IMG/VR virus record: IMGVR_UViG_3300025646_000076
Span: 1 to 47,064 of that record
DNA: 47,064 bases
Strand: one strand, 5' to 3'
From: a virus
Position numbers and translations under genes: made by a program. The notes under the pieces are model-generated. The model saw nothing but the letters and a program-made list of their open reading frames with translations, had not been told where the DNA came from and did not search any database. Every line of letters starts with the position of its first letter. Positions within the stretch are counted from its first letter, which is position 1. Of the stretch, positions 1 to 47,064 are shown piece after piece.

Positions 1-35
1 CTTCCATCTTGTCTGAAAACACATGAGATTTTTAT

Positions 36-148
36 TATAAGGTGTTTCTTTTTTCACACAGCCCCCCATGTCCCCTTTTGCACCTCACACACACCACAAA
101 TGCCCCCTGAGCACACACCAAATTTTCCTATAAGGAGTTTTCTTTTTT
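36..148. repeat. Pair of imperfect direct repeats
   Basis: TATAAGGTGTTTCTTTTTT at 36-54 recurs as TATAAGGAGTTTTCTTTTTT at 129-148, differing by one substitution and one extra T. The copies are 93 bp apart in the non-coding left region and each is followed by a C-rich stretch. They could be terminase or regulatory binding sites; function unknown. Confidence 0.5.
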
Positions 149-476
149 GTGTATCTTCACTTAACCACCCATGACCCTTAATGACCATAAATGGATTTTA
201 CACACATCACTAGTGGCCTCTCTTTCTTTGTCTCTTGTGTTTTGTGCCTAACCATAGGTAGGCCATAGGAAAGAGCATAAATGAGCATAGAGGAGCATAC
301 GGGATACCTAGTGATTATCTGTGAGTTTAGTGTGTGTTTCTAAATATTAATACCCGAGGCGAAGCCGAGGGAAGGTGTGTTAAAGGCGGCGTAGACGCCG
401 TAGGTACGTAAAAATATAAAAAAATTTGCAAAAATTTGCGCGGCGAGCGTATATGGATGATCCCATAGGAAAAATT

Positions 477-494
477 GATCACACTAAAGAACTA
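477..494 (+). promoter_or_regulatory. Putative phage RNA-polymerase promoter, copy 1
   Basis: GATCACACTAAAGAACTA matches the 18-bp motif GATCACNCTAWAGRANHA, which occurs four times in this window on the + strand only. The core resembles T3/T7/SP6 promoters (CACTAWAG with initiation at the G). It lies 22 bp before the ATG of the first gene at 517. The promoter role is inferred from recurrence, position and resemblance. Confidence 0.55.
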
Positions 495-516
495 CGAATA
501 CGTAAAAAGGGTAAAA

Positions 517-699
517 ATGCCAACTAAGAATGATATAACTGGCGATGCTATTAAAAGCAAAACCAGCACTGAAAATTATTTAAATAACTATGATCGTATA
601 TTCAACAAGGAATGGAAACACACCTGTGAATCTATAGGCATAGAACTTAAATTGCCTAAGTCTAAAAAATGTTCTTTCTGTGATAAAACGTACAATTGA
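517..699 (+). CDS. Small conserved phage protein of unknown function
   Basis: A 60-residue protein starting MPTKNDITGDAIKSK and ending in a short cysteine pair (CSFCDK). The reading frame extends upstream to a TTG at 475, but the ATG at 517 has a good ribosome site (AAAAGGG, about 6 bases upstream), and the longer start would sit inside the putative promoter at 477-494. Proteins beginning KNDITGD with a downstream NYDRIF-type stretch are familiar to me from aquatic phages, but I know no function for them. The C-terminal CxxC could bind metal, though a second pair is missing. It is the first gene of the window and is followed at once by another copy of the promoter motif. Confidence 0.7.
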   Translation: MPTKNDITGDAIKSKTSTENYLNNYDRIFNKEWKHTCESIGIELKLPKSKKCSFCDKTYN

Positions 700-715
700 T
701 CACCCTATAGGATAA
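698..715 (+). promoter_or_regulatory. Putative phage RNA-polymerase promoter, copy 2
   Basis: GATCACCCTATAGGATAA fits the recurrent 18-bp motif and has the T7-like core CTATAGG. It overlaps the stop codon of the first gene by two bases. It precedes a ~120-bp untranslated stretch leading to the membrane-protein and holin genes at 841 and 1061, so it would drive the lysis/accessory block. Confidence 0.65.
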
Positions 716-840
716 ATCCTCCGGGGTAATTAATGCCTTATTAAAGAAGAACATATGTGTAAAATCCCTGCTTAAATAGTGTTACATAAGTAATCTTATT
801 CTTATGTTTTTTAACTACAACCATTTAAAGGGCTAATATC

Positions 841-1059
841 ATGCTAGATCAATTAGCGGTATTTATAAAAGGCACACTAGCTCTGGCTGTTATCATCGTT
901 GCTATCTCTTCTATTTATATTTACAGAGTATGGACTCTCGATACATCTCGCAGAGTTAAACTCAGTATTATGGGGTTTTCTATTGAACTAGGTGAATCTC
1001 ATAAACAAGAAAAAGAAGTAACGGTAGAGACTCTGCCAGACATTTATACTGGAGATTAG
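841..1059 (+). CDS. Small single-span membrane protein, possible lysis accessory
   Basis: A 72-residue protein with a short N-terminus, one hydrophobic span at about residues 11-28 and a charged C-terminal half. It starts at the ATG at 841 after AAAGGGC, and the next gene starts two bases after its stop, so the two are probably translated together. The next gene is a holin of the three-span type. A single-span partner beside a holin could be an antiholin, a pinholin-like protein or a spanin component, but the sequence carries no lipobox or coiled coil that would decide this. Membrane location is well supported; the lysis role is inferred from context only. Confidence 0.6.
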   Translation: MLDQLAVFIKGTLALAVIIVAISSIYIYRVWTLDTSRRVKLSIMGFSIELGESHKQEKEVTVETLPDIYTGD

Positions 1060-1060
1060 A

Positions 1061-1486
1061 ATGTTCTCAAAAATACTAAATCTTATATCCGGTGATCTTA
1101 TTGATGTAGTAGCAAGTATATTTAAAGATTACCAAGAAAAGAAAATAACTAAAGAAGAACTTAAGTTTAGACTTAAAACCTTTGAAGCAGAAAATGAACA
1201 AGCCTTAAAATTAGCCCAGATAGAATTAAATAAAGAAGAAGCAAAACACAGTAGCATGTTTGTTGCCGGGTGGCGACCTATGCTAGGATGGGTTTGTGGA
1301 ATGGGCTTTGCTATGAATTTTCTTATAGCGCCTGTTGGAACGTTTTTTGCTAATTTAGCAGGCTATCCTATTGAGTTTCCACAAGCAGATGTATCGACTA
1401 TGATGCCTGTACTGCTAGGAATGCTAGGATTAGGCACTATGCGTACTTATGAAAAATCGCAGGGAGTATCCCGCGAAACACTTTAA
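1061..1486 (+). CDS. Holin, three-span GTA/phage type
   Basis: A 141-residue membrane protein that would permeabilise the inner membrane at the end of infection. The N-terminal ~65 residues are a charged amphipathic helix. They are followed by AGWRPMLGWVCG at residues 69-80, the signature I know from the 3TM holin family of gene transfer agents and marine phages. Hydrophobic spans follow at about 72-97 and 113-127, with a charged C-terminal tail. A GGAG ribosome site overlaps the end of the upstream membrane-protein gene. No endolysin gene is recognisable in this window, so the partner enzyme must be elsewhere or unrecognised. Confidence 0.8.
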   Translation: MFSKILNLISGDLIDVVASIFKDYQEKKITKEELKFRLKTFEAENEQALKLAQIELNKEEAKHSSMFVAGWRPMLGWVCGMGFAMNFLIAPVGTFFANLAGYPIEFPQADVSTMMPVLLGMLGLGTMRTYEKSQGVSRETL

Positions 1487-1503
1487 TACTTAAAGGTATA
1501 CTA

Positions 1504-2055
1504 ATGCATCCTAAGAATTTACCCTCTCATTTAGGGGGACACTTTTACAGAACACATCTTGATGTTTCTAACCTTCAATATTTAAAAAATAAATATAATA
1601 TTAAAAGCATGATTGATATCGGATGTGGACCCGGAGATATGATACGTGAAGCTATAAAGCTTGGTATTAATGCAGAGGGGATAGACGGTGATTTTACTTT
1701 AGAATTTCCAGATATCCCCGTTGTAATCAATGACTTTACTAAAAGCGGTTATAGCTTTAATAAGACGTTTGATTTAGCGTGGTCTGTAGAGTTTGTAGAG
1801 CATGTACCTAAAGAGTACATCGATAATTACATGTGTGTATTTAAAGAGGCGAAGTATGTATTAATGACACACTCTCCTTTTAATACCGAATACCATTTTA
1901 ATGTAGAACCTAGTAGTTACTGGATAGAGCTTTTTGAAAGCTATGGTTTTATTTTATTAGAAAATGAAACTAGATATATTAGAGAAAATAGCTCTATGGA
2001 AAGAGAGTTTATCCGAGATTTTGGACACTTCTTTCTTAATCCCAGTAAATTATAG
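1504..2055 (+). CDS. Class I SAM-dependent methyltransferase
   Basis: A 183-residue Rossmann-fold methyltransferase. Motif I for S-adenosylmethionine binding is DIGCGPGDM at residues 38-46. An acidic residue follows at the end of the next strand (IDGDF). A post-motif segment SVEFVEHVPKEY resembles the VEHV stretch of small-molecule and sugar methyltransferases. No DNA-methylase NPPY/DPPY motif is present, so DNA is an unlikely substrate. The substrate is unknown; it could be a sugar, a lipid or a protein side chain. The gene sits in the accessory block after the holin, with a weak ribosome site (AAAGGTAT). Confidence 0.75.
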   Translation: MHPKNLPSHLGGHFYRTHLDVSNLQYLKNKYNIKSMIDIGCGPGDMIREAIKLGINAEGIDGDFTLEFPDIPVVINDFTKSGYSFNKTFDLAWSVEFVEHVPKEYIDNYMCVFKEAKYVLMTHSPFNTEYHFNVEPSSYWIELFESYGFILLENETRYIRENSSMEREFIRDFGHFFLNPSKL

Positions 2056-2062
2056 GGATAAT

Positions 2063-2095
2063 TTGCCGTGAGGCAACAACACGTCGGGATGACGT
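2063..2095 (+). other. Tandem short hairpins in an intergenic leader
   Basis: Two compact inverted repeats lie side by side: TTGCC-GTGA-GGCAA (2063-2076, 5-bp stem with a GNRA tetraloop) and ACGTC-GGGAT-GACGT (2081-2095). They are followed by AAGGAG and the ATG of the small secreted protein at 2108. There is no T-tract, so this is not a terminator. It may be a translational control element or RNA-processing site; I do not recognise a known riboswitch. Confidence 0.4.
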
Positions 2096-2107
2096 AAGGA
2101 GATAACT

Positions 2108-2347
2108 ATGAAATTAGTAATAGGAATAATATTATGCCTGATATCTTTAGGGGCATACTCAAAAGAAGTAGTTATAGTAAAAGACAAAAAAGAACTTTAT
2201 GCGTTATTGACTACTTGCGAAAACACAACTCAAGAAATTACACATATAAAAGTTAAGTATGCAGAAGTGGGAGAATACATTGTAGTTAAATCCCGCCCTA
2301 ACCGTATACAAAAATGTAAAATTAAAAAAGTAGTTAAAATAACTTAA
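2108..2347 (+). CDS. Small putative secreted protein
   Basis: A 79-residue protein with a typical signal peptide (MKLVIGIILCLISLGAYS, likely cut after residue 18). A lysine-rich mature part with two cysteines follows, which could form a disulfide. There is no usable lipobox at the cleavage site. The AAGGAG ribosome site is well placed, and two small hairpins lie just upstream. A periplasmic protein made by a phage could act in lysis (as a spanin-like partner) or in superinfection exclusion; nothing in the sequence decides. I do not recognise the family. Confidence 0.55.
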   Translation: MKLVIGIILCLISLGAYSKEVVIVKDKKELYALLTTCENTTQEITHIKVKYAEVGEYIVVKSRPNRIQKCKIKKVVKIT

Positions 2348-2357
2348 GGAGGCTACT

Positions 2358-2423
2358 ATGGCTCATGATGGAAAACCTTGCTCATACGGTATGACAAAAG
2401 GTAAAAAGCGCCGAGGTAAGTAG
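2358..2423 (+). CDS. Tiny basic peptide (21 aa)
   Basis: MAHDGKPCSYGMTKGKKRRGK, preceded by an AAGGAGG ribosome site that overlaps the end of the upstream gene. It is followed one base later by another small basic gene. A short Cys-containing head with a Lys/Arg-rich tail is a pattern I associate with tiny proteins in marine phages. The strong ribosome site and tight packing support translation. Binding to nucleic acid is only a guess from charge. Confidence 0.5.
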   Translation: MAHDGKPCSYGMTKGKKRRGK

Positions 2424-2424
2424 T

Positions 2425-2583
2425 ATGCCTTCTAAAACTAAGAATAATTTATATGATAACGTCCGTGCTAAACGGGCGCGTATCAAAAAGGGTTCGGGCG
2501 AAAAAATGAAAAAGCCCGGCGATAAAGGATATCCTACTGAAAAGACTTGGAAGAAAGCGGCTAAAACTGCTAAAAAGAAATAA
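2425..2583 (+). CDS. Small basic phage protein (52 aa)
   Basis: A 52-residue, very lysine-rich protein starting MPSKTKNNLYDNVRAKRAR, with KKPGDKGYPTEKTWKKAAK near the C-terminus. It starts one base after the stop of the 21-residue gene, with GAGGTAA as ribosome site. The pattern NLYxNVxAKRxRIKxGSGEKMxKPG is one I associate with conserved small proteins in aquatic podo- and siphophages. Function is unknown; the charge suggests nucleic-acid or capsid-interior association. It is one of four tiny basic genes in the first 6.5 kb. Confidence 0.65.
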   Translation: MPSKTKNNLYDNVRAKRARIKKGSGEKMKKPGDKGYPTEKTWKKAAKTAKKK

Positions 2584-2606
2584 ACTAATTATTAAAGTGA
2601 AACGAA

Positions 2607-3671
2607 ATGGCAAATCATAATTTAACTGTAAATACCACTTATGATAGTAAAGGTATGTCAGGTACTATTACCCTTACATATCCTGGTGGAAGTACTACTG
2701 GGCCAGGAGAGTCTGCCGCTAATCCATATACAATAGCACCCGGAGATACTATTACCTTTGTCAGAGGCACTATTAACGATAGTAATGCTCCTGTGTTTTA
2801 TTCTTATAATGGTTTACAATTATTTACTAATGATTCAACTATCCAGATGACCTCTACTTCTAGTAACGTAGTTAGAACTTCAAAAACAATTGCAACAGGA
2901 TCTAGTGCAGTTGAAATAAAAGCAGTAAGTTTTAATGCCCTATTGTCTGGAGTATCAGACAGCTTTTGGGTTATTATAAGTGGAGATAGTGTTCCCTCTT
3001 TCAATTTTTCTAATATAACTGGCGCTACGCCTTATACATTATATACAAGGACTGCTACTATCAGTGGAATGTCTACAGGAAATACTTGCTACATAGTCAC
3101 AGAGGGTAATGTAGAATTAAAACTAAATTCTGGCGCATATAAAACCAGTTATGATTTGTTTAATACCCCTTTTGAAGTAAGCAATGGTGATGTACTAACA
3201 GCACGAATAAGGTCTCCCGGGGGTTATGACTCTACACAAACATACAGAGTAGCGGCTAAGTCATATGGGGCTTATACCTTTTCAGATGTAATAACAGCCT
3301 CTACATCAACGGCACCTGCAGGCACCTCTTATGGTTTTGAGGTATTTAATTCTTCTGGAGTAAACACCCTTACTACCTCTTCACGATCAAGCCGTTTTGT
3401 ACTTTCCGGCTCAGGAAATTTAACCTTAAATAATTCTGCAAGTGGTACTGCTCAAATTCTTACCGCCTCTACTACAGTAACTGTATCAGGAATGCTAGCC
3501 AATGATAATTGGATTATATTGTATGGCTATACCGATAGCGTCTATGGAGATAATGAATCTTGGGAATTGACGAAGAATACTGGTTCTTTCCAACTAAAAG
3601 TAACAGCACAAGTACAAGCTAACCAAAGTGCAGTTTACGCATACAATTACACAGTATTACTAGGAGGATAG
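2607..3671 (+). CDS. Putative virion fibre or appendage protein
   Basis: A 354-residue protein with no signal peptide. It is rich in Ser, Thr, Gly and aromatic residues and predicted all-beta by composition. Repeating segments such as GDTITFVRG, SWELTKNTGSF and SSFRLSGSGNLTLNN resemble the short beta-sandwich repeats of phage decoration or fibre proteins. It is directly followed (one base gap) by another gene of the same style, and that by a tail-fibre chaperone-like gene. This gives a three-gene appendage cassette. The product is therefore probably a virion surface protein; the exact role is not recognisable. Confidence 0.55.
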   Translation: MANHNLTVNTTYDSKGMSGTITLTYPGGSTTGPGESAANPYTIAPGDTITFVRGTINDSNAPVFYSYNGLQLFTNDSTIQMTSTSSNVVRTSKTIATGSSAVEIKAVSFNALLSGVSDSFWVIISGDSVPSFNFSNITGATPYTLYTRTATISGMSTGNTCYIVTEGNVELKLNSGAYKTSYDLFNTPFEVSNGDVLTARIRSPGGYDSTQTYRVAAKSYGAYTFSDVITASTSTAPAGTSYGFEVFNSSGVNTLTTSSRSSRFVLSGSGNLTLNNSASGTAQILTASTTVTVSGMLANDNWIILYGYTDSVYGDNESWELTKNTGSFQLKVTAQVQANQSAVYAYNYTVLLGG

Positions 3672-3672
3672 C

Positions 3673-4359
3673 ATGGCCTATGGAATGCAGGTAGTAAATA
3701 GCTCTGGGCGGACTATATTCGATACCAATATTGATTACCCTGTTGTAGATGGAGACGGGTTTACTAACCTAACAGGTTACTATCAAGCATTACCTTCTGT
3801 TTCTGCAGGGCAAATCTTAATAGGACGACCTCCTGCTAATACTACTGCGGTAGTTGCAACTGAATACTCTAGCGGGTTCAGAACACTAGGTAGTAATACT
3901 ACTATGCAAAACTTCGCATTAGCTTCAGGATTTAGGTATCGTACTATACAAAGAGCCTCAAATAGATCGGCATCAACAAGTGGATATGGTATAGAAGTAT
4001 TTGACTCTTCCTCTAATTTAATGTTTAGTTCGCAAAGAGGCTCTATACCTGAAATTCTAGCATTTGGTGAAATTGGTTTTGGAGATAAATACGAATACAA
4101 TTCGCCGGGGGATATTGCTTTTAATAATATTTACGTAGGATTACTCGGTATGAATGCGTTTTATCAAAGCATTACAATTCTTGGTTCAACTACTACCTTT
4201 ATTTCAGGGCAATGGGCGCATTTTGATGACACTAATGAAAGAATTACAGTTATAAATAATACAATATTTGGTGGAGGTGCCTGGGATTCTGGATCCTATA
4301 GTTTAGGTTACCTAGGTGTTAATAGAAGAACATTTGTTATATATGGAGTAAGAGGGTGA
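3673..4359 (+). CDS. Putative virion structural protein (appendage)
   Basis: A 228-residue protein starting MAYGMQVVNSSGRTIFDTN. A similar unit, GYGIEVFDSSSNLMFSSQRG, recurs near residue 100, so it may contain two related beta-domains. Proteins beginning G(M/L)xVxNxSGxxIFD are common among virion appendage genes of marine phages (I recall a DUF6453-type family, not verified). The upstream 354-residue protein carries related wording (YGFEVFNSSGVN), suggesting shared ancestry of the repeats. The ribosome site is AGGAGG. The stop codon overlaps the GTG start of the next gene. Confidence 0.6.
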   Translation: MAYGMQVVNSSGRTIFDTNIDYPVVDGDGFTNLTGYYQALPSVSAGQILIGRPPANTTAVVATEYSSGFRTLGSNTTMQNFALASGFRYRTIQRASNRSASTSGYGIEVFDSSSNLMFSSQRGSIPEILAFGEIGFGDKYEYNSPGDIAFNNIYVGLLGMNAFYQSITILGSTTTFISGQWAHFDDTNERITVINNTIFGGGAWDSGSYSLGYLGVNRRTFVIYGVRG

Positions 4360-4799
4360 TACAAGTAGCATTTGTAAACCAGTATGGAGAAATAGAACAA
4401 GCTTGCTCTCCAGCTAACGATTTTTTATACGAAAATAATGTAGTCCAATTAAATGGATTAATTTCGGTACATGTAGCACATGACCTAGATATACATGAAT
4501 TTGCAAAAACACATGTGTATCTTAATGGAGAGTGGGTAGAACGCAATTCACAACCTTCTTTATATCACTATTGGAAGGAAGGTGAGTGGATTTATGACTC
4601 AGAAAGATTTTTAAATGAACTTAAGGGTTTTAGAAATCAAAAGTTATTAAATTCAGATTGGACTCAAATTCCAGACAATGGTTTAACAGAATCTCAAAGA
4701 GAGCAATGGCGAGTATACAGACAAGCTTTAAGAGATTTACCTGAAATTAATGAGGCTACTTTATTAGAGGATGTTGCATGGCCAATACCCCCACAATAG
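4356..4799 (+). CDS. Tail fibre assembly chaperone-like protein
   Basis: A 147-residue protein starting at GTG, overlapping the preceding stop (GTGA), with GGAGTAAGAGG upstream as ribosome site. The C-terminal half carries the family pattern RNQKLLNSDWTQIPDNGL, then QWRVYRQALRDLPE and a final WPIPPQ, matching the phage tail assembly chaperone family (PF16778 type). Such proteins help fold or attach tail fibres and are usually encoded just after the fibre they serve. That fits its place behind the two appendage genes. Its own target is probably the product of 3673-4359 or 2607-3671. Confidence 0.75.
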   Translation: MIQVAFVNQYGEIEQACSPANDFLYENNVVQLNGLISVHVAHDLDIHEFAKTHVYLNGEWVERNSQPSLYHYWKEGEWIYDSERFLNELKGFRNQKLLNSDWTQIPDNGLTESQREQWRVYRQALRDLPEINEATLLEDVAWPIPPQ

Positions 4800-5323
4800 A
4801 GTTTTCCGCGAATAATATAAAGGCTTCTGATTTTAATATTTGCTTTAGAGATAGTTATGACGGTTTAGTATTAGATAATTATTTTTCTGTATTTGGAAAA
4901 AAGAATAAAGAATTAAATAAAAATAAAATTAAGTCAAATATTTATCAGACTTTTTTAGAAAATAATTTTAATATAATGGGAAAAATTGATAACAAGCTAG
5001 TAGGTATGGTAGCAGGTAATAAAAACGGTGATACTTATGAAGCCGGATTTATATTATATGCTAAAATAAATAACAGCAAAGATCATTTAGATGACCCGGA
5101 TATTATTATTCCCTATGAAAAAGGGTTAAGGGATTTTTTAGCAAGTAACGGCATTAACAAAGTTAAAAGCCGTGTTCTTAGACCCTGCTCTAGTTATACT
5201 TATCACTACGAAACAAAACCTTCTAGGCACTTAATAAACATCCTAAGTGATACAGTAGAAAGCACTAGGGAAGATGGAGTAGAATACGCTGATATAGTCT
5301 TTGAATTTATAGATGATATTTAA
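4778..5323 (+). CDS. Hypothetical protein, faint acetyltransferase resemblance
   Basis: A 181-residue soluble protein whose ATG lies inside the preceding gene (22-base overlap). The segment NIMGKIDNKLVGMVAGNKNG followed by a hydrophobic strand resembles the beta4 region of GNAT acetyltransferases. The acetyl-CoA loop (Q/RxxGxG/A) is not evident, so the resemblance is weak. The second half has an RPCSSYTYHYETKPSRH stretch I do not recognise. It lies between a fibre chaperone and a sulfotransferase-like gene, so a modification role is possible but unproven. Confidence 0.5.
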   Translation: MANTPTIEFSANNIKASDFNICFRDSYDGLVLDNYFSVFGKKNKELNKNKIKSNIYQTFLENNFNIMGKIDNKLVGMVAGNKNGDTYEAGFILYAKINNSKDHLDDPDIIIPYEKGLRDFLASNGINKVKSRVLRPCSSYTYHYETKPSRHLINILSDTVESTREDGVEYADIVFEFIDDI

Positions 5324-5325
5324 AA

Positions 5326-6051
5326 ATGATAGTTGGAAAAGATTATGTCTTTGTGCATATACCTCGAACTTCAGGTAGTAGTCTAGAACTCGCTTTAGTT
5401 AGCAGAGATTATGGAAAAGAATTTAATTTTATACATTATGCTTTCTCAGATGAGCCTTGCCGACTACCGCCAACAATAAATAAATTTGTGTTCACTCTAG
5501 TAAGAAATCCTTTTGAAAAAGAATTTAGTCATTGGCTCTACCACACTGAAAAGCCTGAATTTAAAAAACCCATATCGTTTAAACAATGGGTACTATGGCG
5601 GTATGGGGACTACGAATTAGAAAGTAAATATTTGTGTAAAACACGATTTGAGTATGGGTATTTAAATACATTTGATGTAAACCCGATGCTAGGGTATATC
5701 ATAGACCGTGATTTAAACTTAAGAGTTACTTATATAGGTAATTTTGAAAATAGAGAACACGATACTAAATACATATTTAATACAATTAAACTTAATCAAG
5801 ATTGGGAAGAGTATCCCTTAGAAGAAGGTAATAGAACAAAAATACCTACAAAAAGTTGGCCAGAGTATTATGATTTAGAGACAAAAGAAATAATAGAAAA
5901 TGCATTTAGTACTGACTTAAAAGCATTTGGTTATTCCTTTGATCAAAGAGAATCATTTACTCCCAACTCTGTAAATTTAGATCTTATAAAGGATTACTCT
6001 TTTCTAGGAGATATAAGTCCCCTAGGATACAATCGTAAAGGAAGAAAATGA
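5326..6051 (+). CDS. Sulfotransferase-family protein
   Basis: A 241-residue protein with the two PAPS-binding elements of sulfotransferases. The 5'-phosphosulfate loop is FVHIPRTSGSSL (residues 9-20; family form PxTGTTxL). The 3'-phosphate site is VFTLVRNPFEKEFSHW (residues 55-70), with Arg60 and Ser68 in the expected roles. A His in FIHYAF (about 37) could be the base. The family moves sulfate from PAPS onto sugars, phenols or proteins. The acceptor is unknown. The start lacks a clear ribosome site and probably depends on coupling to the upstream gene. Its stop overlaps the next start (ATGA). Confidence 0.7.
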   Translation: MIVGKDYVFVHIPRTSGSSLELALVSRDYGKEFNFIHYAFSDEPCRLPPTINKFVFTLVRNPFEKEFSHWLYHTEKPEFKKPISFKQWVLWRYGDYELESKYLCKTRFEYGYLNTFDVNPMLGYIIDRDLNLRVTYIGNFENREHDTKYIFNTIKLNQDWEEYPLEEGNRTKIPTKSWPEYYDLETKEIIENAFSTDLKAFGYSFDQRESFTPNSVNLDLIKDYSFLGDISPLGYNRKGRK

Positions 6052-6191
6052 AAAAATCTAGTCTCAAAACATGGTCGCCTGAACCGTATAAAAAGAAAAC
6101 CTCTCAAAATGATGGGGTAAGAACTACTAAGGCAACTATGAATAAATCTAAACAACGATCTTTTAAAAAATATAGAGGTCAAGGGAGATAA
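6048..6191 (+). CDS. Small basic phage protein (47 aa)
   Basis: A 47-residue lysine/arginine-rich protein, MKKSSLKTWSPEPYKKK at the start and KQRSFKKYRGQGR at the end. It starts in an ATGA overlap with the preceding gene and ends three bases before the next ATG, so it fills the gap exactly. The composition matches the other tiny basic genes at 2358, 2425 and 6195. Function unknown; DNA or RNA binding is a guess from charge. Confidence 0.65.
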   Translation: MKKSSLKTWSPEPYKKKTSQNDGVRTTKATMNKSKQRSFKKYRGQGR

Positions 6192-6194
6192 ATT

Positions 6195-6473
6195 ATGCCT
6201 TCAGATTGGCAACTAGAGAGAGCAGGAGTTTCTTCTTATAATACTCCTAAAAAGACTCCTAATCACCCTACAAAGTCCCATGTAGTAGTTGCTAAAGAAG
6301 GTAACAAAACCAAAACCATCCGTTTTGGAGAGCAGGGAACAAAGGGTGCGGGTAAAAATCCTAAGACTGCAAAGGAAAAAGCCCGGCGTAAATCATTTAA
6401 AGCCCGTCATGCTAAAAACATTAAGAAAGGAAAAATGTCTGCGGCATACTGGGCTGACAAGGTTAAATGGTAA
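6195..6473 (+). CDS. Conserved small basic phage protein (92 aa)
   Basis: A 92-residue basic protein, highly recognisable from marine and environmental phages. Key stretches are MPSDWQLERAGVSSYNTPKK, then SHVVVAKEGNKTKTIRFGEQG, and the C-terminal ARRKSFKARHAKNIKKGKMS followed by AAYWADKVKW. I recall a DUF6321-type family but cannot verify the number. It is commonly found near phoH or structural genes, as here, where phoH starts four bases later. The ribosome site GGGAG is well placed. Its function is unknown; it is very likely expressed given the conservation I recognise. Confidence 0.8.
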   Translation: MPSDWQLERAGVSSYNTPKKTPNHPTKSHVVVAKEGNKTKTIRFGEQGTKGAGKNPKTAKEKARRKSFKARHAKNIKKGKMSAAYWADKVKW

Positions 6474-6476
6474 TTT

Positions 6477-7154
6477 ATGGGAAAGCGAGTACGCATAGAA
6501 AGTTTTAATCCACCGCCAATATTGGCTCAGACTCTTAATCAACAGTCATTGATAAACGCAATACGAGACAATACTCAAGTAATATCTACTGGTTCTGCAG
6601 GAACTGGTAAAACGTTTATAACCGCAGGATTAGCGGCAGACTGGTATCTTAGGAATAGTAGACGCAAAATAGTGATCACTAGACCGATGATACCCGTTGG
6701 AGAGGACATTGGATTTTTACCGGGAGATCTTTCAGAAAAGACAACCCCGTGGGCTATGCCTGTTCTAGACGTCATTGCACAAAGAATTGGCGTTAAAAAG
6801 TTAGAATGCGACTTAGGAAAAAGCATTGAAGTGGTACCTTTGCAACTGATGCGAGGTAGAACCTTTGATGATGCATGGATACTAGCAGACGAAGCTCAGA
6901 ATCTTTCTATTGAGCAAGCTAAAATGCTTGTTACTCGAGTTGGAGAGAACTCTAAACTACTTATAAATGGGGATATCAACCAAAAAGACATACCTGAAAA
7001 ATCAGGATTAGCTTGGTTAGTTGAAAACATATATAGGTACTATTTACCCATTCCCGTAATTGAGTTTACAATACAAGATTGCCAGAGAAGCGATACTTGT
7101 AAAATGTGGCTTGAAGTAATGGAAATGGAAGATACTCGCAAAAAGGCAAAATAA
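6477..7154 (+). CDS. phoH: PhoH-like P-loop ATPase
   Basis: A 225-residue PhoH-family ATPase. Walker A is GSAGTGKT at residues 39-46 and Walker B is WILADEAQN with Asp138-Glu139. The RPMIPVGEDIGFLPGDLSEK stretch, typical of the family, lies between them, and a GDINQ sensor motif follows. PhoH proteins are frequent auxiliary genes of marine phages. Cellular versions are linked to the phosphate regulon and to RNA metabolism, but the phage role is not settled. The length is that of the ATPase core alone, without extra RNA-binding domains. It sits between a small basic gene and a sulfotransferase-like gene. Confidence 0.9.
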   Translation: MGKRVRIESFNPPPILAQTLNQQSLINAIRDNTQVISTGSAGTGKTFITAGLAADWYLRNSRRKIVITRPMIPVGEDIGFLPGDLSEKTTPWAMPVLDVIAQRIGVKKLECDLGKSIEVVPLQLMRGRTFDDAWILADEAQNLSIEQAKMLVTRVGENSKLLINGDINQKDIPEKSGLAWLVENIYRYYLPIPVIEFTIQDCQRSDTCKMWLEVMEMEDTRKKAK

Positions 7155-7155
7155 A

Positions 7156-7707
7156 ATGATATTAACCGAAGATAGTGTACAAATATTTGTACCTCGAACG
7201 GGATCTACCTCGTTAAAAAAGGCTATTATACAAAATAATCCAAAGGCTATTGACTTATCTTTAGATTATCCTCCGTATAAACATCAAACTTTTTTAGAGG
7301 CTAAAAAATATAACAAGCCAGTTTATGCTGTTCTAAGAGAACCTACAGATTGGCTAATTTCTATGTACAATACACATTTAGGTCAAAGCTCAAGAATAGA
7401 CCCTACAAAGCCTAAACTAGAAAATTATGGAACTGTCTTAAATAAAAAAGACATCTTAGAGCTTTGGTGCTTTATTGCTAAATGGTACATATTGCCTAAT
7501 AAATGCTACCGTCAGATCGATTGGATCGGCGGTAGTAATATTATACTATACCAAGATATAAATTCTTACTTTGGATTTAAACTACCTAAACTTAATGCCT
7601 CAAAGCAACAAATAGTAGCGCTAGACTTAGAAGCAATGTCTTTAGCTAAAGAAATTTGGGCAGAAGATTACAAGTTGTATGAAGAAGTACAATCAGGACT
7701 AAAATGA
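7156..7707 (+). CDS. Second sulfotransferase-family protein
   Basis: A 183-residue protein with a PAPS-loop-like IFVPRTGSTSLKKAI (residues 10-24) and a 3'-phosphate-site-like VYAVLREPTDWLISMYN (residues 56-72; Arg61, Ser69). It is shorter than the sulfotransferase-like protein at 5326 and only distantly similar to it, so the two are not a recent duplication. A His in PYKHQTF (about 43) lies where the catalytic base is expected. The acceptor is unknown. It starts one base after phoH and ends in an ATGA overlap with a GIY-YIG nuclease gene. Confidence 0.65.
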   Translation: MILTEDSVQIFVPRTGSTSLKKAIIQNNPKAIDLSLDYPPYKHQTFLEAKKYNKPVYAVLREPTDWLISMYNTHLGQSSRIDPTKPKLENYGTVLNKKDILELWCFIAKWYILPNKCYRQIDWIGGSNIILYQDINSYFGFKLPKLNASKQQIVALDLEAMSLAKEIWAEDYKLYEEVQSGLK

Positions 7708-8198
7708 ATAATGAAGCGTTTGTATATCGGTTAACAAATACTACTAATGGGCGATACTATATTGGCTACCATAAAGGCGATGAAGACGATGGCTATATTT
7801 GCTCTTCTCGAAATTATGAATTCTGGGAAGATTTGCATAGCGATATTTTTACAAGAGACTTATTAAGATATGGCTCAAAAGAAGAATGTAAATTAGAAGA
7901 ATCTATTTTATTAGCGGATTGTTTTTCTGACCCTAAATGTTATAACTTTTCAGATGGAAATGGTGGATTTTTACTTAAAAATAATTGGGTAGGCGTTCAA
8001 GTCCCCAGTAGGCTTTTAGTAGAAGCAGACGTAATCCCTGAAAAATATAAAACAAAAGAATTCATTTGGTATAAGAAAAATAAATATATAGAGTTAGGTT
8101 ATAGGGGCATTAAAAAAGACGTAGACGATGCTCAAACATTTATCGGTAGAATCAAACTTAATATAAGACAATTTATACGGAAAATAACATGTCAATAA
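7704..8198 (+). CDS. GIY-YIG nuclease, possible homing endonuclease
   Basis: A 164-residue protein with an N-terminal GIY-YIG domain. FVYRLTNTTNGRYYIGYHKG (residues 6-25) supplies the GIY- and YIG-type strands. The catalytic-type Arg is probably Arg36 (CSSRNYEF) and the metal-binding Glu is in KLEESILLAD (Glu65/66). A CYNFSDGNGG segment follows, seen in stand-alone phage GIY-YIG proteins. The C-terminal ~50 basic residues may bind DNA. It lies directly before the large terminase gene, which it overlaps by ten bases. That place is typical for free-standing homing endonucleases, but also for HNH/GIY-YIG proteins that help packaging. Confidence 0.75.
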   Translation: MNNEAFVYRLTNTTNGRYYIGYHKGDEDDGYICSSRNYEFWEDLHSDIFTRDLLRYGSKEECKLEESILLADCFSDPKCYNFSDGNGGFLLKNNWVGVQVPSRLLVEADVIPEKYKTKEFIWYKKNKYIELGYRGIKKDVDDAQTFIGRIKLNIRQFIRKITCQ

Positions 8199-9529
8199 CA
8201 TTACATGAGGGACAGTCGCAGATTATAAGAGATATGTTTGTGGACCAATCCGTTCGCTACGCGGCGGTATGCGCTTCTCGAGGTTTTGGCAAGTCTTACC
8301 TTGCGGCCTGTGCGGCGGTCTTGGCTGTACAAGAATTAGTACAATTACCCGCTGATGTTCCAAACAAAAATGTATGCTTAATTTGCCCAACTTATCAGCA
8401 GGCTGTTGATATCTATTATCCTTTGATTGCTTATCAATTTGGAATGGAAGACTTCTGCGACAAATCATCCCAACATAGCGGCACTTTCTGGTTTCCTAAT
8501 AATGTAGTACTTAAATTATGGTCATATGAAGCGTCCGAACGACTTCGAGGATCTGGCCAATATTTTGCAGTACTAGATGAGGTTACTACTTGGAGAGGAG
8601 CAGGTGGCTCTTTTAAAGAATCTTGGGAAAGTATTATACAGCCCTGTTTAACTACTCGTTGGTCTCCTGACAGAGCTAAAGAATTTGGAGCGCCCTCCCC
8701 GGGAAGGGCTCTTATTATTTCTACCCCTAAAGGTAGAGATTATTTTTATGATATGTTTAATTTTGAAGCAGTTGATAATAATTGGAAATCTTACCATTTT
8801 ACATATAAAGACTCTCCTTATTTAGACGAAGAAGAAATTGAGAAAACAAAACATACTATTGACTTTTTTAAATTTAAACGAGAGTACGAAGCATCTTTTG
8901 ATGAATCTGGTAACTCTGTATTTTATAATTTTAACAGAAAAGATCATGTAGATAAAACAATTATTGATTTTCAACCGGGAGAGACTGTTTACGCCTGTAT
9001 CGACTTTAACGTTTCAATTATGGCGTGTTCCTTATTTGCTCTTAGGGGAAATCAAATGCAGTTTATTGAAGATTTTATAGGACATCCCGATACAGAATCC
9101 CTAGCAAAAACGCTACAAAAGCGTTTTGTACAAAAGGGACATGACGTAAAATGTTTTCCAGACCCAAGCGGTCGAGCTAGAAAGTCTTCGGCATCTGTAG
9201 GACGTACAGACTTTTCTATTTTGCAATCATATAATCTTGAAACTATTGCAAGAAGTAAAGCGCCTGCATTAATTGACTCTGTAGCGGCAGTGAATAGACA
9301 ATTAAAAACCGCTAGTGGGCATGTCAATATGTTATTTCATCCCAGATGCAAGCACACAATTAAATCTATGGAACGAACTTCATGGAAAGAAAACAACCCA
9401 GATTCTGCTATGATTGATAAATCGGCGGGTGAAGAGCACCACTCCGATGGAGTAAGATACGCTACTGAGTATCTATTCCCAGTCACAAGCGGAACAAAGG
9501 TACGTTCCAAGCAATCACATAATTTTTAA
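8189..9529 (+). CDS. terL: Terminase large subunit
   Basis: A 446-residue packaging motor and nuclease. The ATPase has Walker A CASRGFGKSY (Lys35) and Walker B YFAVLDEVTTW (Asp130-Glu131), with the coupling motif ALIISTPKGRDYFYDMF after it. The C-terminal nuclease has the RNase-H-like strand YACIDFNVSIMA (Asp272) and a late acidic/His region EEHHSDGVRYATEYLF. Length is normal for the family. No small terminase is recognisable next to it; one of the small genes upstream could be it, or it lies outside. The start overlaps the nuclease gene upstream. Confidence 0.92.
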   Translation: MSITLHEGQSQIIRDMFVDQSVRYAAVCASRGFGKSYLAACAAVLAVQELVQLPADVPNKNVCLICPTYQQAVDIYYPLIAYQFGMEDFCDKSSQHSGTFWFPNNVVLKLWSYEASERLRGSGQYFAVLDEVTTWRGAGGSFKESWESIIQPCLTTRWSPDRAKEFGAPSPGRALIISTPKGRDYFYDMFNFEAVDNNWKSYHFTYKDSPYLDEEEIEKTKHTIDFFKFKREYEASFDESGNSVFYNFNRKDHVDKTIIDFQPGETVYACIDFNVSIMACSLFALRGNQMQFIEDFIGHPDTESLAKTLQKRFVQKGHDVKCFPDPSGRARKSSASVGRTDFSILQSYNLETIARSKAPALIDSVAAVNRQLKTASGHVNMLFHPRCKHTIKSMERTSWKENNPDSAMIDKSAGEEHHSDGVRYATEYLFPVTSGTKVRSKQSHNF

Positions 9530-9541
9530 TAGGAGACTTAA

Positions 9542-11206
9542 ATGGCTAATACAGCTACGTCTGCGAATCGTTCTAAATCTGTAGGAGATCCGCATCCCAA
9601 ATACGAGTCGCTTAAGCCACTTTGGAGAACTGCAAGAGGAATTCTTAATGGCCAATCTCAAGTTAAAGAGTTAGACTCAATACTTGATAATTACGGCTTT
9701 AAAAATATTTTATTGCCCTTTTCTCCAAGCATGACTCCCGAGCAATATGCGTTTTATAGAGCAGAAGCAGAGCTTCCTGGGCTAACCGCACAATATATCA
9801 AAGTACTTATTGGAGGAATGCTCCGCAAGCAACCTGAAATTACACTACCAGAAAGCGCCCCTGAAGGCGCTCTAGATTGGCTTCGTAACTCATTTACCTC
9901 TTCAAATAATTCTATATTATCTTTTTTGGACGAAGCCTTGTTTGAGGAACTCCAAACTTCAAGAGCATGGGTAATAGTGGATTACCCTTCTGTACCTAAC
10001 TATGACGCATTAAGCTTAGAAGAGCGTAAAATGCTTGCGCCTTACCCAGTGCTTTTAAACGCGGAATCAGTAGTAAACTGGAGAACAGGGGCTCATCCTC
10101 GTACTGGAAAAAATTGCTTACTCGCATTAGTTGTAAGAAGTTATGAGACAGTATATAGAGACAATCCTCTGCATCCAGACTATGTAGAGTGCGCCTATGT
10201 TCATAGAATAAATGAACAGGGAATTTATGTTGTTGATAAGTATGAGCTTAGAGCAGAGCAATCTGCTAATGTGAACTTTATTAACGGTGTTGCACAACAA
10301 GACTATGAAGTATCCGGTGGAATGCACGGTGCAAAAACTTCTAAAAATAATATGTGGCAAAAAGTTGCAACTTACGATCAAATTATGGCAAACAACAAAT
10401 TGTTTGACTATATCCCAGCAGTCCCTTTAAATGGAAATATTGAAGGTGAAGAGCCTGTTTTAATGCCATTAATTGACAGAGAAGTAAGCCTCTACAACAA
10501 AGTGTCACGTCGTAATCATTTGTTATTAGGAGCGGCAACTTACACACCAGTTGTAATTTCAGATATGACAGACGATCAATTTGAAGATGTTGTTTCAGCA
10601 GGCTTAGGTTCTTGGATTAAAGTTCAGCAGGGCGATGATGTTAAGGCTCTAGAAACTCCCTCTCGTGCTTTACGAGATATGGAGTTGGTAATTCAAAACA
10701 CTGTTAATGAAATGGCTCGCCTTGGAATAAGGATGATGGCCCCTGAAAGCGGAAGTGGCAGAGATTCTGGAGTAGCTCTAGAAATCAGAAACGCCGGACA
10801 ATCTGCTTTACTAGCCTCAATTTCTACAAAAGTTTCACAACAAATGACTAAAATAATTTGTTGGATGTTAAACTGGAAGTATGGAACAGATTATAAAATG
10901 TCAGATATTACATTTAATTTAACACCTGATTTAAATCCAGCACCAATTGGCGCAGACTGGTTAAGGTTAGTTACAGAATGGTACACGGGTGGTCTTATTC
11001 CACGATCTGCATTTCTTGATATTGCTAAGGCAAACGATATAATTCATTCAGATTATGATGACATAAAAGGTCAAGAAGAAATAAATCAGGATGACATTAT
11101 CATGGGAGGACTTGATCCTCAACCTCTTGATGATTTAATCAATGCTCAAGCAAAAGAGCCCGAAGTATTAACGAATAATAAAGACGAAGGAAAAGACAAT
11201 GGTTGA
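9542..11206 (+). CDS. Portal protein (DUF4055 type)
   Basis: A 554-residue portal, the ring at the capsid vertex through which DNA passes. The N-terminal third has the pattern YESLKPLWRTARGILNGQSQ, then FSPSMTPEQYAFYRAEAELP and YIKVLIGGMLRKQPEITLP. This matches the DUF4055 portal-like family I know from marine siphophages. It follows terL by 12 bases with AGGAG upstream, and is followed by small genes and the MuF protein, the classic head order. The acidic C-terminus ends in an overlap with the next gene. Confidence 0.85.
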   Translation: MANTATSANRSKSVGDPHPKYESLKPLWRTARGILNGQSQVKELDSILDNYGFKNILLPFSPSMTPEQYAFYRAEAELPGLTAQYIKVLIGGMLRKQPEITLPESAPEGALDWLRNSFTSSNNSILSFLDEALFEELQTSRAWVIVDYPSVPNYDALSLEERKMLAPYPVLLNAESVVNWRTGAHPRTGKNCLLALVVRSYETVYRDNPLHPDYVECAYVHRINEQGIYVVDKYELRAEQSANVNFINGVAQQDYEVSGGMHGAKTSKNNMWQKVATYDQIMANNKLFDYIPAVPLNGNIEGEEPVLMPLIDREVSLYNKVSRRNHLLLGAATYTPVVISDMTDDQFEDVVSAGLGSWIKVQQGDDVKALETPSRALRDMELVIQNTVNEMARLGIRMMAPESGSGRDSGVALEIRNAGQSALLASISTKVSQQMTKIICWMLNWKYGTDYKMSDITFNLTPDLNPAPIGADWLRLVTEWYTGGLIPRSAFLDIAKANDIIHSDYDDIKGQEEINQDDIIMGGLDPQPLDDLINAQAKEPEVLTNNKDEGKDNG

Positions 11207-11441
11207 AGTAAAAGAAACAAAAAAGAGAGGACGACCTGCAACTAAAGAAGTAGAAGCAGTAGTCTGTTCTGTCCCTGAGAAAGTAAAAATTCAAGAAGGC
11301 TTAGTTTCTAAAAGTGGTCTTTGGAAAGTTGTAGGCAAACGCGGTGATCTTTGGATTATCGCCCCTACCGAGAAACATACTAAAGCTTTCGGAAAAGTAC
11401 CTATGACAGAAGAACAGCTTAAAGAACTATTTGAGGTGTAG
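11199..11441 (+). CDS. Small protein with AT-hook-like N-terminus
   Basis: An 80-residue protein whose start overlaps the portal stop by eight bases. Residues 8-16 (KKRGRPATK) contain the RGRP core of an AT-hook, which in other proteins binds the minor groove of AT-rich DNA. The rest is a small mixed domain with GLWKVVGKRGDLWIIAP, perhaps an SH3-like barrel. A role in binding packaged DNA or in head assembly is possible from position between portal and MuF genes, but the family is not recognised. Confidence 0.55.
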   Translation: MVEVKETKKRGRPATKEVEAVVCSVPEKVKIQEGLVSKSGLWKVVGKRGDLWIIAPTEKHTKAFGKVPMTEEQLKELFEV

Positions 11442-11442
11442 T

Positions 11443-11685
11443 ATGAGTGACTCCTTTTTAGAAGACGAATTTTTAGAATTGGAAGAAGTATCCGAAAGTG
11501 AGTTTGAGGAAGTAGTTGAAACTTTTATAGAAATTGATCACTCTAAAGAAGAAGGTCTTGTGACTGTAGGCGCTATTACTTCTTGTGGATACACAGTTAC
11601 GGCTATTATAGACGAAAATCGTGTATTAATTAGTAACCGTACAACTGCAAAAGTAGTTAACAAGAGCGATATTGAAATCGTATAA
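11443..11685 (+). CDS. Small acidic protein of the head module
   Basis: An 80-residue protein with a very acidic N-terminal half (LEDEFLELEEVSESEFEE) and a small beta-rich C-terminal half. The frame opens at an upstream TTG, but the ATG at 443 bases past 11000 (11443) has GAGGTG upstream and is preferred. It directly precedes the MuF-polymerase gene, and a copy of the putative promoter motif lies inside its coding sequence at 11536. Function unknown. Confidence 0.6.
   Translation: MSDSFLEDEFLELEEVSESEFEEVVETFIEIDHSKEEGLVTVGAITSCGYTVTAIIDENRVLISNRTTAKVVNKSDIEIV
11536..11553 (+). promoter_or_regulatory. Putative phage RNA-polymerase promoter, copy 3 (intragenic)
   Basis: GATCACTCTAAAGAAGAA differs from the copy at 35871 by one base in 18. 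It lies within a coding sequence (encoding DHSKEE), about 150 bp before the ATG of the MuF-RNA polymerase fusion gene. Being coding, part of the match could be chance, but the near identity to an intergenic copy argues for function. Confidence 0.5.
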
Positions 11686-11700
11686 ATAACGGAGAGTTTT

Positions 11701-14700
11701 ATGAGCATTAATGAAGAGCTTTATGATCGTATTGTAGACCATGCGGCAATGGTTCGATTGTTTGAAGAAAATGCTCAAACCGATGTTAAAAGAATAATTC
11801 GAAGACACAGAGAAAGACTAACTTCTGCCCTTAAAAATGCAGGAATTATTTCTAGAACCAAAACAATCGATTCTGTAATTAAACCAGAAATTAGAAGATT
11901 TTCTAAAGAACTAGATGGTTTTTTAGTTAATAGTGTGAAAGACTACGGAATTACAGAACTCGATTTTAACACCAATAATCTAGCAAAGTCGATCGGCGCA
12001 TATGCAAATATAAGACGCCCGAAGGCAACTAAAGTCCTAGAAGAAATTGTTGGTGTTAACATCCGAGGAGAGGGAAACCTAAGCAGGCGTATCCAAGCTT
12101 TAGGCGCAGGTGAGTTAACTCGAATACAAACAAAAATAAACAACGGGTTAGCTAAAGGTTTTTCTAATGAGCAATTAAGAAATGAAATTGTTAGAACAAC
12201 CCGCTTAACAGAAGCGCAAGCTAGCGCTCTCGTCAGAACTGCAATCACCAGAACGCAATCTACCTCTCAACTAAATTCATTAAAAGAAAATAGAGAGCTT
12301 ATTAAAGGAGTGCGATTTACTGCAGTATTGGATAGTCGTACAAGTGCAATCTGCGCTCACCACGACGGCAAAGTGTATGATTTAGACGACACAAGATATA
12401 CTCCCCCTTTACATTGGAGGTGTCGCTCTACATTGGTGCCTGTCGTTAAATCTCATAGTGAGCTATTAGCTAGTACCTCTCCGGATGTAAAAAAGAAAGT
12501 ATTGGAAAAATTGTCAGATAGTCAAATTCTAGCGTTAAATAAAACGGTTCCTAGTCGAGAATCTTATGGAGAATGGTTAGCTCGCCAAACTCGAGAAGTA
12601 AAAATTCGACATTTTCAAGGAGATATCCAAAAAGTCGATCTTTTTGATAATGGTCAATTAACCTTAGATACCTTTGTTACAGCAAGTGGAAAGCCTCTCT
12701 CATTAACAGCGTTACGCCGTTTAGACAATAGAAATACAACTACTGCTCCAGTTAGACAAAAAGTTTTATCACCTACCGCAATTAATGCTTTAAACATTAA
12801 TGCGTCCCGTCCTTCTACACTTATTCGTAATAAAAGTGTCGAAGAGGAACTTCGTCTTTTTTATCGAGCAGAGGCCGCTAATATCAATTCTTTGCTATCA
12901 TTAACAGATTTCCGGGGAACTTCAATTCCCGGAAAAAGGACTAGTAGACGTAGAGCCAATAATCAATTTGATGAAAGAAATACGGGAATTGACCCCCTTA
13001 CGGGTGAAATGAAATCTACACTTATCTACGAACCGGATTTCAAAGTATTTCAAGAGAGATTAGATTTACTAAATAATTCAAAAATATTATCTAAAGAACA
13101 AAAAAACTTTATTGAAAATTTTGTAATTTCTTTAGAGAATGATGGTCTTTCTATTAATCAACAGTCTGCTGTTATAGAGAACTTACGCCTCATATTCGAA
13201 AGATATGAAAAGGATAAAGTGCCTTGGGAAAATTTTTCAGCAGTATTAAGAGCAGAAATGAAAAATTCTGTTGTTAACACTTCTAGAATACTGGATAGGA
13301 GATCTAGAGCCAGATCCCAACTCTATAAGTTTGGAGAAGCAGGAACATCTGCTCAAATTCAAATATTTGGTAAGTGGACCGAATTTAATGATATCTCTAA
13401 AAGAACTCTTAAAAATCAAAGATTAGTTAGAGATTGGAGCGTTAACGAAGGCCTCCCAATTGCGAGAGCTTTATATTACTCTGGGAGATCTCCTTTAAGA
13501 TCTTACTTTCCAAAGCCTCCCTCTAATTTGCCTAGTTTTAAAAAAGCGAAAAAGGCTCTTATTAAGGAAATAGAAAAACTTCCTTTTGGAAAAGCATTTA
13601 TAAGAAAGTATAATGGAGAGCCTTCTGATTCTCTTATTACTAAATTTCTAAGAGAAGGTAGTGAAAGAAAAAGAAGATTTTTAGATTTAGAATGGTTTTA
13701 TATTAAAAAGAAAGAAGACTTTATTCAAAAATCTATTACTCCAGAATTTGCAAAGCAAAGGATAAAACTACTATCTGAAATAATAGAAGATATTGCAACA
13801 GGAGAATCTACAGATTATGATTCACTTGCAATTAGGATTGGTAAAAAAATATATGAAGCTGAAAAAGCAGATGTAGATATATTTTTTAAAGCTCCTACAA
13901 TACAAGATTATCATAAAATAGGATCAAATATATTACAAGGTTTAAAGGATCAAGGCAAAATAAAGGTAGGTCTTAGAGGATTAACTCGCAGAGGGGTTAT
14001 TGATCTAGATTCAGGAAGACCCGGCTTAGGTACCTTTAGAGACACAATATCTCGAGAAGTACAAATTGTAGATCCTAAAATGCTAGAGCTTCAAAGAGCT
14101 AACAGAGAAATAGTTTATTCCCGAAGAATGGGTATTGTAGATGAAAGAGACCGTTTATATGTGAAAGCCGGATCTAAATATTTCTATGATGCTCGTGGTA
14201 ATAAAACAAATATTAGTGTAATAACTAGAAAAGCCTCTGGTAATTACGAAAAAAATTTAATAGATAGCGACTTTGCTAACATGATAAATCATGCAATGGA
14301 TTTTGAATGGGAAGTAGATAAAGACTTTGCATCCTTTTTTGATGATCTTGCTCATTTTAGGGATCCTAGAGGTAACGTTCAAAAGTATGATGAGCTAAAT
14401 AGTTTTAGAAAAATTATCATACAGCGTGGAGAGCAAGGCGCGGGTATGTTACAAGCAATCAGGTGGCATCGGGTAAACAATACTCGGTGGAGAAATTGGG
14501 CACAAATTGACAGCAGAGGGCGGCTTTATACTCAAGGGTATTTACACCCTGCAGGTGGTGAATTTGTTCGACCATTTTTAAACACTGCTATTGCTAAAAA
14601 CATTAACGAAGAAATACTAGATGAACTTAGAATACAACTAGGTACTCTAGTAGGAGAGGCTTTTAGCGTATTAACTAATCAAGGCAGATTAAATTCTTTT

Positions 14701-16149
14701 AGACAAAATGAAAAAGCATTTAGAGAACTTGGTGAAATTATGCTTTCACAGACTCAAAGAGATCGTAGAATACGAGAATTTCTTGAGCATCCGCTAGTAC
14801 AATCAATAGAACCCGAAGAGGTCCCTAAACTAGCTAGATTTGCTTTGGAATATACACGTATCTATAATCACGTAGATGGCGATTTTTCTAATGTTAAAAA
14901 ACTTAGAACTTATAAAACTCAACTAGCAAATGAAAACGATGCTTCAGCGTCTGGAGCACAGTTAATAGCTTTGTCCACGCGAGACCGTGCTCTTGCAGAA
15001 GCATCTAATGTTGTGGCCACAAACCGTAAAAACAGACTTTATGACTTAGTAGCAGAAAGAACTATTTCTGATCCTAGATTTAGAAAGATAAATCCAATAG
15101 GAAATAATATTGATTTTGGTGACTTAGCTAAAGGTGCAAAAGGCCAATCAATGGTTGCTTTTTATGGAGCGGGAAAGGCTACTCAAGCAGGTGCAATTGA
15201 GTCTAAACTCGCCAAGGTTTTATCAAAGAAAGGTTATTTAGTAATAACCAAAGATGAATTAAAACAATTCAATAAAGAAATAGATCTTAATATCGAAAAA
15301 GCAAAAGCCGATGGTGCTCTATCTGTGGTAGAGGATTTAAAGGTTTTTAAAAAAGAAGTAAACTATTCAATTAACAATAGCTCTCCTGTAGGGAACCAGC
15401 TTTTAGCGGCGGCTAAAGACTTACACCCGGATTCAGAAGAGTTTGTAAGAAAGCTGACCAACGCTCGTGGTGGGATTATTGGCCCTGAACAGTTTAAACA
15501 AACTGCAGAAATAATGTCTGGCCACTTAAGTGACATTGCTCCGGTTACGGAACGATTTGTTGCTTATTGGAAAAAAGTTGCGACTACTTACATTACTGAA
15601 TCTCAAGAGGTAGATATCCCTTGGTATACAGTTGATGGTAAAGTATTATTTCAGCGATATCGTCCTACAGTTCAAGACAGGATTGAATTTATAGACCCTG
15701 TCACTGGTAGAAAGGTATCAAATATCTACGAAGACTCAATTACTGACTCTAGATTTATTGGAAATCAGTCAATTATCGGCGCTCGTAGTGGTTTGGGAGT
15801 AAATGGCAATCATATGAATGATGCTAGTATTGTTCGGAGATTTCATCTCTGGGGTAGAAAGAACAATATTAATACGGCTACAATTCATGACGGATTTTTT
15901 ACAAATCTAGCCGATTCCTTAGCGGCAAAGCAAAGATTGAGAGAAATCTATGCGGATGCAGTTGAGGCAGATACACTCTTAAACACCCTCAAAGAAATGA
16001 GGAAAAGAGGACTTTCGGAAGAATCGTATTTAGAACTAATTCAATTAGCGATTGACGAAGGTTTATTAAACCCCAAAGATGGCATAACTGCTAAAGAAAT
16101 ACTTGCCCCTATCCCAGAAGGATGGGACTTCTATGGCATTGGGCCTTAA
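11701..16149 (+). CDS. MuF head protein fused to T7/N4-type RNA polymerase
   Basis: A 1482-residue fusion. The N-terminal ~250 residues are a MuF/SPP1 gp7-type domain: RTAITRTQSTSQLNSL, AVLDSRTSAICAHHDGKVY (Asp211-Arg213) and PPLHWRCRSTLVPV (Cys241). The C-terminal part has single-subunit RNA polymerase motifs in order: DSRGRLY at 937-943 (T7 DWRGRVY), motif A NDASASGAQ with Asp1080 (T7 DGSCSGIQ, Asp537), motif B AKGQSMVAFYG with Lys1147 and Tyr1155 (T7 Lys631, Tyr639, same spacing), His1371 (T7 His784) and motif C TIHDGFF with Asp1397 (T7 Asp812). Residues ~260-900 would hold a linker and N-terminal domain. The position between portal and scaffold is the normal MuF position. I infer a capsid-packaged polymerase ejected with the genome, as for N4. 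The T7 Arg627 position is Ala1143, with Lys1144 beside it. Confidence 0.85.
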   Translation: MSINEELYDRIVDHAAMVRLFEENAQTDVKRIIRRHRERLTSALKNAGIISRTKTIDSVIKPEIRRFSKELDGFLVNSVKDYGITELDFNTNNLAKSIGAYANIRRPKATKVLEEIVGVNIRGEGNLSRRIQALGAGELTRIQTKINNGLAKGFSNEQLRNEIVRTTRLTEAQASALVRTAITRTQSTSQLNSLKENRELIKGVRFTAVLDSRTSAICAHHDGKVYDLDDTRYTPPLHWRCRSTLVPVVKSHSELLASTSPDVKKKVLEKLSDSQILALNKTVPSRESYGEWLARQTREVKIRHFQGDIQKVDLFDNGQLTLDTFVTASGKPLSLTALRRLDNRNTTTAPVRQKVLSPTAINALNINASRPSTLIRNKSVEEELRLFYRAEAANINSLLSLTDFRGTSIPGKRTSRRRANNQFDERNTGIDPLTGEMKSTLIYEPDFKVFQERLDLLNNSKILSKEQKNFIENFVISLENDGLSINQQSAVIENLRLIFERYEKDKVPWENFSAVLRAEMKNSVVNTSRILDRRSRARSQLYKFGEAGTSAQIQIFGKWTEFNDISKRTLKNQRLVRDWSVNEGLPIARALYYSGRSPLRSYFPKPPSNLPSFKKAKKALIKEIEKLPFGKAFIRKYNGEPSDSLITKFLREGSERKRRFLDLEWFYIKKKEDFIQKSITPEFAKQRIKLLSEIIEDIATGESTDYDSLAIRIGKKIYEAEKADVDIFFKAPTIQDYHKIGSNILQGLKDQGKIKVGLRGLTRRGVIDLDSGRPGLGTFRDTISREVQIVDPKMLELQRANREIVYSRRMGIVDERDRLYVKAGSKYFYDARGNKTNISVITRKASGNYEKNLIDSDFANMINHAMDFEWEVDKDFASFFDDLAHFRDPRGNVQKYDELNSFRKIIIQRGEQGAGMLQAIRWHRVNNTRWRNWAQIDSRGRLYTQGYLHPAGGEFVRPFLNTAIAKNINEEILDELRIQLGTLVGEAFSVLTNQGRLNSFRQNEKAFRELGEIMLSQTQRDRRIREFLEHPLVQSIEPEEVPKLARFALEYTRIYNHVDGDFSNVKKLRTYKTQLANENDASASGAQLIALSTRDRALAEASNVVATNRKNRLYDLVAERTISDPRFRKINPIGNNIDFGDLAKGAKGQSMVAFYGAGKATQAGAIESKLAKVLSKKGYLVITKDELKQFNKEIDLNIEKAKADGALSVVEDLKVFKKEVNYSINNSSPVGNQLLAAAKDLHPDSEEFVRKLTNARGGIIGPEQFKQTAEIMSGHLSDIAPVTERFVAYWKKVATTYITESQEVDIPWYTVDGKVLFQRYRPTVQDRIEFIDPVTGRKVSNIYEDSITDSRFIGNQSIIGARSGLGVNGNHMNDASIVRRFHLWGRKNNINTATIHDGFFTNLADSLAAKQRLREIYADAVEADTLLNTLKEMRKRGLSEESYLELIQLAIDEGLLNPKDGITAKEILAPIPEGWDFYGIGP

Positions 16150-16169
16150 ACAAAACTCTTATTAATAAC

Positions 16170-16182
16170 AGAGCTGTGCTCT
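16170..16182 (+). other. Small hairpin with 3-nt loop before the scaffold gene
   Basis: AGAGC-TGT-GCTCT is a perfect 5-bp stem with a 3-base loop, 21 bp after the stop of the MuF-polymerase gene. It lacks a T-tract. A 5-7 bp stem with a 3-base loop is also the shape of the single-stranded promoters used by N4 virion polymerase, so the element is noted, but one copy proves nothing. Confidence 0.35.
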
Positions 16183-16200
16183 AAAAACTTTATAGTCTGT
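16183..16200 (+). promoter_or_regulatory. Weak promoter-like element before the scaffold gene
   Basis: AAAAACTTTATAGTCTGT keeps the TATAG core and part of the recurrent 18-bp motif (7 of its 13 invariant positions). It lies 16 bp before the scaffold ATG and resembles the element before the capsid gene (both contain ACTTTATA and then TCTG). Offered as a candidate only. Confidence 0.3.
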
Positions 16201-16216
16201 GACTAGGAGAAACAAA

Positions 16217-16882
16217 ATGGAAAATGATAAAAATACTGATGTAGAACTTGAAAAGAAAGAACAAAAGGCGGGAGCTACCCCTTCTCAGGAAGAACTTTCT
16301 AAAATTGTAGAAAGCCGAGTAGCCGAAGAGCTTGCTAGTATCAAAGAGAAACTAAACAGTGCTTATTCTGCTCGTGATGAAGCTGTTAGAAAGGCAGTTG
16401 CTTACGAAGAAGAAAAGAAAGCATTACAAATCTCTAGATTAGAAGAAGAAGGCAAGCACAAGGAAGCCGCTGACATTAAGCTCGCAGAGTTAACTGCTCG
16501 ACTCTCAGAAAGAGATAAGCAGATTACTGAACTTACTCGCGATAGTGTAGTAAGAGAAGCTCTCCGTGGCTTAGACTTCCGTAACGATACTGCGGCAGAT
16601 TTCGCGTATCGGGATGTTGTATCTCAACTGACTCAAAATGAGAATGGTCAGTGGGTACACCGCACTGGCGCTTCTATCAAGGACTTCATTGACACTTTCC
16701 GTAAAGACGAAGATAAAGAGTTTTTGTTTAGACCGAAACAGTCCTCTGGAGTTGGGCAACAAACAAATCAGGCTCCCACCGGAGGTTTTGACTCTAACAA
16801 ACCACTATCTGAAATGAGCGTTGAGGAATTGATGGCGGCGGCAGCTGCTGGACATATCGGAAACGATCATAAGTGGATTTAA
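16217..16882 (+). CDS. Capsid scaffolding protein
   Basis: A 221-residue protein directly before the major capsid gene. Residues ~20-115 are highly charged heptad-rich sequence (VAEELASIKEKLNSAYSARD, KALQISRLEEEGKHKEAADI) expected to form a long coiled coil. The C-terminal half has a conserved-looking AADFAYRDVV and KDFIDTFRKD region and a flexible Gln/Gly/Pro linker. The frame extends to a GTG at 16199, but the ATG at 16217 has AGGAG at the right distance and is chosen. Size, composition and position all fit the scaffold of HK97-fold capsids. No protease is recognisable next to it. Confidence 0.8.
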   Translation: MENDKNTDVELEKKEQKAGATPSQEELSKIVESRVAEELASIKEKLNSAYSARDEAVRKAVAYEEEKKALQISRLEEEGKHKEAADIKLAELTARLSERDKQITELTRDSVVREALRGLDFRNDTAADFAYRDVVSQLTQNENGQWVHRTGASIKDFIDTFRKDEDKEFLFRPKQSSGVGQQTNQAPTGGFDSNKPLSEMSVEELMAAAAAGHIGNDHKWI

Positions 16883-16899
16883 TCACTTTATAATTTCTG
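16882..16899 (+). promoter_or_regulatory. Weak promoter-like element before the capsid gene
   Basis: AATCACTTTATAATTTCT resembles the recurrent motif GATCACNCTAWAG with changes at several otherwise invariant positions. It fills the gap between the scaffold stop and the capsid ribosome site (GGAGAC). A strong extra promoter before the capsid gene would make sense; evidence is resemblance and position only. Confidence 0.35.
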
Positions 16900-16911
16900 G
16901 AGACATTTAAA

Positions 16912-18099
16912 ATGGCAATCTCTTCAAGTGCATTTGGCACTCTTAACAAAGCAATCTCAGCTTATACTGATGAAATGTACACTCGTGCTAAAAAGCTCGT
17001 AGGTACTCAACTTGTAGGTACTGAAGCTCAAATTAACGCTAACGGCGAAGACTTTATTGGTCAGGTTCGTTTTTACAAGCCACTTGGCAATTATGCAGTT
17101 GGTGCAACTGGCGGTTCTGCAGAAGACGTAACGGGTTCTACTAATGCAGTTGTTAACGTAGCTTCTCAAAACGAAGACTATGGAAAGACCACTAACATTA
17201 GCACAGAAGTACAGACTTACATCAAGACTGTCCGTACCCATGGCGCTAATGAGTACATGGTACAAAGCGTAATTTCTGGTCAAGACGGACTTTCTAAAAT
17301 CGCTCGTGATTTTGCTGAAACTCGTGCAGAAGACGAAGATCAAGCGCTTCGTGCTTGCTTGACTGGCGTTATGAACGCAGAACTTAAAACAGCTAACGAT
17401 CTTGCACCTACTGCTTACAGTGATGCATGGGTAGGTAACTCAGTTGATGCAGACCCTTCAAAAGCTTTCGGTTATGTAGCCGCATCTTCTGACACAGTTG
17501 GTACTGGTTCAGGTCTTGAGCCTCTTGTAGACCTTACTCAGTCTTCTCCCGGTCGCCGCGTTGAGCACATCATTCGTGCTATGGGCGCATGGTCTGACTA
17601 CGCACCTGATTTTGTATACATGGTTGTATCACCCGATACCTACCTCGATATCAAAGTTGCTAACCTCGTAGATGACGAGCGTGTAACAGATGGCAATATC
17701 TCTTTTGAAACTCTGCTTGGCGGTGTAATTCGTGTAATTGTTTCTCGTAACTTTGGCCAAGGCCTTGGTACTGTAACTTACGCGGCTCTGTCTGGTTCAA
17801 CTGAAATTAGCACTGCTAAAGTATCTTACATGATGCTTCCTTCTTCAATGTTTATGTCTATGGTTAGTGTACCTAACCCTGTAGCGGTTGACCGCAACGA
17901 AGGCGTAGGCATGGGATCAGGCCGTACTACTGCTTGGTACCGTTGGGGCTATGTAATGCATCCTCGCGGCTACAGCTTTACTGGCACTCAAACTGCATTT
18001 GCAACTAATGCGGCACTTGCAGGCTCTGCGGGAACCCCTGCATGGGATCGTAAAGCAGACATTCTTAACCTCGGCATTCTGCCTATTTTCCACGCTTAA
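16912..18099 (+). CDS. Major capsid protein
   Basis: A 395-residue protein following the scaffold gene, without a cleaved delta-domain-like extension. It has an N-terminal helix region (GTLNKAISAYTDEMYTRAKK), long beta-strand segments and the C-terminal TTAWYRWGYVMHPRGYSF stretch, which resembles the end of HK97-fold capsid proteins of marine phages. Codon choice is visibly biased to GCT, CGT, CTT, GGT and AAC. It differs from the AT-rich codons of neighbouring genes such as the tape measure, as expected for the most abundant virion protein. Strong ribosome site GGAG. Confidence 0.88.
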   Translation: MAISSSAFGTLNKAISAYTDEMYTRAKKLVGTQLVGTEAQINANGEDFIGQVRFYKPLGNYAVGATGGSAEDVTGSTNAVVNVASQNEDYGKTTNISTEVQTYIKTVRTHGANEYMVQSVISGQDGLSKIARDFAETRAEDEDQALRACLTGVMNAELKTANDLAPTAYSDAWVGNSVDADPSKAFGYVAASSDTVGTGSGLEPLVDLTQSSPGRRVEHIIRAMGAWSDYAPDFVYMVVSPDTYLDIKVANLVDDERVTDGNISFETLLGGVIRVIVSRNFGQGLGTVTYAALSGSTEISTAKVSYMMLPSSMFMSMVSVPNPVAVDRNEGVGMGSGRTTAWYRWGYVMHPRGYSFTGTQTAFATNAALAGSAGTPAWDRKADILNLGILPIFHA

Positions 18100-18119
18100 T
18101 TATCTAAGGAGTAACTGAA

Positions 18120-18635
18120 ATGGCATTTATAAAAGGTGTTAATTCTTACGTAACTCTAAACGAAGCCGACAGTTACTTCGATGATCGCTTGGACGTTAAC
18201 TCATGGTTAAATGCAACTAGAGATATGAAAGAACAAGCATTGGTTACTGCAACTTATATACTGGATGAATTGCGTTGGCAAGGGCAAACAGTAACCGCAG
18301 ATCAAAACTTGGCTTTCCCTCGTGCTGGATCTTTCAGAGATTCCAGCCGAGGCTCTAGTGCTAACTTTTCCTCTTATACTTTTGTCACTACGGATGAAGT
18401 AGAAACCGAGTTAGATCGGGATTTGCGTCTCTTAAGACGTGCTACTTATGAACTTGCTCATCATTTGCTTTCAAATGAAGGGCTTTTAGACAGAACAGGT
18501 GACGTACAGGATATTAAAGTAGGTTCTATTAGTTTAACAAAAGTTACTACTGCATCGGTATTTCCTAATACTATTAAAAAGATAGTGTCTCCGATGTTAA
18601 TAAACGGTGGAACTCGTTACTGGCGAGGGTGGTAA
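18120..18635 (+). CDS. Head-tail connector (adaptor) protein
   Basis: A 171-residue protein starting with FIKGVNSYVTLNEADSYFDD and followed by ALVTATYILDELRWQGQ and LAFPRAG. This matches the gp6-like/DnaT-like adaptor family usually encoded just after the major capsid gene. It would bind under the portal ring and start the neck. The helical second half (DLRLLRRATYELAHHLLS) fits. The ribosome site is AAGGAG. Confidence 0.75.
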   Translation: MAFIKGVNSYVTLNEADSYFDDRLDVNSWLNATRDMKEQALVTATYILDELRWQGQTVTADQNLAFPRAGSFRDSSRGSSANFSSYTFVTTDEVETELDRDLRLLRRATYELAHHLLSNEGLLDRTGDVQDIKVGSISLTKVTTASVFPNTIKKIVSPMLINGGTRYWRGW

Positions 18636-18637
18636 TT

Positions 18638-18988
18638 ATGTCACTTCGTGGAACGATTGCTAAGGCTGTAGATACTGCTTTTAAGGCAGTTGGTGACTTA
18701 GCGGAAAATGTAATTCTAAAAACTACTTCTTCAAGTTCTTATGATTTTTCTACAGGTACAGTAAACGCACAAATTACAGAAAGTACAGTGCGAGCTATAA
18801 TACTATACGCAGATCAAGATCCTACTACTGCAGAAGTTTTATCTCCTCGGAAAGAGGTTTTAATTAAAGAAACAGAATTACCAGACCCTAAGCTGTTTGA
18901 CACAGTACTTATAAACGATAAAACACATTCTATACTATCCTATAAAGTAGAACCCGGATTAGTAACTTTACTAGTTACGGAGGCTTAA
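18638..18988 (+). CDS. Head closure (stopper)-like protein
   Basis: A 116-residue beta-rich protein placed between the connector and the tail terminator genes. A GTG at 18629 is in frame, but the ATG at 18638 with GAGGG upstream is preferred. The pattern with TVRAIILYADQD early, RKEVLIKETELPDP in the middle and NDKTHSILSYKVEPGLVTLLV at the end is typical of small head-closure proteins, which seal the portal and receive the tail. The assignment rests mainly on size, strand-rich composition and gene order. Confidence 0.6.
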   Translation: MSLRGTIAKAVDTAFKAVGDLAENVILKTTSSSSYDFSTGTVNAQITESTVRAIILYADQDPTTAEVLSPRKEVLIKETELPDPKLFDTVLINDKTHSILSYKVEPGLVTLLVTEA

Positions 18989-19384
18989 ATGTCAAAGTAT
19001 GAAAATATACTGTTTGATGTTGAAAGTCCTTTTGGCAATTCAACATGGACAGCTAACAACATACCTGCGTTTCCTTCAAACTATGCAGTACCTGCTAATA
19101 CTTCTGAGTTTGTTAAAATTGAGGTGCTACCCTTGCGTAGCAATAGCGACTATAACAGGTTTGGAATAGAAGGTAAAATTTTTATACAAATTTATGTTCA
19201 AGCGAATAAGGGCGTAAAACGCCTAATGGAAATAGCAGATTTACTAGACAATATTCTACAAAATAAAACACTAACGAACGGTACTCAAACTCGTTCGAGT
19301 TCGCTACAGGTTTTAGGAATTGACAGGGATAACCCTGAATTATTCCGAGGTGATTATATTGTAGATTTCTTATTTTACAATTAA
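18989..19384 (+). CDS. Tail terminator-like protein
   Basis: A 131-residue protein starting directly after the previous stop. It has the pattern SEFVKIEVLPLRSNSDYNRFG, then EGKIFIQIYVQANKGVKRLM and a helix NLLDNIL-like stretch (residues about 80-90). That is the alpha/beta order of gpU/DUF4128-type tail terminators that cap the tail tube. It sits directly before the tail tube gene, as in many siphophages. Confidence 0.65.
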   Translation: MSKYENILFDVESPFGNSTWTANNIPAFPSNYAVPANTSEFVKIEVLPLRSNSDYNRFGIEGKIFIQIYVQANKGVKRLMEIADLLDNILQNKTLTNGTQTRSSSLQVLGIDRDNPELFRGDYIVDFLFYN

Positions 19385-19404
19385 TTTATTAATGAGGTTA
19401 AAAA

Positions 19405-20016
19405 ATGGCTCATATTACTTCTATTGGTGCGGCCAAGTTCACTACTTTGGACTACGTACCTAACACTGCAAACGATGCAAATAGCAGTGCGGCTACTTTG
19501 CATGGTCTTTTTGTATCTAACAGCGCAACGATCCTTGCTACTAACAGTGCTACTGATGAAACAGTAGAAGCCGCAGTAGTTCATGTTGGTGACATTCGTG
19601 AGTTTCCTACTTTGGGTACTCCCGCTAACATCGTTAACGTCCCTGTTTACGGTCAAGCATCTAGCTCACAAGTAGTTGGTCAATCTGACGCTCCTACTTT
19701 GGAGTTCACTCTGAACTACGTTCCTGCTGATCACGCTCAGATTGACGTTCTACGACGCAATGCAACTCGTCTTTGCTTCCGTGTTCGTATTGCAGATGCT
19801 GACATCGCAGTAGACGCTAACGGCACTATGACTGCAGATAATGCAGATAAGTTTGCTGACTTTTACTTCTTTGGCAAAATTGCTTCATTTGAAGTAATTC
19901 CTTCGCTGAGTGATTCACTTCAAGCTACTATGTCTTTGGCTATTGAAGGTGACTTTAATGGTCCATTCAGCCTAGAAGCTGATGTAAGCACTTCTACTTA
20001 CGCTCTACCTGCGTAA
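19405..20016 (+). CDS. Major tail (tube) protein
   Basis: A 203-residue protein with a predominantly beta sequence. LEFTLNYVPADHAQIDVLRRN and FYFFGKIASFEVIPSL are typical of tail tube proteins. Like the capsid gene, it shows a distinct codon choice (GCT, CGT, GTT, AAC) compared with neighbouring genes, pointing to high expression. It is followed by a strong hairpin and then by the tail chaperone genes and tape measure, the standard order. The ribosome site is GAGG. Confidence 0.82.
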   Translation: MAHITSIGAAKFTTLDYVPNTANDANSSAATLHGLFVSNSATILATNSATDETVEAAVVHVGDIREFPTLGTPANIVNVPVYGQASSSQVVGQSDAPTLEFTLNYVPADHAQIDVLRRNATRLCFRVRIADADIAVDANGTMTADNADKFADFYFFGKIASFEVIPSLSDSLQATMSLAIEGDFNGPFSLEADVSTSTYALPA

Positions 20017-20026
20017 ATAGAGATAA

Positions 20027-20049
20027 CGAGGGGGCGCTTTGCCCTCTCG
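20027..20049 (+). terminator. Stem-loop after the tail tube gene, possible weak terminator
   Basis: CGAGGGGGC pairs with GCCCTCTCG (nine pairs, one G-T) around the loop GCTTT, followed by ATATTTTA. The stem is strong but the T-tract is poor, so it may attenuate rather than end transcription. It could lower expression of the genes after the very abundant tube protein, or stabilise the tube mRNA end. Confidence 0.5.
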
Positions 20050-20071
20050 ATATTTTATACAGGATAATAAA

Positions 20072-20317
20072 ATGACAGAAAAGAAACCACCATTTGATAA
20101 ATCTTTTGTATTACAAACTACTTTAAGAAATATGAAAAAAGATATTGATTTTAGTTCACGTAAAACTTTTGATCGATACAAAGATTTTAATGATACACAA
20201 AATACTGAAGATGGTATTAAAAGACAGGAAATTTTTGAAACTCTAGATGTTCTTAATAAAATGCATAAACTTCTAGATGATTTCCAAGATAACAATCAAC
20301 ATTTGTTTGATAAATAA
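20072..20317 (+). CDS. Small hypothetical tail-module protein
   Basis: An 81-residue, charged, largely helical protein (MTEKKPPFDKSFVLQTTLRN to NNQHLFDK). The open frame begins upstream at a TTG inside the hairpin, but the ATG at 20072 with AGGATAATA upstream is the likely start. It lies between the tube gene and the frameshifted tail chaperone pair. It does not look like either chaperone part. Function unknown. Confidence 0.55.
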   Translation: MTEKKPPFDKSFVLQTTLRNMKKDIDFSSRKTFDRYKDFNDTQNTEDGIKRQEIFETLDVLNKMHKLLDDFQDNNQHLFDK

Positions 20318-20330
20318 GATAAGGTTAATA

Positions 20331-20633
20331 ATGAAAATGAAAGAATTTTTAGGAAAACAATTTACAAAAAAAGTACCCTTTATGGGTGAAGAAGTTGAAA
20401 TTAAGGTATTAACTGTTGGTGCGGCTCGTGAAATTGAAGACATGACTAAAAAGTTGAACAAGCTACCAGAAGAAAAAAGAGACAACCTTGATCTTCTTCG
20501 TAAAGTAATTAGAATGGCGGTTATCGGAGCTGAAGAATTAACCGATGAAGAACTAGATAGTTTTCCCATTTCAGAGCTTACAGCGCTATCTCAAGCAATC
20601 ATGGGTGTTAGCAGTGAATCGGGAAACGTATAA
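20331..20633 (+). CDS. Tail assembly chaperone, short form (gpG-like)
   Basis: A 100-residue protein, MKMKEFLGKQFTKKVPFMGE at the start and ALSQAIMGVSSESGNV at the end. The frame opens earlier, but the ATG at 20331 after AAGGTTAATA is chosen. Small size, position directly before the tape measure region, and a -1 slippery site four bases before its stop identify it as the short product of a lambda G/GT-type pair. It would coat and solubilise the tape measure while the tube polymerises. Confidence 0.75.
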   Translation: MKMKEFLGKQFTKKVPFMGEEVEIKVLTVGAAREIEDMTKKLNKLPEEKRDNLDLLRKVIRMAVIGAEELTDEELDSFPISELTALSQAIMGVSSESGNV

Positions 20634-20959
20634 GTTCAGCAGATTTGTTTTTATATGAACTTGCATTTCACTTAAAAATTCCAGTTTATCAAATATTAGC
20701 AGAAATGCCAGCTCAAGAATTAAATAATTGGGCTTTATACCTAGAAGCACGTCCTATAGGATGGCGAGAAGACAATAGAACTTCAATGCTACTAGGTGCT
20801 CAAGGGGTAAAGAAAACAGGGCCAGAAATATTCCCTACTTTAAGACAAATAAAAGATTGGGATGCAAAACGATCAGACGAAGAAGCAATGAAACAAAGCT
20901 TTAGGCGTTCTCCTTTTGCAGCACTATTAGAAAAAGCACACAAAAGTAAGGAAAAATAA
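20331..20959 (+). CDS. Tail assembly chaperone, frameshifted long form (gpGT-like)
   Basis: This is the predicted -1 frameshift product: 99 residues from the first frame up to 20627, then 110 residues read in the -1 frame to 20959 (209 in all). The downstream frame has no convincing start of its own: only a TTG at 20645 without a ribosome site. It continues openly from 20618 across the slippery site. Its sequence (FLYELAFHLKIPVYQILAEM, NNWALYLEARPIGWREDNR, FRRSPFAALLEKAHK) is the T-part pattern of siphophage chaperones. The long form would bridge the tape measure and tube subunits. Confidence 0.78.
20621..20627 (+). promoter_or_regulatory. -1 ribosomal frameshift site GGGAAAC
   Basis: G GGA AAC is in the correct X XXY YYZ phase relative to the upstream frame, whose codons read TCG GGA AAC GTA TAA. 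Lambda uses GGGAAAG at the same place. The -1 frame opens only just upstream (its last stop is TGA at 20615-20617), so slippage must occur in this short window. Confidence 0.82.
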
Positions 20960-20961
20960 CT

Positions 20962-21360
20962 ATGTCTATTTCAGTTAGACTTAGCGGAGCTAAAGAAACT
21001 AGAGAAGCTATTAACAAAGAAGTTATACAGGTGTTAAATACTGTTCAAAGAGCTTCTGCTTTTGCGGCTGTAAGTGACTTAGTTAATGAAACCCCTGTAG
21101 ATACGGGACGAGCACGAGGTTCGTGGTCATTAAACAAAACTAAAAACTTAGTTGACACCGAAAGTAACGGGAATTCGTTACCAGTAACATTAGGTCCAAT
21201 ACCGAACGATGTCATTGAAACACTATACATCACAAACGGTACGCCTTATATTCAACAATTAAATGCGGGGTCTTCTCAGCAAGCCCCTCCCCGTTTCGTA
21301 GAAAAAACCTTAGCCAAATATTTTTCTACTTCAGGTGGAACCTTTGTAACAGTTAAATAA
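20962..21360 (+). CDS. HK97 gp10-like tail completion protein
   Basis: A 132-residue protein with the family pattern NETPVDTGRARGSWSLNK, then LYITNGTPYIQQLNAGSSQQ and APPRFVEKTLAKYF. These proteins act at the neck or in tail completion. The gene is usually found between head closure and tail terminator, so its position after the tail chaperone pair and before the tape measure is unusual. It starts two bases after the preceding stop and ends just before a terminator. Confidence 0.7.
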   Translation: MSISVRLSGAKETREAINKEVIQVLNTVQRASAFAAVSDLVNETPVDTGRARGSWSLNKTKNLVDTESNGNSLPVTLGPIPNDVIETLYITNGTPYIQQLNAGSSQQAPPRFVEKTLAKYFSTSGGTFVTVK

Positions 21361-21367
21361 TTTAAAG

Positions 21368-21416
21368 CCCCTATGGTGCGTTCGGTATACGAACTCAAAG
21401 CCTTAGGGGTTTTTTT
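21368..21416 (+). terminator. Rho-independent terminator before the tape measure gene
   Basis: CCCCTATGG (21368-21376) pairs with CCTTAGGGG (21401-21409), followed by seven Ts. Inside the loop lies a second stem, GTTCG/CGAAC (21380-21394). This two-tier hairpin with a T-run is a good terminator between the head/tube genes and the tape measure. No clear promoter follows, so read-through must supply the tape measure mRNA. Confidence 0.75.
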
Positions 21417-21431
21417 ACAGGAGAATTAAAG

Positions 21432-24400
21432 ATGGCTTTAGAAATTGAAATCCGTAGTAATTCTAAACAAGCGGAAGCCAACCTTAAGAAAATTCTGAAT
21501 GCGATTGACCAACTTCCCGAAAGTGCTAAACGTGCTGATAGTCAACTAAAGAATGCCTTTTCTAACTCTTTTTCAGGATTAGAAAAATCTGTTAAAGAGC
21601 AAAATCGCGAGATTTCAAGATTTTCTACTCAAATTGGAAGAGACTTAGGAACGTTAAACGCATCTGTAGATAAAACTACAAAATCGGTAGATGCCGCCAC
21701 AAAAGGTATTACAAATTTTATAAAAGTAACTAGTGTTGCTTTTACAGGTTTACTAGCGGCAGGTGGAATAACTAGCATCAGCTCACAGTTTACTGAGCTA
21801 GGTAATAGAATTGCGCTAGTAACTGGCAGAACTAGTCAGTTATCAGCGGTTCAAAGCAAATTATTTTCTGTTGCTCGTAGATCTAATAGTACATTAGATT
21901 CTACAGTAAACCTGTTTTCCAATTTAGCTCTAAATACCAATTTATCTAATAAAGAAGCAGTCGAACTTACAGAAACCCTATTGAAGGCTAGCAAAATCGG
22001 TGGTGGTTCTGTTGACACTATCAACTCTTCAATAATTCAGTTAAACCAAGGTTTAGCCTCGGGTACTCTTCGAGGTGAAGAACTTAATTCAGTACTAGAA
22101 GGTTTACCAAGAGTTGCAAAAGCAATTGCTGATGAGCTTGGCGTAGGAATTGGAAAATTAAGAGAATTAGCGGCTCAAGGTAGAATTAGCACAAGCGTAG
22201 TACAAAGAGCACTAGTTAATACAAAAGACTCTATTGACAATGAGTTTTCATTGCTAGTAGTAAGTTTGAAAGAAAGTATTTCTAATGCTGGTAGAGAAAT
22301 CGGTATTGGTCTTAATGCTATTGGGGATGTTCTATCTACCGGGGGTCTAAGTAAATTTGTAGATTCTTTTGGTAAAAAGTTTGGAGATTTTTTAAAAGGC
22401 TTAGCCGTTCAGCTAAGGGCTTTACAAACTGAGTTTCTTTTATTTAGGTTAAATTTTGATAACATTTTTTCTGATGCAGGAAATAAAGCACTTGATAAAT
22501 TTAATAAATTAGTAGATGGTATTAATAATACAACTAGAAAACTAATAAACAGTACTCGGGAAGTAAAAAACTGGGCAACAGGGTTTACTAAGGTCTTTCA
22601 AGACCTTTATATCGAAATTGTAGGAAATTCTATATACCCAGATATGGTAGACGGGGTAGTAGACGAAACTAAAAAACTAGATAGCGCCTTATTACAAGTA
22701 AATAAATTTGTAAATTCATATAAAAAGGAGTTTAAGGGTCTTGGAGAAGAAGTCCAAAAGGAATCTGCCTTTTCAGCTATTTTTGGAAATTTACAAAAAA
22801 CTATAAGAACAATAAAAGTAAAAACTAAAATTGTTCTTAATACAATTTCGGCACAAATCATAGATAATGCGGCTATTTTATTAGCAGGTGCGTTTTTAAC
22901 GGGGTTTGCCGCATTAGTTGCCGCAGGAGGTCTAAGCGCGGGATTAGGTGCTAAAATAGCAACAGGTTTTATAGGTGCCGTTGGTGCGTTTTTCGCGGGA
23001 TTTGCCGCTAATTTTGATACTGATAGAGCAAGTAGTTTTTCAGGGCCTGTAGAGGAAATTCTTAGAAACCAGACTAATGTTTTATTAACAATAGCGGATG
23101 GCATTTCTTCAGTAGTTTCATTAGTAACAAAAATCATTCCTTCTAGTTTTGCTACACCACAAATTGGAAATATTCCTAGTATATCCTTAGAAAAGGCATT
23201 AAACTTTTTAGCAGACAATATAATTGCACTTGTAGTTACACTTCCTATTTTAATAAAAACATTAAAAACAGTATTTGCTGGAGCAGGATCAGGAAGCTTA
23301 CTTAACCCGCTAGGCGGTTTAACTTCTAGCCTAGGACAACTTTTTGCAGATATAAACACACGAAGGCTTGCTCAAGGTCCAATTTTAGCACTTCAATCTC
23401 AAACTCAACTATTGGAAGCAGAGCTAGGTGGATTAAAGGAAGCAATAAGAGGACAACGTTTAAGACTGCAAAGCGAACTAAGTTCAAGCTCTGGAAATGC
23501 TGTTAGGCAAAGACAAATTCAAGAAGAACTAATTCGTCTTGATAATTTAGAATCAAGTGAAACTAAAAAGCTTATAACCCAAATAAGAGAAAATCAGAAA
23601 AAACTAGCAATCAATTCTCAACTTTTAGAGGGCCCTGTTAGCCGTTTGAAAGATGCTGTTTCTAGGGCAGTGATCGGTTTTGGACAGCTTGTCGGCGGTA
23701 TCGGTGCCACTGTAGGCTCCTTTATAGGGGCGGGTCTTGGTGTTGAAGTAGGAAGAGAATTGGGCCTAAGCTCCGGTGAAACATTCTTAGCAGTTGTTCT
23801 TGGAGGACAAATATTTTCAGCGGCATTTGGAATTGCAGGTCAAGTTTTAGGTCAAGTAGCGGCGGCAAGCCTTCAATTATTTTTAATTCCTGCATTAAGT
23901 AATGTATTTAGAATAGGATTACTTGTACCTCTTCGGTTGCTTTTTGTTGCAGGTGCAAATATATTTTCTACATTATTGTTAGGTAGTATAAGTAGACTAT
24001 TTTTAATTATACCTCGAGTAACTGCGCTGGCAAGTGCGGCGATGCGTAGTGCTATTATAGCAGCTCACGCTATTGGTGCAGTTGCACTAAGAGCGGCTAT
24101 TATTGCAGGATCTATTGCGTCTTCCGCTATTCAAGCGGGTGCTTTTTTCTTATTAGCAAATGCAATACCCATTGCAATAGGTGCGGCAGTAACTGCTTTA
24201 TTAACTTACGCATTTAGTGATGATAGCATATTTGCAAAGGCAGGACAAGCGCTAGGCTCTGCTATATATGACGGCGTACAATGGGTTAAACAATTAGGTA
24301 CCGATATTGGCAGTGCTATATATGACGGGTTTACTTGGATAGCAGATGTAGGTGAACAAATAGGGGAAGCTATTGGTGATACTATTTCTAAATTAAACCC

Positions 24401-27101
24401 TTTGAATTGGGGTTGGTTTAGATCAGATACCTCCTCAGATACCTCCCCTGTTAAGAAAGCTTCTGGAGGTTCAGTCTGGGGCGCAGGCACAGGCACTTCG
24501 GATTCAATACCTGCAATGCTTTCTAATGGTGAATTTGTAGTTAAGGAATCTTCTGCTAAAAACAATAGAGGTTTATTAGAGCATTTAAATAACACAGGGC
24601 AATTACCCGGTTATGCTAATGGAGGCTTAGTCGGAGCATTAAAAGGGAAAGCTTCTGGTGCAAAAGAAGAAGCTATGATATTGGCTTCTTTACTCAAAGA
24701 AAATTTTGAAGCAACAGCCGCCTTGAGACCTTCTTCAGTTTTAGATAACTTTCTTTCTTTTGCAGGGCCTAGCTCTTTAAAGAGAGCAGGTGCTTTATTA
24801 GGTTTAACAGCTAGAACTGGTGGTGACAAAGAGGGTCTACTTAAAGCGCTCAATGTTAAATACGATGAAAATAAGGCATTAGCCGGTTTAGGTTTTGATA
24901 TAAGCCAACTAGCACTCATGGCTCAGTTTGGAAAATTTCCAAGAGATTATTATCACCCAATAATGTCAAACGCTATATCAAACTTAGCTGTTCAAGCGGG
25001 TTTATTTGGTGCTATAGGTACTTTACTTGCACCTTTTGGATTAGCGGTTGGCCCTGCTTTAGGAGCAATAGCTACGGTAGAAAGATTAACTCAGCTTTCT
25101 GCAGGAGATTCTAAAGTAAAGGCTAGATTAGAAGGAACGGGTAAAAATACTCTAAGTTCTGCATTTGCCAATGGAGACTATGAATACTTAACAAAAGCAA
25201 TTGGATTTTTAGGTGAACTATCTGCACCTTTAGTTGATGCCGTTATAACTAAACCTCTTGGTAATCTTTTCTTAGATGATATAATGGAAAAATTTGCTAA
25301 GTTTGTCGGATATACGGGTAAAGAGCAGTCATTAGCTTTACTAGGCTCTTTCTTAAATGCAGATTCTAGTATCGTAGGTAAAGGTTACCGGAAAATAAAC
25401 GATAACTCCGAAAGCTTTTTACTTAATAACCCAGAAATGAAATTTGTTTATGATTTTATATCTGGCTATGCTTCTGGTGGATCAGTATTTGGCCCTGGAA
25501 CTGCTACTTCTGATTCTATTCCTGCTATGTTGTCTAATGGTGAATTTGTAGTTAAAGCCTCTGTAGCTAATCAACATAGAAGCGCCTTAGAACAATTAAA
25601 TATGACTGGAAAATTGCCAAGGTTTAGTTCTGGAGGTAGTGTAGGTTCTTCAAGTAGTGTGGGCTCTAGCGTAGCTACCGGCTTAACTGCTATTTTTGAA
25701 ACTTTAAGTAAAACTTTAAAAGAGCTTTTAGGTGAAGAAAACTTTGAAAAGCTTACTGGAGTTTTAAATAGTTTTAAAGAGCTAATTTCAAAAGGACTTG
25801 CTGGCTTTGGAGGAAGTGCGGAGCCTAGCGCAAATGCAAATATAACTAATATTGAACAATTTGCTAGCGTTATAAAAGGGCTAGACCTAGGAGTAAATCT
25901 AGACGGTGAAAAATTACTTAGTACTTTAGAAAAAGATGCTAATTTAACTCAGAGACTGTTGAGATTAAACCAAAGTAGAGCTAAGGTTCAAAAAGAAATA
26001 TTAGCGGCGGGCGACAGCGCTAGTTTAGAACTGACTAATCAGCTTGCTGTATTAAATTCGGATATAGTAAGAGAATTAGGAGAAATCGTAATTCTTACCG
26101 AAGAGCTAATTGATAACGGAAAACAACAAATAGCGGCTATTGATGAACTTGCTAAAAATAGTTTACAAAGCTTTAAAGGAGATGTACAAGGTGGCCTTAC
26201 TGGCCTTCTAAAAGGTGATATCGGCTTAGAAGAGTTTGGTAAAGGTATTTTAGACTCATTTACGGATAATGTATTAGGAACAGTAGCCGGTGGAATCACT
26301 GAGGGAATATTTAATACTGAAGACGGAGAATTATCCGGTTTTGGTGCTACCCTTGAAAACCTGTTTACTGATCTAGGCTTAGGTGGTTTTGGAATTGGTG
26401 AAGTAGTAGGTGCCACACTTTCCGGAGGAATCGAATTAGGTGCTTCAGCGGCTAATCCTATGTTCGTCAAAATTGTAGAAGCTTTTGATAGCTTTAACCC
26501 CGGTGGCGATGTCAATGAATTTGGAATTGGACCCGGTGCAGATGTTGGCCTGTCAGACGAAGAACTGGATGACCTAGGTATAGGCAATGTCGGTGAAATG
26601 ATGGGCGGGACTCCTACTGAAGAAGCAGGAGAAAAGGCGGCAGGGCCCTTCGGAACAATTTTTGAAAAGTTTACTGGTAAAATTAGTGGAATCTTTGATG
26701 GTCTTACTGGAAACCTTGGTGGTATTTTTGATGGTTTACTTGGTGGCTTAAGCGGTGCATTTGATGGTCTGATGAGCCTGTTTAGTGGAGGCGGTGGAGG
26801 TGGCGGCCTTGGAGGCTTGCTTTCTAGCTTTGCTGGCTTCTTCAATGATGGCGGCTTAGTTCCTGGAGGAGGTCCTAAACCGGCTATAGTTCATGGCGGA
26901 GAAATGATTCTAAATTCACGACAACAAAGTAATTTGTTTGGTCAATTAGACAAAAATATGCAGTCAAACAGCCAACAACAAAGCATTAGCATCAATGTCA
27001 ACGGGGATATCTCCCGTCAAACTAAGAAAGAAATCTTTACTATGTTACCTCAAATTGCAAATGGTGTTAACCAATACAATGTTGAGAAAAATAATTTTTA
27101 G
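21432..27101 (+). CDS. Tape measure protein
   Basis: An 1889-residue tape measure, which sets tail length; at about 0.15 nm per residue it predicts a tail near 280 nm. The N-terminal tape-measure domain lies at about residues 90-260 (NRIALVTGRTSQLSAVQSKL, SSIIQLNQGLASGTLRGEEL, GRISTSVVQRAL). Hydrophobic blocks at about 478-535 and 750-925 are probable membrane-active segments used in DNA entry. GGSVxGxGTxTSDSIPAMLS followed by NGEFVVK occurs twice (from about 1013 and 1351), and a related GGLVPGGGPKPAIVHGGEMI occurs near 1807. The C-terminal quarter is Gly-rich. Ribosome site CAGGAG. No lysozyme or peptidase domain was recognised. Confidence 0.92.
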   Translation: MALEIEIRSNSKQAEANLKKILNAIDQLPESAKRADSQLKNAFSNSFSGLEKSVKEQNREISRFSTQIGRDLGTLNASVDKTTKSVDAATKGITNFIKVTSVAFTGLLAAGGITSISSQFTELGNRIALVTGRTSQLSAVQSKLFSVARRSNSTLDSTVNLFSNLALNTNLSNKEAVELTETLLKASKIGGGSVDTINSSIIQLNQGLASGTLRGEELNSVLEGLPRVAKAIADELGVGIGKLRELAAQGRISTSVVQRALVNTKDSIDNEFSLLVVSLKESISNAGREIGIGLNAIGDVLSTGGLSKFVDSFGKKFGDFLKGLAVQLRALQTEFLLFRLNFDNIFSDAGNKALDKFNKLVDGINNTTRKLINSTREVKNWATGFTKVFQDLYIEIVGNSIYPDMVDGVVDETKKLDSALLQVNKFVNSYKKEFKGLGEEVQKESAFSAIFGNLQKTIRTIKVKTKIVLNTISAQIIDNAAILLAGAFLTGFAALVAAGGLSAGLGAKIATGFIGAVGAFFAGFAANFDTDRASSFSGPVEEILRNQTNVLLTIADGISSVVSLVTKIIPSSFATPQIGNIPSISLEKALNFLADNIIALVVTLPILIKTLKTVFAGAGSGSLLNPLGGLTSSLGQLFADINTRRLAQGPILALQSQTQLLEAELGGLKEAIRGQRLRLQSELSSSSGNAVRQRQIQEELIRLDNLESSETKKLITQIRENQKKLAINSQLLEGPVSRLKDAVSRAVIGFGQLVGGIGATVGSFIGAGLGVEVGRELGLSSGETFLAVVLGGQIFSAAFGIAGQVLGQVAAASLQLFLIPALSNVFRIGLLVPLRLLFVAGANIFSTLLLGSISRLFLIIPRVTALASAAMRSAIIAAHAIGAVALRAAIIAGSIASSAIQAGAFFLLANAIPIAIGAAVTALLTYAFSDDSIFAKAGQALGSAIYDGVQWVKQLGTDIGSAIYDGFTWIADVGEQIGEAIGDTISKLNPLNWGWFRSDTSSDTSPVKKASGGSVWGAGTGTSDSIPAMLSNGEFVVKESSAKNNRGLLEHLNNTGQLPGYANGGLVGALKGKASGAKEEAMILASLLKENFEATAALRPSSVLDNFLSFAGPSSLKRAGALLGLTARTGGDKEGLLKALNVKYDENKALAGLGFDISQLALMAQFGKFPRDYYHPIMSNAISNLAVQAGLFGAIGTLLAPFGLAVGPALGAIATVERLTQLSAGDSKVKARLEGTGKNTLSSAFANGDYEYLTKAIGFLGELSAPLVDAVITKPLGNLFLDDIMEKFAKFVGYTGKEQSLALLGSFLNADSSIVGKGYRKINDNSESFLLNNPEMKFVYDFISGYASGGSVFGPGTATSDSIPAMLSNGEFVVKASVANQHRSALEQLNMTGKLPRFSSGGSVGSSSSVGSSVATGLTAIFETLSKTLKELLGEENFEKLTGVLNSFKELISKGLAGFGGSAEPSANANITNIEQFASVIKGLDLGVNLDGEKLLSTLEKDANLTQRLLRLNQSRAKVQKEILAAGDSASLELTNQLAVLNSDIVRELGEIVILTEELIDNGKQQIAAIDELAKNSLQSFKGDVQGGLTGLLKGDIGLEEFGKGILDSFTDNVLGTVAGGITEGIFNTEDGELSGFGATLENLFTDLGLGGFGIGEVVGATLSGGIELGASAANPMFVKIVEAFDSFNPGGDVNEFGIGPGADVGLSDEELDDLGIGNVGEMMGGTPTEEAGEKAAGPFGTIFEKFTGKISGIFDGLTGNLGGIFDGLLGGLSGAFDGLMSLFSGGGGGGGLGGLLSSFAGFFNDGGLVPGGGPKPAIVHGGEMILNSRQQSNLFGQLDKNMQSNSQQQSISINVNGDISRQTKKEIFTMLPQIANGVNQYNVEKNNF

Positions 27102-27110
27102 GAGAAATAA

Positions 27111-27704
27111 ATGGCGGCTTATCAATTTGAAGGTCAAGATATAGTCGCCCCTTTTCGAATTACCTCTAACGAACCTGTTTTCTCTTCGGATACTGTATCA
27201 CTCAAAATCCGAAGGGTTAAACAGGGGGCACAAAGATGGGAACTCGAATTTGGGGTTACAATGACTGATGCTTCCAGTTTTCTTGCAGACACAGTGAGTA
27301 CTTTTGATACTACGACTACAATGGAAATGCCACAACTTAATGTTCGTGGAGAAACTATTTCTTCTGGAACTTCAACAAGTACTGTTTCAACTAGTGGTGA
27401 TCATGGAACAAATGATTCTACAATTGCGCTTACTGGTTCAAATGGTACTATTAATAAAGGACGTTTTGTTAAGTTTGCAAATCATAACAAGGTATATCTT
27501 GTAACAGCAACTTATAATGGAACAGGTACCTTAAACATTTATCCCGGATTACGGCAAGTTGTCCCGGGAGGTACTCAGCTTCAATACTTAGATGGCACTG
27601 TAACCTTTACTGCTTATCGTGATATTACGAATATTAGCGGTATTATATTTACTGACGGAGTTTTATCCGAAGCTGGAACTATTAACTTAATCGAGGCTCT
27701 TTAA
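27111..27704 (+). CDS. Minor (distal) tail protein
   Basis: A 197-residue beta-rich protein directly after the tape measure (MAAYQFEGQDIVAPFRITSN at the start). The middle part is a Thr/Ser-rich insertion (residues about 85-110) followed by TVTFTAYRDITNISGIIFTD. Position between tape measure and hub-like protein suggests the distal tail ring that links tube and tip. I do not recognise a specific family signature, so the call rests on order and size. Confidence 0.6.
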   Translation: MAAYQFEGQDIVAPFRITSNEPVFSSDTVSLKIRRVKQGAQRWELEFGVTMTDASSFLADTVSTFDTTTTMEMPQLNVRGETISSGTSTSTVSTSGDHGTNDSTIALTGSNGTINKGRFVKFANHNKVYLVTATYNGTGTLNIYPGLRQVVPGGTQLQYLDGTVTFTAYRDITNISGIIFTDGVLSEAGTINLIEAL

Positions 27705-27705
27705 A

Positions 27706-28260
27706 ATGAAAAACACTCCTGCATCAATTGTATCAGGGTTAGTTAATGACTTAGCAGAACCCTATTTAATATTAGATCTGGAGTTTAGTTCAGGTACGGT
27801 TAGGCTGACAAATCTTCCTTATAACGTTAGTGTTGGTGGTAACACTTACGTATCAGACGGGGGGTTAACTCAGTTTTCACCCCCTCAACTTACTTCAAGT
27901 ATAGATCGAGAAACATACCGGATTAAACTTACAGATTACCAAAATTTTTATAAAGATGAATTTGAAACAAACGCAGTTGGCACTCCTGTTACTGTAAAAC
28001 TAGGTATTGTAGGAAATACAACAGATTTTGACATTCTTTATAAAGGTAGAATAGATGCTACTTTTATTGAAACAAATCCAGCAGAAGGCTCAAAAAATGC
28101 AATTCTAGAGTGTTCCTCTCCTTTTGGAGCACTAGATAGAACTGCAGACAGACGAACAGACAAAAACACTCAGCGTTTGATAGACAGTACTGATTCTTGT
28201 TTTGACAGAATTTACAATAATGAGAATACAATTCAATTAAGGTGGGGTAAAAAAGCATGA
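27706..28260 (+). CDS. Tail-tip hub-like protein (DUF2163/GTA gp13-like)
   Basis: A 184-residue protein with EPYLILDLEFSSGTVRLTNL, YRIKLTDYQNFYKDEF and AILECSSPFGALDRTADRRT. The LECSSPFGALDR stretch resembles the DUF2163-type tail proteins of phages and gene transfer agents, which form part of the hub below the tape measure. It is one base after the previous gene and overlaps the start of the giant tip gene by four bases. The NlpC/P60 peptidase gene often found next is missing. Confidence 0.65.
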   Translation: MKNTPASIVSGLVNDLAEPYLILDLEFSSGTVRLTNLPYNVSVGGNTYVSDGGLTQFSPPQLTSSIDRETYRIKLTDYQNFYKDEFETNAVGTPVTVKLGIVGNTTDFDILYKGRIDATFIETNPAEGSKNAILECSSPFGALDRTADRRTDKNTQRLIDSTDSCFDRIYNNENTIQLRWGKKA

Positions 28261-31200
28261 TTTTATCGATAATAATTGCAGTTGTCTCTACCATTTATTC
28301 TTATACACAATCAAGGAAAGCTAAAAAGAGAGCAGAACGAGAAGCTGAAAAAAGAAAAGGATTTGAATTAAATACAAAAGGAGAGGCGCGAGCACTTCCG
28401 ATTGTATATGGAAGATCTAAAGTAGGTGCTACGCTAGCAGATGTTACTGTTAGAGGTAGTTATACCCATACGAGTAGCACAGGGTCAGACGGTACAGCTT
28501 GGGTGTATGGCCTGTCTCAATCGAAAAGTCCTAAAAAGAATAAAAACGAATTTCTTGTAGCAAATTATGCTATATGTCAGGGTGGAATTAATTCAGTTAA
28601 CTTTTTAGAAGTAGATGATGTTGATTACAATAATTCAGAATTTCAAAAAGATGGAAAAGGCGGTCATAGAATTGTAACACACACAGAAGGTGGAGTTGCA
28701 GACCCTATGACCTCAACTAACGGTCTACGTTCTGACTCTAAATTTACAGATTGCGCTTTTGCGGGAGCTGTATTTTATTTAAACAGGGATGATCCCCAAT
28801 ATTATCAAATCCCTGATCTTACGTTTTATGTAGAAGGATTAAAAGTAGCTTCTGTTACAGAAAGCAATGGGGTTTACAGTTATAATCGAAGTGGAACAAG
28901 ACTATACTCTAACAACCCTGCATTAGTTCTTTTAGACTACCTAACTGCTCCCTATGGCGCAAACTTATCTATAAATGATGTAGACTTAGAATCTTTTTAT
29001 AATGCAGCATTAATTTGCGATACACCTGTAAATCCTGCATTAGGTCTAGGTCCTATTAAAAGACAAGGTAAAATTTGGGAAAATAGATTAGGTTACACCG
29101 CCTTTACTAACGATGGTGAAGATTATGTTGTTATCAGCGATGATATTGCAACAGCACACACTGGAGACAGTATTGGTTTTGCTACAAGTGAAACATACGG
29201 CTATTATACCTTCAATGCATCTGACGTTTATTACGATGTAAATAGTAATGAATATAGAATAGACACTGCTGATATTGTGCCTGTAGGAAGTTCTAGTATT
29301 ACCATTAATACACAGCTATTTTCTGGCCAAATTAGTTCTTTTTGGGTTAACGCAGAAACAGTTGCAGACTCTTTACCCTTGTATGAGTGTAACACTACGT
29401 TAGACCCTTCTGTTCCTATTAGAGATAATATAGATGACATTTTGTTCTCTATGGGAAATGCAGATTTAGTTTATTCAGAAGGTAAATACAAGCTTAACCT
29501 TTCTTATTTTGGTACTCAAACCGAATTAAGAAATGACGCAACTAATACTTTAATTATTACAGATGACATTCTTAAAGTCTCTGAAATAAAAATTACTTAT
29601 CCTAGTATTCAAACACGATTAAACCAGTGTATAGTTAGATACAGTAATGAGCAAGAAGACTTTAAAAGTGCTACAGCAACTTGGCCACCTACTGGTTCTG
29701 CAGTACATAATACATATTTAGCAGAAGATCAAGGAATTGTTTTAAATACTTCTCTTTCTGCAGAATCTATTACAGACCCCTATCATGCTACTGCAAGGGC
29801 TGAACAAACAGTAAGAGAATCTAGACGTGCAGTTATTTATGAATTCGAGATATTCGCAGAGGGCTATAAATTAGAACCCGGAGACCATATTCGCTTTAAT
29901 TCTGTACTTAATGATTTAACTTCTATAAATGATATTGCGCTTGTCAGATCTGTTTCATTAACAGAAAATATGACTGTAAAGGTTGAAGCCGTTAAAGTAA
30001 ATGCTACAGATTTAGCGTGGAATATTGCAGACGAAATACTAAGTGACTATCCCGGACATGAAGATTTTTCAGTAAGTCCGGTTACATTAACAAATAGTGC
30101 AATTGCAGAAGCGGACTTATCTGACGCTTCAGTTTATGGATATTATGTTAATCCTGAAGAGTACTCTATATTCTTAAGATGGCCAGAGGCAGATAACTCT
30201 TCCTTATTTGATCATTACGAAGTAGAAGCTCAAATTGGAAATACTTCCGATGATTTGTGGTTTGGAATCGGCACTACGCGGAATGAAAACTTTACCTATA
30301 TTCCGGGAAACCCTGCGGATTCTATATACTTTCGAGTTAGAGTAACAAACCAAAATGGAAGAAAATCGTCATGGTCTAATTTTGTAGGACCTGTTAGTAT
30401 TTTAATAGAAGCCGCCGCAGGCGTTACGGGTCAGTACGATACTTCTGCAATTATTTACCAACAACAGGCAAATGGCGCTTATACCGCTACAGATAGCAAC
30501 ACTGTTTTTGAAGTAAGAAAAAATTCTGTAGTACTCGAAAGACAAGATTACGATCCAGTAGGTACTCTAGCAGATAATAAATGGTGGGTTGTTTCTGTTA
30601 ATAATAGCGGTACTTTTAACATTACTGAAACAGCCTTTAATGCAGGAGATAATTTTCTTGCGTTAGATACTAATGCTTTTAGTGTAGACGGTCGTATTCA
30701 AACTACTGTAGAAGTCAAATTACCTAGACTAAATGCAACTTCTTATGACTTTTATCTTCCTGTTTCTGGTGCAAAATATGGAACTAAGGGGGATATAGGT
30801 GAAAAAGGGGACACTGGAGAAAAAGGCCTTAAAGGACAGGGCGGTGACAAAGGTGTCAAAGGTGTTCAAGGGCAACAAGGTCAAAAAGGCGAACTTGGAG
30901 AAAAAGGTACTAAAGGTACAACTGGCCAAAAAGGTACAACTGGTGACAAAGGTACCCAAGGCGATAAAGGTCTTAAAGGCAGCCTAGGCGAAAAAGGTGA
31001 CGCAGGCCAGAAAGGCGATACTGGTGACAAAGGTACTACCGGTGACAAAGGCGTTAAAGGCATCCAAGGTGTTAAAGGCGACGCAGGTCAAAAGGGAGCT
31101 ACTGGCGATAAAGGTGTAACCGGAGATAAAGGCGACGGCGGTGACAAGGGTATTAAAGGAGCCCAAGGTGTTAAAGGCACTACAGGCGACCAAGGTCAGA

Positions 31201-34200
31201 AGGGCAGTGCTGGTACTAAAGGTGCGCAGGGCGACAAAGGCTTAAAAGGACTTGCTGGTACCAAAGGCGACCAAGGTGATAAGGGTTCCACTGGCGATAA
31301 AGGATCTACTGGTGACAAGGGTGTTAAAGGCATCCAAGGTGTTAAAGGGGATCAAGGTCAAAAAGGATCCACTGGAGACAAAGGATCCACCGGTGACAAA
31401 GGTGTCCAAGGTGTCCAAGGCGTTAAAGGTACTACAGGTCAAAAAGGTGCTACAGGTGACAAGGGTGCTACCGGCGATAAGGGTACTAAAGGTATCCAAG
31501 GCGTTAAAGGAGCTCAAGGTCAAAAAGGCAGTACTGGCGATAAGGGCCAAACCGGCGATAAGGGTACTAAAGGTATTCAAGGCACTAAAGGCGATCAAGG
31601 CGAAAAAGGTACATTAGGCCAGAAGGGCCAAACAGGTGACAAAGGTGTCAAAGGTATTCAAGGCACTAAAGGCGACCAAGGCGAAAAAGGTACATTAGGC
31701 CAAAAAGGCCAAACCGGTGATAAAGGTGTCAAAGGTATTCAGGGTACCAAGGGTGACCAAGGTCAGAAAGGTACTACTGGACAAAAAGGCCAAACTGGTG
31801 ACAAAGGTGTCAAAGGTATTCAAGGCACTAAAGGCGACCAAGGCGAAAAAGGTACATTAGGCCAAAAAGGTCAAACCGGTGATAAGGGTATTAAGGGTAT
31901 TCAAGGCACTAAAGGCGATCAAGGCGAAAAAGGTACATTAGGTCAAAAAGGTGATCAAGGTCAAAAAGGTGTTACTGGTGATAAGGGCACTAAAGGTGCT
32001 TTAGGTCAGAAAGGTACTCAAGGCCAAAAAGGTCAAACTGGTGACAAAGGTACTAAAGGTATTCAAGGCACTAAAGGCGATCAAGGCGAAAAAGGTACAT
32101 TAGGTCAAAAAGGTGATCAAGGCCAGAAAGGTGTTACTGGTGATAAGGGCACTAAAGGTGCTTTAGGTCAAAAAGGTACTCAAGGTCAAAAAGGTCAAAC
32201 TGGTGACAAAGGTACTAAAGGTATTCAAGGCACTAAAGGTGACCAAGGCGAAAAAGGTACATTAGGCCAGAAAGGTGATCAAGGCCAAAAAGGTCAAACG
32301 GGTGACAAAGGTACTAAAGGTGCTTTAGGTCAAAAAGGTACTCAAGGTCAAAAAGGCCAAACGGGTGATAAGGGTACTAAAGGTATTCAGGGTACTAAAG
32401 GCGATCAAGGTCAAAAGGGTACTACAGGTCAAAAGGGTGACCAAGGCCAGAAAGGTGTTCAAGGTGATAAAGGTACTAAAGGTGCTTTAGGCCAGAAAGG
32501 TACTCAAGGTCAAAAGGGTCAAACCGGTGATAAGGGTACTAAGGGTATTCAAGGCATTAAGGGAGCTCAAGGTCAAAAGGGTACTACTGGACAAAAAGGC
32601 GATCAAGGTCAAAAAGGTGTCCAAGGTGATAAAGGTACTAAAGGTGCTTTAGGCCAGAAAGGTACTCAAGGTCAAAAGGGTCAAACCGGTGATAAGGGTA
32701 CTAAGGGTATTCAAGGCATTAAGGGAGCTCAAGGTCAAAAGGGTACTACTGGACAAAAAGGCGATCAAGGTCAAAAAGGTGTCCAAGGTGATAAAGGTAC
32801 TAAAGGTGCTTTAGGCCAGAAAGGTACTCAAGGTCAAAAGGGTCAAACCGGTGATAAGGGTACTAAGGGTATTCAAGGCATTAAGGGAGCTCAAGGTCAA
32901 AAGGGTACTACAGGTCAAAAAGGTCAAACTGGTGACAAAGGTATCAAAGGGGTACTTGGTCAAAAAGGCGACCAAGGGACTAAAGGTTCTCAGGGACAAA
33001 AAGGTACTACGGGTACTAAAGGTGACCAAGGCCAGAAAGGTACTCAAGGCTTAAAAGGTGTTCAAGGTGCTCAAGGTCAAAAGGGAATTATTGGCGATAA
33101 GGGAGATCCCGGATTAAAGGGCGGTCAAGGTATACAAGGCTCCCCCGGAAATGACGGACAAACAAACTTTCCTTATTATACAAACGCCCCTATTGACTAC
33201 AGTGCATCTAATCTTGTGCCACAAGGTAATCCCGGTACTACAAATGAGTTCGCTACAAATGGCGGTACTTATTTTTGGTGGCCGAATGCAACTAACGTTC
33301 CCGGCGGGGTAACTGCCATTAGATGGCAAATATATGCTATTGAGGCTAGTGCTTCTAATATTACGTCTTCCTCTTTTAGTAATCCATTTACTGTAGAAGG
33401 TGCTCAAGGCCCTACTGGTGAAAAAGGTACCAAGGGTGTTCAAGGCGTTAAAGGGGTTCAAGGCCAGCAAGGCAATCCGGGGCAAAAAGGCGATCAAGGT
33501 GACAAAGGCCAAACTGGTGCCAAAGGTACCAAGGGTGCCCAAGGCGATAAAGGTACTACTGGACAAAAAGGTGACCAAGGCCAGAAAGGTCAAACTGGAG
33601 ACAAAGGTACTAAAGGTGCTTTAGGTCAGAAAGGTGATCAAGGCCAGAAAGGTGACCAAGGTCAAAAAGGTGTTACTGGAGCTAAGGGTACTAAAGGCGC
33701 TCAGGGCAATAAAGGTGACACTGGACAGAAAGGTGATCAAGGTCAAAAGGGCGTTACTGGCGATAAGGGTACTAAAGGTGCTTTAGGTCAGAAAGGTGAC
33801 CAAGGCCAGAAAGGTGACCAAGGTCAAAAAGGTGTAACCGGGGCTAAAGGTACTAAAGGTGCCCAAGGCGATAAGGGTGACACTGGACAGAAAGGTGATC
33901 AAGGTCAAAAAGGCGTTACTGGCGATAAGGGTACTAAAGGTACTTTAGGTCAGAAAGGTGACCAAGGCCAAAAGGGTGACCAAGGTCAAAAAGGTGTAAC
34001 CGGGGCTAAAGGTACTAAAGGTGCCCAAGGCGATAAGGGTAACACTGGACAAAAAGGTGATCAAGGCCAGAAAGGTGTCCAAGGTGATAAAGGTACCAAG
34101 GGAACTTTAGGCCAAAAGGGTGACCAAGGCCAGAAAGGCGACCAAGGCCAAAAAGGCGTTACTGGAGCCAAAGGCACTAAAGGTGCCCAAGGTGATAAAG

Positions 34201-35831
34201 GTGCCACTGGACAGAAAGGCGACCAAGGTCAAAAAGGTGTAACTGGAGACAAAGGTACTAAAGGTGCTTTAGGTCAGAAAGGTGACCAAGGCCAAAAGGG
34301 TGACCAAGGCCAAAAAGGACAGACTGGAGCCAAAGGTACTAAAGGTGCCCAAGGCGATAAGGGTAACACTGGACAAAAAGGCGATCAAGGTCAAAAAGGT
34401 CAAACCGGAGACAAGGGTACTAAAGGTGCTTTAGGTCAGAAAGGCGATCAAGGTCAGAAAGGCGACCAAGGCCAAAAAGGCGTTACTGGAGATAAGGGTA
34501 CTAAAGGTGCTCAGGGCGATAAAGGTAACACTGGACAGAAAGGTGACCAAGGCCAGAAAGGCCAAACTGGTGATAAAGGTACCAAGGGTGCTTTAGGTCA
34601 GAAAGGCGATCAAGGCCAGAAAGGTGACCAAGGTCAAAAAGGTGTAACCGGGGCTAAAGGTACTAAAGGTGCTCAGGGTGATAAGGGTGACACTGGACAA
34701 AAAGGTGATCAAGGCCAAAAAGGTGTAACCGGTGACAAAGGTACCAAGGGTACTTTAGGCCAGAAAGGCGACCAAGGCCAGAAAGGTGCCCAAGGCCAGA
34801 AAGGCCAAACTGGTGATAAAGGTACCAAGGGTGCTCAAGGCGATAAAGGTGACCAAGGCCAAAAGGGTGACCAAGGCCAGAAAGGTGTAACCGGAGACAA
34901 AGGCACTAAGGGTGCTCAAGGCGATAAAGGTGACCAAGGCCAGAAAGGTGCCCAAGGCCAGAAAGGCCAAACTGGTGATAAAGGTACCAAGGGTGCTCAA
35001 GGTACTAAAGGTGCTCAAGGGGACAAAGGTACTACTGGTGACAAAGGTCAGCAAGGTGCTAAAGGTACTAAAGGTGCTCAAGGCCAAAAAGGCGCTACTG
35101 GTGACAAAGGTACTACCGGTGACAAGGGTGTTACTGGGGATAAAGGAACTAAAGGTGCTCAAGGTATTAAGGGCGCTACTGGTGACAAAGGTACTACTGG
35201 CGAAAAAGGTATTGCTGGTGATAAAGGCCAAAAAGGTGTAACCGGAGCTAAAGGTACTAAAGGTGCCCAAGGTGATAAAGGTGCCACTGGACAGAAAGGC
35301 GACCAAGGTCAAAAAGGTGTAACTGGGGCTAAAGGTACTAAAGGTGCTCAAGGCCAAAAAGGCGCTACTGGTGACAAAGGTACTACTGGTGATAAAGGTA
35401 TTACTGGGGCTAAAGGCACTAAAGGTGTTCAAGGTGCTCAGGGAAACCAAGGTGATAAAGGTTCTACTGGTGCTAAGGGTAACTTAGGTGCTAAAGGTAA
35501 CAAAGGCGGAACAGGCGCAATCGGAGCTAAAGGTACAACTGGTGACTCTGGTGCTACTGTAGCAATCGATACTGCTTCTGCAATTGCCAGTGATGCTAAT
35601 AAGTCAGCTTTAGTTCTTTCAGTAAAAGGATCTGCAGTTCAACAATATGATATCTATTGGCATGTGCGTAGTGATCAGATGTGGACATACACTGGTGCTG
35701 CTTGGTCTAAAATGCCAACAGTTTCTAATGGGGTTGGTGCAAGTTCTATCAATATGAATGGAACAAATAACCGCATAGAAATTAGAGATTCCTCTGGCAC
35801 TATTCGCGTTAAAATCGGTAACCTAGCTTAA
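28257..35831 (+). CDS. Giant tail-tip protein with two long collagen-like domains
   Basis: A 2524-residue protein. The N-terminal ~600 residues are gpJ/tail-tip-like (GEARALPIVYGRSKVGATLA near residue 50), after a short hydrophobic start. A fibronectin-III-like domain lies at about 627-710. Collagen-like Gly-X-Y runs occupy residues 842-1636 (about 265 triplets) and 1715-2434 (about 240 triplets). They are split by a ~78-residue non-collagen segment and end in a ~90-residue C-terminal domain, likely the trimerisation and receptor tip. The triplets are nearly proline-free: Lys fills most Y positions and Asp, Gln, Ala or Thr the X positions, so KGD links that stabilise triple helices are frequent. 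At 0.286 nm per residue the helices could reach about 230 and 205 nm. A PLOD-type collagen-modifying enzyme is encoded downstream at 44769. Confidence 0.88.
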   Translation: MILSIIIAVVSTIYSYTQSRKAKKRAEREAEKRKGFELNTKGEARALPIVYGRSKVGATLADVTVRGSYTHTSSTGSDGTAWVYGLSQSKSPKKNKNEFLVANYAICQGGINSVNFLEVDDVDYNNSEFQKDGKGGHRIVTHTEGGVADPMTSTNGLRSDSKFTDCAFAGAVFYLNRDDPQYYQIPDLTFYVEGLKVASVTESNGVYSYNRSGTRLYSNNPALVLLDYLTAPYGANLSINDVDLESFYNAALICDTPVNPALGLGPIKRQGKIWENRLGYTAFTNDGEDYVVISDDIATAHTGDSIGFATSETYGYYTFNASDVYYDVNSNEYRIDTADIVPVGSSSITINTQLFSGQISSFWVNAETVADSLPLYECNTTLDPSVPIRDNIDDILFSMGNADLVYSEGKYKLNLSYFGTQTELRNDATNTLIITDDILKVSEIKITYPSIQTRLNQCIVRYSNEQEDFKSATATWPPTGSAVHNTYLAEDQGIVLNTSLSAESITDPYHATARAEQTVRESRRAVIYEFEIFAEGYKLEPGDHIRFNSVLNDLTSINDIALVRSVSLTENMTVKVEAVKVNATDLAWNIADEILSDYPGHEDFSVSPVTLTNSAIAEADLSDASVYGYYVNPEEYSIFLRWPEADNSSLFDHYEVEAQIGNTSDDLWFGIGTTRNENFTYIPGNPADSIYFRVRVTNQNGRKSSWSNFVGPVSILIEAAAGVTGQYDTSAIIYQQQANGAYTATDSNTVFEVRKNSVVLERQDYDPVGTLADNKWWVVSVNNSGTFNITETAFNAGDNFLALDTNAFSVDGRIQTTVEVKLPRLNATSYDFYLPVSGAKYGTKGDIGEKGDTGEKGLKGQGGDKGVKGVQGQQGQKGELGEKGTKGTTGQKGTTGDKGTQGDKGLKGSLGEKGDAGQKGDTGDKGTTGDKGVKGIQGVKGDAGQKGATGDKGVTGDKGDGGDKGIKGAQGVKGTTGDQGQKGSAGTKGAQGDKGLKGLAGTKGDQGDKGSTGDKGSTGDKGVKGIQGVKGDQGQKGSTGDKGSTGDKGVQGVQGVKGTTGQKGATGDKGATGDKGTKGIQGVKGAQGQKGSTGDKGQTGDKGTKGIQGTKGDQGEKGTLGQKGQTGDKGVKGIQGTKGDQGEKGTLGQKGQTGDKGVKGIQGTKGDQGQKGTTGQKGQTGDKGVKGIQGTKGDQGEKGTLGQKGQTGDKGIKGIQGTKGDQGEKGTLGQKGDQGQKGVTGDKGTKGALGQKGTQGQKGQTGDKGTKGIQGTKGDQGEKGTLGQKGDQGQKGVTGDKGTKGALGQKGTQGQKGQTGDKGTKGIQGTKGDQGEKGTLGQKGDQGQKGQTGDKGTKGALGQKGTQGQKGQTGDKGTKGIQGTKGDQGQKGTTGQKGDQGQKGVQGDKGTKGALGQKGTQGQKGQTGDKGTKGIQGIKGAQGQKGTTGQKGDQGQKGVQGDKGTKGALGQKGTQGQKGQTGDKGTKGIQGIKGAQGQKGTTGQKGDQGQKGVQGDKGTKGALGQKGTQGQKGQTGDKGTKGIQGIKGAQGQKGTTGQKGQTGDKGIKGVLGQKGDQGTKGSQGQKGTTGTKGDQGQKGTQGLKGVQGAQGQKGIIGDKGDPGLKGGQGIQGSPGNDGQTNFPYYTNAPIDYSASNLVPQGNPGTTNEFATNGGTYFWWPNATNVPGGVTAIRWQIYAIEASASNITSSSFSNPFTVEGAQGPTGEKGTKGVQGVKGVQGQQGNPGQKGDQGDKGQTGAKGTKGAQGDKGTTGQKGDQGQKGQTGDKGTKGALGQKGDQGQKGDQGQKGVTGAKGTKGAQGNKGDTGQKGDQGQKGVTGDKGTKGALGQKGDQGQKGDQGQKGVTGAKGTKGAQGDKGDTGQKGDQGQKGVTGDKGTKGTLGQKGDQGQKGDQGQKGVTGAKGTKGAQGDKGNTGQKGDQGQKGVQGDKGTKGTLGQKGDQGQKGDQGQKGVTGAKGTKGAQGDKGATGQKGDQGQKGVTGDKGTKGALGQKGDQGQKGDQGQKGQTGAKGTKGAQGDKGNTGQKGDQGQKGQTGDKGTKGALGQKGDQGQKGDQGQKGVTGDKGTKGAQGDKGNTGQKGDQGQKGQTGDKGTKGALGQKGDQGQKGDQGQKGVTGAKGTKGAQGDKGDTGQKGDQGQKGVTGDKGTKGTLGQKGDQGQKGAQGQKGQTGDKGTKGAQGDKGDQGQKGDQGQKGVTGDKGTKGAQGDKGDQGQKGAQGQKGQTGDKGTKGAQGTKGAQGDKGTTGDKGQQGAKGTKGAQGQKGATGDKGTTGDKGVTGDKGTKGAQGIKGATGDKGTTGEKGIAGDKGQKGVTGAKGTKGAQGDKGATGQKGDQGQKGVTGAKGTKGAQGQKGATGDKGTTGDKGITGAKGTKGVQGAQGNQGDKGSTGAKGNLGAKGNKGGTGAIGAKGTTGDSGATVAIDTASAIASDANKSALVLSVKGSAVQQYDIYWHVRSDQMWTYTGAAWSKMPTVSNGVGASSINMNGTNNRIEIRDSSGTIRVKIGNLA
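31476..32912 (+). repeat. 81/162-bp tandem repeats in first collagen domain
   Basis: The codon for Asp in the GDKG(T/V)KG unit recurs at 31476, 31557, 31638, 31719, 31800 and 31881 (exact 81-bp steps = 27 residues = 9 triplets). It then recurs at 32043, 32205, 32367, 32529, 32691 and 32853 (exact 162-bp steps). From about 32461 to 32907 the 162-bp copies are virtually identical at DNA level, pointing to recent unequal crossing-over or slippage. Confidence 0.85.
33519..35000 (+). repeat. 162-bp tandem repeats in second collagen domain
   Basis: The unit beginning G-(A/D)-K-G-T-K-G recurs with its second codon at 33519, 33681, 33843, 34005, 34167, 34329, 34491, 34653, 34815 and 34977, all exactly 162 bp (54 residues, 18 triplets) apart. 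Copies differ by scattered, mostly synonymous or conservative changes, so they are older than the identical block in the first domain. The same period in both domains suggests selection on register or a shared origin. Confidence 0.85.
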
Positions 35832-35839
35832 TGATATAT

Positions 35840-35863
35840 AAGGGGTTTTAATGGCCCCTTTTC
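35840..35863 (+). terminator. Terminator after the collagen-like tip gene
   Basis: AAGGGG (35840-35845) pairs with CCCCTT (35855-35860) around TTTTAATGG, followed by TTC. It lies just after the stop of the giant tip gene and is followed within 10 bases by the promoter motif at 35871, marking a transcription-unit boundary. Confidence 0.65.
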
Positions 35864-35870
35864 ATTAATC

Positions 35871-35888
35871 GATCACTCTATAGAAGAA
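35871..35888 (+). promoter_or_regulatory. Putative phage RNA-polymerase promoter, copy 4
   Basis: GATCACTCTATAGAAGAA is the best-placed copy of the recurrent motif: intergenic, right after a terminator and 20 bp before the ATG at 35909. The core CTATAGAAG is strikingly like SP6/T7 promoters (CACTATAGAAG in SP6). It would drive the whole fibre operon through the collagen-modifying enzyme to the terminator at 46657. Confidence 0.7.
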
Positions 35889-35908
35889 TAATTGGCTAAG
35901 GAGATAGT

Positions 35909-36235
35909 ATGGCTTCTTATAAACTTGAGCTTAATACAAGCGCTCCTTCCTATGAATTAGAATTATCAAGAGTAGGAGCACAAGGTGTAAAAGGGGAACC
36001 CGGCTCATCATTGACTACTACGTGGACTCGTTTAGTTACTGATTGGGTTTCCCAACCTACTCTTGTTGGTTCAACAACAGAGGGTAGAGTATTTCAATAC
36101 ACTTACTCTAATACTACGTTGTATCGATTAGTACCGAATACCAGCTCATTAGAGTTAGATTCTTTTTATACTAATTTTGATAATATTAATTTAACTGGTC
36201 TTGTTATTTCTAGAGGAATGACAATTAATCTATAG
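35909..36235 (+). CDS. Small tail protein with short collagen-like stub
   Basis: A 108-residue protein. The first ~25 residues (MASYKLELNTSAPSYELELS) are a short beta-rich head. Then comes RVGAQGVKGEPGSS, a three-triplet collagen-like stub, followed by a ~70-residue beta-rich tail. A closely similar head plus RVGAQGTQGEG stub is found in the tail protein at 43319, so this looks like a common N-terminal attachment module. First gene after the promoter at 35871, with AAGGAG upstream. Confidence 0.6.
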   Translation: MASYKLELNTSAPSYELELSRVGAQGVKGEPGSSLTTTWTRLVTDWVSQPTLVGSTTEGRVFQYTYSNTTLYRLVPNTSSLELDSFYTNFDNINLTGLVISRGMTINL

Positions 36236-36243
36236 GAGACAAC

Positions 36244-37809
36244 ATGGCTATTACGTTTGGTACTAACAAACAAATGCAACTTGTGCATTCGTGTGATAGT
36301 CTAACAAATATTACAGGTAGCATTGATGGTTTAGAGGGTTTCGGATATAATATACAAGGAACTAACTCAGTAACTATTGCAATACGTAAGAATGAAGTTA
36401 TACCTGTAACTATTACTCAAGAGTCTGGAAATACTATAACAGTGCCTACTGGTAGTCAAGTTATAGCCTGGGCGGCTTCTTCAGTAGCCACAATTGCAGA
36501 TGCTCAAACAATGACTATTAATGGCAGTACAAGCAGTTCTGCCGCTCTTGATGTTAAAAGTATAATGATAGGCTATTTTAAACCTTTCGCTTTTAACTAC
36601 AATAACTACGGCACTACTTTAACCTCTGTTGTATGGACATGGGATTCTAGCGGTGCAAATATTCGTACTGCAAATAATATTTGGATGGATGCAATCTACA
36701 TCGGAAACGGTGTTGATTTATCAGGAACTACAGTAAGCGACTCCTTATTTTTAGAAGGACAAACTTACGATGAAACTAGTAACACTTATAATGGCGTACT
36801 TATTAGCCAAGAAGGTATAGTATTCTCTCAGGGTGATATATTTATTAGCACAACTACCGGAAATAGTTTTAATGAAACATTAGTTTTTTACGAAACTTTA
36901 TACGGTAATAATACCTATACATTAAACGGAACAGGTACTGCTTCACTTGCTAATACCTCAATTTCTGTTTCAGGAACCATTACCTTAAATGTAGATTTTT
37001 CTGCAATGACATCATTTTCTATGATAGGTGGAACACTCTCTGGTTTTAATAGCTTAAGTGTCGCTTCCGGACAAACCTTTAATAGGGTGGTTTGTACTGA
37101 CGGTAACACAATAACCATGGGAGCCGCGACAAGTAGATCTGTTTTTGATCAATGTGGTCAAATTACTTTAAATGGTACTTTTTCTAATGTAACTGTCTCA
37201 GATTCTACAGTGTCTTCAGGGGTTGCGGCAGTAGTTTGTGATAGCATAAATGACATAACTGGCGGTAGTATTGATACTACTACTGGAAATGGGCATGCAA
37301 TAGAGCTAACTACAGCGCATACTGGTAGCTTTACCACAAGTACTTCAGGTTATGATTCAGGAGTCACGGGCTCCCCAATAACTCCGACCGAAGCAGGAGT
37401 AAATGCAACCGGAAACGAAACTATTCTTATTTCTGCAAGTAGTGGAACGTTTAATATTGCGGTAGGATCGGGGCTCACTGTGCCCTCTGTGGCTATTGCA
37501 AATGGATCTACTGCTGTTGTTAACGTAACAGATTTTCAGCCAACTTTAACATTAACAGGATTAATTCCTAATAGTGAAGTTAGGATTTATAATGCAGGAA
37601 CTACCACGGAATTTGATCCTGGAATAGAAAATTCAGGTACATCCTATTCTCTTCAATACTCTTATTTACCAAATACACTTGTAGATATAGTGGTACATAA
37701 TGTATCATATAAACATTATCGTGTAGAAGATTTCTTACTTAGTGCGCAAGACGCTTCTCTACCGATAGCTCAAATTTTCGATAGAAACTATTCTAATCCG
37801 CCACCATAA
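36244..37809 (+). CDS. Tail fibre/appendage protein, beta-helix-like
   Basis: A 521-residue protein rich in Thr, Ser, Gly, Asn and Val. Its short repeating strands (SVSGTITLNVDFSAM, SGFNSLSVASGQTFNRVVCT) are typical of right-handed beta-helix phage appendages. The C-terminal ~120 residues form a separate beta-domain, ending SLPIAQIFDRNYSNPPP. The neighbouring protein at 37824 ends in a similar RNYNDP motif. Ribosome site TAGGAGAC. Probably a virion surface protein; receptor or decoration role cannot be told. Confidence 0.6.
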   Translation: MAITFGTNKQMQLVHSCDSLTNITGSIDGLEGFGYNIQGTNSVTIAIRKNEVIPVTITQESGNTITVPTGSQVIAWAASSVATIADAQTMTINGSTSSSAALDVKSIMIGYFKPFAFNYNNYGTTLTSVVWTWDSSGANIRTANNIWMDAIYIGNGVDLSGTTVSDSLFLEGQTYDETSNTYNGVLISQEGIVFSQGDIFISTTTGNSFNETLVFYETLYGNNTYTLNGTGTASLANTSISVSGTITLNVDFSAMTSFSMIGGTLSGFNSLSVASGQTFNRVVCTDGNTITMGAATSRSVFDQCGQITLNGTFSNVTVSDSTVSSGVAAVVCDSINDITGGSIDTTTGNGHAIELTTAHTGSFTTSTSGYDSGVTGSPITPTEAGVNATGNETILISASSGTFNIAVGSGLTVPSVAIANGSTAVVNVTDFQPTLTLTGLIPNSEVRIYNAGTTTEFDPGIENSGTSYSLQYSYLPNTLVDIVVHNVSYKHYRVEDFLLSAQDASLPIAQIFDRNYSNPPP

Positions 37810-37823
37810 GAGGAATTTAACTC

Positions 37824-39575
37824 ATGGCTACTATTATTGATCCAGATGATCTAGTAAGAACATCTACAAATGCGGTAAGTACTCCTACGGGTAACTTATT
37901 CATCGACCCTACTGCAACTCCTCCTATTATTGAGTTAATTTCAACTACAGATGGGTGGTCTGCAGGAAGTGGCAATTTACTTGTTGCGGCAGACGGCGTA
38001 ACAGGTCAAGCTTTATATTCTAAATTAAAAGAATTATGGAAAACAGAAGCAGACTTAATTAAATATCCATTTCCAATGGAGGCTATTACGTCTGAGCAAT
38101 TTGAATTTATTGCTAACTGGGAATTAGACGATACAAATACTGCTTCTCGCTCATATATTCGTTCTGCAGGTTGGACAGAAAAAGACGCGGCGGCTAGCCC
38201 AAATATCAAGCAGTCTTACATGTCTGTAATTTCATTGGGTAACTTTGTAGACGAAGCTAATCAATATGCGTATTACTACTGGGAAGGTGATACCAGCCCT
38301 ACTAAGTTTACATACCCCGGTCCAGTAAATGAAGCTGTTCAGATATTTGGAGATGCTACTCACGGTAACGTTGATCACACAACTGGTGACGCTTTTACTG
38401 TTGGAATTAGACCGGATCCTACAGGTGTTTCTGGTAGTGTAGAAGGTTACACTTTTAACGAATCAAACAATACCGCAATTGGTGCTACAACCCTAACTTA
38501 TCAAGCATATCGTTTCCCGTTGTCTTCTGTTGTTGATCTAAACATTACTAAAACAGATTCGGAAGTTGTGGCTATTGAATCTGCTCGTGGTTTAACTATT
38601 GAGTATTTTGCAACGCCTCAAGCATCTAATACTTTCCTTTCTCCTGATCTCTTCGGAGGTCCCTATAATTTCCACGTAAGAATTGATGCTAGTCTTGGTG
38701 GAGCTACTACTGAAGAAATTTATAACTGGGTTCAGTATTCTTTACGTAATGGCTTTGGTTCAGATCAGTCTTCTCAAACAGGTAATGATATTGATAGTGG
38801 GGCAGGAACAGTTTATAACCACACTGTAACTGGTTTAGTACAATTTGTAGGAAGTAACTTAGAAACAATCGATCAATTACCGCTTAACAATTCGGACGGT
38901 GGTGTTGCAATCTCTGGGTTTGCATCTGCAAACACTAATGATATCAAACTGCGTGATGATGCAAATGTACTACAAGAATTTGCCTTTACAGCTACAGGTA
39001 CCCTACAGTTTAATAGCAACCTTGTTAATGATGCGGCGGCGCGTTACTGGATGTTTGACGCAGGAACTTTTGGAACTGCAGGAGCTACCACTATCATAGA
39101 TACTGCATCTCAAAGTATCGAGGGTGATGTTCATTACGCAACTTATGCAGTTGCTACAGGCAATACCTCGGGTACTACTGGAGCGAGTACCGCAGGTTCT
39201 GACGTATTTACCGTAACTGGTGAAACTTGGACTGTAGATGATTTAGCGGGTCAAATCTTACTCATTAATGAAGGAGATGCTTCTGTAGATGGATATTACT
39301 TTATTGAATCAAACACTGCAGATACAATAACTCTGGTTAGACCTATTGAAGGTACTTTAAGTAATATTAACTGGGAACTTCGTGCTAAAAATACAGCAGG
39401 CTCAAAAGAGTGGGCTTTTGATTGGACAACTAACGGTGACACCGATATAACAGTTGTTGCTATTGGTTTACGTACAGGACAGTACGTATCTGCTGACTTC
39501 CAAATCGGTCGTGCTACAAATCAAACTTTCCCAATCACCTCGCCTTTGGAGCGTAACTACAACGATCCTGTTTAA
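37824..39575 (+). CDS. Virion structural/tail appendage protein
   Basis: A 583-residue protein without signal peptide. The N-terminal half has TGQALYSKLKELWKTEADLI and KYPFPMEAITSEQFEFIANW, a pattern I know from large structural proteins of marine phages, often encoded next to tail fibres. It contains an RPDPTGVSGSVEGYTFNES region and a final TFPITSPLERNYNDPV. The similarity of the C-terminal RNYxxP motif with the preceding protein suggests the two occupy similar docking sites. Codon use shifts toward GCT/CGT/GTT, hinting at good expression. Confidence 0.6.
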   Translation: MATIIDPDDLVRTSTNAVSTPTGNLFIDPTATPPIIELISTTDGWSAGSGNLLVAADGVTGQALYSKLKELWKTEADLIKYPFPMEAITSEQFEFIANWELDDTNTASRSYIRSAGWTEKDAAASPNIKQSYMSVISLGNFVDEANQYAYYYWEGDTSPTKFTYPGPVNEAVQIFGDATHGNVDHTTGDAFTVGIRPDPTGVSGSVEGYTFNESNNTAIGATTLTYQAYRFPLSSVVDLNITKTDSEVVAIESARGLTIEYFATPQASNTFLSPDLFGGPYNFHVRIDASLGGATTEEIYNWVQYSLRNGFGSDQSSQTGNDIDSGAGTVYNHTVTGLVQFVGSNLETIDQLPLNNSDGGVAISGFASANTNDIKLRDDANVLQEFAFTATGTLQFNSNLVNDAAARYWMFDAGTFGTAGATTIIDTASQSIEGDVHYATYAVATGNTSGTTGASTAGSDVFTVTGETWTVDDLAGQILLINEGDASVDGYYFIESNTADTITLVRPIEGTLSNINWELRAKNTAGSKEWAFDWTTNGDTDITVVAIGLRTGQYVSADFQIGRATNQTFPITSPLERNYNDPV

Positions 39576-39623
39576 TAACAATTGGGGCTCTGAAAAGGGC
39601 CCTATACTAGGAGACATTTTATA

Positions 39624-42173
39624 ATGGCTGGTGAAAATAACTTTCTTCGCGTACCACCGGATTCAACGGGCAAACGGGTACGAATGCAGCATACGGCCCA
39701 AGTGTTTTACACTGGCCTTAATCCCCCCGGATACAAGTGGGATGTAGGCGAACACTATTTTGTTGCTTATAACGATGACATTACTCGCTCTATGCATGTT
39801 CATGGCTATCATGAACTATCCTCTACTTCTGGATGGCTAGAAGTACATTATAATTCTGATGCAGTAGCTAATAATCTTTCTGCAAAGCAGGGAGCTACCA
39901 TTTATGATGAGGATGGGATTACTGCTCTTGCTACTGTATCAACAAGCGTTGAACCACGCGATGTTTATATAAATACCACAAATCTAATTGGGCAAGATAA
40001 CCCAGAAAACGGAGTCGATGTAGACTCTACAGGCTCTATGAATATCCGCTTTGCTGAAGGTCTTCCTCAACTAGATGCTTTTGGTAAATTAAGAACCTCT
40101 GGTAAAACAATTTTAGGGGACTACATCTTTGGTAATAGCGCATTGCTATCAGATTTTTCTCAACGTAAATGGGGTTCTGGCTCTAGTATTGCGGTAAATC
40201 AAAATTTAAAATGCTTAACTCTTACTACTCCTGCAGGTACTGCAACAAGTCGAAATAACACTAGAGATATTTCTGTAGATCATACCTCAAATACATATCA
40301 CCACTATTTTCCAGGAGTAAGTCAGCTTGCTATCATGACTGTTGCTTCAGGAGACAGTGGACAAGAAGGGGTTATTAGAGAGTGGGGCTACTTTGATGAC
40401 GCAAATGGATATTTTTTCCGAGTTAATGAAGAACAAATTAGTACCTCTGGAGATAATTTTGAATTTGTAATTAGGTCCAAAACAAGCGGTTCTGTTAAAG
40501 AAATCCGAATGGGTCGTAATTACACAAAAACCTTTACACTAAGTGGTTTAAATTGGGTAGAAGACACAACTTCTATTGACGGTTGGAATAAAGACCCACT
40601 TGATGGTAAAGGCGACTCTGGAAAAGCACTAGACCTAACAAATGATAATATTTGGTGGGTAGATATACAATGGTTAGGGGCAGGCCGTGTACGTTTTGGA
40701 ACTTACCACAAAGGCCAACGGGTAGTAGTTCACGAGTATTACCACGATGATAACGGGGGAATTCCTCATTCTCAATCGGGAGCTTTGCCTTTATCTTTCA
40801 GACAATATCATGTTTTAAATGCAGTAGTGAGCAACTCTTCTTCTATGAAAGTTTGGTGTGCGGCGGTTGCGGCAGAAGCTGATATTGATTTAAAAGGTAT
40901 TGGTCGTGGACAGCTAGAAACTTTTAGCACTACTTTTGATCCTAACAATTTAAATGATTGGAAAGGACTTAATGACATAGGTAAAGGAGATCGTGTAGGT
41001 GTAATTACGACCGGAGTAACAGGTGCTACAACAACCTTAACCGTCCCTAGTACAACTAACTTAAGAGCCGGTTATCGCTTGCATATGGAAAACGATAATG
41101 GAGGTGGCGCTCTTGTAATGGGTACCGAAGTTGTTGAAATTGTTGATGCAACTACCCTTATTGTAACGCAAGCCCCAAGTTCTCCACTAACTGGTGTAGA
41201 ACAAATTAGATTTCATTTCTATGTAGAAAATGAATATCAACTTGTTGGAATTTTAACCCCTCGCCTTTTTCTAGATAACCAAACAGGAAAAAATAGAACG
41301 TTATACATACCGCAATCTATGCAAGCTTTAGCATATCACCAAGACGGTAGCGATGCTTTTTGTGAAATAGAAGTGTATGTTAATCCTGTACTATCTGGGA
41401 ATTCAACTGTAATCACTTTAGAAAATACTGAGGGAGGTCCCTTTACTAAAATAGAACCTAATGATCCTGAGTCTGCAGTAGCTTCCTATAAAAATAATGG
41501 GCTAGTCAACTATTTTGGAGCAGGTTATCATCAATTAGCTTCTTATTTTAAAGGAGCAACAGGGCGAGAAGATTTAGGTGCACAATATTCCAATATTCAG
41601 CAAGGTGCATTTAAACTGTTTAGTTCTGAAGGTGGAAATAACCGATGTCCTCTTAAAAGAATTATACAATCTCCTTCTGCAGGGATTCCTACTGTTATTG
41701 AAATAGACGTGGATACAGTTAAGGCTAATGGGGGCCCTGATTTTAGTTTACATAGGGAAGGTAATCCTATTCAGTTTGAAGGTATTTTAGGCTTAATTGG
41801 AACTGATTCTACTTATGGATTAAACGATGGTATTAATAGCGGAGCAGGTAAAACCTACTATTTAAGAATGATTAGCCAAAAACATGCAGAATTGTATGAG
41901 GATAACCTTTATACAACCCCTGCAGATACTAGCGGCCTTAGTAATGCTACCAATGGTAACAGCTACACTTGGAACCAAACAGCAGGGCCTGGCTCTTTAG
42001 GTTTTATCGTTTCAGGCTATGGAGAGCATTTGTATTTTGCAATTGTAGCAAAACCAATTGGTCTTTCTGCAAAAGGTAATTCTTATGGAAGTGCAGATCT
42101 TACGCCTACTGTAGATTCTAATCGAGATATTACAGTTAATTTCCGTCTTAATTGGAATGAGGTGTCTCAGTAA
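39624..42173 (+). CDS. Large virion appendage protein
   Basis: An 849-residue protein starting MAGENNFLRVPPDSTGKRVR. It has conserved-looking stretches YDEDGITALATVSTSVEPRD, GLPQLDAFGKLRTSGKTILG and NIWWVDIQWLGAGRVRFGTY followed by HKGQRVVVHEYYHDDN. The QLDAFGKLRTS and WLGxGRVRFG patterns are familiar from very large marine-phage structural proteins that bind or decorate the tail. Its role and binding partner are not known. The start has GGAG; the stop overlaps the next ATG (TAATG). Confidence 0.65.
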   Translation: MAGENNFLRVPPDSTGKRVRMQHTAQVFYTGLNPPGYKWDVGEHYFVAYNDDITRSMHVHGYHELSSTSGWLEVHYNSDAVANNLSAKQGATIYDEDGITALATVSTSVEPRDVYINTTNLIGQDNPENGVDVDSTGSMNIRFAEGLPQLDAFGKLRTSGKTILGDYIFGNSALLSDFSQRKWGSGSSIAVNQNLKCLTLTTPAGTATSRNNTRDISVDHTSNTYHHYFPGVSQLAIMTVASGDSGQEGVIREWGYFDDANGYFFRVNEEQISTSGDNFEFVIRSKTSGSVKEIRMGRNYTKTFTLSGLNWVEDTTSIDGWNKDPLDGKGDSGKALDLTNDNIWWVDIQWLGAGRVRFGTYHKGQRVVVHEYYHDDNGGIPHSQSGALPLSFRQYHVLNAVVSNSSSMKVWCAAVAAEADIDLKGIGRGQLETFSTTFDPNNLNDWKGLNDIGKGDRVGVITTGVTGATTTLTVPSTTNLRAGYRLHMENDNGGGALVMGTEVVEIVDATTLIVTQAPSSPLTGVEQIRFHFYVENEYQLVGILTPRLFLDNQTGKNRTLYIPQSMQALAYHQDGSDAFCEIEVYVNPVLSGNSTVITLENTEGGPFTKIEPNDPESAVASYKNNGLVNYFGAGYHQLASYFKGATGREDLGAQYSNIQQGAFKLFSSEGGNNRCPLKRIIQSPSAGIPTVIEIDVDTVKANGGPDFSLHREGNPIQFEGILGLIGTDSTYGLNDGINSGAGKTYYLRMISQKHAELYEDNLYTTPADTSGLSNATNGNSYTWNQTAGPGSLGFIVSGYGEHLYFAIVAKPIGLSAKGNSYGSADLTPTVDSNRDITVNFRLNWNEVSQ

Positions 42174-42826
42174 TGTTAAATACCTTCTTTAACTATAATT
42201 GGGATTATTGGCTAATAGCAGGAAAGGTTACTTTTGATGGTCCAAATAGACTAATAATAGTCAATGAAGGTGTTACTGAGCTAGACATTAGCAGAGATGT
42301 TTATTCTAGTTGGAAAAATTGGCTTTTAGAAGGTTTTGGATCTACTTTTCTACCTGCAATACGTTCTGTTGGGGGAGACCCGATTGATGTGGAAACAGGT
42401 CAATATGCCGGAGACCTTTACTTTCTAATTAATAATTGGAAGCTTATTATTGATTTAGAAAAAGTAAGAGTCACCGGAGTTCTTTACTCTGATAACTTTA
42501 ATACAGCTTATTATAATGCACCTAATTCGCCAGTATACCCTGCCAGCGTTTCTAATATTGTATCTAAGCAAGTTAATAAGGAACAATCCCTTACTGCACA
42601 AAATATAGCAGATTTAGTTGCGGCTGTATGGAAAGCAAGTATGGCAGAATATATTGCAAATGGTACTACAGGTAGTGCTTTAAACAACGCAAGTACAGCT
42701 AGTACACTACCCAACGTAAACGAAATAGCGACAGCAGTAGATACTGAGCTTGCTGAAAAACTTACAACAATTAATGATGGTATTAAAGATGCTTCTATAT
42801 TGGTGCCTCACACTAAAGACATCTAA
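42173..42826 (+). CDS. Tail appendage protein
   Basis: A 217-residue protein. VTELDISRDVYSSWKNWLLE, then AIRSVGGDPIDVETGQYAGD and LYFLINNWKLIIDLEK form a pattern I know from marine phage tail proteins encoded next to fibres. The C-terminal ~70 residues are helical and Ala/Thr-rich (ADLVAAVWKASMAEY, NVNEIATAVDTELAEKL), probably a trimeric stalk. The start overlaps the preceding stop. Confidence 0.6.
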   Translation: MLNTFFNYNWDYWLIAGKVTFDGPNRLIIVNEGVTELDISRDVYSSWKNWLLEGFGSTFLPAIRSVGGDPIDVETGQYAGDLYFLINNWKLIIDLEKVRVTGVLYSDNFNTAYYNAPNSPVYPASVSNIVSKQVNKEQSLTAQNIADLVAAVWKASMAEYIANGTTGSALNNASTASTLPNVNEIATAVDTELAEKLTTINDGIKDASILVPHTKDI

Positions 42827-42844
42827 TTAAACTAGGAGCTTGTT

Positions 42845-43318
42845 ATGGCAAGAATTAATAACCCTAAGTCGGGCAATGCAATGGGGCGTTCTAGAATAAC
42901 GTCCCCTTCACAAGATACAATTAGAGATGATGGTACTTCTTTAATCTCTATTGTAGATGGTGAACAGATACAAATAGAAATAACAGTAGGATGGATGACC
43001 GATTTGTCGTCTTCAACAATTACTGCTAAAGTAGTAGAAGGTGCAAATGATGGTGCAGGAACTGTCCCTAAAACAGCACAAGCAGGTGGAGTAGTTACTA
43101 CGCTACCTATCATTGATAGTGTAACTACAGATAATAAATTTAAAATGGTAATTCCTGAAAACTTAATTGATTCATGGAATATTGCTCCTACTGCAGATAG
43201 CCCTGTTTATGGTTTCATAGGTTTAGAAATTGATGATGGTGGGGTAGGAGATGCAAAGCAAGTTTGGAAGCCTTTACGCGGATTAGTGGAGGTACTTTAC
43301 AGTCCATCGGAGGCATAA
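42845..43318 (+). CDS. Small tail-associated protein
   Basis: A 157-residue protein with a short basic N-terminus (MARINNPKSGNAMGRSRITS) and a compact beta-rich body. Segments such as DGEQIQIEITVGWMTDLSSS and VYGFIGLEIDDGGVGDAKQV followed by WKPLRGLVEVLY resemble small beta-sandwich tail proteins. It lies between two appendage genes with AGGAG upstream, and the next gene starts straight after its stop. Specific role not recognised. Confidence 0.55.
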   Translation: MARINNPKSGNAMGRSRITSPSQDTIRDDGTSLISIVDGEQIQIEITVGWMTDLSSSTITAKVVEGANDGAGTVPKTAQAGGVVTTLPIIDSVTTDNKFKMVIPENLIDSWNIAPTADSPVYGFIGLEIDDGGVGDAKQVWKPLRGLVEVLYSPSEA

Positions 43319-44755
43319 ATGTCATACACCATTATTATAAACCCCGCTAGTTTTGATTTAAACGTATCACCTAATGAAGTCAAATTAGAAATACAAAAAG
43401 GAACTAGCGAGGTTAATTTAAAAGTTAACAATCTTATTTACGATTTTGCTTATGACAAAATAGTATACGATGTTGATTTAGCAAGAGTAGGTGCACAAGG
43501 TACTCAAGGCGAGGGTGCAACCTTAGAGGAAATAGGTGCTATTACAAAAGATATGACTGGAGTAGAAAATCGTACAGATTCTTCTCTTTTGTTTGATGAC
43601 GCTTCTAGAACTTTTACTTGGAATATAGACTCTAGCGCAAAAGTATATTTGTTAGGAAAGGGTTATAATGTAACTTCTAGTAAAACCATAGAGATAACAA
43701 ATCTTGATGGTGGTCGCTATATAATGTATAACCCTGAATTAGAAAGTCTATATGAATTATCAGTAGGTGCTTTTCCTAATTTCCAAGGAGAAATACTAAT
43801 CTCCTACATTTACTGGGATTCAGTAAACCAAGAAGCTATTATTGTAGGTGATGAAAGGCATAGCTCTGCAAGGGATACTACTTTTCAACTTTATGAACAT
43901 TTAGCCGAGGGTATGCGGTGGTTTTCAGGCGGTACTTTATCTTATACCTTAGAAGATGATGATTTTCCTAATTTTGAAGTAGTAAATTCAACAAGAGTTG
44001 CAGATGAAGACTTACAACATATTATAGTACATTCAGAAACCCCTAGTTCAGACTATGAGCAAAAATTACAAGGCACTACAGATATTCCAGTTGTTCATTA
44101 CATAGGTAATTCTCGTTATGCACAAATAGATATGTCTGCTGAGTCTGCGCAATGGCCTCATGCTCCTTCCGGATTAGTTTATTATAATGATATAAACTCT
44201 GTTTCAGATACAGGTGTTCTTGTTGAATCCGGTAATGGGGGATATGTTTGTTATTATTTAGTAGCTACTAATGATATTAGACACCCTTTAAAATTATTAA
44301 TGGGGCAAGCATCACATATTAATTTAAATGACGCTCGTAGCGAAAAATGGGTAACCTATGGATTGCCTACGCCTGAAATAGTAGCGTTATATAGGTTTAT
44401 TATAAAAACAGCTAACTCCTATAATAACACATCTAAAGCGAGAATTGAAGAAGTATATACTTTAGGAGAAGGCCCTAGCCTTGCAGGTACATCAACTATC
44501 TCTGGATTAGAGCATAACTCTTTAACTGGTAGAACACAGCCAAATGCACATAGTATTTCTTCTATTACTGATTTGTCTAGTATCCTAGACCAAAAAATAA
44601 CTATAGTAAGTGAACCCTTATCTTCAACGGGGGTCCCGGGTGATTTAAAAGGGCTCTTTGCAATAAACAATACACACCTCTACGTTTGTACTGCAGACTA
44701 CGATGGTGTAACTAATATTTGGAAAAGGATAGAATTTTTACCCGATACTTGGTAA
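43319..44755 (+). CDS. Tail fibre protein with collagen-stub N-terminus
   Basis: A 478-residue protein. The N-terminal ~60 residues are a beta-rich head, followed by LARVGAQGTQGEG, nearly the same stub as in the protein at 35909. The centre (residues about 85-390) is a beta-rich body with RYIMYNPELESLYELS and MRWFSGGTLSYTLEDDDFPN. The C-terminus ends in GDLKGLFAINNTHLYVCTAD, a pattern common at the ends of phage fibre-like proteins. It lies 13 bp before the collagen-modifying enzyme gene and is thus its operon neighbour. Confidence 0.65.
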   Translation: MSYTIIINPASFDLNVSPNEVKLEIQKGTSEVNLKVNNLIYDFAYDKIVYDVDLARVGAQGTQGEGATLEEIGAITKDMTGVENRTDSSLLFDDASRTFTWNIDSSAKVYLLGKGYNVTSSKTIEITNLDGGRYIMYNPELESLYELSVGAFPNFQGEILISYIYWDSVNQEAIIVGDERHSSARDTTFQLYEHLAEGMRWFSGGTLSYTLEDDDFPNFEVVNSTRVADEDLQHIIVHSETPSSDYEQKLQGTTDIPVVHYIGNSRYAQIDMSAESAQWPHAPSGLVYYNDINSVSDTGVLVESGNGGYVCYYLVATNDIRHPLKLLMGQASHINLNDARSEKWVTYGLPTPEIVALYRFIIKTANSYNNTSKARIEEVYTLGEGPSLAGTSTISGLEHNSLTGRTQPNAHSISSITDLSSILDQKITIVSEPLSSTGVPGDLKGLFAINNTHLYVCTADYDGVTNIWKRIEFLPDTW

Positions 44756-44768
44756 TTAGGAAAGTTAA

Positions 44769-46652
44769 ATGAAAAAATACTGTATAAATTTGTTACATAG
44801 AAAAGATCGAAGAGAGCATTTTACTAAAACAAACTCATGGGCTGTCGATGCAAATTCTTCTTCTTTTGAGTGGTTTGATGCCTATAACGGCTATAAAATG
44901 AAAAATTACGATGAAATTCGTAATTTAGGATTTTTACCTAATCACGAGTGGATTGACCCTATATATAATCGCAGACTTACCAAAGGTGAAATTGGTTGTT
45001 TAGCATCTCACGTTGCTTTATGGAAAAAGTGTGTAGAATTAAATGAACCAATTTTAATCTTAGAAGATGATGTTGTTTTTCAATCAGGCTATAACGAAGA
45101 AAAAGTAAAACTATTATTAGCTAGTAACAATTACAATATTGTTTATCTTGGTTATAATGAAATGGCAGAAATAAAGGAGGACCTTGGTAGTTATGTAATA
45201 CCAGGGTTTGCTTACCAAACACATGCTTACGGTATTACTCCAAAAGGCGCTGAGGCTTTATTAGATTCTCTTAGTGTCTACAAGGGTATTCCGGTTGATG
45301 AGTTAATTTCTCGTTGTTTTGATCAGTTAAGCCCCATTGCTTTTAAGAAAAGCTTAGCCACTCAGCTTTCAAGAGAAGAGTCAGCAACGGATGTAGAGTT
45401 GCATGGTGATGGGGATTATTTTCCTTTTGAGCATTTAAAAGTATTTACAGTGGCTACTGAAAAAGAAAAAGCGTACAGGCTAATTAATTCATGTAATCAC
45501 TACGGAATTGATTTAAATATTCTAGGTGAAAATACTGAAAGTTTTGATATGTCAAGTATTGGTGGTGGCATTAAAATCAATTTACTGCGAGAGGCCTTGG
45601 AAGAGTGTGACGATGACGATCTTATATTGTTTCTAGACGGTTACGACACTTTTATTGCTCAAGATTTAGATGAGATTCACCAAAGATTTTTATCGTTTAA
45701 CGCTAGTATACTTTTTAGTGCAGAACTGGTCTGTTGGCCAGATCCCGAATTAGCAGATGAATTTACAGCTCACACTCGATTTAAGTATCTAAATTCTGGA
45801 ACTTTTATAGGCCATTGTAAAGCTATTAAAAAGATAATAGAAACACCAATAGGTAACTCAGAAGATGATCAACGGTATTACACCTTAAAATATCTTCAAA
45901 ATAAAAATAGAATTAAACTTGATACAGAATGCTATATTTTTCAAACTAATTTTGATAAAGCAGATCTTGTAAATGAAATGATTTACAATCCTGAAACTAA
46001 ATGTTTTTCTTGTATTTATCACGGAAATGGTGGTAACTACGCTTTGGAGCGTTTAGATAATCTTTATATAAGGAAATTTAAAGGTCAAACTTTTAACATT
46101 TCTAAAAATTTAAAATTTTTAAAGCCAGAAGTTAAACAACAATTAGATCGAGATATGTACACTTGCTCTTTTCTTAGTAAAGAGATGTGTAATTATCTAA
46201 TAGAGTTAGGCGATAAAAATGGAAATTGGAATCCTTTGCCGGGAGACAAATTTCCTGCTCAAGAAATACGAGTAAGTGAAATTGGATTATGGCAAGAATT
46301 TTCAGATATATTTGATGAGGAAATTGGACCGCTTTATGAGTCTTTATGGTTTCCAATTCAACATTATGGTTTACGAGATGCATTCTTAATGCGATACGCA
46401 TTAGATACACAAAGAGATTTACCTCTACATCATGACGCTAGCCTTGTAACAGGCAGTGTAAAGCTCAATGATGCTTACACGGGCGCAAGATTATATTTCC
46501 CAAGGCAAGACATATGTAACACTAAGGTACCCGTAGGTGACATGATTTTGTTTCCCGGACAAGTTACGCATGGTCATACTTGTGAAAAGCTATTAAGTGG
46601 TGTTAAATATAGTTTAACTTTTTGGACTAAAAGACACCCTACTGATGCATAA
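44769..46652 (+). CDS. Tri-domain collagen lysine hydroxylase/glycosyltransferase
   Basis: A 627-residue enzyme with three recognisable parts. Residues ~1-210 are GT25-like: CINLLHRKDRREHF, GEIGCLASHVALW and the EDD motif at 99-101. Residues ~222-425 match the glycosyltransferase domain of lysyl hydroxylases (PLOD/LH3): FLDGYDTF with Asp290/Asp293, then FSAELVCWPDPELA, KYLNSGTFIG, EDDQRYYT and a final YHGNGGN. Residues ~430-627 match the Fe(II)/2-oxoglutarate lysyl hydroxylase domain: LHHDAS with His554 and Asp556, His603 (THGH) as third iron ligand, and Lys613 where LH enzymes have the 2-oxoglutarate Arg. No signal peptide, so it acts in the host cytoplasm. Obvious substrate: lysines of the collagen-like tip protein at 28257. 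Last gene before the terminator at 46657. Confidence 0.85.
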   Translation: MKKYCINLLHRKDRREHFTKTNSWAVDANSSSFEWFDAYNGYKMKNYDEIRNLGFLPNHEWIDPIYNRRLTKGEIGCLASHVALWKKCVELNEPILILEDDVVFQSGYNEEKVKLLLASNNYNIVYLGYNEMAEIKEDLGSYVIPGFAYQTHAYGITPKGAEALLDSLSVYKGIPVDELISRCFDQLSPIAFKKSLATQLSREESATDVELHGDGDYFPFEHLKVFTVATEKEKAYRLINSCNHYGIDLNILGENTESFDMSSIGGGIKINLLREALEECDDDDLILFLDGYDTFIAQDLDEIHQRFLSFNASILFSAELVCWPDPELADEFTAHTRFKYLNSGTFIGHCKAIKKIIETPIGNSEDDQRYYTLKYLQNKNRIKLDTECYIFQTNFDKADLVNEMIYNPETKCFSCIYHGNGGNYALERLDNLYIRKFKGQTFNISKNLKFLKPEVKQQLDRDMYTCSFLSKEMCNYLIELGDKNGNWNPLPGDKFPAQEIRVSEIGLWQEFSDIFDEEIGPLYESLWFPIQHYGLRDAFLMRYALDTQRDLPLHHDASLVTGSVKLNDAYTGARLYFPRQDICNTKVPVGDMILFPGQVTHGHTCEKLLSGVKYSLTFWTKRHPTDA

Positions 46653-46656
46653 ATTA

Positions 46657-46676
46657 CCCCCGAAAGGGGGTTTTTT
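46657..46676 (+). terminator. Strong Rho-independent terminator
   Basis: CCCCC-GAAA-GGGGG followed by TTTTTT: a 5-bp GC stem with a GNRA tetraloop and a perfect T-tract, right after the stop of the collagen-modifying enzyme. It ends the fibre operon. Confidence 0.9.
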
Positions 46677-46681
46677 ACGCG

Positions 46682-46718
46682 AAAAAAGTGAGAAAAACTA
46701 TGTATCTATAATGAGAAA
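46682..46718 (+). promoter_or_regulatory. 37-bp repeat, copy 1, promoter candidate
   Basis: A 37-bp sequence that recurs without change at 47003-47039. Key words are AGTGAGAAAAACTATG and CTATAATGAGAAA. It contains TATAAT at 46707-46712, a perfect -10 box, but no good -35 box at 15-19 bp. It follows a terminator and precedes the AAAGGAGG ribosome site and ATG at 46737. The long identical block points to a phage-specific promoter or operator. Confidence 0.6.
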
Positions 46719-46736
46719 TATCTTAAAGGAGGTTTT

Positions 46737-46991
46737 ATGAAAATTGATGATAATTGGTATCCTGAAAATTTTGACTGGTATTTAAAATGGGTAGCCTCTG
46801 TTATCATTTTAATTTCTCTAGCCATGAGATCTGCGGGTCCAGAATACAGATTTTTTGATCTTGGTTTTGGATGGTTAGGTGTTAGCTTGTGGTGTTGGGT
46901 AGCTGTTATTTGGAAAGATCGAGCGCTTATAATGCTTAATGCTGTTTCTTGGTTTATGCTTACCGTGGCTTTATTAAAGGAATTTGTCTAA
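46737..46991 (+). CDS. Small three-span membrane protein
   Basis: An 84-residue protein with hydrophobic spans at about residues 17-30, 41-59 and 63-81, rich in Trp. It has a strong ribosome site (AAAGGAGG) and stands alone between two copies of the 37-bp repeat, so it probably has its own promoter. Small Trp-rich membrane proteins of phages include holins and superinfection-exclusion proteins; neither can be chosen from sequence. With its own regulated unit it may be an early gene, unlike the structural genes to its left. Confidence 0.65.
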   Translation: MKIDDNWYPENFDWYLKWVASVIILISLAMRSAGPEYRFFDLGFGWLGVSLWCWVAVIWKDRALIMLNAVSWFMLTVALLKEFV

Positions 46992-47002
46992 AAATTTAGC
47001 CT

Positions 47003-47039
47003 AAAAAAGTGAGAAAAACTATGTATCTATAATGAGAAA
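47003..47039 (+). promoter_or_regulatory. 37-bp repeat, copy 2, promoter candidate
   Basis: Identical over 37 bp to the element at 46682, again directly downstream of a gene. TATAAT is at 47028-47033. A short palindrome CTAAAAATTTAG lies just before it at 46989-47000. It would drive a gene beginning beyond the right edge of the window. Confidence 0.6.
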
Positions 47040-47064
47040 ATAAAATCTCAAATTAATTAATCTT

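Follow-up and report, generated by a model that had tools for sequence, protein, structure and literature searches.

We analysed the whole of a 47,064-nt stretch of viral DNA (hereafter, the window), in which an ORF check identified a single uninterrupted frame at 11701–16149 on the plus strand, encoding a protein of 1482 aa. An earlier note, made from the sequence alone, had claimed this 1482-codon frame as a MuF head protein fused to a single-subunit RNA polymerase (RNAP), and the frame held. The gene is located between the portal gene and the scaffold and major capsid genes, in an order identical to that of the isolated roseophage DSS3_VP1. The features of this region, all on the plus strand, are as follows.

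8189–9529, plus strand: terminase large subunit (phrog_2, E 2.5e-35)
9542–11206, plus strand: portal protein, directly upstream of the fusion gene (phrog_145, E 7e-53)
11701–16149, plus strand: MuF–RNAP fusion gene (1482 aa)
11701–12768, plus strand: MuF minor-head region (residues 1–356; Pfam MuF core 141–245)
12769–13377, plus strand: conserved helical linker region (residues 357–559; from AF2 models and conserved columns; fold unidentified)
13378–16146, plus strand: single-subunit RNAP domain (residues 560–1482; from fold, PF00940 and invariant catalytic residues)
16199–16882, plus strand: scaffolding protein (phrog_206, E 2.8e-11)
16912–18099, plus strand: major head protein (phrog_247, E 2.8e-22)

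Architecture and distribution of the fusion

Pfam detected the MuF domain at residues 141–245 (E 1.8e-14), including the sequences DSRTSAIC (residues 211–218) and WRCRSTL (residues 239–245), and the PHROG head morphogenesis profile phrog_241 covered residues 1–356 (E 1.9e-51). The claim of a MuF domain at about residues 120–250 thus held in part, the MuF-like region being longer, at about 1–356. The AF2 model of the MuF part had a pLDDT of 84.9; the N-terminal model of residues 1–565 gave no convincing PDB match, and the fold of the linker was thus not identified. At the C-terminal side, Pfam detected RNA_pol PF00940 at residues 1065–1436 (E 3.1e-7), and the PHROG RNA polymerase profile also matched (E 4.6e-24), while no peptidase domain was found by Pfam in the 1482-aa fusion. 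Computation thus shows a fused MuF and RNAP architecture in one frame, and the profile matches rule out a chance resemblance. By profile and gene position the product is a MuF minor head protein; its presence in the virion is inferred. The dN/dS ratio was 0.06–0.10 across all three parts of the fusion, showing, by computation, purifying selection on the gene.

A survey of viral metagenomes, proposed in the earlier note, found many such fusions, with 379 matches of clade A and 147 of clade B in viral contigs, and the MuF–RNAP fusion is therefore a large conserved family. Apart from introns, its full-length members keep the fusion in one frame. An assembly artefact was rejected, as the fusion stays in one frame in many contigs of independent origin and in three GenBank records from the DSS3 phages, and all three of its parts have the low dN/dS given above. 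The isolated roseophages DSS3_VP1 and DSS3_PM1 (Naomviridae, Noahvirus) encode a fusion protein with 46% identity over the full length and share the portal–fusion–scaffold–capsid order; gene 28 of DSS3_VP1 is labelled 'minor head protein-like protein' in GenBank, its RNAP part being unannotated. DSS3_VP1 grows on Ruegeria pomeroyi DSS-3, a laboratory strain. The earlier note's belief that no MuF–single-subunit-RNAP fusion had been described held in the open-access literature searched, which did not include the DSS3 genome paper (Curr Biol 2021), although GenBank does contain such genes. EBPR siphovirus 1 is a distant member of the fusion group. Kolga is a close relative without the fusion, with a MuF protein of 633 aa and a free RNAP.

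In the genome collection, matches were found only in one gammaproteobacterial MAG bin (a 74,179-base contig). A gammaproteobacterial host was not accepted on this basis, because the contig equals an IMG/VR viral record in length. Peru-2 (PMC13320782) was also rejected as a parallel: although it, too, encodes a second T7-like RNAP, the minor capsid protein of Peru-2 is a decoration of the Ig-like type and not a polymerase.

Fold and catalytic residues of the polymerase domain

The fusion protein matched T7 RNAP by phmmer (E 5e-4), and the alignment paired D937 with T7 D421, D1080 with D537, H1371 with H784 and D1397 with D812, the equivalences that the earlier note had claimed. The positions it gave for the catalytic-motif residues, namely, D937 (DSRGRLY), D1080 (NDASASGAQ), K1147/Y1155, H1371 and D1397, all held exactly. 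These residues were invariant in 51 aligned sequences, including relatives down to 37% identity, and clade B, at 32% identity, retains them as well.

An AF2 model of residues 300–1482 (pLDDT 80.7) had T7 RNAP as its best Foldseek match (E 7e-20). In structural alignment (VIA), the model gave Z 30.9 over 518 residues with T7 RNAP and Z 17.5 with the N4 vRNAP structure 2po4 (mini-vRNAP). The fusion RNAP is structurally nearer to T7 and mitochondrial RNAP than to N4 vRNAP. This comparison, set beforehand as a test on residues 500–1482, was passed, and the span was refined, with the RNAP proper beginning near residue 560. We conclude that the domain is a T7-superfamily single-subunit RNAP, with a model-predicted palm/fingers fold and the catalytic Asp, Asp, Lys, Tyr and His; RNA synthesis itself is inferred. 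An RNAP family tree was left out, because identities of 12–18% are too low to support one.

The polymerase fold might instead be maintained for a function in structure or packaging, without catalysis, as the low sequence identity to T7 RNAP (about 15–18%) could suggest. Against this reading, all catalytic motifs stay invariant down to 32–37% identity among family members, dN/dS is 0.064 in the RNAP part, and motif B is the site of group I introns as well as an HNH gene. Mobile introns generally sit at constrained catalytic sites. We consider a non-catalytic role to be all but excluded.

A free RNAP and two classes of promoter-like elements

A second RNAP (PF00940) is encoded in DSS3_VP1 and in relatives G001–G003, G005 and G008, and was present in 22 of 24 large motif-bearing contigs and in all 14 large clade B records. 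Contig G031, which extends this phage and shares 14,276 bp with the window at 99.97% identity, also encodes a free T7-like RNAP. The phage group therefore encodes a second, non-virion T7-like RNAP beside the fusion, as shown for near-complete relatives and the overlapping contig.

We derived the pattern of a promoter-like element, P_early, from relatives, in which it lies ahead of the free-RNAP block, and then applied it to the window. A second class, P_nv, was also listed; all features are on the plus strand.

475–490, plus strand: P_nv candidate (motif match)
696–711, plus strand: P_nv candidate (motif match)
11534–11549, plus strand: P_nv candidate, T7-like, TTGATCACTCTAAAGA, 151 bp upstream of the fusion gene
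35869–35884, plus strand: P_nv candidate (motif match)
46657–46676, plus strand: intrinsic-terminator-like hairpin CCCCC-GAAA-GGGGG-T6 (sequence inspection), ending the structural block just before P_early
46683–46712, plus strand: P_early copy 1, candidate MuF-RNAP promoter, AAAAAGTGAGAAAAACTATGTATCTATAAT (perfect match to the relatives' pattern)
47004–47033, plus strand: P_early copy 2 (perfect match to the relatives' pattern)

The P_early pattern, AAAAAGTGAGAAAA-N5-G[CT]ATCTATAATGA, carries about 57 bits of information over 39 positions. The window contained two perfect matches, both at its right end, compared with 0 expected from 100 shuffles. Among 98 viral stretches with P_early, 97 had homologues of the fusion group and the remaining one (G027) carries both RNAPs. 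All 80 of 80 copies were on the same strand as the free RNAP gene and 1.2–8.1 kb upstream of it. DSS3_VP1 and DSS3_PM1 likewise carry both P_early and the free RNAP, the latter being known for the window phage via G031; in record MN602266, P_early lies at 35795 and 36242. Kolga, which lacks the fusion, has no P_early either, which favours a tie between the two. In EBPR siphovirus 1, neither P_early (in the stretches searched) nor a free RNAP (in a partial record) was found, which counts against it.

In clade B, a blind search for exact repeats yielded GTATCTTATATGA upstream of the free RNAP, with 33 copies in the sense direction and only 1 in antisense across 15 regions. It is in register with the clade A P_early at 16 of 21 positions, and represents a diverged version. 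One clade B element has the inverted repeat AATAGGA-ATAA-TCCTATT, which is absent from most other clade B copies. No stable hairpin was found in P_early, and the reading as an N4-type hairpin promoter was rejected. P_early is thus a promoter-like element placed before the early block and the free RNAP; the element and its position are shown, while its use by the MuF-RNAP is inferred.

P_early could also be a host sigma70 promoter, from which host RNAP would, as in T7, transcribe the early genes together with the free RNAP gene, the MuF-linked polymerase being otherwise employed, for example, in making a few short transcripts or primers inside the cell. T7-like phages do rely on host RNAP for early genes, and clade A P_early cores contain TATAAT. 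However, no −35 match rose above background at spacers of 15–19 bp, the 57-bit conservation holds in phages from many samples, and clade B cores read TTATAT instead, identical in nearly all 33 copies. In addition, DSS3_VP1 DNA contains dU (PMC12697855). A sigma70 origin was rejected for lack of a −35 signal, and the wider rival appears unlikely.

The T7-like P_nv candidates precede structural genes and also the fusion gene. They remain candidates only, since the motif was partly derived from the same sequences in which it was counted. A search of the window for the SP6-like motif seen in DSS3_VP1 found no copy; the window's own motif differs from it and is more T7-like. Computation thus shows two classes of repeated promoter-like element and where they lie; which polymerase reads which is inferred.

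The fusion as a putative virion RNA polymerase

Taken together, we consider it likely (about 0.82) that the fusion is a virion RNA polymerase, attached to the capsid via its MuF domain and starting early transcription; virion presence, injection, promoter use and RNA synthesis are inferred. The proposal of MuF as capsid address for an early-transcribing polymerase is supported, with new support from the free RNAP, P_early before the early block and the T7-like candidates before the structural and fusion genes. In this model, the MuF part would be built in at or near the portal, because its gene lies between the portal and scaffold/major capsid genes, and would bring the polymerase into the head. 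Upon infection, the MuF-RNAP would enter the cell with the DNA and initiate at P_early, giving a transcript that covers the early genes as well as the free RNAP gene. The free RNAP would read T7/SP6-like promoters in front of the middle and late genes, and the P_nv directly ahead of the MuF-RNAP gene would allow new virions to be loaded with MuF-RNAP.

This reading has no data from virion proteomics, transcription or ejection behind it, and the 168-kDa protein would have to traverse a long tail tube, requiring unfolding, which is not shown. Since the parts have all diverged together within a single phage group, P_early could in principle serve another factor, conceivably a regulator that the phage encodes or, autocatalytically, the free RNAP. 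Alternatively, the fusion might be cleaved co- or post-translationally, with the MuF part entering the head and the RNAP part acting as an ordinary late non-virion polymerase. Processing is common among head proteins, and the MuF region has a match to PHROG 595, labelled 'head maturation protease', although this label perhaps stems from multi-domain proteins in PHROG 595. Against cleavage, the non-virion role is already filled by the free RNAP, full-length members keep one frame, introns aside, and a late-only polymerase leaves P_early ahead of the free RNAP unexplained; we regard this rival as very unlikely.

The circuit proposed for the virion polymerase is the one established for AR9, whose DNA contains uracil: in AR9/phiKZ, a packaged RNAP transcribes early genes and the non-virion RNAP, which transcribes late genes and the packaged RNAP (PMC9209446). 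Those enzymes are multisubunit and belong to jumbo phages, whereas the fusion RNAP is single-subunit. N4 vRNAP is likewise a single-subunit T7-superfamily RNAP in the structural block of a genome with a second phage RNAP, but it is about 3,500 aa in a short-tailed phage (PMC12633501), has a metallopeptidase domain (PMC5512222) and no MuF, and uses hairpin promoters; the fusion has MuF, no peptidase, and a P_early without a hairpin. Thermus phage P23-45 (PMC10770324), a long-tailed phage, also joins a virion RNAP to a structural protein and has a non-virion RNAP; its vRNAP is a two-barrel enzyme related to cellular enzymes with a tape-measure carrier, in contrast to the T7-type enzyme and MuF head-protein carrier here. 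MuF carries enzymatic domains in polyvalent proteins too, with named partners including RNases, RelA/SpoT, PRTase and zeta-toxin-like kinase, among others (PMC5512222).

Virion RNAPs have thus been described for N4-like phages, jumbo phages and P23-45, and the route into the cell is a different one in each case. If true, a MuF-carried T7-type RNAP would be a new delivery route, in which a common head protein becomes a polymerase carrier, and would account for how a dU-DNA phage such as DSS3_VP1 begins transcription. In a bolder reading, towards which we lean only slightly, transcription in two large clades of long-tailed phages, most of them uncultured and Naomviridae among them, would be independent of the host. 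It would rely on a MuF-carried T7-type virion polymerase and on a dedicated family of bipartite promoters without hairpins that has diverged in step with the polymerase, and the template would probably be DNA containing uracil. The isolated phage, the predicted promoter and the 920-residue enzyme domain make every step directly testable.

Domains, fold and family of the fusion protein

The earlier note had proposed a MuF domain and a T7-type RNA polymerase (RNAP) within a single 1482-aa protein at 11701–16149. This frame was confirmed, and the proposed catalytic motifs also held, as they aligned with the T7 catalytic residues in the T7 RNAP match (phmmer, PDB sequences). The gene is flanked by portal (9542–11206) on one side and scaffold/major capsid (16199–18099) on the other, the usual location of MuF protein genes.

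Domain matches along the MuF–RNAP protein
Residues 1–356: head morphogenesis (PHROGs, E 1.9e-51)
Residues 141–245: MuF (Pfam, E 1.8e-14)
Residues 935–1172: RNA polymerase (PHROGs, E 4.6e-24)
Residues 1065–1436: RNA_pol PF00940 (Pfam, E 3.1e-7)

An AlphaFold2 model of residues 300–1482, built with 45 family members, showed a mean pLDDT of 80.7 and a pTM of 0.72, and its top PDB matches by Foldseek were T7 RNAP (E 7e-20) and the human and yeast mitochondrial RNAPs. By VIA-align, Z was 30.9 for T7 RNAP (rmsd 3.7, 518 residues), about 20–28 for mitochondrial RNAP, 17.5 for N4 mini-vRNAP and 15.2 for N4 RNAPII. The viral model matches were, in order, the 1463-aa A0A7S5FRK7 (48% identity), which we take from its length and identity to be the homologue from the DSS3 roseophages, T7-like RNAPs and N4-like vRNAPs. 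The structural RNAP match started near residue 560; the model of residues 1–565 was confident (pLDDT 84.9), and no clear PDB match was found for it.

Among 50,697 phage records, query coverage of at least 80% was detected in only four: three of the isolated roseophages DSS3_VP1 and DSS3_PM1, whose fusion proteins are 46% identical to the query, and EBPR siphovirus 1, whose match comes in pieces. Fusion-bearing phages form two groups; in IMG/VR, the clade A profile identified 379 relatives and a clade B query (32% identical) identified 147. Residues D937, R941, Y943, D1080, K1147, Y1155, H1371 and D1397 were invariant in 51 aligned sequences (identity to the window at least 37%), and the clade B protein also retains these catalytic residues. 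Against a 90% relative, dN/dS was 0.097 for the MuF region, 0.080 for the linker and 0.064 for the RNAP.

Several variants were observed. Longer fusions (1767–1984 aa; L068, L071, L072 and clade B loci L303–L313) contain in-frame extra segments, to which Pfam gave no name. In two contigs, G027 and G041, group I introns (Rfam RF00028, E 8e-21 and 7e-26) split the gene at motif B, and EBPR siphovirus 1 gp47–gp49 includes an HNH/NUMOD1 gene at roughly the same site.

Group I introns
G027: L329, 580–846
G041: L330, 1178–1407, minus strand

The nearest named relatives without the fusion are Pelagibacter phages Kolga and Aegir, whose MuF protein (633 aa in Kolga) is related over 348 residues and whose free RNAP is 28% identical; Kolga also encodes thymidylate synthase. 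These phages might represent the pre-fusion state.

MuF fusions to other effectors are present in the literature, as is a two-barrel vRNAP fused to the tape measure (PMC10770324), and N4-like RNAPs are stated to be restricted to N4-like phages or prophages (PMC5512222). The open-access literature searched contained no report of a MuF domain fused to a single-subunit RNAP, although that scope falls short of proof.

A second, free RNAP and the early element upstream of it

DSS3_VP1 encodes a free RNAP of 732 aa. Based on PF00940, a second, canonical RNAP gene was identified in 6 of the first 20 MuF–RNAP records (most of the remainder are short fragments of the structural block), in 22 of the 24 large contigs with the early element, and in all 14 large clade B records. 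The window record stops short of this gene. Contig G031 (IMG/VR sample 3300007541) shares 99.97% identity with window 32789–47064 over 14,276 bp. Beyond the overlap come early genes and a free RNAP of 755 aa, together with DNA polymerase A, a homologue of dCTP deaminase and a ribonucleotide reductase. In contigs G044, G056 and G027, the free RNAP frames are 926–1020 aa with a gap between PF00940 matches, possibly reflecting inteins or insertions.

An SP6-like motif occurs in 16 copies in DSS3_VP1, all on the coding strand, but is nearly absent upstream of the free RNAP block, where a different repeated element is present instead. The uncultured relatives G001 and G002 carry this early element at the corresponding site, ahead of their own free RNAP blocks, and a search pattern of 25 fixed bases made from the three genomes matched 98 IMG/VR stretches, 97 with homologues of these phages' proteins and one a part of G027, which bears both RNAPs. 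In stretches including the free RNAP gene, all 80 copies were on the same strand, 1.2–8.1 kb upstream of it. Among the 20 MuF–RNAP records, the element was detected in exactly the six with the free RNAP gene, and the reversed-pattern control gave zero matches. A slightly relaxed pattern had two mismatch-free matches in the window, at 46683 and 47004, where shuffles predicted none. The logo holds about 57 bits (153 instances); significant similarity to the DSS3 form was confined, among all phage records, to DSS3 phages.

The clade A pattern was not found in clade B member G043. An exact-repeat search upstream of the clade B free RNAP, made without the clade A motif, identified elements built on GTATCTTATATGA, with 33 sense copies versus 1 antisense copy in 15 such regions. 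The extended form, GCG[GC]AAAA-spacer-GGTATCTTATATGA, aligned in register with clade A GAGAAAA-N5-G[CT]ATCTATAATGA at 16 of 21 positions; the element thus diverges along with the phages but retains its bipartite form. Reading it as a sigma70 promoter is disfavoured, because clade B lacks the TATAAT of clade A and a −35 element is absent at the usual spacing. Use of the element as an early promoter by the MuF–RNAP is inferred.

For late genes, a T7-like motif, TTGATCACWCTAWAGR, gave five matches at up to 2 mismatches versus 0.22 expected, with more copies in G031. One copy lies 151 bp upstream of the MuF–RNAP gene. The motif is a candidate only, because it was found in the same sequence.

Copies of the T7-like motif in the window
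475, forward
696, forward
11534, forward
35869, forward

Virion, proposed transcription circuit and dU-DNA

The tail genes found (major tail protein, tail terminator, tape measure and distal tail protein) make a long tail likely; no sheath gene was detected among the proteins searched. The structural half also includes a GTA-type holin (1061–1486) and a PhoH-like ATPase (6477–7154). A 2524-aa collagen-like Gly-X-Y tail fibre (28257–35831) shares a gene block with a 627-aa protein (44769–46652) with a glycosyltransferase domain of the PLOD (procollagen-lysine) type (E 1.8e-49) as well as a GT25 domain (E 5e-30). The phage possibly glycosylates its own fibre; Pfam identified no hydroxylase domain in the neighbours.

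We infer that the MuF–RNAP belongs to a known class, the virion RNA polymerases. In the proposed circuit, the packaged RNAP would transcribe the early genes and the second RNAP, which in turn would transcribe the late genes and the RNAP to be packaged; packaging, injection and promoter use are all inferred. The same circuit is known in AR9 (PMC9209446) and, in outline, in N4 and P23-45. DSS3_VP1 has dU-DNA, and its dCTP deaminase and dTMP phosphatase have been characterised (PMC12697855); deaminase homologues are present in G001, G002 and G031. By inference, dU-DNA may extend throughout the family and would be the reason for these phages to bring their own polymerase.
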